This document shows, piece by piece, positions 1 through 64,000 of a stretch of 64,000 bases of DNA. The stretch covers positions 1,922,001 through 1,986,000 of the forward strand of contig OZ017749.1 of assembly GCA_963969365.1 (NCBI GenBank), written 5' to 3'. The notes beneath the pieces are model-generated. The model was not told where the DNA came from. It saw nothing but the letters and a program-made list of their open reading frames with translations, and searched no databases. Made by a program: the position numbers and the translations under genes. The stretch comes from Asterochloris sp. CNOR1 (Eukaryota; Chlorophyta; Trebouxiophyceae; Trebouxiales; Trebouxiaceae). Positions within the stretch are counted from its first letter, which is position 1. The number at the start of each line of letters is the position of its first letter.

Positions 1-333
1 AGCGCTCATCTTGTGCAGCTTCAGCAGCAGTGGTCCACCAGCTGCCACGGAAGGGCCTTGCACATGTCTTACTCAAATAGCCCAGCCAACATTGTCATAC
101 TGATTCCAAAGTGGGCCCTGCATCTCAACAGCTGCCTGCCAGGCCTGCACAGCTGCTGGCTGGGCAGCAGCTGCCAGCTCCAAGTGCAGGCCTGGCAGGC
201 AGCTGTTGAGATGCAGGGCCCACTTTGGAATCAGTATGACAATGTTGGCTGGGCTATTTGAGTAAGACATGTGCAAGGCCCTTCCGTGGCAGCTGGTGGA
301 CCACTGCTGCTGAAGCTGCACAAGATGAGCGCT
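1..333. repeat. Perfect inverted repeat, 149-bp arms around a 35-bp loop
   Basis: Bases 1-149 are the exact reverse complement of 185-333; the loop is 150-184. The left arm starts at the first base of the window, so the palindrome may continue outside it. A transcript would fold into a long perfect hairpin. I see no transposase, no target-site duplication and no tRNA-like element in it. It could be a foldback or MITE-like element, a small-RNA hairpin locus, or an assembly artefact at a contig end. Confidence 0.9.
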
Positions 334-494
334 TCCATGCATACTGTGCAGTGCACAGCCTACCTGGCTGAGCTGTGCAGGCCCGACGCAATGGTTGCTC
401 TGCATACGCCTGGTGAGGGCATGTCCTAGAGCTGTCAGCTAATACTGGCAGCTGCCATCAGGCCAATTCACATCACCTCCTCTGCTGTCTACAG

Positions 495-1373
495 GGCCAA
501 TATGTCATGTTCTGTGCCTTGCTACCCTACATGGATCCAGTCTTGTTTCAGTGTGCACTCAACTTGAATGCTGAGTCGCAAACTGTGGATGGCGCAGAGA
601 AGACTGCATTTGCATGGTGAGCTGCCCGTCCATTCTGCATGCTGGTGTTGTATGCAGCAAAGTCAAGCAGTGCAAAAGACGGTCTCCCCTCTGGTCTCCA
701 GGATATCCTTTCAGGATCTTTTGGATGCCACATCACAGCCCAGCAAACGCTACTTTGTAACAACCAGAGCTCACATGACAGCAGGACGGCGCGGCAGCGC
801 CTTCCATGGCTTGAGGAGCCTGCAGCTTCATCCCTGCTTTGCCAGCAGCCTTCGATTGGCCCAGGTGCGAGCCCTGCCCCTGCATGTGCCATGAGCTGCT
901 GGGCAAACTGGGCGCTGTCAGGCAAGGGCTCCAACGATGTCATGCAAGGGAGCCTGCACCAGTGCTTTTCCCCTGTTCTGATTTTGAGCTGCTTTCAACG
1001 TGCCGGCACAGGTATGATGCCATGCAGGTGTCAGCTGCCACCTTGCTTCATCGAACCTGTAGTGCAGTACTCTTTGTGAGCTATTGGGACAATTGTCTTT
1101 TGTCTGCATGCACTAGTGATAAGGAGCCGTCAGCCCTTGACTCTGCAGGAGGCAGGCCTGGGCGCTCTTCTGAGCTCAGCCTGCACGGCTGCAACGCACT
1201 GCCCTCCCAGCTTACAGCCCAAGACGACCACACTATGTGATGTTGAATCAGAGCTGCAGCCAGAGCACATGCTGTATTGGGTTCAGCAAGTTGCCCTGGC
1301 CAAGGGAGACCAAAACGCCAATGCTGAGCTGGAGGCTGGCATGGCACAGCAGGTGAAGCGGCAGAAGATATGA
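495..1373 (+). CDS. Unrecognised gene, C-terminal exons only
   Basis: Three plus-strand exons keep one frame with matching phases: 495-616 (frame 0 to phase 2), 702-864 (ends phase 0) and 1149-1373 (stop). Each is flanked by AG and GT. The first encodes a segment starting GQYVMFCALLPYMDPVLFQ; the last ends in a hydrophilic tail NAELEAGMAQQVKRQKI. An upstream exon ending at a GTGAGG donor at 413 probably belongs to it, but its frame is uncertain and it borders the right arm of the inverted repeat. I do not recognise the family. The gene converges on the ankyrin gene, whose stop is about 150 bp away. The exon chain is supported only by phase and coding appearance. Confidence 0.38.
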
Positions 1374-1526
1374 TGCAAATCCCGTGACATATATATATGT
1401 GCCCTCTTTGTACGCTGCCACACCTTCCTATTTGCTGAGCTGCCACAGCATCTTCCCAAACTGCATGAAGTCTGGCCCAACAATGTTGCAGCTCCCACGA
1501 TTTTTGGAAAAAGTCTGCAAGTCACT

Positions 1527-4500
1527 TCAGAGGTCAGCGCTTCGGTGTGATGCCTTCTGTCCAGCTAGGTCACTATCAGGCTTGGCCTTGCTGGTCCAGA
1601 CTGCTAGCACAGTCATCACTAGCAGATAGAGGATGATCATAGCCAACCACCTGTTGCGTTGCGATAGCTTTAGCCCCTGCACATCAGCAGCAAACTTTGC
1701 GCAGCTGCTCAGGTCTGTAAGGGCCTTGCCTTTTGCAGGGGAATGCTCAATGCCAGAGTAAAGATGCTGCAGGCAGCTGCAGAATCTCTCCTTTGCAAAC
1801 CAGGAAAGATTTCAATTCGATAGCAGAAGCTCTCGATGCCAGAGCGCAGTGGCAGACTACTGCAGGCAGCCAGCTTACTGGGACGTCGATGTCGCATTCA
1901 GCGCTGTTGCCATCATCTTTAGAGGCTGGCTGAGTGCTGTCCTCAACTTCAGATGGTGCCTTTGGCTGACTTGTGGCAACTGGTCCCTTATCCTTATTTT
2001 GCGGGGAGGGCTGTGCCATCCCAGCACCCTCCCGGAAGACTTTTCCTGGATCAGCTGCTGCCTGTGCATGCTGCTCTGCTTGCTCAGCGCTTTCTGCAAA
2101 AATCCATGTGAGGTCAACAGAAGCAGACTTGAGGTCGTGTAGTCCCTCTACGGCACAGCGGGGCTGACCGAGCAGGCTGGCAGTGCTGCCACTTGCTGCC
2201 TGCATATTACTAGGTGCAACGCTGCAAGTGCACCCTGCCACTGGAGGTGAGAATGTGTCTGAGTAATGAGTCTGAGCTTGACAGTCTGGCGCTTGATGAA
2301 TGCAAAAAAGGCTACATGATGGGGCCAACTGCCATGACAGCAATGTAGGCTCCATCAGGCACAGCCCCACCTGCAAGGGCTGCTGCGATCACAGCGCTGC
2401 GGTAGGCTTTCACTGCCAGCTGCATCCCCAGCAGCTGAGTGTCATCATGTTTCTGCAGAGGGCAGAGGGACAGCATCAGCAGTCGGCAGCCTGTCCACAG
2501 CAAGCCTGGGCAGATGACACATGGCACTGATGGTGTGTCCCAAAAGGCAGCCAGCAACTCTGCCTTGCTTTGCCCAGCTGAGAGCGTAACATGCATTGTG
2601 GTCACCCCGTCATTTGCAAGTCAGAGCCTGCAAGTCTCCCCCTTTCCCCCAGAGCCCCCTCCCTCCTGTGGATTGAGAGCTGCGGGCACCATCTCGTCTT
2701 GAGCTATCTCAAGCCTGAGCAGAAAAATGCGTCTGTCACATGCTGACATCTGCATGGGCAGCCCCACTCTAGCTACGACCACCTTCCAGTCTGTAGACTT
2801 GTCTGCCAGAAGCACCTCCCAGACGGTGCCAGGCCTGCCGCACTGCTTGCACATCTCCTGCATCACACAGCTGCAGGCTTCAGACTGCAGCCGCAAGAGT
2901 GAATCGGCACGCAGACAGGCAGCTGGAGGGCAGCAGTTCCTGCAGTGCACAGCTGGCTGCAGGCTCAGAATCGCCCAAACATGCAGTGGGCAATGCCTGG
3001 AAAGCACCGATGTTCAACTGACGGCAAACAACAGTGCAGCACCACACCAGTAACGCGCTCAAGGCAACATCAGGCATCCACCAAATGACACAAGGAACAC
3101 GCAGATCACCTTGAAATTGCGCAGCACTTGCAGCACAAGATCGAGCTCTGCACTGGCATAGCTGCAGGCAGGCACCAGATCAGTAGCTCAGATCAGATGT
3201 GGGTCTGCCTGTGACAGCGCATTGCAAGTGCTTCATGCATAGAGATGCAGTTGCCATTCTGCACCAGAACTGCTTCGGAGCCTCACTGAGCTTTGCATTT
3301 GCAGCTCACAGGCAGTCAGGCAAAGCAGCCTCCTCACTGCACACCAGACGACTGCAAGGCTGCTAATGCAGGGTGGTAGATCCATGCAGCTTGCCATGCG
3401 GCCCAGCGACGCTTACCAGACCAGGAGGTGCCAAGCACTGACTGTGCCGTGACCAGGCACTGAGAGGGTGCTAAGCGCATGTACATTGCCCCAGGAGGGC
3501 TTAAGAAAGACACAAAGCTGCCCCCAGCTGGGCATCAGTGCTTGTGCAGTGACACACGAGCAGGACACACAACATGATCCAAAGGCCGCGGGCTCTGGCG
3601 GCGTGCAGCTTGGCGCTGCCCAGAGCAGGCACCCACACCAACTGCTCACACAGGCCTCACATAGATTGCAGCTCATCCCTGGTGGGGGCTGGCGCAGGCT
3701 GTGGCAAAAGTGCCCCAACTGCGCAACAAGCTGCCACCTTTTGAGCGAGTGCCTGGGCAGCGACATGCCAGCCCAACCTGCAGACCCAGGCATTGCAGAC
3801 ACTCACCGGTCATACAGGGCTGGGTTCCTGTGCAGCTCTGCAATGATTTTCCGCATAGTGGGATGGCTGACAGTCTGCTGGAAATCGTCATCCTGGTGCC
3901 AGTCCATGATAAACTGCACGCAATGTTGCTGCTTTGCAGGTTGCCTAGCACTCGCTGGCCAACAAGCAATGGGAGCAGGCCTGCTGCTGTGGCCATATGG
4001 CCTGTGCTTCAGAAAAACACCTTCAAGCTCACCAGAGCCGCTTGTCCTGCTTAGGCACTTTCCGCCCCGAATGGGCACACTGACAATGAACATGTCACAG
4101 CCAGGACACATTTACATGTTGCCAGCTGCAACGGTCAGTCAGTGCACTACCATGCAGCACGGCAGCTGGCGCCTGATCAATATATGACATGCAGCCACCT
4201 CGCCCTGTGCATGACCTGGACTGGCAGCACTCTGTCCCCAGGGCACTGCCATGCAGCACACCAACAGCATGTCCTGTGGATGGCGAGGACCATAGTATGC
4301 TACAGCACACCTGCTGGATGACAACCGCCTTGGCATTGCCATTGCCGCACCTTGTGCATGCTGAGCATAGCAGCATGCAGCATTCCTTGCCCTGGCCACC
4401 TCTGCCCATGGTCTCATCTTGATGAGGCTGTTGCCTGTTGTGTCTTCCTGTGTAGCTGTTCCTCAAAGTCGCCCAGATGCCATGATGGGCAGGGTGTGCC

Positions 4501-7309
4501 CACCCTGGGAGTGTCCCATGCACTTGCCCAGCTTGTGCAGCATGTTGCTCACAGCCAGCCAGGACTTGCAGCGGACAGGGCACGGGCTCACCTTGTGGAT
4601 GATCAGGGTGTTGCGCGCCCCCTCCAGCTCGTGCAGCATCTTGCCCACAGCCGGCCAGAAGCCAGCGATGGCCCGGGCCCGCTGGCCCGGCTTCATCTCG
4701 CTCCAGCGCTCAGCCTGCCTGGCTTGCTCCCCGTGGGGCCAGGTCCTGAAGCGCTGCACAGGGTCCTGCGAGGTCTGCGCCTCAGCAGGCAGGGCGCTGG
4801 TGCACGCCGGCGACTTTGTGGAGTCGCCAGAGCCCTTCAGCAGCTGATGCAGCTGGCTACTGCTGCCGGGGGCAGTGTCCTGGATCCAATCGGCAGGAAG
4901 GCTGCAGCACAGGCAGGGCGGCAGCTGGGTTGCTCATTGTGTTCCAGGTGGCAGGCATTGAAAGTGCAGTGCCCAAGTGTCTGACTGCCTGCTGCGCTTT
5001 GCCAGGGCCAAAACTTTCACAGATACATCGTCTGAGACAGCGCATGGATGTGCCCCCGCTGGACCAGGGTCACAAGATTTAGGCAGCATGCATGTTAGGT
5101 ATGTTCACCAGGTTCACCTGCAGCACTGAGGCTCACCTTCCGTCCACAGCCTGAGTGATGGGTGCCTCAGCAGCCAGCAGCTGCTTGACGCAGCTCAGGT
5201 TGCCGGCAAATGCTGCTGCATGAAGGGGCGTGATGCCCTTTGGGCTACCGCCTGCACCCAGCCAAGCGCAAGCTGCCAAAGCAGGGCACGCAACGTGTCT
5301 TATCATCTCCAGCACATGGCCCTAGAGGCTGCCCGGAAGACAAGGACAGCCCAGCAAGGCACAGCATCAGTGACAGCTTATATGACGCAGCTGGCCACAG
5401 CCCTACTGTCTTGGGCATGCTAGGCCCCACAGCGCAGCGTGCTGGGCAGGGCCCCCACGCACTTACTTCACACAAGCCTGAGTTGCATGCTCACCCGCAG
5501 GGTCAGCGCCCTTGGCCAGCAGGAAGCGCACTGCAGCAGCCTGACCCATGCCGGCAGCGATGTGCAGCAGACTCCAGCCCTGGGGCCTGTCCTGGAGGTC
5601 TCCACGGCCCTGCAACACCAGAAGTGACCTACAGTGGGCACGCAAGCTGTCGAGGCTCAGTCGGTGCTCCTGTGCTGTGCGGGGCTGCTCTGACGGCATC
5701 GACAGAAGTCTGCGGCAGCTTTGATACTCCACAGATGTGACTCTGGTGCTTGGAGACCAGCGACACCAGCAGCAGCCGAACACCAAGCATGGAGCAGACT
5801 CCAGCAATGCAGTGTCCCAGAGCAGCACTCAAGACTGGCAAGCGCTGCTCTTGCAAGGTCCATCTGCCGGTCTGCAGCGCACAAACACTAAAGAGGGCTG
5901 GGGGGGCACAACCACCCATCACTCATGCTGGCATGCAGCATGGCCATGGCATCGTTGGCCCGCCTGCCAAAGCAGGACTTGCCCGAGGGTAACTCAAAAC
6001 AGACTGTTGAGGGCACACGGCATGCCATCATGAGCAGCATTCATGCTGGCAACCATTGCCCCTGAGTCGCACACCCTTCTGACTAGAGCGGGATCTTGGC
6101 AGGGCAACAGTTCAGACACCCCTGGGGTCACCCCCACAAATGCAGCAGCACTCACGGTGCCAATCATGGCCCCCGCAGTGTCCACCCTGCCTGCCAGCAG
6201 CGCTTCCCCCAGCGGCGTAAGGCTGCGCTTGTTGCGGCTCCTCAGGCTGGCCCCATGCTGCAGCAGGACCTCTACTGTCGCCCTGGGAGCATGCCTGCAG
6301 CCAAGAAAGGCCCTCACCAGCTGCTGTTGCCCCATGCAACAGCCAGCCCGCCAAGCCAGCATTTCCTGTGTGTGCGTTGCGCTGCTGGCATTTTGTTGCT
6401 GACTGCTAAGTCAATGCCTGCAGGTGAGACTCCTGAAATTCTGTGTCTGCAACACGCAGCAGGAGGCAGAGTAGCCTATCTTCTGAGAGCGCACCTGGCT
6501 GCCAGGTGCAGCGCAGAGTTGTCGTCTGCGTCTTGAGCCTCCAGCCAGACTGCGTCCTTGCTGAGCAGAAACTTTACCACCTCAGCATGGCCTCTGAGGG
6601 CCGCAAGGTGCAGCGGTAGGCGCCCATCTGCAGTAGGCAGGGTACTGTGGTGCCTTTGAGTCCCTGCACAGCTGCCCGTCAGGAGGCAGACCCAAAGTAG
6701 CTTGAGGCTGCCTGATGTGACACCTATGCAGCTGCTGTACGCAATGCAGCAGTGTGCCTTCATTGCAAACCCATTGGGCAGGAGCTGCCATTCAGCTGCA
6801 AAGCAGCCTGATGTATGACTGCGCAGCTTCTGCATGCAATGGGTGGGCAGTTGATGTCAAGGCATGGGGGGAGAGGGCATCACAACCTCAGCCTTTTGGT
6901 ACCAAATGGGCCACACATGCAGAGATGAAGGGCAGGAGTCTGGCAGCTGCATCAGGCATGTTGCACCTGGGGCCTCCATGTCAAGCTGGGCTCCCTTGGA
7001 CCAAAGGAACTGAACGGTGTCCAGGTGGCCATGAGCTGCAGCAAAGTGGACGAGCCCTAACCCCTTCTTGTCGCGTGCTGAGATTTCCGCTCCCATCTCA
7101 AGGATGTCCTGCGCCTTCATGGCATCAGCTTCAGCATCAGCGCCAGCACCAGCACAATTTTCGTGGGGATGACGCCATGCCTGGACTTGTTGAGCAAGAG
7201 CTACCTGATCTCTGAACCCCTTAGCACATGCCAGCAGCAGCATCGCATTGTTGCTCCTGACCTCCTTAGCCTGCATTGTGCACATCTGCATCAGTTCAGA
7301 ACTACTCAT
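1527..7309 (-). CDS. Ankyrin-repeat protein with STI1-like region and C-terminal membrane anchor
   Basis: Thirteen exons join in phase (about 609 aa): 7309-7205, 7108-6967, 6627-6495, 6294-6156, 5609-5495, 5251-5137, 4901-4592, 3913-3807, 3161-3110, 2857-2783, 2452-2371, 2093-1879, 1766-1527. Exons 2-6 carry ankyrin repeats with signatures such as GLGLVHFAAAHGHLDTVQF, GRLPLHLAALRGHAEVVKF and GITPLHAAAFAGN. Exons 8-9 (DDDFQQTVSHPTMRKII, then NPALYDRYASAEL) resemble the helical STI1 or Hsp70/90-cochaperone repeat. The last exon has a hydrophobic stretch (LAMIILYLLVMTVLAVW) followed by a short basic tail and stop, as in a tail-anchored protein. If exon 10 is not spliced at 2782 the protein would instead stop at 2621. 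Role inferred: an ER- or organelle-anchored client or cochaperone adaptor. No exact family is recognised. Confidence 0.68.
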
Positions 7310-7567
7310 GCTAGCCAGACTCCGGCCTCACCTTGTCTACTACGTCCTCCATGCTGCTTTACTGAGAGGGACTGCAGAGCTATGACACAGCAGAGATCAG
7401 CTGCTCTCAAAAGTAGAATCGTTGACCCAATCAATCCGGCGAGCTTGCAGGAGCTACAGAGCACCCCCTGATCTGCTGACTGGCATTGGAGGTCAAACTT
7501 GTTGTGAGCTGCAAGCGAGCGCATCTGGGGAGAGGCTTGCACTTTCCAGATTCCACCAGAGCCAGGC

Positions 7568-8238
7568 ATGAATTCACCAGCCTGCAGCAGCTGCCACAAG
7601 CACCTGTGCTCCGCCGCCCAGCTGCGGGCATTACCCAGCCGAGGCTCAAGACCAGCAGCATGCCTTCCCACGCTGCTGGCAGCACAGAGGCAGGGCAGGA
7701 CCAGGGCACAGGCGTTCTTTGTCAAGGCGCAGCAGCAGGACGCCGAGCATGCCAAAGGCTTGCCCGAGGAAGTGGAGCCATCAGTCCCCGGCAACCTCTT
7801 TGCCAGCAACCCTGCCTTTGCAGCAGCATTCTCAGGCGCTCTGGAGCGACAGGGCGAGGGAGCCCTCTTTAGTGGTGCAGCCACTGAGGAAGAGTTTGAA
7901 GAGTGAGTGCAGAGTGCTCTTCAGTCCTTGCAGGTTTTGGCTCCAACCACTAGTCTGCCCATAAGTCTGATGATTTGTCCCTGCCGGTATCCAGGGAGCA
8001 AACTAGTCCCCAGGAGGACATGATCCAGTCTGCTCTGCAAGTCTCCCGGCGCAAGGTGCGCATGTACAGGCGGCTTGAAGAGCAATTCAAGACAGCACGT
8101 GAGGAGGAAGAGAAACAGTTTGAGCGCCTCCATATTGCCCTCAAGGGCGTTAAGTCTGACACTGCATACCTCAAGTCAGCTGAGAAACGGCTGCGACTTG
8201 CACAGCAAAAGCTTAGAGACCATGGCATTGAGCCATGA
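7568..8238 (+). CDS. Small coiled-coil protein, probably plastid-targeted
   Basis: Two exons, 7568-7902 and 7995-8238, are joined by a GTGAGT..CAG intron and give 192 aa. The first about 50 residues are rich in Ser, Ala and Arg with few acidic residues, as in an algal chloroplast transit peptide. A short acidic linker follows (ATEEEFEEEQTS), then a strongly charged helical region (VRMYRRLEEQFKTAREEEEK) that should form a coiled coil to the C-terminus (AQQKLRDHGIEP). I do not recognise a family. It is divergent from the ankyrin gene across 258 bp, which must hold both promoters. Confidence 0.65.
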
Positions 8239-8532
8239 ACAACACCATTGTATGTCTGGTTGCTTCATCCTTACCGAGGATTCCTTTGCCAGCTGGCCCC
8301 AACTTGTAAGCATCCTCAGTTTCTAACAGCCTGAAAAGCTACAAAATGCCTCTTCTTACCTGATCAAAGCCTCGGCGAGGGCAATCTGTGTTCACCTAAT
8401 TGAAGGTCTGTGGCTCAACGGCAACGTACCTGGAGTCAGTTTATAGGGCAGCAGTGCGAGAAAGGGGTAGGGCTTGCTTGCCCGTGGCGCTCATAGGCAG
8501 CTTGCAGCCGAGCTCGTAGTAGTATCGCAGCT

Positions 8533-11310
8533 ATGAACGAAAGCGAAGTGAGGGCAAGCCTGCAGCGATCTTTCACCTGGCTGTGGGCATTGGCCTGCCT
8601 GGGGCAGATATGCCTGATCTCTGCATGATGCAGCCCATTCAGCTCACTGATGGCGCAGTGGTCGCCTGCATTGGGGGACGCACCCAACTTGAGGATGTGC
8701 ACAGCATGCCCTGCCTCATCGCCCACGTTGGTGTGTGCTGCTGTTCTGCGCTGCAGCAAGCTTTGATGCAGATGTCTGGCTACTCCAGCGATTGCAAGCA
8801 GGCTGCAGGCTGAGCCCACACCTGCACTGGCTACATCCCTGCGTCATGTGTGATGCAGGTCGAGCGGCAGATTGACCAGATGGTCAGATTCATCAAGCAG
8901 GAAGCTCAGGAGAAGGCACATGAGATTCAGGTCTCAGCAGAGGAGGTGTGTTGCTTGCAAGAGCGACAACTAGCATGAGCATAGGCATGCTCGGCGTGCA
9001 CTTGCTCTAGCATGCACACCATACGACAAAATGCCTGGCTGAAACATCCCGCTCTGCAAGCAGTATTTGAGGATGAGGGGAGCCTGCAACAATCCTCGAC
9101 AGTGCTCCTCAAAAGCAGGACTCCTACCGCAGGCAGCCAGAAGGCCTGCTGCCAGTGTTTGCAGCCCACCTCAAGCGATTGTACACGGATGCCGACCTGC
9201 ACTTTTGTCCGGGGCTCATTCATAGTCTCAGCGCATAGTCTCAGACTCCCAATGACCAGCTGGCAGCCACACTGCCAGCTGTCCTGTGTCTGCAGCCCAC
9301 TGTACACAGCTGCCTGTAGGAGTTCAACATCGAGAAGCTGCAGCTGCTAGAGGCTGAGAAGGCCAAGATCCGGAAGGAGTACGAGCGCAGGCAGGGGCAG
9401 GTTGAGGTCAAAAAGAAGATGTGAGTACATGTCTCGTCTGCAAACACTGAGTGGGGTCTGGCATGCTTAATGGTGTGCATTGTGCTCACTGCTGTTACGC
9501 TGGTGTGGACTGAGGCTGACATCTGCACACATGTGTTCTGCAGCAGCGGTCCAATTCACAGCAGCTGCAAGGCCACTCTCATACCGCCCCTGCATTGCCA
9601 CTCTCAGACGGTCCTGAACAAGCCTGGACCCAGCTTAGCATCTGTCACATCAGTAAGGTCAAAGGGGGTTCGAGCACTGGACAGTGTGACATGTTGAAAG
9701 TGGTACTGCCTGACTGTCTGAGGTCTTTTCACCTCTGGGCACGCTCCCAGAAGTTTGCTCGCTCTGCACTGCAGCGAGACGTCCAAGCAGCTCAACGAGT
9801 CGCGGATCAAGGTGCTTCAGGCCCGGGAGGAGGCTGTCATGCAGCTGGTCAGCGAGGCAGAGGAGAAGCTGGCATCCATCGCCAAGGACAAGGCGCAGTA
9901 CAAATCTTTGCTCACTGACCTCCTGGTGCAGGTGAGGGGGGTGACTCTGCCCCACACATTCCAGGCACATCCCAGTGCAGGGCCCTCCTCATAGATCTTT
10001 TGTGGGGCTTGATATACGGTCAAAGAGACACAGCATGGTATGAGATCCTGCCTGCCGACCTCCTAGTGGAGGTGAGATGGGCTTGTATGCCAGCGTTCAT
10101 TGTGGCTGCATTGCTGCATTCGCAGAAGGTCTCCATGGACATAGGTCTGTCCCTCTGCATGCTGGCAAGCATGAAACAGGTGGGATGACGCTTGGCATCG
10201 CCAGCATGGTTGAGGCAGGCCTTGCTGCTCCCCAGTGCCTGCATGTATGCTGTAACTGGGTATGCTCTGCAGGCCATGAGCAGAACCTCTTCAGACCTGC
10301 ACCGTCACCCAACTTTTCTATGCTGCTTGCTGCCTGCTGCAGGCCTTCAGGAAGCTGGAGGAGACCTCAGTGGTGGTGAGGGCGCGTGAAGCAGATGTGT
10401 CCATTGTCAAGGTGTGGAAAAGTTGCTGCCGCTGAATTCGGGTCTGTGCTGGTGCCTTTCGAGCTGGGTTCTTGGGCAAGCATGCACAGTTGGTGGGGTG
10501 CTCTGCTGCAGATCAGCTTCATCTGGATTGTGCTGCCGGCCAGGGGCGCAGCCTCACCAGTGGCTGGCTTGCAGCTCAGTGAGGAGACCTTGCCAGTCTC
10601 TTGAATGCTGTTGGCGTCCTTGGCTGTGCAGGAGGTGCTGGAGCCAGCTCGCAGCAAGTATCAGCAGACCTACAGCGAAGACCCACCCTCGGCCAGCCTG
10701 GACACCAGCAAGCACCTCCCCCCAGCTCCCAAGGGCGGCAAGTCTCTGGACGATGCTGAGAGCTGGTGAGTTGGGTGGGTAGCACAGGGGCATGCAGTGG
10801 ACATGGCTGAGTTTCTGGATGCAGTGAAGTAAGCTGTGCAGGGACGCCGGAGGTGCTGGGAGGTGGTGAGCTGTGTCTGGCAGATTGTGAGGCTGCTGGC
10901 TGTGATGCAGACATGTGCTGAGACTCAGCTGGGCTGCAGGTCCATGTGCTGGTGACTGCCCGGTATGGTCAGGCAATGGCCTGCATGCTGCATTCCAGAG
11001 GTGTCCAGGCCTGCAGTCTGCTCGTGTTTGCTTTTGGTCAGCCCTGTTGATGAGCTGCTGAAGTTTGAAGCGGCTTCCTCCACTTCTTCAGCCCACTACT
11101 TTCATGCCTGTTGCGTACAAGCCAGGCGAACCAAGACTTCCAAGAATGGTTGTGCTGGGCTGCAGCTGCGGCGGCATTGTGGTGACTTCTGGAGATGGGC
11201 GCATAGTGTGCTCTAACACACTGGACGAGAGGCTCAAGATCTCATACCAGCAAAACCTGCCTGTCGTTCGCGAACAGCTCTTTGGAGCTGCTGAAATTGT
11301 GCGTGGATAA
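8533..11310 (+). CDS. VMA4: V-type H+-ATPase subunit E
   Basis: Seven exons give 235 aa, the normal length: 8533-8547, 8859-8945, 9320-9420, 9775-9931, 10343-10411, 10632-10765, 11166-11310. The first exon codes only MNESE before a GTGAGG donor; the next continues VERQIDQMVRFIKQEAQEK, the conserved N-terminal helix of the peripheral stalk. Other family signatures are EFNIEKLQLLEAEKAKIRKE, QLNESRIKVLQAREEAV and the C-terminal CCGGIVVTSGDGRIVCSNTL. Subunit E pairs with G as a stator linking V1 to Vo in proton pumps of vacuole and endomembranes. The short first exon is chosen because its phase and sequence match the family start. A decoy copy of the exon 4 donor lies in intron 4. Confidence 0.95.
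10057..10076 (+). repeat. Decoy copy of V-ATPase E exon 4 donor edge
   Basis: These 20 bp match 9917-9936 at 18 of 20 positions, including the GTGAG donor, at an offset of 140 bp. It lies inside intron 4 and is one of the recurring exon-edge copies in this window. Confidence 0.7.
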
Positions 11311-11514
11311 ACATGAATGGCCACTAGGACCCTTTGCTTGCAGAAACAACCCTTATACTTTCTAGGAAACCATCTGACCGTAGTGACAGCACATTGACAT
11401 GATCCTGATTGTTGGCAGGGACTGTATACTGTAGCAGTTGGGGGATATTGCCCTGTATCCCTGGCACAAGCAAGCTGATGTTGGTCAAAACTGGATGCAG
11501 GGCCAGCACAAAAC

Positions 11515-13046
11515 TCACTCTCCTGCAGCCATGGGTGCCCATTCAGGGTCCATGACCTTGCTGTAGTCACTGATGGGCTTGCTGAAGTTCTGTGAGCGGC
11601 CAAAGGGTGATACGCGCACTGTTGCTGTGCCCCACAGTGTGCCACCATAGTTACCACGTGCTGCCCGCTCACCTGCACATGAAAAGAAGAGGGGCATCAT
11701 AGCTGCACAGGAAAGAGAAAGGCACATAGTGTCCAGCAGTGTCTTGTTAGCACTCACTGTAGAGGTTGATGGGCACACTTGAATCTGCAAAGACTGCAGT
11801 GAAGTGGCCGCCTCCTGAGCCAGGCGCCATTTTGTCGGCCACTGTCTGCAGGCTCATGACTGGACTCAGTAGCATCCTAAGTCATCACAGCAAAGACACT
11901 GCCCAGCAGCTGCAGCTCAATCGATGGCTTGCCTTGTCCAGAAGTTTGTGCTCGGCCAGAAAGACAGGGTCTCGCTGGACATCTGTTGCTCCATCCTGCG
12001 TCCGCATCACCCGCCGTCCCACACTGCATCATCACAGGAGAGGTCCTCTGCACGTGCCAATGTTTTGCATTGCAGTCCATCTTGCATGCAAGCCTGTGGC
12101 TGGAGACTGTGGCTAGCTGTGAGTGGTCCAGTCTCGCCATGCATGCTCTAGTGTAGCTTTGGCTAGGGGCTTGCCTGGTCTCTGAGGGCCCCCGCCAGCA
12201 CGTCCCATCATGAGATGTGCTGTCCCAGCATGTTGGCTCTTCTGGAGGGGTTGACTCCATGGCAGCCTCTGCTGTCATTGCCTCCAGCTCCTGCACCAAC
12301 TGAGCATCAGGTGGGTGGCCATGCAGGCTCTACCACTTGATGGTCCCACGCATGGCCAGAAGAGTAGGCTTTGTAAATCTCTTTCAAAAGACGCCGCACT
12401 GGCAAGCAGCACTTTGCATCATGTGCACTGTGGTACGTGCTGAGCCTACCAGCTGAGCTCGCCTCCCTTGGGGCAGCAGAGGGGTGTAGTGGGCAGGATC
12501 AGCATTGAAGTCTGTCCTGTAGGTTCCCTGACTTTGAGTCTGCCACTGTGCAGGCTCCTGCGGGCAGTTGAGCATGTCAGGCATGCAGCAAGCAGTGCCA
12601 AAGATGAAGCACATTTCTGCTCTGAGCAGGACGCCCAAACAGCAGAGGTGGTAGGGTTGTTGATGCAGTGCACAGCTGACGACCTGCTGCATGAGGGTCT
12701 CAGCTGCTACCTCTAGCGCCGCGGGGGGACGCTCCAGCCTGTTGCATGTAGCGTCAGAACAGCTGGCCTGCGCTGCTCTGCAATGCTGCGCTGTGGTGAC
12801 CGCTGTCTCGAGAGCTTTGTTGAAGTTCTGGCGTTTTCAACAAGCATCCCCAAGGCCTGTTGCTCAGCACGCACTCTCTCACCAAATGGTTGTCATGTGC
12901 AAGCGTGCGCTCAAAGGTGTCCATGCCTCGGGGCCTGTCCTGCTTTGTTGCAAAAACGCTCTCCTCCAAGTCATCAGTGGCCACCCACGTGTTGTAACGG
13001 TGCACGCCAGTCCTTGCCTCCAGCGCTGCCTCCTCTTGCCAGTTGC
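11515..13046 (-). CDS. Unrecognised multi-exon gene
   Basis: Several minus-strand blocks read as real exons: 13046-12883 (RTGVHRYNTWVATDDLEESV, ending TFERTLAHDNHL), 12557-12450 (SQGTYRTDFNADPAHYTPLL), probably 12378-12337 (IYKAYSSGHAWDHQ), one ending at 11758 (GGGHFTAVFADSSVPINLY), and 11672-11515 (GNYGGTLWGTATVRVSPFGR, then SQNFSKPISDYSKVMDPEW and stop). The first two join in phase 0 and the last two in phase 1. The middle part (12336-11870) and the N-terminus are unresolved. Repeated short Tyr/Pro/Gly-rich motifs recall small axonemal microtubule-inner proteins, but this is an impression of style, not a recognised family. It converges with V-ATPase E across about 200 bp. Confidence 0.45.
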
Positions 13047-14358
13047 CTGAGAGCAAGCATCAACCTTCCAGTGATGCCTGCTGCTTGTTTACGTGTCAAA
13101 TCAGTGCAATAACACACAACACCTTGCAGGGTGTGGCGATGCTCTGGCTTGTTATACAGGGCAGCCTACATGACCAGGTAAACTTGAGTTGGCATGCTGG
13201 CATAAGCAGACCAGGGTCAATTGTGAATCAATCGAATGGAAGCAGCATAGCTTGAAGTTCCACTGCACAAAACAATGCTATCTGCAACATCAGAGTGGTA
13301 CCGCATGTACATTCCGCAACGAAGCCATGAAGCTGGCCTACTGCACCCTTGTCCAGCAGTGCTTAGACTGATAGCTTCACGCAGAGACTACGCAGCTCAG
13401 CTGAGGCAACCTACACTCGACTGCCCTCCTGAGGTGCCTGCAGCAACGTGCCTGAACCAGGCCTGGATGCCTTACGAGGCGCCCGGAAGGCAGCAGCATC
13501 TTTCCGCGTCAGAAGGCCCGGCCCTATTTTGCTGAAGTGCTGTGCTGGAACTGCTAAGCAAAGCAGTCCGGTGAGCGTTCAGTTGCTCTGTTTCAAACCC
13601 CACAGCCTTCCCTGGAAGGAGGCCAGTGCAATGCCAGCAGAAGGTACGAGGTTGGCACTTGCCTTGCTAAATGCATGCACAGCGCGGCTGCAAGGCCCAG
13701 GAAGCAGTGCCTGAACAGCAGTGCTTGGATGCAAAAAGAGTCTGTGCATCCCCAAACTTCTGCTACATTCATGCAGGAGGCGTGGGTGCTGCCTTGAATG
13801 CTGATAGCGATGTCATAATGCTGGATGCGCCAGCACTGTTGCTAAGCGAGGACCGCAGCATGTGTTGGGCCAGCTCAAGGTACCTTGGACCATACACTGA
13901 CGCGCTTCAGGCACTGTACTGGCCCCAGGCTGCCTGCCTAGCTGTTGTGGTGGCTCAAGTCTGTTGCTGACCTGTCTAGCTGAGTGGCCTGAAGATGCCA
14001 CGCAGCTTGGATGACAACGCATCTTCCCCAATGACAGCCAGCCCCACTCTCACAGCTGGCGCTTACCTGGCTGGCACATCCCACTCAAGGCGGCGCCAAG
14101 TTCGCAGCTTCCCACCAGGACATGCAGGTGCACTGCTGTCTTCAGGAGCAGAAGAACCGCATTCCTGCTGTTCAGCTGCGCCTCCCTTTGTGCTGTCTAG
14201 CAGAGACAGGGTGGCCCTGGGTTCACAGCCTGTCATTGGAGGTGCAGCTGCACTGCTGTTGTTCAGTCGAGCATTCATACAGTACCCTTGCAGCTGCAAC
14301 TCACCTGAAGACTGCCCTGCAAAATTCTGAACTTCTGGTGTCCCTTGTATGTACAGGC
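13047..14358. other. Stretch without a confident gene
   Basis: This 1.3 kb holds only short open frames with no recognisable motifs and no chain of in-phase exons I could trust. It should contain the 5' part of the minus-strand gene ending at 11515 and the promoter and possibly first exons of the plus-strand RING gene. A plus-strand frame near 14122-14330 with a hydrophobic patch (PVIGGAAALLLFSRAF) is not supported by splice phases. Confidence 0.5.
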
Positions 14359-17300
14359 ATGGCTCTTGCACGCCAGCAGCAGCAGCGCATACAGCAGCAG
14401 GAGGGTCCTGTTGGCTTAGGGCATGATGTGCCAGAGGCTATGCTGCTCAGCGCAACAGGGCTGGGCAGCAACCAAGCTGGCCTGGAGGTGTCGGGCGTTG
14501 GCGGCGCTGCGCGAGTCGGAGCTGAGCATGCAGGTGGCTGGCTGGACCGTGATTGGACCGTAATTAGACAAAGCACACCTGCTGGGGTTGGACTGTGTGA
14601 GAATGAACCCACCTGCTCTGATTAGACTGGTGCAACATGGAGCACATCAGCTGTGATTAGACACAGCCCAGGCAGCTGCAGCTGTCTCTGCTGTGATGCA
14701 CAACAAACCAGCCAATTTTTGCCCTTTTCTGTGTGGGGTCAAGTCACTCTGCAGGCTGGTGTTGTCTGATGTCGTCAGGCAGACCGTCTGTCCAGCTGTG
14801 AAACAGGCCAAGACCTCTTGGGATGCATGTCTGTGGCGGCCATGTGTGTGCTGTCAGTCCCATGTCAGTCAGATGCCTTGTGCCTGCAGGGCGTGCAGCA
14901 TCAGCTGGTGCAGGGGCTGAAGGAGGCATGGCAGTCGATGAGGCCCCAGGTGGGCAGCCTGTGCCAGCCTGTGCTGGGCATGTGCCAGCAGGGCAGACCC
15001 AGCAAGATTGACCAGCGGCCTCAGACAGAGGCAATTTGTTCTGTTGGGGGGCATCCAGGACAGCTGCTGCAGGATGACAGCATTTCTGATGATGGCCCCC
15101 ATTCTATGTGGCCACACAATGATGGTGGTGGTGCCCCCCTTGACGACCCTTGAGCTCTCCCCAAACCTCATTTTGACAGCTCATCTCGTGTTTCTCCTGT
15201 ACATCTCACAGGCTCTGACATCCCAGGTTGGACTCTCTGCAGGGGAAAGCAGCGCCGCCCTTCCCAGCATGCCACCAGTGCGGACACGCGTGCCAGCAGC
15301 TCAGGCATCAGCCGCTGAGGAGGTTGATTTGACAGGAGACAGCCCTGTGGTCCCAGCCCCACACCTGCGCCGCAGGGAAGGTGACAGCATGCCCCAGCAC
15401 TTGGGGATTGCTGGAGCAGAGGAGTGGGGTAATCAGAGGGGGCGCCCATCCATCTCCCGGGGCAGCTTCTGTGCTACAGGCCGCAGACGCAGGTGGGCAG
15501 CTGCCTGCTGCACAATAGGCAGGGGTTTGGAGGCCAGGAGGTGTTGCTGCGAGGGTGCTTAATGGTGCTGCTGCCTCACAGCAGTCTGCTACACATTTAG
15601 AGTGTTGGTTGCCCAGGGTTGCATCCACGTCCTCTTATCTCGCCGCCTGTGTTATCAAGGCGTTGCTGGGTGCAACTTCATCTGCTGCTGGCCCACCACA
15701 GCCTGATTCGAGTGTGGGTTTCGTCCTAGGGCTGCAAGTTGGCGGTTGCAGGAAGGCACATGGCCATCATGCCGCCCAAAAGATACTGCCGCATGTGGAA
15801 TGGTTGTCTGCAGGTGCAGTGTTGCTGTCTGCCAAGGCACAGGATCAACCACGTGAGGGTTAGCATGTCAGACACAGTACAAAATACAGGGCGTGGACCA
15901 CCTCATGTGCTGAGTAGTTGTCCTGATGCCAGTGGTGGACAAGCTGCACTGTCTGGCTTTTACGCCCCACATAGACCTGAACATACTGCAGGACTGCTGA
16001 CGAGCGCGAGGCAGCTGTTGCTGCCGGCGCCTCCCCCAGCAGCGCCATCGAGCTGTTGGATTCGCCAGTGGCCCGGGCCAACCTGCCCCCCCGGCAGCAG
16101 CAGCAGCGCTCCAGGGCTGAATACCCTGAGCAGCGCCTGCGGCAGCAGCGTCCACCGCAGCGTGTACCTGGGGCTGCAGAGGAGATGGAGGAGCAGCTGC
16201 AGCGCATGTGGGGCCTGGCGGGCATAAGGGAAGAGCGCCCACATCTGCCGGCCACCCAGATAGCCGCCCAGATAGCCGATGGCGAGGAGCAGCTGCAGCA
16301 CATGCAGCAGCCAGCAGGCATGATGGATGAGCGGCAGGTGGGGATCCTTGTGAGACTTCGTCGTATGGCGGTCTTGTTGCAGGTGGAGTGAGCTACTGAA
16401 GCAGGGCACTGGCGCATCCTTTACATTTCATATATGGGGAATGGGTGGCAGGTGAGCAGACTCAAGGGGCCTTGTTCAAAACATGGGACAGGTGAGTTGT
16501 GCAATCCAATGAAGCAGAGGGTGCCGATTGGGGGCTTGGCAGCACTGTTGGATTTCAGGGTGCATGTCAGGTGAGCAGGCAGCCTGTGGCCTCTGTTTCT
16601 GGCTACTGATGCAGAGACTGACAGAACTGGCCTCAGCCTGCTTCCAAGTATTTTATTCTAGTGATGCTTTTGGAGGATCACTCTGTGTGGCAGGTCTCTT
16701 TGAAAGGGGGAATCAGTAGCAGGTGGGGCGTGCAGTGAAGCACCGATTGCCCAAGTGAGGTTTGCGGTAGGCCTGCTTGGCTCTTGTGAATTAGGGACTT
16801 GGCAGGCTGCTCGGCTGCGCAGGGGTTGCTCTGTGAGCCGTACTCGAGCCACTCTACTCAGGGATCCAGCAACCAGGCAGGCAAAGCCCACTGTGACCAA
16901 AAAGGATCCGGCTCAAAAGCTTCTGCTTGACTACCCACATTCCTGAATTTGTTGCCCTTTTCTGCAGGCTCAGGAGCGGCGGCAGAGGCTGCCCTTTGCC
17001 TTTGGCAGCTTCCCGCCAGCCAACTTGCAGCCTGGGCAGCGCCCCCTGCCCCCACAGGCATCTGAGGCGCCTTTGATGATCACACCCAATGGTATGCTTG
17101 TCTCAGGCCAGCCAGGCGGCCAGCAGGCTGGGCCTGGGGGCCCAGGCAGCACAGCCTGGGGGAGCCATGGCCATCGCAACCAGCCCGCCTCGTTTATGGA
17201 GTCTGTCTGGGCAGGCCTGCCGGAGTGGCACAGCACCCCATCTGCGCTGTCAGTGAACCACATGTGGAAGTGAGCATCACCCTGGCTGCCGGTGTTCCCT

Positions 17301-20139
17301 CACACAACCTTGATGTGCAGCATGCTGCCGGCAAGTCATGTGTGAAGGGCTGTCATTGCTGCTGCTGTCTGAACTTCCCATACCTGCAGAGCCACTGCCA
17401 CCAAAGATCACATGTGGAAGCGAGCGCTGTCCTTGCAGCCCCACACACACTGCCCTGCGGCTGAGCTGTCCTGCACCTTGCACATCAGCACAAGCTCTGC
17501 GTGTGAGCCACGCAACTGGCTGCACCCAGCTTGGAGCAGCCCCTGCTGCTCCTCCCACTTGGGCTTACACAGCATGAGCTCATGCTTTGCAATAGCATTG
17601 CAGTTGGTACACGGTCAGCACCCTGGGTGGCCTGCTTTTGCAAGACTTTGCAGTGCAACATCTGTGTGTGCACATTTGCAGCACATCTGGCATCGATGAG
17701 AGCCACCCTGAACACAGCCCGCAGTGGGGAACCCCAGGGCCAGCAGCAGCGGGACGGGGCGCAGCAGCAAGAAGGGGCGCTGGCAGGGGAGCAGGGGCCC
17801 GCACCTCTAGCTCAGGCGAGGGCAGGCCAGAGGGCACACCGGCGGGGAGGTCGCAAGAAGACTTGGACCATGAGCTGGGTGAGCACAGCTGGGTTTTGAC
17901 ACAGCCTGAGCCTAGCTGTCGATCTGTGTCAGCTGCTGTGAAAGGATGACATGAACTTGATGGGGTGCATGGCATCTGGCAAATCCTTGCCTGCCATTGT
18001 GGTCGTGTTGCTCTGGCCTTGACACTCATGATGAGGACCTGTCCCGCATGCCTGTATGCAGCCATGGCCCTGGCCCGCGAAGATGGGATGAGCTTGACGG
18101 GGCGCATGGACGAGGACGCGGTTGTGCGCCGCCGCCAGCAGTGGCGCGTGCATCGCCTGCAGAGCGGCCGCGACGCACGAGAGGGGTATCATGCATGGGG
18201 CGCCGCCCGCCCCGGCACCGGCAGGGCGCCGGACGCGGCGGGGCAACGCAGCTCGGCGGCTGGGAGCTCGGAGTCTGACGACGCCGTGGCGGGCGAGGCT
18301 GAAGGTGTTTGATGGTTGCAGGGTCTGCCTTGAGCTGTCATTGTGATGCTGTGTGGGCCTGACCTCATGTCGGCAGCTTACGATTCTGGCGGCAGCGGGC
18401 CAGGCTGCAGGAGGGATTGGTGCAGGGTGTGCCTGGTGCTGGTGGTCTGTCTCGCTGCGGAAGCCGGGCCCACCTGTCGGCAGCTCAGGAGTCTTAACGT
18501 GAAAGGCGAACAGGCTGCAGGTGCTGCTGCATGTGCAGCAGCTCTGTGCTTGGCTGCTGCTTGACGTTCACTGCTGCCGCCCTCACACATTGGCAGGCGC
18601 GCACTGCCTGCTGCCAGGCAGTTGTGATGGTCAAGCCGATGAGGGGCCACAGCGCACTCAGCCCCCCCCCCCCCCCCATCCCCCCCACTTCCTGTGCAGG
18701 CGCTAACGACAGCACTGCACGCACACGTGAGATGGCGCTGGAGGACCTGCGCCGCTTCAGGGAGACCATGCAGGCCCGCGCCCAGGCGCGGCGCGAGCGG
18801 CGGGCTGCCGCAAGCGCTGCCGGCCAGGAGGCTGGGGGGCCTGGCAGCGGGGGCCCTGCCACGCAGGACCTGTCTGGGTACCTGCGCGGCCTACCACCCC
18901 AGGGTAAGGCAGCCAAGCAGGGATCAGGCCATGCCAGGCTTTGCCACTCTGGGTGGGACAGCATGGCCTGGGCTGTGCCATGTGGTGTTGGGAGGCTTTG
19001 AGGCAGCGGTGCCAGCTGCGTGCAGGGCTGTGTACCTGTGCAGCACTCTTGACCAGACTGTGGCACTGATTTGCGAGCTCCTGCAGGTCAGGCGTCAGCT
19101 ACATGCTTGGCCCAGTTGTGTTGCTTGCGCTGACAGCATGAAATCACTCTGCAGTATTTCTCCTGCGCACTGCATTTGTGACCCCAGCAGCGCATTGGGC
19201 TGTGAACTGCAGGTTTGGAATGCGCATTGCACACCTGACTGCATGACCCCTTCCTGCAGGTGGCCTGTTTGGCCCCAACAGTGTGCTGGCCCCAAACCTG
19301 TTTGCCCCCAATGAGGGCATTGCAAACCTGATCGCTGACATGGAAACCCTAGGCCCCCGCGAGGGCGTGGAGCGCCTGATGAGCATCTTTGGACGAGCTC
19401 CCTCCCGGGACATGACCTATGAGGCGCTGTGCCAGCTGGAGGATGTGCGGCTGACCACCAGCAAGGGCACGCTGGATGCACTCCCGCTGGACATGGTCAC
19501 TGTGGGCAGTGAGTGGTTGGACCAGGTACGCTGTCTTGCAGAGTGTGGGAGTGTTTTAGGATGTGTGAGCAGGCACTTGGCTGGGTGCTCTGCAGGTGGG
19601 ATGCTTGTTAGCAAATTTGGAAAGGCTCTGGGCTGCCAGCAGGCTGACAGGTCTTGTGGCCGCTGCCAGGAAGCAGCTGTACTTCCAGTCGCTGGAGCAG
19701 GTTGGCCGACCTGCAGTGCAGGGTGTTTACGTGCACTCTGAGTGGCGCTCGATGTTGTGCAGTCCACCGAGGCTCCGGCTGGGGCAAGCATGGCACACCC
19801 TCTAATTCACTAGGATTGAAACGATATGTGCAGGGCAGGCTGCTGGGTAGGTCAGCATCTGTGCTCAGGTTCCCATCTGCTAGTGGTTGCTTCTGCTCAC
19901 CACAAACCCTATAGCTCGCGTGCTGCAACTGACACAATGATGCTAAGCCATATGAGCCGCCTCAACCTCTGACTCTGCGCGCTTTTCTGTAGAAGTGCAG
20001 CATCTGCCAGTGTGAGCTGGAGCTGGAGGAGACTGTGGTCAGGCTGCCCTGCAAACATGGGTACCACCGCAACTGTATATTTGAGTGGCTGGGCAAGCAC
20101 AGCCGCAAGTGCCCCATTTGCAAGTTGGAGATTCTGTAG
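14359..20139 (+). CDS. RING-H2 E3 ubiquitin ligase, long disordered N-terminus with SUMO-interaction-like motifs
   Basis: Nine exons fit in phase (681 aa): 14890-14949, 15212-15492, 15992-16337, 16968-17269, 17682-17878, 18062-18304, 18700-18903, 19260-19525, 19993-20139. The start is unresolved; an ATG at 14359 (MALARQQQQRIQQQ) with a small intron before 14530 is one option. The last exon is a C3H2C3 RING: CSICQCELELEETVVRLPC, KHGYHRNCIFEWLGK, then CPICKLEIL and stop. Just before it lies a helical module (MTYEALCQLEDVRL) like that preceding the RING in plant BIG BROTHER-type ligases. The N-terminal half is low-complexity and Gln/Arg/Gly-rich, with two acidic hydrophobic cores, EEVDLTGDSPVV and AIELLDSPVA, that resemble SUMO-interacting motifs. 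Inferred role: E3 ligase, possibly SUMO-targeted. RING certainty is high; substrate is unknown. Confidence 0.82.
17403..17430 (+). repeat. Decoy copy of RING gene exon edge with mutated donor
   Basis: The exon end at 17257-17275 (cacatgtggaagtgagc) recurs about 148 bp downstream as cacatgtggaagcgagc. The copy has GC where the real donor has GT. It sits in the following intron. Confidence 0.6.
18662..18677 (+). repeat. C16 homopolymer in a polypyrimidine tract
   Basis: Sixteen C in a row, then ATC and another C run, directly upstream of the 3' splice site whose AG is at 18698-18699 in the RING gene. It forms the pyrimidine tract and is likely length-variable. Confidence 0.85.
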
Positions 20140-20165
20140 ACAAGCCCGCATGCTCCCTCAGCCCC

Positions 20166-20171
20166 AATAAA
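20166..20171 (+). terminator. Possible AATAAA polyadenylation signal
   Basis: AATAAA lies 27 nt after the RING gene stop. Chlorophyte genes more often use TGTAA, so this is a weak call. Confidence 0.35.
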
Positions 20172-20638
20172 TGCCCTCCCATATATTAAGCTTTGCTGCG
20201 TGCAAATTGAGCACACAGTCTATGTGAGGTGTGCCGAGACAGCACTCTGTGAATGCATGCGACTGTCCCCTGAAGCTTCCCCTGTTCTGTCCCAAGCTTT
20301 GTGACTTTGTTACCACTAATGCCATGCTGTCTGAACGACAGCTTAGGTAACTTCAGCCCCTCGAAGAGCAGGGTTAAGACATTCAGACTGGTGGTCATAA
20401 GACTCTGGGTCACTGCTGAGGCTGAGACAGAATGCAAGACTGGGACGTTAATCTAGGCAGCCGCCAGAATGAAAGGGTAATTTGCGGGCAGGCGTTCGCA
20501 GAGGAAATCTCTAATCAGTGACAATGGTGCTGGGTGCTCTCAGTCATGTGTTGGAGGGCTTGGCAAGCATTGTCTGCAGAGGAATGTTCAGACTCAGATG
20601 CTGAGCATTCAGAGGCAAAAAGCGCAAGACATGGGGGA

Positions 20639-20660
20639 GGGGGGGGGGGGGGGGGGGGGG
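20639..20660 (+). repeat. G22 homopolymer
   Basis: Twenty-two G in a row, preceded by five more G and an A, between the RING gene 3' end and the UDP-glucose dehydratase 3' end. On the minus strand it is a C22 run just past that gene's stop, so it would be in its 3' UTR. Such a run can form G-quadruplex structures and is prone to sequencing error. The rest of 20172-20638 shows no gene. Confidence 0.9.
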
Positions 20661-20681
20661 AGGCAACCCCCTGCACAGCGC

Positions 20682-24175
<3,494 letters not shown>

Positions 24176-24400
24176 GGCGCTCAGCCCGCTCAAATGTAAG
24201 CCTGAGGGCAAGCTCTGGTGCTGTCCGATACGTCACTTTGAGCAGATATTCAGGTGCTGCTGCGATCCGTCAAAGCAGCTGGCCAGGAGGTTGGAAAATT
24301 GCTGTTGGTCAGGTAGGCTCCTCTGTAACTTCGACCTTCAGGCAATTTCTGCAGCAGTTGGGCAAACAACATGCATTTAAATCAATGGTAGTCGGTGATG

Positions 24401-26880
24401 TCAGCTGGTGCCTTTGGCTTCCTGTATCGTCTGCTTGAGCTCATTGTGTGCCACAAGCTCAGTCAGGACGTCACACCCGCCAATGAGCTCCCCCCGCACA
24501 TAGAGCTGCGGGAAGGTGGGCCATTGCTTGAGCTTCTTGATGCCCTGCCGCACCTCCTCATCTGTAAGGATGTCAAATGCCTCAAAAGGCTCCTTTATTG
24601 ACTGCAGCATGCCGACCACCTTCTGGCTGAATCCGCAGCGCGGCTGTGCAGGTGTGCCTGCATGCAGGCAGTCTCAGGCACTTAGCTCCAGCACTGGCAC
24701 GGGCCGCTGCGCAGGGGCTGCGCAGCAGGCAGCAAGCAGGCTCCTGCTGCACGATCAGCCTGGCAACATCAGGCTTGCTGTGCAGCAGCAGCAGCAGCAC
24801 ACCTTTCATGAACAGGACTGTGCTGTGGCTGGCCAGGATACGCTCTATCCTGGCGGCCACATCCTCTGTGGCAGCCTGCGAGGCCTCCTGCTTCTGTATG
24901 CTAGGCTTCTGGGCAGTGATGGCTGATATGGGCTTGCCCAGGGCGTCCTCGACAGCCTCCCCAAGCTCACCTGCAGCACAACAGGAAGGAATGTGTGAGC
25001 ATGGAGCAAGAGGGACCTGCCAATGGTAAGGCTTGACAAGTGTGAGCCTTTGGCTGCCTGCTGAGCCTACAAGCCGCACCCTGGATGGGCCACGTGTCAG
25101 GGGCAGTTTGCACTGCAACCAGCTGAAGAGCAGTGTGCTGGCAAGAGTTTGTTGTTCGTCGAAGCACACAGCAGTCCGACAAAACTGCTTCTCCTTCAGC
25201 ACGTCACTGCCCCCCCACCCCCTCCCGCTTGACATACAGCCGCCAGGGCACTCTGCTGATTGCGCACCCACCTGCTTCTGCCAGCTCCTTGAGCACGTCG
25301 CAGCCCCCCACCAGCTCCCCCCTGGCATACAGCTGGGGATAGGTGGGCCACTGGGAGTAGACCTTCAGCCCCTTCCGGATCTCTTCGTCCCCTAGGATGT
25401 CAAAGCTCTGAAAGGGAATACCCGCTGATCGAAGCAGAGACACCACAGTTTGGCTGAAGCCACAGCGTGGCATGTCAGGGCTGCCCTGGAGACGGATCAG
25501 ACAGAGACAAGGTCAGACATTGCCAGACACTGGACCCACAGCGCCGTGCGCCTGGGTAGGCGACTATGCACCACTGCAGCCCCAGCAGCAAGCCTGTGCA
25601 TCTGCATGTGGTGTCAGTACTGACGATCTGCTGCTGCCGCAGCATTGACTTGGAGGGCTCACAAGTTTGAAGCTGCATAGGGAAGCTGTGGTGTGGGGAC
25701 TGGTTCTAATTCCGCAGGGCCGGGACTTCCAGCCTTTCAAGCGCGAGAGTGCACCAGCCAGCGCTGCAGGCCCATCTGCTTGCCCAGCCCAGGAAGCCAA
25801 GCCTGAGAAAATCACTAGAGCTGAATTCGAGCATGAGCTACATACCTTCATGAACAGCAGGATGGGCGATGATGCGAGCAGCTGCTTGATCCGCCTGGTG
25901 ATGTCCTGCCCGACAGCAGCCGCCCTGTCCTGCTGCGCGCCGTGCTGCTGAGCACCATTTGCTGATGGGGCTGCCTGAGCCAGGTTGGCAGCCGGGATTG
26001 CGGCAGGATCAATGGGGCCCTGCACACTGCTGGTTGGGCAGTGCTTGCTGATGGCCTCCCTCAACGCTGCAGCATCTGCCCCCTCAATCTGCTCGACTGT
26101 CTTGCCGTCCTGCCGGACACATGAAGGCTCAAGAGCATGCCTGGCAAGAGCATTGGCACATGTAACGTGTGAAAGCATGAGCTCCCTTCCTCTATGCAAG
26201 GCCAATGCCCCAGGGCCTGGCTGCTCTTGGGATGCTGAACTGATTTTGCTTTGAGACCCGGCTTGAGGGAGCAGCTTGGTGCGCAGCTGGCCCCAATTAC
26301 ACAAATGCTGCATTCCTGCTGCAGAGTGATGTGCCATCTGGAAACAGTCTGGCTGCTGGTGGCTCACACACCTGTAGTATGGCAAATGAGGGCACCACTG
26401 AAACATTGAACTTTTCTGACACATCTGGCACCTCTTCCGCTTCTACCTGCACTGGCCGCGCAGGGGTCAGAGCTGTAATTGCAGCAGCAAGAAAGCTGCA
26501 GCAGTAGAGCTGCAGAAGCTGGGCAGGGGAGCAGCCGCTGCACTGGAGCCAGGCTGGGATGCCAGTCGGGAAGCAGCCTGGTGCTCACTCTGATGAAGGC
26601 GGTGCTGCTGTGGTCCGCTGCCAGAGCTGCCAGCACTGCATCCATGTGCTTGCAGGGCTCGCACCAGGCTGCCCAAAAGTGTACAACAACCTGTTGTTGC
26701 AGGAAGGGGCACTTGCGTATGTGTGAGTATGTGTACAGATCGGGGCAAGCCAGATCGAGCCAACAGGTCGCTCACTGTGTGGGCATCTCTGCAGGCCTCT
26801 GCAAAGTCCTCCTCTGAACGTGGGTTACTGACTGGATGGGACATGTTTCGGATGTATTGAAGAGTAGGGAGTGTGGCCAT
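24401..26880 (-). CDS. GRX3: Multidomain monothiol glutaredoxin (Trx-Grx-Grx)
   Basis: Seven exons give about 394 aa: 26880-26776, 26690-26589, 26446-26372, 26109-25846, 25485-25272, 24970-24803, 24657-24401. Residues about 36-120 are a thioredoxin-like domain with VVVHFWAAWCEPCKHMD. Two monothiol glutaredoxin domains follow, each with active-site CGFS: RCGFSQTVVSLLRSAGIPF and RCGFSQKVVGMLQSIKEPF, and each with the glutathione-binding WPTYPQLYARGELVGGCD or WPTFPQLYVRGELIGGCD block. The architecture equals human GLRX3/PICOT; land-plant GRXS17 usually has a third Grx. The family works in the cytosol and nucleus in Fe-S cluster handling and iron regulation. A second in-frame ATG is at 26844 (MSHPVS). 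The gene is head-to-tail with the dehydratase, 225 bp apart. Confidence 0.95.
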
Positions 26881-27524
26881 GGGAGAAGGAAAGTGTCATT
26901 TTCTAAAGCAGCCCAAACTCAAAGCCACCTCTGCCTTGCTGTATGTTGAGAGGTCACAAGGGGAGCTACAATACTTGCTGGGCCTTCTACACGGACGGGA
27001 GGCAAAACCTTTCTGCTTAGACAGCCAGCTGTTCCACATCTTGTCAGGCCTTTTTGGCAGAGAAGAGTTGGTGGTGGGGGCAGCAGTGTCTCAACATATC
27101 AACAACACTTTGAATTATGGGTGGCCTTCAGCTCAGCTGGGGTTGAAGGGCTGACAGGCGTGTGCGCCTCATGCAAACCCCCACACCTGCTGAGCAAACG
27201 TTGGACAGCCAGGTTGGTGCCTTTTGGGGCCAGCACCGACGAGGCGCACTGCAGCTGGGGAAGAAGTAATGAGCCATGAGCTGGACGAGCCTCTCATCCA
27301 CAGCTTTGGGTATGAGGCCCTGCCCAGGTGCGATGGTGCCCACAGCAGATGGCAGAAGCCTGTGTGACTGGCCTAGACTTGCCTGGCATGCAGGAGCAAG
27401 GGGCTGTTCCGGGCACCAGGCTCATGTGTGCCGATTGCACAGCCTGCTGCCCTGACCTGCTTCATGAAATGGCACGCTCAATTGTCTTGCAGGCTCCTAA
27501 CATTCACTGAAACTTCTATGCATC
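26881..27524. other. Divergent intergenic region, glutaredoxin / ATG9
   Basis: These 644 bp separate the start codons of two divergent genes and should hold both promoters and 5' UTRs. I see no coding exon, repeat or clear TATA element. Confidence 0.5.
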
Positions 27525-30500
27525 ATGGACAGCATGGTGCAGGCCACTGGCCTCACAATGGAGTGGTCTGTGCACCGCATGTCCCGCCCATCTGCGTGCT
27601 GAGTCACCTGTGCCTGCTGCAGTCTGCCGGAGCATGCTCCACCAGTGGCAGAGCTGGTCGGGCAGGAAAGTTACGAGTGGGAGGCTGTGGCAAACCTGGA
27701 CCAGTTCTTTCAACGCATCTACAGGTGACTTTGTTGGTGCAGCTGCCCTCTCAGGTCCCATGGGTACCCTTATTTGTGGTGAGGCTCCACCTGACGGCTC
27801 AGCTGCACTGGCGCAGAGGACAGCAGCAGGGCTTCATACAGCATGTCTGCTTAAACCGTCTGGATCTTGTACTGCGCTGGCTGCCCGGCATCCTGCTGCT
27901 TGTCTTAATGCAGGCCCCCCTGACAGTGTGCCTGCCCCTGCAGCTACTATGTAGAGAAGGGGTTTGCTGTGATCCTTGTCTCTCGCGTGCTCAACCTGCT
28001 GGCGCTGGGGTTCACGGTGGTCTTCAGCGGCTTCCTGCTGCTGTGCGTCAACTGGCGCGCCCTGCATGCAGAGTGCATTGTGGCAGACACCTGCGACATC
28101 TCAGAGGTGCGAGCTGGACTGGGCATGACATCAGACTTCTGGGCGCTCAGTTTGGGGTTGGTGCCTGGCAGAGCAGGATGCGAACATTGTCGTACAGTGT
28201 CTTGAGGGAAAGAGCTGCCCTCAACACAGGCGTGCTGGCAGCAATCGCTGGCAGTGCAGTTGGACTGGAGGAGCCCTCAGTACACCATCTTGCCATTGCC
28301 ACATGGCTATGCCTGCTGAGCAGCAGCGCATGCAAGGCTCGCCTTACCTTCTGCCCTGCCGCAGGTACCATGTCACTCCGCATCACAATGTCTCTCTCGC
28401 CCTGCAGGTGGCCATCAATTATGAGCCCCTAGCTGAAGGCTTCACCATCTGGGTCACGCTGTGCAGCATCTACCTGGCCATCTTTGTGCTGTACTGGCTT
28501 TACTGCCTGGTGAGGCCGCAGTCTGCAGCACACAGCATTGTGCATCTGTCCCGGTCTGCAGCATGTGTCTTAAGCAGTGGGCCCCTCCAGGGCTCAGCCG
28601 CACTCTGAGGCCACTCTCTCAACGGCCAAAAGGGCTGCTTGTTCACGGCATCAATGTTCTGGCAGACAGCATTGGTGGTTGCTTTGGCAGCAGAGCAGCC
28701 TGTGTCCAGCTGATGTGTGATGCAGTCTTTGCTGTTGTGCAGAGCACCTAGAGGCACTTAGGCTGGCCCTGCCATGTTAGACAGGTTGCCCCTTGACTGC
28801 TGTAGGTATACTATGTAAGTGAGGTGCGGGCAGCAGTGGACATCGGCCACTTCACCACCCACAAGCTGGGCCTGAGTGAGCGCCAGCTACAGACCATCAC
28901 CTGGCCTGAGGTGGTGCGACGCATCGTTGGGGTGAGCCACTGAGCTGTCAGGCAGAGCCACGACGATCAGCTGCCTTCAGGGGTCGGCCTGCACTGCCTG
29001 CAGCCTGGCACAAGGTCCATCATCGGCCTCAAGCAGGCTGCATCGCACTCAATTGCTTGCACCCAGCGCGCCCAGCCGCTCAATTGGGCATGGGCCGCCT
29101 TTGCTCTTCTCAGCTTCGAGGGGCTCCGGTCCCTTCTGCCTGCTGCAGGCCCAGAGCACACTCTGACACATGTCAAGTGCGGCCTGTCAAGCTGCCTGCT
29201 GCTGATGGCTTGCGCTGCTCGCTGCTGCAGGTGCAGAGCACGACGCGGCTGTGCCTGACGCGAGACCTGAATGAGCATGATGTGGTCTCCCGCATCATGC
29301 GCAAGGAGAACTATCTAATCGGCATGCTCAACAAGGGCTGCCTGGCGCTGCACGTTTCCATCCCGGGCATGCGGAAGCGCTTCATTCTCTCAGAGACGCT
29401 CAAATGGAACTTGCACAGGTCGGTGGCATTGCCAGACAGAGAAAGGAACATATGTAACATCTCCCAGGCCATTGTGCAGCACGCATGGCTGCATCCCCTC
29501 TGAGACGGCAAAATGCATCCTGCACAGACGTGTTGCACCCCTCTTAGACATGCTGCCTGCAGAGGCGGTGCAGGTCATTTGTGTGCACGCTGGTGGGCTG
29601 CTGCAGTTTACGTTACTGAGGCATACCCAGGGGGCTGCAGCTAGACAGGCAGACGGGCTGGGCCCAATCTGGCTGGCTGTTTCCCCGCTGCTGCAGAACT
29701 CTGGCTTACAATACATACATTCAACCAGCATCAACAGTATAATCTGTTGTACACACAATGCTGACTTCAGTGACGTGAGGCATCCCTGGCTGCAGGTGCA
29801 TCCTGGATTGCATGTTTGGCGAGAACTTCCGTATCAGGGAAGATTTCATGCACAACGAGGCAGCGCTGCAGAGGCGCTTCAGGTGAGCCTACAGCTGATG
29901 CTGTTGTGCCTGCTGCGACTGAGTCGCAAGCAAGGGCAGGATGCAGCCCTCCTGAACGTCAGGGGATCTGTCCCAGGTACAGGCAACCTGGTGCCTGTGT
30001 CTCAGGCCTGTGCATGGCTCTGCCTGTCCTGACGGCAGTGCACTGCGGCTTGACAGCAGTCAGACAGCATGCTTGGACTGCGAGGCTCTCCTGTCTTGAC
30101 AGCAAGCTGTCCTGGTGTGGGTGCAGGCAGGCAGCCATCCTCAACCTGCTCATCTCCCCCTTTCTGCTGGTCTTCCTGCTCATGTATCTGTTCCTCAGCA
30201 ACGCTGAACGCCTGTACCACCACCCTAGCAGCGTGGGCGCCCGTCGCTGGAGCTCCCTGGCATCCTGGCGCCTCCGCGAGTTCAATGAGCTCTCCCACTA
30301 CTTGCAGCACAGGTGAGAAGGTATTCCCGCGTGTTGCGCGAATGCAACAAGCCTTTGCCCTGGTCGCAGCGCAGGTGGATGGCCCCCTCCCTTCCCCTTG
30401 CTTGCATGCGTTCGATGAGCTCTTTCACTGCCTGTGCGCAGTCAAGAAGGTCTTTCCTTGGCCTGGGAGTGTGGTCACATACTAGGCAGCTGGCAAGTAC

Positions 30501-33500
30501 ACCCCTGAAGGCAGCCTGCCCGGCTTGCCTCCAAGGAAGCCTGCTTCATTGCCCTGATTGTGGGCCCAGATCACATTTGATTGAAGAAGTGGATGCCAGC
30601 ACTGGGAAGGCTGTCAACTATACTGCCCATAGCAGTGTGCCACCTGCTGCCCTGCCCTGCAGGGTGCATGCCTGCACCCAGTCAACAAAACAGGAGACCA
30701 CCCCTGTCTGCACAAAAGTACCTCTCTTCAATCCCCAGGAAGTGCCTGCCCTGCAGGCTACAGCTCCTACTTCCATACCACCATGTGCAATGCTCTCCTG
30801 CCCTGTAGGCTGTACTCCAGATCACAGACACACCGCTTACCCAGAGGCCCAGCCACAGCACTTTGTGTGATGCTGCGCACTGCCTGCAGACACATGACTG
30901 CTGCCTTGCCCTGCCCTGCAGGCTTGATGCCAGCACCCATGCGGCTGACAAATACATTTCTCAGTTTCCTGCCACCATGCTGTCTGAGGTGGCCAAGTTC
31001 CTGGCCTTCATTGCTGGCAGCTTTGCAGCCCTGCTGCTGTTCCTGACATTGCTGGATGACGACTTGCTGGAGCGCCACCTGTATGGGCGCAACCTGGTCT
31101 GGTGAGTTCAATCGCCAGGGCTGCGGTGGGTCCCATTTTGTGTTGGTGCCTGCTCACTGAGAAGTGTTGCCCCCTCCTGCGGGCGCTATCAGTCTGGGGA
31201 GCCCTTGCAGGCGGTCAGTTGCACTTTCTGTGCAAAGTCTTGTGTATCCAGCGAATTGCGAACAGGTGCACCACAACCTCGACATCCGCTGCTTCCTTGG
31301 GCAATGTTGTGGGAAGAAGCACACTTCTGCCTGCTGCCATGCTTGCATCTTGCTCTCATGGCATCACTGTGTCCATCGTGCTGCCAACCTCAAGGATGCA
31401 TGTCCTTGCCTCCTGATGCAGCAGCTCGCACACTTGCTGCAGGTGAGCAGCGATGCTGAGAGTGGTACTGCCCATCGCCCATAACTGGCTGACAGAGCCT
31501 GGCACCAATCCTCACCTGCACCACTTTTCTGCCTGCAGGTGGGCAGCAGTGCTGGGAGTCATCTTAGCCATCAGCCGCGGCTTCATCACCGAGCCTGGCA
31601 CGGCCTTCGACCCCGAGCTGGCCATGCTGGAAGTGGTTGCCCACACACACTACCTCCCCCGACACTGGCGTGGCAGGGCCCATACACGGGAGGTGCAGCA
31701 GCAGTTCATGGCGCTCTTCCAATTCAAGGTGGGCCGCACCATTGCAATGTTCTAAGTCTGTGATGATGGTCAGGCTGGCATGGCCTCAGGGGCGAGGACG
31801 AGGCTGAAGCACTCGAGCACAGTGCTGGAAACCGGCAACCTGCTGCTGCTGGCACGCAGAGGCTCATGGCGCTCTGTCATCTCAAGGTGGGTGAACTCAT
31901 GTCACAAGACTGGGCAGGCTGGTGATAGCCCTCCGTCCAGCAGGACTCAGGACGTATGTGGACTGCAATGCAGCCGGTCTGGCACCGAGATGTGTGTGGC
32001 CGCGCTGCTCTTGCTGGCTTATGAGTTTGTCATAGCGATTGGGGCTAAAGGCCTTTAAGGACGTGTCTGTCAGTGAAATCCTGCCTCAATGATTGCTGCC
32101 CCATCAATTGCGCAGCGTGTGGTCATGATCCCCTTCCTGCAGGCAGACATCACAAGTACACGCGCCTGGCAAAGGCCATCATCATTCTTAGAGGAACATG
32201 CGTTCCTTGCAGAGATGCCAGTGATCGTCACTGTTTCTGGAAGTCCCAGCGACCATCACCCCTCTGCTGGAACAGTGCTGCCCACTCAACTTCTGCCCCG
32301 CTGCAGGCGCTGCTGTTTCTGGAAGAGATGGCCAGCATCATCCTCACTCCCTTTGTGCTCTACTTCTCCCTGCCACGCTGCGCCCCAGCCATACTCCAGT
32401 TTGTGCGGGACAACACCGTGCTTGTGGACGGTGTGGGGGACATCTGCAGCCTGGCTGCCTTTGACTTTGAGAAGCATGGCAACTCCAAGTATGGGTCGCC
32501 CATCAGCAGCCCCAAGGTGAAGACAGGGGCTTGCCAAAGCAGCAGTTTACACTTGTATCAGAGGATCTGGCCATTCCAAGCATGGCAGCCCCCAGGCTAT
32601 CCAAAGCAGCTGTGCTGCACTTTCTCCCACAGCTGCTGTCATGCACTCTGTGAAGTGTGCTGCTTGGCAAGCTGCTCTGTAGCCCTCAAGGGCAGTTGCC
32701 TGTGCTGCCTGGCCTGCACCTGGGTGCCCAGAGCAGTCCAGCACTGCCATACATGTGTCGCCTGGCTTGCACACAGCTGCCCAGAACATTGCTCTGTGAT
32801 GCCAAAGTTTTGGAGCGCCTGTGCTGCCTGGACTGCTCCCTGGTCTGCGAGTCCCTACAGTCTGTGTTGCTTGGCCTGCAGGATGCACGCAGCCGCCAGG
32901 GCAAGATGGAGAAGAGCTTCCTGAGCTTTGCTGCCACCTACCCCAGCTGGGAGCCTGCGGCCACAGCCAAGCAGATGCTGGCGTGCTTGGGGCAGGAGCC
33001 TGGGAGCGGAGTGGGGCCCCACGTGCCCTGGACTGCCATGCTTGGCTCGCGCGCCCTGTCCCCGGGTGAGGCCGCATGGAAGGGCAGCCTGGGAGTTGTA
33101 TTGCCCTCACCAGGCTCCCGCTGAGCTGTGCTTGCCATCAGGCTGCTGTCTGCCTGGCTGGCCCCTGTGCAGGTCCGGTCTGCATCAGCCACCGTCACTG
33201 CACGGCCTCACCTCACAAGCTTGCTGCGGTCTTTGTGCTGTCCGTGCGCCCTGGCAGCCAGACTCATCGAGGCCTCTGTTCCTGCAGGTGTGCAGGCGCA
33301 ACACTCCCTGGCGGTGCCTGCAGTCATGGCGTCAGGCGGGGCCCGTGTGCCTGGCCCCAGCCGCCTGAACCCTGCCCATGCGCAGGGGCGTCTGCAGCCC
33401 AGTGGTGCCTGCCAGGACAGCTTCCTGGGCTCGGTGGAGATGCCTGAGCGTGCAGCAGCCTCCAACCAGCTGCTCCTGGCTGGCAGTCAGGTGCTGGGCA

Positions 33501-34762
33501 GCAGCTCCTATGTTGCAGGCAATCGGGTGGCCATGCAACAGCTGTCTCTGCAGGTAAGCGGCCTCACATCTCTGCTGGCCCTGCCGTTCAGTGACAGCTG
33601 TGGTGTTTTGGCAGTCACAGTGAGATCATGGAGCCGTTGCTGTGGTTATTTGAGCGTCATAAGAGCAGCAGATGGGTGCCGGGCTGCGCAGTGCCGGGCA
33701 GCTAGCTGCACGGCAGTCCCTGGCTCGAGAACAGGGAGGCTGGCAAGCAAATCCCGATGCTGTGCTGAACATCAAGTCATGGCGTATTGCATATCATTTG
33801 GAGAAGGTGGCTGCCAGTCTCCAAATGGTGTGCAATGCTTGGCGAAGGGGAAGCTTACTGGTATCTCATGCTTTAAGAGGTGGCTGCTTGCGCAATGCTG
33901 GACTGTGCTTTGGGAGGCAGCCGTGGCAGTGTTTCTTGCCCTGCAGAGACAAGACCTTGACCTACTCTCATTCGAGTTGTGCTGGAGGCAGCCCAGAGCT
34001 GTGAGTCTTCCAGAAGAGGTTGCAGCTGCAGGGGCTGCGTTGCTGCATTGGCTGTGGGTGTCCCTTGCCCTGCAGAGCTGCAAGGCAGAGCTAGAACTGG
34101 GGGCAGCTGCAAGGCAGCGAGCTGCAAGGCCTGAGTGCTGTCTTGTGCCCCTGCAGAGCTTCTATGAGGGCCAGAAGTGGGAGCAGCTGCAGGGTGGCGT
34201 TGTGCGACGTCTGCAGATGGAGAGTCAGCAGAGTGACACGCAACTGCAGAAGTCCACTGGAGACACGCACCCCCAGCCACCAGAAGGCCCAGTGGGGCAC
34301 ACAGATGCTCAAAGCCCTCCGGGTAGTGACCCCTTGCTGGCGACTGGTAGTGAGCAGCTACTTCAGGCGCATGAGTCCCTCCACATACCGGCACCCCCTG
34401 TAGTTGACGGGGGGTGTCCAGCTGGCTCACCGCAGGCCAGCAGCTTTAGCAACTCTAGTGCACCAGGTGGCAGCCTCTATGCGTCCACTGGGGACGCCAG
34501 CAGCCCGCTTGACTCTCATTTGTGGCACCTTCAGGGGCAGGCTGTACAGGCCCCCGGTGCACATTCAGCTGAATTGTCATCTGCAGCACAAGACAGGCAC
34601 CCCCTTCATAGGCAGCTCCGTCAGCGCACTTCCCCTTCCTTTACCCCCGCTGCAGCAGCTCCTTTCCCTGCACATCTGGAACAGAATGCTGCAAACCATG
34701 TGTCCAGTGAACTGACCCCCCTAGCACCCAGCTCTGACGAGCCTGGGGACCACCTGGTGTAA
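27525..34762 (+). CDS. ATG9: Autophagy-related protein 9
   Basis: Fourteen exons join in phase to 886 aa: 27525-27595, 27623-27724, 27944-28106, 28408-28509, 28806-28931, 29231-29418, 29796-29882, 30127-30312, 30922-31101, 31539-31728, 32307-32516, 32882-33065, 33288-33553, 34157-34762. ATG9 is the multispanning lipid scramblase that seeds the phagophore from Golgi-derived vesicles. Visible signatures: NLDQFFQRIYSYYVEKGF before the first membrane helix, the pair VVSRIMRKENYLIGMLNKG, LLERHLYGRNLVWWAAVLGV, and FLEEMASIILTPFVLYF, in the known order. The C-terminal about 290 residues are Ser/Pro/Gln-rich and disordered, as in plants. The start follows from phase: MDSMVQATGLTMEW ends phase 2 and joins the next exon. 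The 603-nt intron 13 is itself open in frame, so a retained form is possible. Confidence 0.94.
30645..30815 (+). repeat. Serial decoy copies of the ATG9 exon 9 acceptor
   Basis: The true acceptor (about 30905-30945, tgccctgccctgcag then GCTTGATGCC) is preceded by copies at about 30650 (ctgccctgccctgcag, followed by GGTGCATGCCTGCACCCA), 30740 (tgcctgccctgcaggct) and 30797 (tcctgccctgtaggctg). They are all within intron 8. Confidence 0.6.
32645..32860 (+). repeat. Serial decoy copies of the ATG9 exon 12 acceptor
   Basis: A motif like gtgctgcctggcctgca recurs near 32700, 32757 and 32822 before the true acceptor gtgttgcttggcctgcag ending at 32881. Only the last copy has the CAG followed by coding sequence. 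Spacing is roughly 50-65 bp. Confidence 0.55.
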
Positions 34763-34776
34763 CTGATTGTATGTAA
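34758..34776 (+). terminator. Paired TGTAA polyadenylation signals
   Basis: TGTAA, the usual chlorophyte poly(A) signal, occurs at 34758-34762 (overlapping the ATG9 stop TAA) and again at 34772-34776. This supports the ATG9 end. Confidence 0.5.
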
Positions 34777-35263
34777 TTCATCCCTCAGGCTGCTGACTCA
34801 CCAGAGCAACATGCACGCTCCATCCAGGCTGGACTCTCAGCAGGCACTCATATGTGCAGTCAGGAAGGTCTCTGCACAAGTCAGCCCCTGGAGCAGGAAG
34901 TTGGGGCAGTCACAGATGCTTTGCTGGAGCAGATAAATGAAGTGAGGATTGTGCATGCACTGCCAACAAGCAGCCCTCAGCAAACTTCAGCCAGCTCCCA
35001 TGCGGGTGCCTCCCTGTGCCTGAAGCCAGGCTGGCAGTCTCAAGCACAGCACACAGCTTGGAAGGTAAATTTAAGCCCTGCTGCATCTTCAAAATGTCCT
35101 GCTGTGTGTCTCTTCTCGCACTCTGGCACAGGTCATCTCGTGTCACAGAAACAGGCGCTGCTGCTTTACATTTGATTGGAAACAGGTGCAAGCGTTCAGG
35201 GGCAGAACCGCTCAAAACTGCAGCGCTGGCGCTGCAGCCCTCGTCATCTTCTGCAGACCCTCC
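34777..35263. other. Convergent 3' region, ATG9 / CBS gene
   Basis: About 490 bp between two facing stop codons. A plus-strand open stretch at 34852-35175 has no family signature and no start context. I take the region as 3' UTR and spacer. Confidence 0.45.
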
Positions 35264-36968
35264 TCAAGCCTCCTGTGCCAGGGCTGTGAAGATGTCTGTG
35301 CGGGTGACCATGCCCACGAGCTTGGCGTTGTCGTCCACGATGGGGATGCGGTGGACCTTGTGCTTGAGCATGAGGCAGGCGGCATCAGCCACCTTGTTGG
35401 TGGGCTTGGCGGCGATGGGCGGGGTGGACATGATGTCCTTCACCGTCGCGCTGTTGCCAGCCCTCTGCAGGTCCTTCTTAGACAGCACGCCCACCTGCAG
35501 CAGCAGGGTGCAGGGCTTGTTGAGAGGCAGGGGAGGAGCTGCTCTGAGAAGGTGCTGTTGAGCAGCTGAGCTGCGTCCGGCCCCCTGCAGGTCCCGCCTG
35601 GACAGCACGTGGACGTGCAGCAACAGGAGACTTGGGAGAGGTGAGGCCAAGCTGTTCAGAGGCGGACAGGTGCAAGTGAGAAGGAAACGCCGTTGAGCAG
35701 AGTGCTGTTGAGGAGCGGTGTTTGTGGAGCAGGGGCTGTGGAGCGCCGCTCCTCAGCAGCACACTTCCGACACCCCCCTACAGCATGCCAACACCTGCAG
35801 GGCAGGCAGCAAGAGGAGCAACGCAGTGAAGATGGCAGCTGCTGGAGCTGCTTGTCAGAGAGTCGTAGGTCATCCTTAGCAGCACCCTCGGCTGCAGGCA
35901 GAAGCTGCTGTCATGCTGTACAGCACGGGCTTCTTATTTCAGCAGAGTCATGCTGAAGCTGCACCTTTTGCTTGCGGGAGCTGACCTGCAGGGGAGGGGC
36001 ACTTGCATAGAAAGCCGCTGTCATTAACCGCAGAGGTGTGCAATGCACAGCGCTCTCCCATTGACTGCCCGGACATGCAATGTGTCAGGTAGGCAGGCAA
36101 CCAGTGGCGCGGTCCTGCAGCAGCAAGGCACATTGCTGCCAGAGCAGTAGCTGAGCAGAGAGACATACTCCTAAAGCTGTGCTTGACGCTGGCCTGGCCC
36201 CCTTCAGCAGTCGCTGCATTCCTGCTGCCGACTGTTTGCTGTTCATATTGGACACCCTGGCAGCAAGGCTCATTGCTGGCAGAGAGACAGGCTTTGGCAC
36301 TCCGCACATCTCCCAGTGGGGTTGCCGTGCTGCTCACCAGCGTCATGTCAGCGTTGCTCTTCACCACAGGCACTCCTGAGATCCGGTCGAAGACGCTGTT
36401 CAGGGAGTCCAGGCGCGTGTCCGGTGTGACCCACTTGATCTGCTTGGCCATCACGCCCTCCAGGGTGTTGCCTGGGGCGGCATCTGTCTTGAACTGCAAG
36501 TCAGGGGCAGGCAGGCAGTCCCGCCAACAGCCAATGCAGGCGACACTACTTGGGGCGCCTGTCGATAATGATTGCCCCTGATCTGGCAGCAGACAAGCGC
36601 ACACAGTATGCTGCAGCCATTGCCACAGGCTGCCTAGAACATGGAGGTGCAGGATGCCAGTGGCGAGCATATTTGGCTGGCTTCACATCTTGTGCGCCTT
36701 GCCTCACAGGCTGAGCACTCAATCAAGCAGCGCGCACCAGGTTGTTCTCAAAGAACTCGCCCACATCCTCGTAGCTGGCCAGGCTCCAGTTCACAGGCCA
36801 CTCCCCAGAGAGACTCTCCCTCTCCCCATCAGTCTCTGTGGCTCTGACCGCCACAGCATATCGCGGGGCCCGAGTCAGAGGGCTCCTCAGGCCCAGCCTC
36901 GGGACGACCACCCGATGCCGCAGAGGGTGGGCGCTGATGCCGGAGGTTGCTGGCAGGGAGAAGCGCAT
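35264..36968 (-). CDS. CBS-pair protein, plastid CBSX type
   Basis: Three exons give 205 aa: 36968-36738, 36493-36338, 35494-35264. The first about 42 residues are a basic, hydroxylated transit peptide (MRFSLPATSGISAHPLRHRV). Two CBS motifs follow: VMAKQIKWVTPDTRLDSLN to GVLSKKDLQRAG, then DIMSTPPIAAKPTNKVADA to HRIPIVDDNAKLVGMVTRTD. A lone Bateman module with a plastid leader matches Arabidopsis CBSX1/2, which bind adenylates and activate thioredoxins in the ferredoxin-thioredoxin system; that role is inferred. The third exon is open upstream through a degenerate second copy of its own start. The gene ends 126 bp from the thiazole kinase stop, in the same direction. Confidence 0.88.
35578..35625 (-). 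repeat. Decoy copy of CBS exon 3 start
   Basis: On the minus strand it reads VHVLSRRDLQGAGRS against VGVLSKKDLQRAGNS of the true exon 3, about 120 bp away. Flanking bases also repeat (ctgttgagcag), so a unit near 120 bp was duplicated. The copy is in frame with exon 3 and the intervening bases are open. Confidence 0.75.
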
Positions 36969-37094
36969 CCTGTTGACAGATTGGGCACACTGGCAAAATC
37001 TCGCTGGGAATCTGCACCTGCAGAGTTACACTTTTTCATGTAGTTGGCTGATCATGGCATGGGTCCAGAGCTCTGTGTGCTCTCACTGCTTGCA

Positions 37095-38437
37095 TCACGG
37101 TCTTGATGGAGATGTCAAATCTAGGAGCCTCAGTCCAGCTGTCAGCTGCTCTTGCGTCATGGAGTGGAGGTGATCCAGCATGCCAACACGAAGACTTGCT
37201 GGGCCCTTGGCCTCCGTGCTTGCCAGCTCAGCAGCCAGCCTGCATTGAGGCAGAAAGCTCTCAATGTCACAGCAAAACGGCTGAAGAAACACTCAGTCAA
37301 AATGCCGCAGCCTCACCCGAAGACAGCAAGCGCACAGGCGCTGGCCATCACCGCATCATCAGGGGCAGCCACAATGAATGCGGTGGCCATTGCTGTCACC
37401 GCACAGCCTGCAGCCGTGATGTTGGTCATGTCAGCCACTCCGTTCTGTACCTGGACCACCCTGCTGCCGTCTGTGATCTGCAGCAGTAGCAGGGGAGATA
37501 ATCATGGAGGTGCTATGCCAGCTAGCTGCCGGTGCAGATGTTTGCCTGGCCAGAGCTAGACTGCACTTGCAGCTTCCATCGGTGCAGTGACGCCTCAAAG
37601 GCACAGCCACAAGCAGCTGACAGTGCTGAGGTCCCACGCCAAGCAAAGGCAGGCACCTGGACGCCAGACAGCGACACACCCACCAGATCTGTGGCGCCTG
37701 AGATGGCGACAACACAGCCAACATCTTTGGCCAGCCGCTTCCCTGCTTCAAGGGCTTCCTCTGACTGTGCTGTACTGTCCACGCCTTTGCTGGAAGCGCC
37801 TGCTACTCCTGCGACAGCCATGATCTCAGACGCATTCCCGCGAATGAGGGTGGGCTTTAACTGGAGTAGACCTTCAATCACCTGAAGGGAGGCAGTCTGG
37901 CTTTGCTGAATTTGCAGCAGTCGAATCTGGCATCGAGCTTGCATGTGTTGTGGTGATCACTTACCTGAATGCGAGCTCGCGTGGCGCCTGCACCGACTGG
38001 GTCCAGCACCCAAGGGTGGCCTGCCTCATTCGCAGATCTAGCTGCCAATTTCATGGAAGCAACCCACTCAGGAGAAAGCGTGCCCACATTGACTAGCAGG
38101 CCAGCTGCAACTTTCTGAAAAGCCTCCACTTCGTCCACCGAGTGTGCCTGCAGACAATGCAGCAGCCGGCAGCCTCAACATTGCACAATTGATCAGGCAT
38201 GCCTGCATGCTCCTCACCATGGCTGGGCTAGCGCCCACACAGAGCATGGTATTTGCCATCATGTCCATGCTGCAGCACATGTCGTGTTGTGAGGAATCCG
38301 GGTGAGGGACTCAAAGGCTTACAATCAGAAATATGCTACCTGACAAAGTTGGTGATGCAATGAATGAGAGGGCTGTCCTGCCTGATTCTCTGCCATATCT
38401 GCCAACATCTGTCTGCATGCTGAGATGAAGAAGCCAT
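37095..38437 (-). CDS. THIM: Hydroxyethylthiazole kinase (ThiM)
   Basis: Six exons give 287 aa, a normal length: 38437-38340, 38269-38218, 38147-37965, 37881-37657, 37477-37317, 37239-37095. It phosphorylates 4-methyl-5-hydroxyethylthiazole (salvage) to the phosphate used by ThiE. Signatures: PLIHCITNFVSMDMMANTML, GASPAM, LVNVGTLSPEWV, WVLDPVGAGATRAR, LIRGNASEIMAVAG, and late ITDGSRVVQVQNGVADMTNI. The catalytic Cys motif reads ITAAGC where bacterial enzymes have VTGTGC, so the loop is altered but the Cys is kept. An in-frame stop lies 12 nt before the ATG, fixing the start. There is no transit peptide, so it is probably cytosolic. Its start is 99 bp from that of the divergent TH2 gene. Confidence 0.94.
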
Positions 38438-38536
38438 ACTTGCTGAAGGTCAGGTAGGGTGTTCATCGTGATAGGGTGCATGGCAGGCAATTGACCCAGA
38501 TCTCAAGCAAGAGTGAAGGCACGCGCCACAGGGGGC
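38438..38536. promoter_or_regulatory. 99-bp head-to-head promoter of THIM and TH2
   Basis: Both start codons face outward from this 99-bp segment, and in-frame stops just inside each side rule out longer N-termini without extra exons. The two 5' UTRs must be very short or overlap. I found no TATA box and no TPP-riboswitch core (no CTGAGA) in it. Confidence 0.7.
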
Positions 38537-41500
38537 ATGGCAGATCAGGGCCTGCCAGAGAGCAGTGGTCTCAGTCTGCAGCTGTGGCAGGGCTGCCAAG
38601 AACAAGTTGCAATTTGTCTCCATCACCCTTTTGTGAGGGCTCTTGCAGCTGGTTCCCTGCCAAGGTGAAGACTTGCAGCTTCCTGACATGCGATTCAGTC
38701 TGCCAATCACTCAAGCCCTGCTCAACATCTGTGCAGGCATTCTTTCCAACACTACATTGCCGAGGATGCATACTTCCTGTCTGCATTTGCATCAGCTTAC
38801 AGCCTTGCAGCAGCCCAGGCACATGGCAAAGTAGCTGAGACTCTGCAGGAGCTGCTGGCAGGAACACATGAGGAGCTCAAGCTACATACTGCTTATGCCA
38901 AGGTGGTGCTACCTCCGCTGCCATTACTAATGCACCTGAGAGCTCAACCACGCATTTCTCAGCTGGTCTGGCATCCTCCTGTTCCAGGACTGGGGTGTCA
39001 CCATTGACCCCTTGAGGAAGCCCCACCTGGCAACTGAGGCGTACTGTGCCTTTCTGCTCGATGTTGCTCGCAATCAGGTATTGCATCTTTGCTCTGTCTG
39101 CAGCAGTGGCCAGCTTTGCAGCTATATTAGCAATCTGCTGCAGGATGTGGCCAGCATTCTGGCTGCGATGGCTCCCTGTTCTAGGCTGTACGGCTACATC
39201 GGATGTCAGCTGGCAGCAAGCAGGCAGCCTCATGGTGCCTACCAGGCCTGGATTGACACGTATTCTTCAACCCAGTATCTTTTGCTCCCAGCCATCAAGG
39301 AAGGCTTGCTGGATCAGCTTGGTGCACAGGCTGAAGGAGGTGAGGTTGAGTTTGACCATTAGGTCAAGCACCCAGTCCCAAGTCATGCCGCATGGCGAGG
39401 GCCGTCTCCCTCATGAGGCTATGTGGGCAGCTTCCACAACCAACGTGCTCCCGTTCAGCCACATTCAAAGTGCCCACGGCATGGCAATTGTCGGACACAC
39501 CAAGGTGGCACAGTAGATCTGACAGGGGTGAAGGTCAGCCAGAAGCTCTCTGATGGGGCCCAAGCACTCACAGCAAAGCAAATTTTGCACCTACATGGAT
39601 GCAGGCCATCTGCAGCAGCTGTACTGTCGAGCCATGCAGATGGAGGCAGACTTTTTCACTGCACAGCCAGGCACCCCTGGGCTCCTTCAAATCAGGTTGC
39701 TAGTCATAGATTTTGATGAGACATGCACTGCCTCAGACAGCACTTCAGAGATCATGGGGACTGCTGTAGCAGCTGCCAGTGGCCAACCAGGTGAAGCTGC
39801 TGCCCTTTCTGACGTTTTGTTGTGGTCCCAGCCAGGTCCAATGTTGAAAGGTGGCACCAACACCCCACCCCTGCAGGCACAGATGGGCAGGCGGCAGGAC
39901 AGCAACGGGCAGACCTAGCCAAGCAGCTTGCTCAAAACTACTCTCGGCAGCACTCTGAAAGACTTTCCCAGATGCTCTCAAAGGTGAGACCCTGCCCATG
40001 GCTGCCCCTTCCAACAGCACTGCACAGAAAGTGACATCGCTGCGTCAACCTCGATGCGCCGACAGCATGCTGCCTGGTCACAGATGGGCAGGTCTGCCAC
40101 CAGCCTGGATCAGCAGGCGCTCAATGGCTGGGTGGCCCAGTCAGCAGTTTTTGATCGGAAAATGAATCAGAAAGTAATCGATGCTGGAGTCTTGTCTGGC
40201 ATCCGGCAAGGCAGCCTTGAACAGACAGGTGTGAGCTGACTGCCTTCCACTGCATCAGCTCCATTGCCAGCAAGCGCTCCCTCCTCGGCAGTGAAGTGCT
40301 GCGCATATTTTCTGCAATGGGCCATGCAGATTTGCACTTGGTGTGCAGGCAAAAGAGTTGCTCTGCAGCCAGGATGCCTGCAAACCCTGCAGCGAGTCCA
40401 GGCGCATCGGACGCCCATCCACATTGTGTCTGTGAGCTGGTCAGGCGACATGGTCAGAGGTTGCCTCAGCCAAGGCCTGGATGTGGCTACCCAGTAAGTT
40501 TGTGGGGCTACTCAGACAAGCACTAGCCTGACATGCGGAGCCATGTTGCAGGGCTGGCTGTGGTGCTTCATGAGCCAGCAGCAAGCATGTGGCATAGCCA
40601 GGTCCAATGTAATTTTCCCAAGCCTGGTGGGCGGCATGCCTGCAGGTCTGATGCCAATGACAAGGAGCAGCAGCAGCAACAGTGCATCATTCACGCCAAT
40701 GAGCTGCAATACCAGGATGATGTCAGCACTGGCGCACTGATCAGGTACGTGCTGCACCTTGCTGTGTGTTGCCCATTGTGTGCTGTGTGCTGCATGTTCC
40801 TATGTACAGCTGCAGTCAGAGGCAAGCAGCCTGCTTCCTGCACCTGACCATCCAAGTGTTACGGCTTGACCTGCGAGATTGGCGGAAGCAGACCAGCAGC
40901 TGCTCTGGCTGCCAGCACGCAGCTGACCTGCGAGCCAACATCTAGGAGCTGCCCTGTCGTCCCAACCCAGTCGTCTCATCTGCAGGAGGGTGGAGTGCGC
41001 AGCAGACAAGCGGGAGGTCATGCAGCAGCTCCTGAGCCAGGCAACCGGCCAGGGGGTGTCAGTCTACATTGGTGACTCAGCCTCAGACCTGGCTGCCATG
41101 CTGGCTGCAGACCTGGGCATCGTGGTGGGCAAGAGCTCCAGCCTGAGGCAGGTGGCGGCATTCTGTGGGGTGCAGCTGCGGCCGCTGGTGGCAGGTGTGC
41201 TCCCTGCATTGATTTCACTGGCACCCTCTGCAGGTGATGTTGGCAGGCCCCTTGTCGGCTTGGGATGGCTGGTGGCCGGTGTGCCCAAGGTTGGTCGCTG
41301 GAAGTGTGCGACCAGCATGCTGCGAGGCAGGGGGACCCGCACCTTGCCGGTCACCCTTGCTGAGGGAGGTCTGCGTCACCTGCCGTCCCCATCAGTGACC
41401 ATCGCAAAAGCTAGGCGCTGTGCAGGTGCCTTTCTGACACTGAGGCGCTCCTGCTGGTGCACATATGTATCCACCGACCTGCCTGAAACACCCACAACCA

Positions 41501-41904
41501 GGGTGCTTGCTGCCTAACGTCTCAGCTGTGTAGGCTGAGGGCAGCCTGCGCTGCCTGCAGTTCCCATCAGCGGCCACGGCAAGCGTGGGACACTGTACGA
41601 GGCGGCCTCCTGGCACGACATTGGGGCGCTGCTGCTGGGCCCTGCCAGCACAGAGCCACCCCGCAACACCAGCAGCAGCAGCAGCAGGCAGAATGGTGCA
41701 GGCCCGCGGACCTCCCAATTGCAGCAATGCGGTGTGCGGGGGCAGCGAGGCGGCATGCGAGTAGGTGTCGCCGCTGCACGCCTGCACTCAGCTTGGATGG
41801 CAGTTTTTACACAAACGACAAAAGCGGGAATGATGCGGCAGGGGTTTGCTGCGCAGCAACTGACCAGTGTGACTCTTCCACTGTGGACCTGGGAACCTTG
41901 CTGA
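38537..41904 (+). CDS. TH2: TenA-HAD protein, thiamine monophosphate phosphatase (TH2 type)
   Basis: Exons: 38537-38664, 38737-38902, 38988-39077, 39144-39339, 39605-39790, 39877-39983, 40084-40228, 40349-40493, 40646-40744, 40986-41194, then 41561 to a stop at 41904 (604 aa), all in phase. Residues 1 to about 195 are TenA/THI-4 (LWQGCQEQVAICLHHPFVRA, HYIAEDAYFLSAFASAYSLA, AMAPCSRLYGYIG, AWIDTYSSTQYLLLP). The rest is a HAD phosphatase with motif I VIDFDETCTASD, SVSWSGDMVR, HANEL and motif IV YIGDSASDLAAMLAADLGIV. This is the layout of Arabidopsis TH2, which dephosphorylates TMP to thiamine. No transit peptide is visible. The family's end (LYEAASWHDIGALLLG) is followed by about 85 atypical residues; alternatively a phase-0 donor after 41760 joins the ThiD exon at 42263. 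Confidence 0.93.
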
Positions 41905-42262
41905 CCTCACACCTGCCTCGAAGGCCAACATGATTCATACACAGCAGCTTGTGTAGTGTGCCTGCAGCAGTCCCAGTGCCATTGGCATGACTGCCCACAC
42001 AGCCCACATTGTATTGCAGTGCAAGGGTTGGCGATTCTGCTTTCTGGCCTCAGGCGCACTTGAGCTCTGTCTCTGGTTCTGCCTAGAAAGTGTGCCATAG
42101 GGCTGCCTATGGCCTTGAGTCACAATGCCATCAGATCTCTCAGGTGCGTACGCTAGGCTGGACTGGTGCCGCAGTCACCGCCTGCAAGGTGGTGCACATG
42201 ATGTTGAGTGACGCTTGCTTGTCTCCCTGTGGCTCCGACATGCGGTGCACCGCTGCCCGCAG

Positions 42263-45200
42263 ATCCCCCGGGTGCTGGCAGTGGCAGGGTCAGACTCTGG
42301 GGGCGGTGCAGGCATCCAGGCCGACCTGAAAACTTTTCAGGCGCGCGGCGTGTTTGGCATGACGGCCGTCACCGCACTGACATCCCAGAACACGCACGGA
42401 GTGAACGGCGTGCACACGCCGCCTGTGGACTTCCTGCGGCGCCAGATGGAGACCGTCCTGGGGGACCTGGGGGCGGACGTCGTCAAGACAGGCATGCTGC
42501 CCAGCGCAGCGGTGAGCACCGAACATCACAACGTTGCTGGAGGCTGTTGGGGGCTTGTTGGGGCACCTGGGGGCTGAGTTGATGAAGACAGGCATGCTGC
42601 CCAGCATTGTGGGGAGGGGCTGGGCCATGAAAAGCAAGGGGCCGCATGCACAGGCATGCTAGACAGCGCAGCAGTGCGGCTCGGCAACCCACATGTGTGC
42701 ACAAATGCACAGGCAGCTGTCTGGCAGCCCTGGGTGCGCAGTGGCCACGGCGCAGTCGCTGGAGGCTGATGGGCTGCTGTGGGGATCCTGAGGGCGAACC
42801 TGGTGACTCAGGGCATGATGCCCGGCGCAGCGGTGAGCAGTGAAGCGCATGCCGGCCTGCACAGGCTTGCTGTCAGTTGCAACACCCCAGCTGAGGGGCG
42901 AATGGGGTTGTCATTGCACGGCAGTAGCCCGCTGCCTTGCAGCCATTGACATGATCCCAGCGTTGCAGTTACTGGAGGAACACTAGAGTCCAGGCTGTGC
43001 TTGCCGCCCGCCAGCCCCCTGTGCTCAGCGCTGCCATGGCTGCTGCAGGCAGTCAGGACTGTGGCGGATGCCCTCCGGGCCAGCCGCGTCGCCTGGAAGC
43101 ACCTGGTGCTGGACCCAGTGCTGGTGGCCACCAGCGGGCACTCCCTGGCAGAGGCTGATGCCGTCCAGGCCATGCGGGACCACCTGCTGCCCCTGGCCAC
43201 GGTGGTGACCCCCAACCTGCCCGAGGCCTCTGCTTTGCTGGGGGGCCGGCCAGTGGACACCATCGAGGACATGCAGCAGGTGGGCTGAGCCCACAAGGGC
43301 ATCAGGGCAGAAGCGCTGTGCTGGAGCTATGTAAGGGCATGCAGGAGGCGGGTGTGTGATTTGAGAAATGAAGCAAGGATGCTGGCTGGGCCAGCCACCT
43401 CATGAAACGCCAGTTGTACCATGCTGCACAGCCTGGTGTCTGGCTGCTCTGGTGACGCGCAGCTCTGATCTCAAGCTGTGGTTTAAGCCAGCACTGAGCC
43501 TGCAGCCTCAGACTCTCAAGCATGGCCTGTCTGCTCCCGCAGGCTGCCAGGTGCTCTCCTGACAGGGGTCCCCACGTCAAACTGGTCAGGGGAGGGCACC
43601 TCACACGGGAGGACTCTGGAGCCACCACAGCGCAGGCATCTTGTTCATGTTGCCTGGCTGCTCCTGCAGGCTGCCAGGGACATCCACGCCCTGGGTCCCC
43701 AGTACGTGCTGGTCAAGGGAGGGCACCTGACCCGGCCAGACCCTGGGGCCCCACCAGGCCTCGCCTCCCCGCCTCAGCAGCCCGGCGGACGCGGCGCCCC
43801 TGCCGACGCCAAGCAGGGGAGCCCCGCAGCAGCTGTGGATGCCCTGTTTGACGGGCACTCGGTGCAGATGCTGGCCCACCCCCACGTGCGCACTGGCAAC
43901 ACGCACGGCACGGGGTGCACCCTGGCGTCGGCCATCGCTGCTGAGCTGGCCAAGGGGCACCAGCCTGTGGCGGCCATCAGGCGTGCCAAGGGCTGGGTGA
44001 ACCACCTCCTCCAGGCCAGCGCCGACCTGCAGCTGGGGAGGGGGGGCCAGCGCCCCATGCACCACGGGTGAGGCCTGTGCAAGGCTGGGTTCTGACAAGG
44101 CGTTCTGACAAGAAGCTTTTCTGACAAGCTCAGCTGCGTCACTCGTTCCTGCTGTGCACGCATCTGGCGGATGGGGGTGCAAAGCCCCCAGCAGCCTGCT
44201 TGAGGGCCGGGTGGACTTGTATCCTGGAAGGGGTCGGCAACTGCTGCTTGCCTGGCTTACCCATCCCTGCAGTGCATGTAGCTGGAAAAGCACATTGGGA
44301 CTGTGTTGTGGAGGGCGAGCCTTGAGCACCGAGAGGCCTCTGCAGTGCAATGCTGGCAAGAGAAGAACAGAGGGAATGCAGCTCCGGCACAGGAGTCTGG
44401 TGTGTGCTAAACTGTGGAGCAAACAACCCAACCATGAGGCTATGCATGCTACCCAACCCTGAGGCTATGCAAAGCTGCAGGTCTGCAGATCCGGAAGCAC
44501 CACGCTGCTGTGCAGCTTGTGCCAGTGCTTGAAGGGTCTGTATTGCGCTCGGCTGCTGTGAGGGTCGCCTCGTCAAGGGCAATGTGTGTGCTGCAGGACT
44601 GCAAGCTCCCACTGCTGCACAGAACATGCCAGTGCTTGAAGGATTCCAACTTCAGCCGCACTTTCTGCCTCAATGCTGTCCTGTGTGCTGCAGGTTTGAG
44701 GTGACCGACTGGACCTCTGGCAGCGGCAGGCAGCCCCTCGATCTGAGGGTCTACGCGGTGACAGACCCCAAGTGCAATCAGCAGTGGCAACGCAGCAATG
44801 CTGCAGCGGTGGAGCTGGCGGTGGCGGGGGGCGTCACCCTGGTGCAGCTGCGGGAGAAGCTGGCAGATGGGGGCGACTATGTGCAGCAGGCGCGGGAGGT
44901 CATAGCTGTGGCGCGGCCGCTAGGGGTGCGTGGCTCAGGTCCTTGCATGCAAACGAATGCAGTCACTCCCCACCTTGGACTGCAGACCGACGTGTTGCAT
45001 GAGCAAGCTCAACATGCAAGGCCCTGCCTGCGCCTGCAGGCCTTCTGCCTTGGGCAGCAGCTGGCACGTGGATTTAAGGCCATGGTGCAGCCATGAGGGC
45101 TGTGCGGCTCTGACGTGTGTAATGCAGACTGGTCTCGGTGACAGCTCACGGCTCTGCAGGGGGCCGGAGGCAGCGAGAGGGGTAGCATGATGGTCTCTTC

Positions 45201-46549
45201 TTGCATGCAAGGCTCTCGTTTGTGCCTGGAGAGCAACGTGCATGCAACATGACACGCGCAGCAGGCATGCGAGGTCTCAGCTGGTGGGCAGCTACAAGGA
45301 GGTCAGCGGCTCTCAGTCCCCCATGGCTGTGTGCTGGACGTTGGGCCTTGTGGGAGCCTCATTCCTTTGGGGATGCCAAGCACCTGCAACCCCCTGTCAA
45401 CAGGGTTGCCATGTGAATGCATGCCTTTCCATTTGCATTTCTTGCAACTGCGCTAGGCATTCATGCTGCAGGCACAATATCTCAGAATCCCAGCCATTTC
45501 AAGCAGATGTGCACAGTTCAACATCACCTTGCCGCTGCCTTAACCACCCATCTCCCCCGCAGTGGTGCGTCGTCATCAGTGACTGCCTCGATGTGGGCCT
45601 GGTGACTCAGACTTGTCCACTACCCCCAAGGTGGCTATTGCCAGCAGCTGCAGTCGTCGTCGCTGCGGGCAGCTGTCCTCAAACAGCGTCCCGGGGCACA
45701 TTACCACAGACTTGTCTCACCTGCAGGCTGTGCCCCCAGGCAGCTGGACGCAGCTGGCGCCCCACTTGCCACCTCACTCTGCATGCTGCCCCCAGCCCCA
45801 GCTCTGCTGCAGGTGGGTGTCATCATCAACGACCGCATCGACGTGGCCCTGGTGGCAGGGGCAGACGGCGTGCATGTGGGGCAGGACGACATCCCTGCGG
45901 CTGCTGCCCGGCATCTGCTGGGGCCGGACCGCATCCTGGGGGTGTCGGTCAAGACGGTCGCGCAGGCTGTGCGGGCGCAGGAGGAAGGGGCTGACTACCT
46001 GGGGGCAGGGGCAGGTCAGCTGCTTTCATATCGGACAAACTATGAAGCTGCTGAGCATGCAGCCTGCGACTGCGATTTGTGCCAAGAGGGCACCCAATAA
46101 GGCAGCGCCAGCCATGTGTCCAGCAGCTTGCATGGTTGGGCAGTTGAAGCTGGCTCCCCATGCGCAGTCTCTGTTGTTGAACAACAGGCTCTTTGCACCA
46201 TAGCTGATTGCCAGGAGACTGATTCTGTGAAGCTGGCTGCAGTGCTGAAGCCGACCGTGCTGCCCTCTGATCCTCTGCAGTGTTCCCTACCAGCACCAAG
46301 GACAGCTCAGTGATCGGGCTGGACCTGCTATCTGAGATCTGCCGGGCCGTCAGCATCCCTGTCGTGTCCATTGGCGGCATTTCATCCCAGAATGCTGGGT
46401 CCACAGTCCTGGCAGGCTGTGCAGGGGTGGCAGTGGTGTCAGAAATATTTGGCAGTGAGGACCCCGGCGCTGCGGCCCAGAAGCTCAGCCAGGAGGTCCA
46501 GCTGGCATTTCAAAGAAGGACAAGCCCTGATACAGCGGCTGGCCAATAG
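42263..46549 (+). CDS. TH1: ThiD-ThiE: HMP(-P) kinase and thiamine phosphate synthase (TH1 type)
   Basis: Six exons, 526 aa: 42263-42511, 43049-43279, 43670-44067, 44694-44925, 45813-46014, 46281-46549. Residues 1 to about 290 are Thi[72 protein letters not shown] and the GTGC loop [20 protein letters not shown]. The rest is Thi[91 protein letters not shown]. It makes HMP-PP and couples it to HET-P giving TMP. The plant homologue is plastidial, but here the first exon has no ATG in frame and no transit peptide. So either a tiny first exon (ATG CGA before the donor at 41761) exists, or this is the second half of the TH2 polypeptide. Introns hold several decoy copies of exon edges. Confidence 0.93.
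42585..42839 (+). repeat. Two decoy copies of the ThiD exon 1 end
   Basis: Bases 42585-42605 repeat 42485-42505 exactly, 100 bp apart. Bases 42812-42839 repeat 42491-42518 at 26 of 28 positions including the GTGAG donor. Both lie in the intron that follows the exon. Confidence 0.85.
43533..43625 (+). repeat. Decoy copy of the third ThiD exon start
   Basis: Acceptor plus about 80 bp of exon recur 127 bp upstream of the real one: gcaggctgccagg, then aactggtcaggggagggcac against gtgctggtcaagggagggca, then a ggaccctggagcc-like end. The copy is in the preceding intron and its frame is broken. Confidence 0.75.
44580..44632 (+). repeat. Decoy copy of the ThiE first acceptor
   Basis: The string tgtgtgctgcag at the true acceptor (ends 44693) also ends at 44599. 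The upstream text tgccagtgcttgaagg occurs at both about 44520 and 44628, so a unit of about 95-105 bp is duplicated. Confidence 0.6.
45560..45605 (+). repeat. Decoy copy of the ThiE second exon start
   Basis: After an AG it reads [16 protein letters not shown], against [16 protein letters not shown] in the true exon at 45813, about 250 bp downstream. It lies in the preceding intron and has an acceptor-like CCCCGCAG. Confidence 0.75.
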
Positions 46550-47254
46550 CCCAGCACCCTGCATCAGTTAGAACCTCACAAATCTGATTTTGCTGATAGT
46601 CTCAATTCTGCATTGATCACAGGTTCAGTTTTGACAATGAATGCCTGATGCCCATACACAAACCCCCTGTCTGAGTCCCACTCTGCCAAAGTGACAGCAA
46701 GCGATTCTGCACATTACAGGACATCTTCACGTTCACTCTGATGAGGCCATTGATGGTGGGCAGTGTCAGGTGTTGGGCAAAGCACCAGGTTGTCAGGTGT
46801 CGGGCAAAGCACCAGGGACCTGCTGTGTATGGCAACGGTGAAGAATGTGCAAAATTAGTGCCATCAGGGCAGGCCTGGGCACATAGACATGTTCCAGGAG
46901 ACGCGCTGGTACTGAACCACTGGTCTAGGGAGAGTTCTCTCAGATGGTGCACCCACATTGCACAAAACGCCAGCAAGTCCTCCAAATCACTTGGCGTGAG
47001 GGAAGAACCTGCAGAAGGGAGCACACCTCAGTGCACGTTCACACAATCAGAAGCTGCTGTCCAAGCTGTGGATGCTCCCACTGCATGAGACTTGAGGCTC
47101 TTCTCTGCTGACCACACATATGAGGCTTCATGCTCAGGCAGATGACAGACTGGGCCAGCTGTGCTCTCTGAAGCTCTGGAAGGGCCCTAAGCCGGTTTTG
47201 ATGCTCAGAAACAGCACTGCTGATGGCGCACAATAGATTGGTCACAAGCAGAGC
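46550..47254. other. Convergent 3' region, TH1 / H+-pyrophosphatase
   Basis: About 700 bp between facing stop codons. Open frames on both strands here have no family signature. A short direct repeat, gtgttgggcaaagcaccagg / gtgtcgggcaaagcaccagg, occurs at 46771-46790 and 46797-46816. Otherwise nothing is seen. Confidence 0.5.
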
Positions 47255-50200
47255 TCACTGGAAGATGAGGCCGTCGGGGGTGTGGGATTTGAAGAATGGC
47301 GCAAACACAAGCGACTCTACCGCCATCAGCTTGATCAGAATGTTCAGGGAAGGGCCGGAAGTGTCCTTCAGTGGCTGCAGCACAGCAGCATGCACCTGCC
47401 TCAGAGGGTCTGCCTCATTGAGAGACAGAGAGCAGCAGCGTGCACCTTGATGCCGGCATGCAAGGCAGCTGGATGCACCGACTCAAGTCGCAACAAGGGC
47501 CAGGCAAAGCATGCAGAGGTAGCAGCCCCACGTGCCTGATGCACAAGCCATCTGAGATGGCTATGAAATCAATCGAGAGCAGCTCTGGTTCGTCCATTTC
47601 ATGTGATGCTTCGTGTGGTGCAAAGGACAGTACCAGTCTTCGACAGACATTGCTTGGGACGCTTTTAGGCCCCACAGTGAGCGGAACATGGTTGCTGAGC
47701 AACAGGCAGGGGCACTCACGTCGCCGACAGTGTCACCGACGACAGCTGCCTTGTGGGCATCAGAGCCCTTGGGGCCCAGCTCCCGCGCAGCCTCATCACG
47801 GCCAGCCTGCAGGCAATGTGCCAGCATGGCTTAGCGGGCAGACACATTGCGGCACCGTCACGTCACATGTGGACAGAGCCTTGGAAATGAGGTCATTGAC
47901 AGCTCAGGCACTGTTCATAATGCATTGTGCTGTAACCCATAATGCAACTCAGGCAGTGGATCAAAAGCCTTCTGCTGCAAAGTGACATACTTTGTGCTTT
48001 GACTCACCTCGATATACTTCTTGGCGTTGTCCCAGGCTGCAGAACAGGAAAGCCCAGCATGTCAGTATAAACGACAATAGCTGACAGACCAAGTTGCCAC
48101 CTCTCTTTTGCAGAGGGTGTCAGCATTGACCACAGGGGCTGGCACACCAGCATCGCCACAGCCCAGCACACACTCACACAGGCTGCTCATTGCTGAGCTA
48201 GCAGCACATGAGCAGAGAGCAGAGTCAGCAGCATCACAGGCAGCATAGCAGGAGGAGGGCACTGCAAAGACATCAGCGTGAATGAGGCCCACCTCCACCA
48301 GTGTTGCTCATGCTGACAGCCATCTGCACGCCAGACACAAGTGCGCCAGCCAGCACCCCAGCCAGGGTGCGGGTGCCAAACAGGACGCCCACAATGACGG
48401 GGGTCAGCATGACCAGGGCGCCCGGGGGGATCATCTCAGACAGTGAGGCCTGCAGGCGCAGCAATGCAGATTGAGCCAAGTGCTGGGGAGCAGCACAGCC
48501 GGGGGGTTCGGGGGGGTGTGCATGCAACAGCACCCCAGAGGAAGCGGTAAGAACAGGGAGGCCCCCAAGGGCAGCAGTGCAAACTCAGCTGTGTGCTTCG
48601 CAATGCATGCAGCAGTCCCCCGCAGGCACCTGGTGCGCGGCAGCCCAACCCCCTCGGCATATGCCCACCTTGGTGGAGATCTCGACGCAGCGCTTGTAGT
48701 CGGGGCGGGTGGTCCCCTCCATAATGCCGGGGATGGTGTTGAACTGGCGGCGCACCTCCTCCACCATGGCGAGAGCTGCCTTACCCACCGACTTCATGGT
48801 CATGGCACTGAACCAGAAGGGCAGCATGGCGCCCACCAGCAGGCCGGCAAAGACCTACAGGGTGGGAACAGAGATGCCATGGGCGACGGGGTCTGACTGG
48901 AAGCAGAGGGTGCAGGATGGCATGGCTGAGACCCATGCTGAGATGTGCCTGCCAACACGTGCACCGCTGGGAAGGATCTGGACCCCGCCTGCCAGTTGTC
49001 TGGGAAGGCCACCCTGCCCCGCAATAGTTGAGGCCACCTCAGCTTCAAAACCGCAGCAATGCACACCTTTCACTGAAGGCGCATGCTGCAGGACAGCAAA
49101 CCCAACCCCACCTCAGGGTCCAGGATGGAGACGTCTGTGGCCTTAAGGTCAGCCTGCGTGATGTAGGCGCCAAACAGGGCCAAGGAGACCAGGGCGGCTG
49201 AGCCGATGGCAAAGCCCTTGCCAATGGCAGCAGTAGTGTTGCCAGCTGCGTCCAGGGCGTCTGTGCGCTCACGGATGTCGTCACCCAGGCCCGCCATCTC
49301 AGCGATGCCGCCGGCGTTGTCAGAGATGGGGCCGTATGCGTCAATGGCCAGGCCTGTAGGACAGGTACACTGGCGCTGAACGCACAGCGCAGCAGAGCCG
49401 GCCCCACTTGAGGGCCGCTGGAGACTCGCACTTTTGCAGCCAAAGTGCAGGAGGACCAGGAACTCTGATGCTCTGCTCCAGCCAAGAGGCAGCTTGTCCC
49501 AAAAAACCCTGCTGATGTGGTGCCCTTCAGCGCTTGGGCACGTCTGGACAAGAAAGAGGGCTGCTTCCTGGCCTGTCCTGCCCTGTCCTGGGGCCTGCTC
49601 ATCTAGTGCCTAACAGGAAAGGCTGCCTCTATTGTGGCGTGCCAGCATGTAGGTGCCGCAGAGTATATGCTCAGCAGTTGCGATGATTTGGCCATGCAAA
49701 ACCAGCAGCTGCCTTGCTGCTGGTAAGTGTGGAGTTGCCCTAGAATGCTCATAGCAGCTGTCATAATGCAGCCTCAAGTGTTCCAAGCAGGAAAGTGCAT
49801 GTGGGCCATACAGAGACTTCAGGGCTGCATGGGTCCTCAAAAACTTTTTGTGATAAACACAAGCTCACCGGTGGACAGTGTAGTCAGGAAGCCCAGGGCT
49901 GCGCAGGCGATGCCAAACATGTGGGCCAGGGTGAAGGAGACAAAGATGCAGGTGGCGATGACCAGGCAGGGCACAATGGCGCTCTTGTAGCCGAGGGCCA
50001 GGCCAAAGATGACGTTGGTGGCTGCGCCGGTGCGGCAGGAGTCGCTCAGCTCCTGCAAGCAGGGTGGATGGGTGGGATGCAGGTGGTCTGTCAGGGTGCA
50101 GCTCTGACCACCTGCCCTGGGCTGCTCTTGCAACAACAGCTGCAACTTTGCTGGCAGGGCGGGGTGCTGCCAGGTAGCAATATGTGGCAATGTGGCGCAT

Positions 50201-53200
50201 GCACTGATGCTGCAGGCTGCCAGCCATGAGGACAGCCCTCATAAAAAAGGTGGAGCTCTTACACGCCTTGGAGACACAGCTGGCCCAGCTGACAACCAAT
50301 AAGCCCACATTGACAGGTGCCTAGGCATTGCAAGTGCAAGTTTGGAGAAAAGGCCGCTGGGCCCACACCAACCAGGCTGTAGGCCCACCACAACAACGTT
50401 GGGGGCAGCAACATCACAGAGCACACCACCGCCCCTACCCACCTTGACAGGTGCGTAGGCGTTTGAGGTGTAGTACTCAGTGACAAGGCCAATGGTGAGG
50501 CCGCCCCACAGGCCAGAGGCCACACAGAAGAACAGGTAGTAGTTCTTCACAATACGCTCAGGCTCGTCAGTGAAGATGCCATGGAATTCGCGCGGCAGGC
50601 ACAGAAGAGTGATGGCCAGCACTGCCTGCAGCAGGGAAAGTTAAGTTTGAGAGCTGGGTTGGAAGCTTGGTGGCTGTGACTTGCAGCAGTGGCAGACGTC
50701 AGTGTGAATCCAAGTTGAGCTGTGAGTGAAGCTGGCACTGCGTTTCACTGCTATCAGCAGGACAGCCATGGTGTGAAAGCACAGCACGAGCTGTAGACTT
50801 GCAAATGATGCCCACATGCAGACCCTCTGCAGCTGACGACAATTTGTGCACCCACAAACTTGCACACCAGCAACCTCAGCAGCTGTGGCAGACAAGCAAA
50901 CTGTGAAACCACTGCTACTGCTCATGCTGAGCCTCCTCTGCTTGAGACCAAAATTGCCTCTGCAGAGGCACACCAAGGGAGTGCCCGTCACTGATGCAGG
51001 CAGCCACCCACGCAGACTTAGTAGTTGCAACCTGCAGCCCCTTCCGATTGCAGGCAGCTCAGCTTTGACAAGACAGGATCCTGACAACTTAGCAGCAGGC
51101 ACAGGTTGCCAAGCATAGCCCCAGCCGCAGACCATAACCTCAGGTGGATGTGAGCCCACTGGGCTCACCAAATGATTTCCAAAGAAGGCCAAAACAGCAA
51201 CAGCAGACGGAGCTCACGGGGGTGGCCAGCAGGGTGGAGATGACGAGCTGCAGCTTGAGGGTGCGCTCGATGTCAGACACCAGGCGGGCGGGCTTCAGGT
51301 CGGTGGCGATGAAGGTGGTCACCACGCAGACCAGGATGCCGACAGCTGAGATGGCCAGGGGGTAGGACAGGGCCACGTAGTTGTGCTCCTGGGCCAGGCT
51401 GGAGACCGACAGCAGGATGAGGGCGGCGCAGGAGGACTCGGCAAAGGAGCCGAACAGGTCAGCGCCCATGCCAGCGATGTCGCCCACGTTGTCGCCCACA
51501 TTGTCTGCAGGGGAGGCAGTGCATTTAAGTGGATGCTGGTGCTGTGTCTGGGCAGTGTAAGCTCCTGTGTTGCTGGAGTTGTGCACCAGCTTGTCCTGCA
51601 GGGCAATGCTCGGCGGCCTTAACCAGAGCTGCAGCCACCTATGCCCCTTCAAGGTGTCAACTCTCCTATCATGGCCACAGGCTCTCAGGCGCCCCTTGAG
51701 GCAGCCTCAGCAATACCTACATGCAGAGTTGAAGCTGACTGGCCCCTGCAGCAGCCCCATCCCTGCGAGAGTCCACCTGCCATTGGGGTGTCCAGATGCA
51801 CAAGTGGCACTGACATGTAGGACCGGAACCTGCAGTACTGGCTGCCTGGATGCAATTGCAGTGCCCTGATGCATCCAGTGCACAAGGATGCCAGCATGAA
51901 GGACCTGGGATCTGCCTTTGGGGGGTTTTGGTGCAACTGGGCTTAGCCTGAGGTGCCCACAGTCGTGACTGGCTGCCTACCTGCAATGGTGGCAGGGTTG
52001 CGGGGGTCGTCCTCAGGGATGTCCTTCTCCACCTTGCCCACCAGGTCAGCACCCACGTCAGCAGCCTTGGTGTAGATGCCGCCGCCCACACGCCCGAAGA
52101 GGGCAATGGAGGAGCCACCCAAGCCATAGCCAGCAATGGCCTCATACAGGCCATGCCAGTCGTCATTGAAGATCTGCAGGAAAGGTCAAGGAAGTGATAG
52201 GCCTGGGCAGCAACTTGTGTCGACTGGGCCGCAGGCCAAAAGATGTGCACAGAAGGGCTCCAGCAGGCCTCGCCAGTGAGTTTCAGAAGCACTGCTGGCA
52301 GCAACAACCCAGACTGATGTCTGGGCAGGTGCAGGCGCAATATGTGGTCACCAGGTGCATGAGCCATGCTGTGCACTCAATACTTCAGCAGCACTGCAGG
52401 GTGGTGCATGAGCCCCATGGCGTGCAGCCAGCCAGCGGGCTGCACCAAGCTGATGCATGATCCATGAAGGGCAGCGAGGGTGTGGATGGCAGTGCAGGCG
52501 GGTGCTTACCCGGTGGTAGACCTGAATGGTGATCCAGAGCACCAGCAAGCCATTGCCAGCCAGCAAGAACCCCATGACAGCGCCAGAGCGGAAGGCTGCA
52601 GGGAGCAGAATGATTCACTCAGATAGTAATGCCGCCACTGCTGCATCTCTGATGACGCTACACAAACGGACAAAGCCCGCCAGGCAGGGCTTGGTCAACA
52701 GTGACAGGGTGCACATGGGTGCAGCATGCACCGGTGGGCGCAGAGTGCAGGGGCAGACATGTCAGGGTGCAGGGGAGCCCCCATGTGAACACAGCCAGGC
52801 ACAGCAATGCCCACCAGCTATGGCAGCCTTGACTTTGACTAGGACCAGGCTGCCCATACAGAGATGCCTCGTGACGCAGACCTACCCAGCTGGGAGGGTG
52901 CATGAGGTGTGCATAAGCAGGCTGCCCCACACAGATGCAGAAGTGTCCAGCCGCCATATACAGTAGCCATAAAGGCAGGTGCAGTGTCATTGCCATGCCT
53001 CGATCACAATCACACACGCACCTCCCTGGTGAAAACCCCAAACCCAACTACAAGGGTGCAGTGGTACCCAGCGGCCGCACTCTCCCGTCGACCACTGGCG
53101 GTGCCTCAGTTGCCACCGATGCACATGCTCTGTGACACAAGATGGTGCAGCAGTGCCCAGCAGCCGCACTCACCACACATGAAGGCGGGCGCAATGCCCT

Positions 53201-54439
53201 TGCGGGCCTCAAGCGCAGTCCTGGCATTGGCGTACACAGCGATCTTCATGCCCAGGAAGCCAGACACAATCGAGGTTGTGGCCCCCAGCAGGAAGGAGAC
53301 TGTGGAGAACACTCCATTGTAGAGGGCTGGGGCATGGCCAGCCTTCCACTCCCGGGAGAACCCGTCCTGGCTGCTCAGCAGCACAAAGATGAGGCCAGCA
53401 AAGAAGACCTGCAGCAGAAGTGGGCAGTGCTGCTTTCTGGAGTGCAGGGACCTGGATGATGGTGGAGTGGAGCTGCAAAGGTCGGCCTGTGCGTTCTGGG
53501 CTGCTGCTCAGCTGCTGCGGACTTGGTTGGCATGTTCTGCGATGGGGCCAACCAGAGGATCAGCGTTGGGAGATGCCTGATGCCGACCAGACGGTACATC
53601 TTCCTGTGCGGCACGGTCCCAGCATTCTGGGCCTAATCAGCTGCTCTGTTTCTGCAGATAGGGCACCCGCATGGCCGAGTCGTGGTGGTGCTGGAGACAT
53701 GACCAAGACGATGACTCAGACCAGCAATTGTTTGCCTTGTGTTTGTGCTGTCTCCTGCAGAAGCCCACAGCAATCTGCCGACGTGCGGTCTGTCGGCGTC
53801 TAGCTGGCTGAGTCAGGTATGGGTTGTCACATGGGCCGCCAGCTCAAACAGGTGTGTGTGCCCACTTGATGCCAGCAGGTCAAAGTCGACAGCCATTGGA
53901 AGCACACACTGCAGCAGGACTGCTCACCATGAAGACGCCCATGTACTTGTACTCGGTGAAAAGGAAGGAGGTAGCTCCCTCACTAATGGCGGCCTGAAGA
54001 TCTGCTGCCTTCTGCACGATCTGCGGCCATGTCAGGCAGGGAGTCAGGCTGCTGGTGGCTAGATGCAGGGTGATGGTCATGGCTGTCTGCTGAGGCTGTG
54101 GATCAGCACAGTGCCAACGTCCCCTCCGGCAGCCTCATGGCCTTGCAGGCTGTATTGCTGGCGTGAGGTGCTGCCAGCATGACTGATCAAATTGATCTTG
54201 ATGCAGCACAAGGCTGCTTGACTAGCACACATGAAGGAAGCATCGTCAAGCGCCTGCACCTCATCCTCGCCACGCTGCTCCTCCTCAAGCAGGTAGCCTC
54301 GTGTTCCATCCGCTCTAAGGCCTTGGCTGCCGGTGGAAACCTGGATCTTGGACACTCGGTACCATAAGAAGACGCCAAAGATGATACTAAGAATAGCTGC
54401 TCCTGGAATGAGGATGTCGACGGCCAGATGTTGCAACAT
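47255..54439 (-). CDS. VHP1: Vacuolar-type H+-translocating pyrophosphatase, type I (K+-dependent)
   Basis: Fourteen exons, 753 aa: 54439-54260, 54020-53928, 53408-53174, 52595-52510, 52173-51981, 51504-51218, 50625-50443, 50052-49869, 49353-49112, 48854-48669, 48449-48293, 48036-48008, 47806-47720, 47374-47255. It couples PPi hydrolysis to proton pumping into vacuoles or acidocalcisomes; about 16 membrane helices are expected. Substrate-site blocks: [61 protein letters not shown] and [20 protein letters not shown]. The segment [20 protein letters not shown] has Ala where K+-independent enzymes have Lys, so type I. An in-frame ATG at 54502 would add 21 residues; 54439 fits the usual short lumenal N-terminus. 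Exon 12 is only 29 nt. The start lies about 215 bp from the PDK stop. Confidence 0.96.
50304..50326 (-). repeat. Decoy copy of H+-pyrophosphatase exon 7 end
   Basis: These 23 bp match 50438-50460 at 21 positions, offset 134 bp. The true copy encodes AYAPVK before its donor; the decoy has a stop in that frame. Confidence 0.75.
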
Positions 54440-54653
54440 CTTGGCAAACTTGCGCCGCACACTCCAAAAGAGCTCAACTGTATGGGGAAAACGATGGAGC
54501 ACACCCCAGAAGGGGAATCTGACGCCTTCAGCTCTCCTTCAGCTAAACACTTTGGTTGCACTTGAGTTGCCCATGTGAGGGACTGCATGGTTCATGAGGA
54601 ATGCTGGCCACCAATCTGAGGGGAGGATGGACTGAGAGATGTATAAATGGAGA

Positions 54654-57600
54654 TCATGGCAATGGCTCCTGATATTCGCCCTGCAGCAGGCCAAGCATGT
54701 TTGTTGGGGGCAGGATGTGGGACTTGGCTGACTACAACAGCAAAGCACACAAAATTTACCAGGCGATTGAGATGGAGGTAAGCGTCAGTGCCATATGACT
54801 CCATTGAGATGATCTGCAATTACAGGTGAGCTGGAACAAAATGGATGGAGTTGAGGAGAGCAGAGCGCCTGATACGATGCTGCACAGGATGAAAGCAGTA
54901 CCACGCAGGGACACTGGCTCAAGTGTCGAGCCGAGGGCCAACAACAAACACTGCCAGCTGCAGGCAGACCCCTCCAGGGGGTGGAGGGGACCGGGGCGAG
55001 AGCATCCAAGGGCCACGCACCTGCAGGTCCCCGCCGAAATATCGTGCATACAGCCTGCTGAGGGGCAGGCCATATCCATAGCCAGCCAACACAGCAGGGC
55101 TGTCCTCTCCCTCCCCCTCCACATCCATGTCAGACAGCGGGGAGTTGGCAGTGGAGTACAGGTAGGTCCAGATGCGGGGCAGGCCGCTGCGGGGAATGCC
55201 GCCGCCCTCGTCTGACACCTGCAAGAGAGCAAGTCCTTTGATCCCACCGGGGATATTGAGCGCTGCCATTAAATGGGCAGCTGCAGGGATGCAGCTCCCT
55301 TTGGCTGGCAAGCATCTCCTGGTGTGACATTCCCTCAACATCATCTGGGGCGCCACAGCAGCGTCAGCTTGAGAGGAGAGCTGCCCACAGGCCCATGCCT
55401 GGCGACCCAGCAGCAGAAAGACTTGAGTTGGGATCTTAGCAAATGAGCTCAGCAAGGTAGCTGGCCCCTGCCTGCAGCAGTGTCAGGCAGTGCTGCCCCA
55501 CAGATGCGCAGCAGCATCTCATCTGGGTAATCAGATCTGCAAGCAATCCTGATACAGCCAGCAGGCAAGCAGCTCTACCCTGCAGCAAGGCGCACAGGTC
55601 TATCAAAGGCTTCTCATTCAATGCACTCACAAATGAACAGGCAGAAGACACTTGTGTTGCTGTTGACTCTGCGCCATATGCACACAGCTGTGCTACAGGT
55701 CCCATGTGGAGCAGCAAGGACACCTGTTCTACCAGTGCTTTGTGTGCATTGCTGCAGCAGTGTTTCAGGCCACCCATGTGAGCGGCAGGCAGCATGATCA
55801 TGCAAATGCTTCCTATGCACGGCTGCAGCGCTTGCTACAGCTTACCTTAATGGTCACATCCTCAGCGCCCTCTGCAACCACAATTCTGATGGGAGGGGGC
55901 TCCTCAACTGAATCCTCATACCTGCAGATCAAGTAGGACACCTCATCGTGATGGCCTTTCAACCAAGAGCACTCCACAGAGCATGAGCCTGGACTTTCAT
56001 GTGTCTCTACACCTTCAGTTGCAGCAACCCCTTAGCAGCTTGGTGCAGGGCAACAGCAAGCTGGGCCAGAGTTCCAGCCAGCTGAGCAGACCAAGTTGGG
56101 AGGCCGCACCAACCGCAGGAGCCTGACATGCTGAAGCCTGCCTTGTGCCTTGAGAGCCAGGTGACTGGCTGGCAAGCCATGCCATGCTGCCGTGCTAAAT
56201 GTCGGGCGACTGGCAATGGGAGTGAGGCTGGGACAAGGGAGGCGTTGTGCGGGGCAACACATGCCTGGACGGGGTCACGTGTGCATCTGCAGTCCAGCCA
56301 GCACCTGCTGAGCAGGCAGGCCCTTGACCCACAACTTGAATGTTCCTGATGTGACACTCCATCACTTTGAGGACAGGCTTGACACCACTCACTTGTCGTT
56401 GACTGCCCTGAGGGAGTTCTTGACCAGCTCAAAGGTCATGTGGTGCAGGTGGGAGGGCACGTAGGCAAAGCTGAACTTCTGATCTCCCCAGATCTTAACC
56501 TCCGGGGCTGCCGCATATTCGCGCATGCAGATGGCTCGCGCGTCATACACTGCGTCCTGAATGACCTCATAGGGCGCACACTTGGTGCAGATCATGCCTA
56601 CAGAAGCAAACAGGGCAGGCTGAGCTCTGCAGGGGTTGACTGATGCGGGTGAGAGACAGCTTGCCCAAGATAGGCATAAACCAGGTGCAGATGATGCCTG
56701 CAGGAGGAAAGAGTGGCAGCCTCATCTCTGCAGGGAGCAACTGACAGCTGGCTCGAGGCTGGGCATGCTCATGGTACAGATGATGGTAGGGACGGACAGT
56801 GATCGATCAATCTCTGCAAGCGCAAATGGTGCAGCAGCAAGGCTGCTGCTGACAGCTGGCCCAGCTTAAGGCGCGCACTGGGGGCGGGTCATGCCTGGCT
56901 GAGTCCTGCTGGGGATGCCTCATGCAGGAAGCTGCTGCTGACAGCAGATCCTGTTGGGTGCTGATGCATACACAACTCACCAATGTAAGTATCCCGTTGC
57001 GGCTCGTGCAGCTCGATGTGCTGTCCGATGAGGATACGAATGCCAATGCGGCTGAGGTAGAAGTTGTCCAGGAATTGGTGAATCTCAGGCACCTCATTAA
57101 GACCAAGCCCCTCGTGCAATTCCTTCTTTAGCTCAGCCACCCCCATGGCCATCACTGGCACCACGTGACGATGCCTGCAAACAGGGGTGTAGCATCAGCC
57201 TTCCACTGACAACATCAGGCGTGGGCTGACGGCCTGTCTAAGCCTTGCAGGCACTGCATCACAGCCAAGGTGCCCATGGCCAGTACAGGCACCACTCCTG
57301 CAAGTGCACAGGCAGCCTGGCAATTCTAACACCACTGCCTCGACTAGAAAGCCATTGCGAGCTCCATCTGGCCCGCCTGCAGGGCAGGCCAGGACCATGA
57401 CTGTAAGACCCCTCCGAACAGCTCTGCCAGGCAACACCAAGGAACTGCTCACTGAGGACTGAGATGAACAGCAGCTGCAGCCTTGCTGTCATCAGGCGCC
57501 CCTGGGGCAGCCAGAACTGCTCCTCGGTGCAGTCAGGGCGCCCTGGGAATCCTGTGCAGCTTCAGGGACCTGCTGCGCAATATGGTCTTCAAGCAAGCCC

Positions 57601-58583
57601 TCATTGCGCAGCAGGTCTCTGAAGTTGCTCATTGGCATCACTGCAGCCCAGCTTGCGCAGGCTGCGCGTTGAGCTGCGAAGGGTTCCAGATGTGTCAGAG
57701 TGGCTGCTCAGGACCCTTGAGCTGCTGCTGACCTGTGGTAGATGTGGCGCAGCAAGTCTGTGAACTTGGCCTCGTCATTGATGTCCTGTATGCGGGGGAA
57801 CTCGCGCAGCTCCCGAAATGACTCCACATACCAGTCCCGAACCTGCAGGTGCATGTAGACCTCTGCACTCAACTATCTGGGGCCACTGCTGACTCTGGTG
57901 ACTTGGGCCTGTGCCACAGTTGTACAGCAGAAGCAGCAGCTGGCAGCTCTAGGAAGGGCGCCACAAAAAAGTCTCAGATCAAATTTTTTGAAACTGGCAC
58001 TGCTGGCGCTGGCATCATGCCGCAGGTGCGCAGCAGCAGGCCAAAGCTCATTGCAAGCCCAGCCAGACTCAGCCACCTGTACCTGAAAGGCAGTCGCTAG
58101 GCAGACAGGCGACAAGCATGACTGATTCACAGATGCAAGTGGTTCTAGCAGGGGCAGGGTTCAGTACTTGCAGTGGCAATGTGTTTCTGGGGCTCCCTTG
58201 TCCCTCCTGCAGACCTGGCCCATGAGGGACTCAGCGGAGAGGCCAGGCGTTGAGTGACAGAGCTCTGCCACCACATGAGCCAGTGGAGATATCAGTATGC
58301 TGTGACAAGCGTGGGTGTAGATGCATGCCCCGCTGGCACGCACCTTGATCACGTGTGGCTTGGCGGACAGGCCATACGGCAAGTTCTCGAGCTCAGCCAC
58401 TCGGTGAGCCAGGCGCACGGGCAGCTCATTGTGTAGAAACTGGGCCGACAGGATGAGCTGGCGGCCAATGGGGTTGGCTCCAAAGTCCAGCATGTAGCGC
58501 AGGCTGACCCCGGTCTGCTTCTTCATTGAGCAGGTGTAGATGTCATCCAGGAGCATTTTGGGCAGCGCATCTGCCAGTCGCAC
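54654..58583 (-). CDS. PDK: Mitochondrial pyruvate dehydrogenase kinase
   Basis: Eight exons: 58583-58344, 57842-57733, 57174-56981, 56597-56393, 55921-55846, 55218-55021, 54813-54760, 54680-54654. They match plant PDK end to end: SMKKQTGVSLRYMLDFG, FLHNELPVRLAHRVAELENL, VRDWYVESFRELREFP, HRHVVPVMAMGVAELKKEL, FYLSRIGIRILIGQHIELHE, N-box MTFELVKNSLRAVNDK, G1 SDEGGGIPRSGLPR, G2 AGYGYGLPLSRLYARYFGGD and the C-terminus RLGEYQEPLP. It phosphorylates the E1-alpha subunit and switches the complex off. The first exon begins at an acceptor (VRLADALPKMLLDD), so a short upstream exon with the ATG, like the plant MA-start, is missing; otherwise M at 58556 gives 358 aa. The last coding exon is 27 nt. Confidence 0.95.
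56694..56720 (-). repeat. Decoy copy of PDK exon 4 start
   Basis: The string ggtgcagatgatgcctgcag repeats ggtgcagatcatgcctacag of the true exon/acceptor edge at 56584-56603, offset 110 bp. A third, weaker copy (ggtacagatgatgg) is near 56774. Confidence 0.7.
57250..57305 (-). repeat. Decoy copy of PDK exon 3 start
   Basis: After CTTGCAG the minus strand reads GVVPVLAMGTLAVMQ, against HVVPVMAMGVAELKK of the true exon 3 (57174). The offset is about 125 bp, in the preceding intron. Confidence 0.65.
58208..58282 (-). repeat. Decoy copy of PDK exon 1 end
   Basis: The minus strand reads HVVAELCHSTPGLSAES, in the same frame as and open from the true exon text HRVAELENLPYGLSAKP (58344-58412). Offset is about 140 bp. 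Confidence 0.75.
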
Positions 58584-59530
58584 CTGCAGGCAGTCAGTGC
58601 AGTTGTGTAACTGTCACTGGCAGCAACAGCAGGGCAGCCACTGCGCGCTGCTGATCAAAATAGTGTGTCAGCTGCTTCTGCAGGCAAGAAGAGTTGTAAG
58701 CACCTAGGGCGTGCAGCACCAGCAGGATGGTCCCCCTGTGGTGCTTGTGTCAGCAGTTTGCCGCTTCAGCAGGCAAGCAGTGCGGTTGAACACATGTGGC
58801 TTTCAGCGTGAGATGGTTGGCCCCTGTCTGCCTTTCAACAGACTGCACTCCAGGTGTACACTGCCAGCCACGTCTGCAGGCAAGACATCAAATGGGCACA
58901 AGCAGGCTGGCCCGTGTAGCAGCAGCAGATGCAAAGGGCGCAGGCATTGCATCTGCTGGCTCGTTCAAGGCTGTCTGCAATCCTAGGGAATTGAGATTTT
59001 TGAAAAGATTTGGTCCAAGAGCTGCATGGGCGCAACTTATGCATGGGCGCAACTTATGCATGGGCTCAGCAACACAGCTGGGGTGCATAGTATGTTGGCA
59101 AGGTGGGGCCCGCAGGGCATGCATGCAGGAGGACAACAGAAAACATGAGTACTGTGCAGCAGATCAGATGCGTCACGTTGCGCTGACCTGCTTTGCTGCA
59201 GCCAGAGCTGCCCAGACTCCCCGGGCATAACGTGCAGCCATGCAGCTGCAGGGCCTGGTTCTGGCCGCACTTCAGCTAGCAAAAGACTCTAGCCTCCTTG
59301 AGGTTGTGCAGGAGGCTTCTTTAGGCTGAATCTTGTCGGCGTGGGAGTGTGCCGATCATTGGCTTCATTTGGAATGGCCCATCTTGTTGGCCTCTATCTG
59401 TTTGCATGCTGAGTTTACATGGCACGGCTTCCATTACCGGAACCAGGCTGGTCCACATGGATCTCCTCTTGATTGAAAATGTTGTGACTAATGTGACACT
59501 TTTGTGGCTGCCAGCCTCATTGCAGGCAAT
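58584..59530. other. Divergent intergenic region, PDK / TTLL12-like
   Basis: About 950 bp that should hold both promoters and the missing first exon of PDK. I could not place that exon. The only structure seen is the 17-bp tandem repeat at 59024-59066. Confidence 0.5.
59024..59066. repeat. 17-bp tandem repeat, two and a half copies
   Basis: gcatgggcgcaacttat occurs at 59024-59040 and 59041-59057, followed by a partial third copy (gcatgggc). Confidence 0.9.
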
Positions 59531-62500
59531 ATGGCTGATGCTTCCACTCAATTTGTGCAATTCCTGAGGGGTACTGGCCTGCCAGAGAGCCTGTGGGGCA
59601 GGCTCCTGGACCAGATAGATGCAGGCCAGCTGGGATGCGACGGCTGCCTGAAGGTGATCTGCAGTGCTCTGAGCAGACATCAGGCAAGCGGCACTCAATG
59701 CAGAGTGCGCTACATGCAAGACGTGCATGGCTGTGATCTGCAGGCAGTGCAGAGGAATGGAGAGTGCAAGGTGGTTGCTGAGAAAGACATGGCAGCAGAG
59801 CATCAGGTCTGGCTGCTGCCCCATGTTGTGGAGGCCACGCGCCCTGGCTTAAAGGAGCTACTGGACACCAACTCCCTGCTGCTGGAGACATGCAGCCAGG
59901 TGCTCCAGCTGGAGGAGTCCCCACAAGGTATGCAGCAGCAGGGCAAGGCCTGGGAAGAGGCGTGCTTTGCACATTGTTGATGGTCAATCACACAGGTGCT
60001 GCAGCTGGAGGCAGCAGGAGGCAGCAGGTTCGCAGCAGCAGGGAACCCAAGCCCTGCCTCCACTTTTGATGCTGCAGCACCCTGCTTCGCACCTGGCAGG
60101 CCCTCCTTGCCCCAGACATGGGCAGAGGCTGATGGCATGCAAGGCGTGCATGCCTGCCATGGCTGCCTATGCACAGCAACTGTGGACTGTCCTGCAGCTG
60201 TGTCTACATGCCTGCCCTGGACCAAGTCCAGGTCACTGCAAGCCAATCTCACCTAAAGCCGTCTCGAGCACCCAGACCTCGGCAGGCCAATCCTCCCACC
60301 TGCAGGCAGACCAAGCTTCAAGGCCATCTGGCGCCTAAACGGAGTGCGAGGGCTGCATAGGCAGAGTGACAGTCGACTCCATCTCTTCTTGAGGTCATGA
60401 CTATGGAAGCATAATCACTCCTCCTACATGCAGGCGGCGCAGGGGTCAGCGCTGTCTTCGAGGCCTTCTGGAGCCGGGCACGTGCCTCTGTGCCCGTCAG
60501 CACAGACCAGCGTGCCTTTACGCTGTGGCACCTTGACGGGACCCAGGCCTGCTGGATGCGCCATGCAGAGTCCCCCTTGGCTGCACTGGCAGCCCTGCCG
60601 GGGCACCTGTGCCAAGCACTGGAAGGGGATGCTGTTGCCCCCTTTGGCATATCCATGATATGGCTCAGGGGCTCTGTCAAGGTGGGCAGGAATGTTGGCC
60701 CCTTGGCATGTGCTGCGGCTCCAGGGCTTCTGTCAAGGTCCAGGGAGAAGGGGCATGCGGGGAATGGGGGATGCGAGGGCATTGTGTATCCAGCCGGTGG
60801 CCCAAGGCAGCTTGTGTTGGTAACAGCTGCTGCGTCATTGCAGCAGCCCCATGGCAGCGGTAGGGGTGCTGCTTTGGGGTGCTGTCCTGTCTTGTGCTGG
60901 GGCCCGCCCCCAAGATGGGTCTTCAGTGGAGTGTGCTTCAGGGCTGACAGCTGCCAGCAGGAAACCAGGTACTTATGCCTTTTGTCCTGCATGCGCTTGG
61001 CCATTTTGACGGCTTAGATGAGGCAGACCCTGATCTCATACAGAGCTCACTCTACAGATGCAAGCCGTATTGACATTCCTGAGGCAAGCTGCACAGACAC
61101 CCCACAGACAGCCCTGCATGATAATGACAGCCTGCATACATTATCCAGATGGCCAGGACATCACGCCGGAACAACAGGTTCAGGTGTGGGCCTGTCAAGA
61201 ATCATGGCCACAAGCACTTGCCTCATTTTTGCAGAGGAGATCATTCCAACACTCCCTTTCGGAATGATCGGCTGGCGGCAGCAATGCCTGAGTGCTGTTG
61301 CCCTGCCGCAGATAGTGCAGCCAAGAATTGCTTGCTCACTGTGCAGGCTGGCCAGGAGGTCACGCGGGACCACCTGCCGCGGGGACCGCGCAGCCTGCAG
61401 CGTGGGGCTGCCCTGCTGTGCTTGCTGGACAGGCCACAGCTGTGGGCACATGCAGCTGAGTTCGAGGGGTATCAGGCCGGTCTGCGGAGGGAGATGGAGG
61501 GCCAGCAGCCCCCAGGTGTGGGGCAGGCCCTGCCACGGAGGAGCCCTGCAGACACACGAGTGTGGCCCAAGGTGAGCCTTCTGAGCTACACGAGCGGCAC
61601 GCTTGAGCGGGATTGGTGGTCGAGGCTGGCTGCCCCCAGAGATGGTGTTCGTCCATCCTCCTTCAGCTGGACCATGGCTGCCCCAAGTGAGTACTTGCTT
61701 CTGTGCAGAGAAGGCATGCATGAGGTCTGCGGGCAGGGTTGCTGTGCAGCACTTGCTGCCCCCAGAGATGGTATTGTGTCCAGCCTCCTAGGGGCGGCCA
61801 GGACCTGACCCTGCACATGCGCCGCAGCCGCAGCCGCCCAGGGAGGGACTTGGCTTTGGCGACAAGCATGCTTGCAAAGGACCGAGGTGCTGCTGTCAGA
61901 GGGCCAGATACTTTCTACAGGGGCCAGAGGGCTTTGCCCTTCCTGGAGGACACATGTTTGCATGCCCCTGTTGCTTTCAGCTCCATCATGGGCTGCCCTG
62001 CCACCTGACATGGTGCATACTGCTGCTGCCTAAGAGCTGCTGCCCACGCCTGGCCAGGGTGACAGCACTGCCCATGGCCGCAGCCTGATCAACCTACGTA
62101 CAGGTGGTTACTGGGGACTGCCCTGGATGGCTGTATACTTCATGTATGTACCCTCAAATCACTTCAGCTTGCCGGCTGAAGAGGTCACTTGTTCCCCTGT
62201 GCCTGGGCTGCCGCTGTAGCACCATGTGCTCACAGTCAGCTCATTGGAGTGTGTTCGCAGCTGCAGGGCTACAATGAAGCAGCGATCCGCATCTTCTGCA
62301 ACTACCCAAATTTCATAGATGCTGCATCTGTGGCGCCCTTTGTGCCTGTGGACGACCCAGATGAGGCAGACGTACTGTTCTCCCCACAGCCCATCAACGC
62401 CTTCATGAATATCCCAGAGTGAGCGCCCTCCACTCTACGCATGTCAGCCCTGTTTGGCCATGTGAGCTGGGGGCCATGCTGAAGGTAGTGCAATGGGCTG

Positions 62501-64000
62501 TAGGCATGCCAGCTGTACCAATGCATAAGACGTATGAGAATCAGGTCCACCTGGGCAAGGGGCATGGAGCCCCTGACAGAGTGACCTTGCCCTGTTTAGG
62601 TCCTTCTGGGCACAGCATTCTGCTCAGCAAGGGCAGCTTCACCCAGGTCGCCTTCAGTGCTTCTGCACTCCTTTCTTGCTCTTCAAACATGCACTTGCCA
62701 AGAGTCAGGCCAATGGATTGCTTGCATGAAGATCCACCTGTGCTGTCTGGCCACCTTGTGCGTACTTGGCCTGCATATTATCCTTACAGGCTCCGTTTAT
62801 TGGGAGTATCTGGTCCGGTATTGGGGGTGCTGGCTGCACTGCCTGCAGGCACCAGTATGTAAACCAGTTCCCTTATGAAGGCTGCATGATTGCCAAGGAC
62901 CTGCTGCCCCAGACGCTGCGACGCCTGCACTCTCACCAGCAGGCAGCTCAGGGCCCTGCGGAAGCCAGCGACGGCGCCAGCTGCCAGCACTGGCACCCTG
63001 CCTGGTTTCCAGCCACCTATGACCTCGCGACGGAGGTGCAGTACTTCATCAAGGACTATGCAGAGGTGCGCACCGAGTACCCTGAAATGCGTGAATAAAT
63101 GCTCGGGAGTGTTTGACACTCTTGTTTGCTCTGCCGTGGGTGAGGACCACCACCCAACACCGAGCATGCAACATGGGAGAGCGGCATGGAGTACTGCAGG
63201 GCCTGCTGGGGACGTCACCTCTGCCAGGCCTGGACCTGCAGTGTCCAAGAGGGTGATGACTTCAGCCGAGAGCTGCTGTATCCATCTGCGATTGCTGCTG
63301 CTGCAGCATAATCTGCTGAAGCAAAGGTACAGTGTCCTAGCAGGCAGCAGCAGTGGGGGCTGCTGCCGCTGAGTGCATGCGTCTCCCGTGAATGGAATGG
63401 GCAGAAGGCTGCAGCAGCTTGTTCTTCAGCTGACCAGGACCGTTGAGCTTGCTTGCTGTGCCATGCCTGCAGCGTGTAACACACCGGTAGCACAACACTC
63501 CAGGGCGGATGTGACACAGTCGGTGAAGTTGCAAACCACCTGCAGTGCACGGCGTGCAGCCCGGGCAAGAAGCACCTGTGGGGCCGGCAATGCTGCCGTA
63601 TTCACCTGCAGAGCCTTGCCTGCAGCGCGCAGCACAGCACGTGAACAACCACTGGGTTGTCAAGCTGGCTCGCGGCGCCAGGAGCTCTGATGTCTGCCTC
63701 ACCAGTAGCGCAAGCACCGTTGTGCGCTACAGGTGTGTCACGCAGCCCTGTCTGCCTGAGCCACCTTGAAAGTGTCAGCAGCCGGCTTGACAGCAGGTTA
63801 CCAGACTGCCACCTGTGCCCACTCTCTCTCTTGCAGCCAAGTAGCCCAGGCCCAGTCTCTTGCTTGCAGCCTAATAGCCCACGTGTGTGGGCAACCCTGT
63901 GGTGTGCTCGCGTTGCATCATCAGGCGGAGCCCCACATTGTCTTGTCACAGGGAGGCGCCTGGAGGCGACAGGGTTGCTCAGAAGTACGTGCACCAGCCT
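59531..64000 (+). CDS. TTLL12: Tubulin-tyrosine-ligase-like protein, TTLL12 type (3' end outside window)
   Basis: Exons joined in phase: 59531-59653, 59744-59927, 60434-60681, 61347-61571, 62261-62418, 62849-63065, 63626-63732, then on past the window. The first exon (QFVQFLRGTGLPESLWGRLL) matches the TTLL12 N-terminal helix region. Later blocks match its SET-like part and start of the TTL domain: AFTLWHLDGTQACWMRHAES, AGQEVTRDHLP, DDPDEADVLFSPQPINAF, HQYVNQFPYEGCMIAKDLLP, PAWFPATYDLATEVQYFIKD and HVNNHWVVKLARGARSSDV. TTLL12 lacks clear ligase activity in animals and is linked to tubulin and histone modification; the role here is unknown. If the donor at 63066 (GAG then GTGCGC) is not used, translation stops at 63098 (EYPEMRE), giving a form without the ATP-grasp core. 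Exons after 63732 were not resolved. Confidence 0.82.
61629..61772 (+). repeat. Intronic tandem duplication in TTLL12-like gene
   Basis: gctgcccccagagatggt occurs identically at 61629-61646 and 61755-61772, 126 bp apart, with partial similarity either side. It lies within the intron after the exon ending at 61571. Confidence 0.7.

Follow-up and report, generated by a model that had tools for sequence, protein, structure and literature searches.

Three late thiamine genes adjoin in an algal nuclear genome and form a possibly co-regulated metabolic gene cluster

Within the window, that is the whole 64-kb stretch of DNA analysed (nucleotides 1922001-1986000 of contig C4, in a genome of 56,383,464 bases and 21 contigs), three genes for late steps of thiamine metabolism adjoin: THIM on the minus strand, and TH2 and TH1 on the plus strand. 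The outer limits of the cluster are two stop codons of the spliced models, that of THIM at 37095 and that of TH1 at 46549 (Table 1). The models have been obtained by six-frame translation followed by splice-aware joining of exons, the choice of exons being aided by known plant sequences. Together they contain 20 introns of 66 to 887 nt, whose GT-AG ends were imposed by model construction. An earlier note on this DNA had described introned genes for the three enzymes, side by side in a nuclear setting; spliced models and Pfam domains confirm their identities, strands and adjacency, and the modelled introns agree with the setting. The gaps between the modelled coding parts are 99 bp (THIM/TH2) and 358 bp (from the TH2 stop codon to the first domain exon of TH1), so there is little space for another gene, and the observation that nothing lies between the genes in these 9.5 kb holds. 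Three non-homologous genes of one pathway adjoin here, as is expected of a metabolic gene cluster.

Table 1 Coordinates of genes, exons and candidate signals in the THIM-TH2-TH1 region (positions in the window)
Feature	Position	Strand	Remarks
THIM, predicted hydroxyethylthiazole kinase	38437..37095	-	278 aa, 6 exons; spliced model and PF02110
THIM exons	38437-38340, 38269-38218, 38147-37965, 37881-37684, 37477-37317, 37239-37095	-	
Region between THIM and TH2 start codons	38438..38536		99 bp; candidate bidirectional promoter
TH2, predicted TenA_C-HAD (thiaminase II-type and HAD phosphatase-like domain)	38537..41904	+	11 exons; 604 aa in the model
TH2/TH1 junction (TH2 terminal exon and 358-bp spacer)	41561..42262	+	competing candidate first-exon signals for TH1
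TH1 first-exon candidate, in-frame fusion from TH2	donor 41761, acceptor 42263		donor CGA/GTAGGT, 3.7 bits
TH1 first-exon candidate, ATG in TH2 last exon in another frame	ATG 41693, donor 41732, acceptor 42263		donor 5.8 bits
TH1 first-exon candidate, ATG in spacer	ATG 42125, donor 42144, acceptor 42282		donor 10.2 bits (strong), acceptor -1.4 bits (poor)
TH1, predicted ThiD-ThiE (HMP-P kinase / TMP synthase)	42263..46549	+	526 aa counted from first domain exon
TH1 exons	42263-42511, 43049-43279, 43670-44067, 44694-44925, 45813-46014, 46281-46549	+	modelled as one mRNA
Decayed copies of the terminal part of TH1 exon 42263-42511	42559-42623, 42780-42844	+	in the following intron; family D1, 72% and 75% identity
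Decayed copy of intron/exon boundary 43652-43757	43525..43630	+	in the preceding intron; family D2, 73%

THIM carries a full-length HK domain (Pfam PF02110, 247 bits, E 2.1e-73, profile positions 2-247 of 247) with the ThiM motifs; the family motifs of TH2 and TH1 are present as well. The NCBIfam model NF006830 is matched at 293 bits, above its cut-off of 180, and TIGR00694 at 255.6 bits, slightly below its cut-off of 256.4. Solved structures matched by THIM are those of ThiM enzymes and of the yeast ThiE-ThiM enzyme. The C-terminal Cys is kept within the stretch AAGC, an oddity of this protein in that Ala is found where two aligned bacterial/archaeal ThiM proteins have TGxGC. The start of THIM is well fixed, since an in-frame stop codon lies 15 nt upstream of the ATG, and membership of the family predicts that the protein is a HET kinase.

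The N-terminal part of TH2 corresponds to TenA (PF03070, TENA_THI-4, 108 bits, E 5.5e-31, profile positions 11-206 of 210; TIGR04306, 102 bits, below the cut-off of 130). Its HAD half gives a partial match to PF12710 (25.4 bits, below the 27-bit cut-off, profile positions 129-188 of 189) and one to the NCBIfam model TIGR01488 (E 1.8e-7, also below cut-off), which would make it a HAD-IB family phosphatase. Its HAD-type motifs comprise DFDET (residue 229), VSVS, a Lys and GDSxxD. Among solved structures TH2 matches TenA proteins and, weakly, phosphoserine phosphatases. In the alignment with Bacillus subtilis TenA chains, Cys140 of TH2 falls on the PCYWLY Cys, presumably Cys135. By the active-site Cys rule separating TenA_C from TenA_E, as given in an excerpt of PMC5635689, Cys140 makes TH2 a TenA_C protein. 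The HAD half is a predicted TMP phosphatase. The last approximately 86 residues (after LLLGP) are uncertain in the model and carry no domain match. An in-frame stop codon precedes the TH2 ATG by 45 nt, and a spliced exon further upstream is possible.

In the one modelled TH1 protein a Phos_pyr_kin (ThiD) domain is followed by a TMP-TENI domain, both nearly or entirely complete (PF08543, phosphomethylpyrimidine kinase, 289 bits, E 2.8e-86, profile positions 1-241 of 246; PF02581, thiamine monophosphate synthase, 194 bits, E 1.8e-57, profile positions 1-180 of 180), and HGTGC and the ThiE stretches are present. NCBIfam accords in kind with the Pfam identities, the structures matched by TH1 are those of ThiD and ThiE enzymes, and from these families both activities are predicted for the protein. 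Its first domain exon, beginning at 42263, lacks an ATG in frame, and upstream the frame is closed by a TGA at 42209-42211 (the open frame being 42212..42577), so that an upstream coding exon must be spliced in. Decayed exon copies occur in two TH1 introns (Table 1); they are unlikely alternative exons, and the copy at 42780 reads by eye TQG against KTG in the exon.

In a simulation of 20,000,000 trials, each with seven points dropped at random on 56.38 Mb, 71 trials had three points within 9,455 bp (p about 3.6e-6), a value that covers the thiamine pathway alone, without counting other pathways that a reader might have picked out. The grouping of the late thiamine genes is real, and non-random for the thiamine pathway. 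Contig C1 carries TTTAGGG arrays at its beginning and close to 4.474 Mb; they suggest that the contigs are chromosome-scale, which makes a misjoin unlikely.

The remaining thiamine genes were sought by exon-wise searches of the genome, in which exons are scored separately and copies can be missed (the TenA search did not return the TenA of the window itself). All three ThiM matches, all three ThiE matches and all seven matches to the TH2-type HAD fall in the region of the window, and second copies of these have not been detected by such searches in the 56.4 Mb genome. Three of four ThiD matches lie there as well, the fourth, on contig C2, being above cut-off (38 bits) with a partial profile. 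THIC is found on contig C6 (seven matches), THI4 on C17 (four of six matches; of the remaining pair, one lies on C2 and is above cut-off at 29 bits), TPK on C8 and a second TenA on C3, which by eye does not have the PC.RLY stretch and is TenA_E-like; these genes are thus spread over four other contigs. The genes for de novo synthesis appear to be present, and the cluster would represent the final steps on which synthesis and salvage converge. In view of the THIC, THI4 and TPK matches, TH1 and TH2 presumably take part in de novo synthesis as well. The earlier description of a salvage or late-pathway cluster is therefore retained in respect of the late and salvage role, and the same matches speak against a salvage-only one.

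The surroundings of the cluster were scanned with Pfam in 30 frames, mostly picked by codon score, 16 of which gave a match up to E 0.01; no thiamine gene was found among these flanking matches. On the THIM side lies a CBS-domain gene, to which an open frame without a Pfam match, starting 126 bp beyond the THIM stop codon, was assigned by position. A proton-pumping pyrophosphatase gene is found approximately 1 kb past TH1, followed by that of a mitochondrial dehydrogenase kinase, and matches to ATG9, glutaredoxin, an epimerase, ankyrin and vacuolar ATPase E lie on the other side of the cluster. In so compact a region short spacing alone is weak evidence, and three consecutive genes of one pathway are the stronger point.

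The TPP riboswitch is a known regulator of this pathway. None was detected at the gathering score in the 64-kb window, nor up to E 1 between 34000 and 50000, and it probably does not act directly on the cluster, as no aptamer has been detected there. A sub-threshold TPP aptamer accompanies THI4: it scores 50.2 bits, below the gathering score of 54.3, and lies 138 nt after the stop codon that ends the last THI4 exon detected. At THIC none was found up to E 10 within the 9.9 kb searched. Absence elsewhere in the genome carries little weight, with 49 of 2358 first-look candidates scored.

The start codons of THIM and TH2 lie head to head, 99 bp apart, well within the distance of about 1 kb expected of a bidirectional promoter pair. 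At this spacing the promoters of the two genes must be shared or each overlap the other gene, unless a 5' intron intervenes, and the 99-bp gap is probably a shared bidirectional promoter, for which we list it as a candidate. Such an arrangement could allow THIM and TH2 to be switched on jointly. The spacing is an addition to the earlier account; it offers the best structural ground to expect joint regulation, and makes the co-regulation which had been raised there as a possibility more plausible. Joint control is likely for THIM and TH2, and TH1 may share in it.

The explanation that we favour, with some reserve, is that the three intact-looking and apparently single-copy nuclear genes serve the common end of thiamine synthesis and salvage and form one regulatory neighbourhood. 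The TenA_C part of TH2 would free HMP from thiamine breakdown products, TH1 would phosphorylate HMP(-P) and then couple it to HET-P, THIM would turn salvaged HET into HET-P, and the HAD half of TH2 would act on TMP as a phosphatase, yielding thiamine. THIM and TH2 would be driven from the 99-bp bidirectional promoter, and TH1, downstream of TH2 on the same strand and within 358 bp, would be drawn into the same neighbourhood. The three genes may accordingly be regarded as a putative co-regulated cluster whose members would be co-expressed, and selection, not chance, would hold them together. Against this explanation count the restriction to one genome, the general compactness of the region, the failure to detect a TPP aptamer in the cluster, exon-wise searches that can miss copies, and a HAD half that scores below its family cut-offs.

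It is also possible, if distinctly less probable, that a rearrangement brought the three genes together by chance, that nothing maintains their adjacency and that they are expressed independently. Asterochloris, Coccomyxa and Chlorella share little synteny as a result of rearrangements, according to an excerpt of PMC6652019, the region is compact, and scanning of many pathways and genomes would yield some striking grouping. Against chance adjacency stand the low probability calculated above for the thiamine pathway alone, the consecutive order of the genes and the head-to-head starts of THIM and TH2.

Three candidates compete for the first coding exon of TH1 (Table 1). TH2 and TH1 might be one gene, in which the last TH2 exon is joined in frame to 42263 to give a TenA-HAD-ThiD-ThiE polypeptide with the Ser/Gln/Gly-rich tail of TH2 as a linker. 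The first domain exon of TH1 has no usable start, the donor at 41761 leads in phase from the TH2 frame to the phase-0 acceptor at 42263, and the tail has no domain match, all of which would suit a fusion. We nevertheless consider it improbable: none of the 20 reference donors scores as low as this donor (their minimum is 4.6 bits), and 19 of the 20 reference acceptors exceed its acceptor (4.1 bits), as scored by a splice-site model built on the same 20 modelled introns, and first exons starting at ATG 41693 (donor 41732) or ATG 42125 (donor 42144) are at least equally good. Acceptor 42282, with which the latter is paired, would remove residues that are similar to those of other ThiD proteins. 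Codon scores have too little power to distinguish the candidates at the junction, even the conserved TenA part scoring zero or less. That the C-terminal tail of TH2 acts as a transit peptide of TH1 was also considered.

Translation of TH1 from a bicistronic TH2-TH1 mRNA by leaky scanning is unlikely, the coding sequence of TH2 being long (approximately 1.8 kb) and containing internal ATGs. The green algal bicistronic loci resemble the cluster in having same-strand neighbours nearer than typical genes; in the trebouxiophyte Auxenochlorella the median spacing of colinear monocistronic genes, i.e. same-strand neighbours, is 2,518 nt, as stated in the part of PMC11291117 consulted. They differ from it in their short first ORFs (median 291 nt) and spacers (median 40 nt; same source), against the approximately 1.8 kb of TH2. 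A bolder and rather doubtful reading is that the bacterial tenA-thiMDE operon has been re-assembled in a eukaryote: a bidirectional promoter would drive THIM one way and a TH2-TH1 unit (one transcript, possibly one polypeptide) the other, so that a single element would set the flow from breakdown products to thiamine while the THI4 riboswitch controlled thiazole supply apart.

Bacterial loci were compared with the cluster by means of a search with THIM, the best 80 of 359 thiM relatives being used, all with bacterial locus titles. Among these best 80, thiE is present in at least 72, thiD in at least 58 and tenA in at least 45; thiM, thiD and thiE occur together in at least 56 and all four genes in at least 44, the counts being lower bounds as 24 of the loci span less than 12 kb. 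The same gene set is thus grouped elsewhere in life. The four activities are likewise grouped in the tenA-thiM-thiD-thiE operon of Staphylococcus aureus. The algal genes differ from a bacterial operon in being introned and nuclear, in their fused domains, in the inversion of one gene and in the extra HAD phosphatase-like domain. The S. aureus leader binds TPP, as an excerpt of PMC2766623 reports, whereas a TPP riboswitch has not been detected at the algal cluster within the limits given above.

Across the best 80 of 359 loci the top identities are 51% for THIM, 36% for TenA, 47% for ThiD and 50% for ThiE, each from a different locus, so that no one bacterial group shows high identity across all genes; at E 1e-5 none of the 80 matches the HAD half of TH2, and no relatives of TH2 or TH1 were found in viral contigs (IMG/VR). 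A closer prokaryotic relative may exist beyond these best 80. Horizontal acquisition of a bacterial tenA-thiM-thiD-thiE salvage operon, later invaded by introns, is hardly credible: the gene content agrees with that of the S. aureus operon (PMC2766623, in excerpt) and of at least 44 of the best 80 of 359 loci, but one gene is inverted, the HAD half is without a bacterial counterpart at this threshold, and the 20 modelled introns, the low and scattered identities and the TenA-HAD and ThiD-ThiE fusions, which are of plant type, argue against recent transfer.

In plants TH1 is a ThiD-ThiE fusion and TH2 a TenA-HAD fusion, and the alga possesses the same enzymes TH1, TH2 and THIM with the same fusions, together with the separate TenA_E-like gene on contig C3. 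The Arabidopsis THIM locus is on a third chromosome, apart from those of TH1 and TH2. The latter (At1g22940 and At5g32470) are assigned by their locus names, given in an excerpt of PMC8331165, to different chromosomes, in line with the statement of the earlier note that the Arabidopsis homologues are separate loci. In the alga, by contrast, the genes adjoin, with THIM and TH2 facing each other across 99 bp.

To our knowledge, gene clusters of primary metabolism are uncommon in green plants and algae. Fungal nitrate assimilation clusters, which according to part of PMC2040219 can be coordinately regulated, are similar in consisting of neighbouring non-homologous genes of one pathway; the algal cluster differs in belonging to a vitamin pathway. 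Titles and abstract openings of the open-access papers searched yielded no description of an algal thiamine gene cluster; both the enzymes and this type of arrangement are known, and the combination has not been found described within that literature. Should the cluster prove conserved or co-expressed, it would constitute an algal vitamin cluster with a gene content that parallels a bacterial operon, and selection for joint expression could be tested against descent from a bacterial operon as the force that gathered the genes. If the alga is a lichen photobiont, the cluster would have a bearing on vitamin supply in lichens.

As minor observations, the GC content of the window ranges from 54 to 65% per 2 kb, and chlorophyll a/b-binding proteins give 31 exon-level matches in the genome.

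The introns of TH1, the ThiD-ThiE gene, contain decayed copies of the adjacent exon edges (62-75% identity, families D1-D3), as if they had been lengthened by tandem duplications across exon boundaries. Of three further multi-exon parts of the window searched with a minimum length of 40, the first and third yielded nothing of this kind and the second a single case, comprising three 40-nt copies.

Location of features in and outside the thiamine cluster (window positions unless a locus or contig is named; L025 and L026 are stretches of contigs C17 and C3)
Feature	Position	Strand	Remark
Decayed exon-edge copies, TH1 introns	42559-42623, 42780-42844, 43525-43630, 45057-45098, 45258-45299		D1-D3
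CBS-domain gene	35264-36968	minus	
Proton-pumping pyrophosphatase gene (H_PPase)	47564-53507	minus	
Mitochondrial 2-oxoacid dehydrogenase kinase matches	54922-58613	minus	PF10436 over cut-off; HATPase_c under cut-off
TPP riboswitch aptamer candidate	L025 5827-5939 = C17:1412826-1412938		50.2 bits
Second TenA gene	L026 about 4500-5230 (C3)	minus	

The H_PPase gene lies tail to tail with TH1, and the kinase matches begin roughly 8 kb beyond TH1. Members of this kinase family regulate thiamine-diphosphate enzymes; the proximity of the matches to the cluster is probably coincidental. Beside THIM, the open frame assigned by position to the CBS-domain gene begins 126 bp beyond the THIM stop.

Riboswitch searches in trebouxiophytes were negative according to McRose et al. 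2014 (PMC4260697). A TPP riboswitch was sought in the 9.9 kb THIC stretch and none was found there. The aptamer candidate downstream of THI4, which scores below the gathering score of 54.3 bits, is separated by 138 nt from the stop codon in the last detected THI4 exon and is likely to lie within the 3' UTR.

The second TenA gene is located apart from the remaining thiamine genes found in the genome. Judged by eye, its product is apparently similar to the TenA_E type, the stretches GGL..LQAELRWFQ and WAIERAYNE being present and PC.RLY absent.
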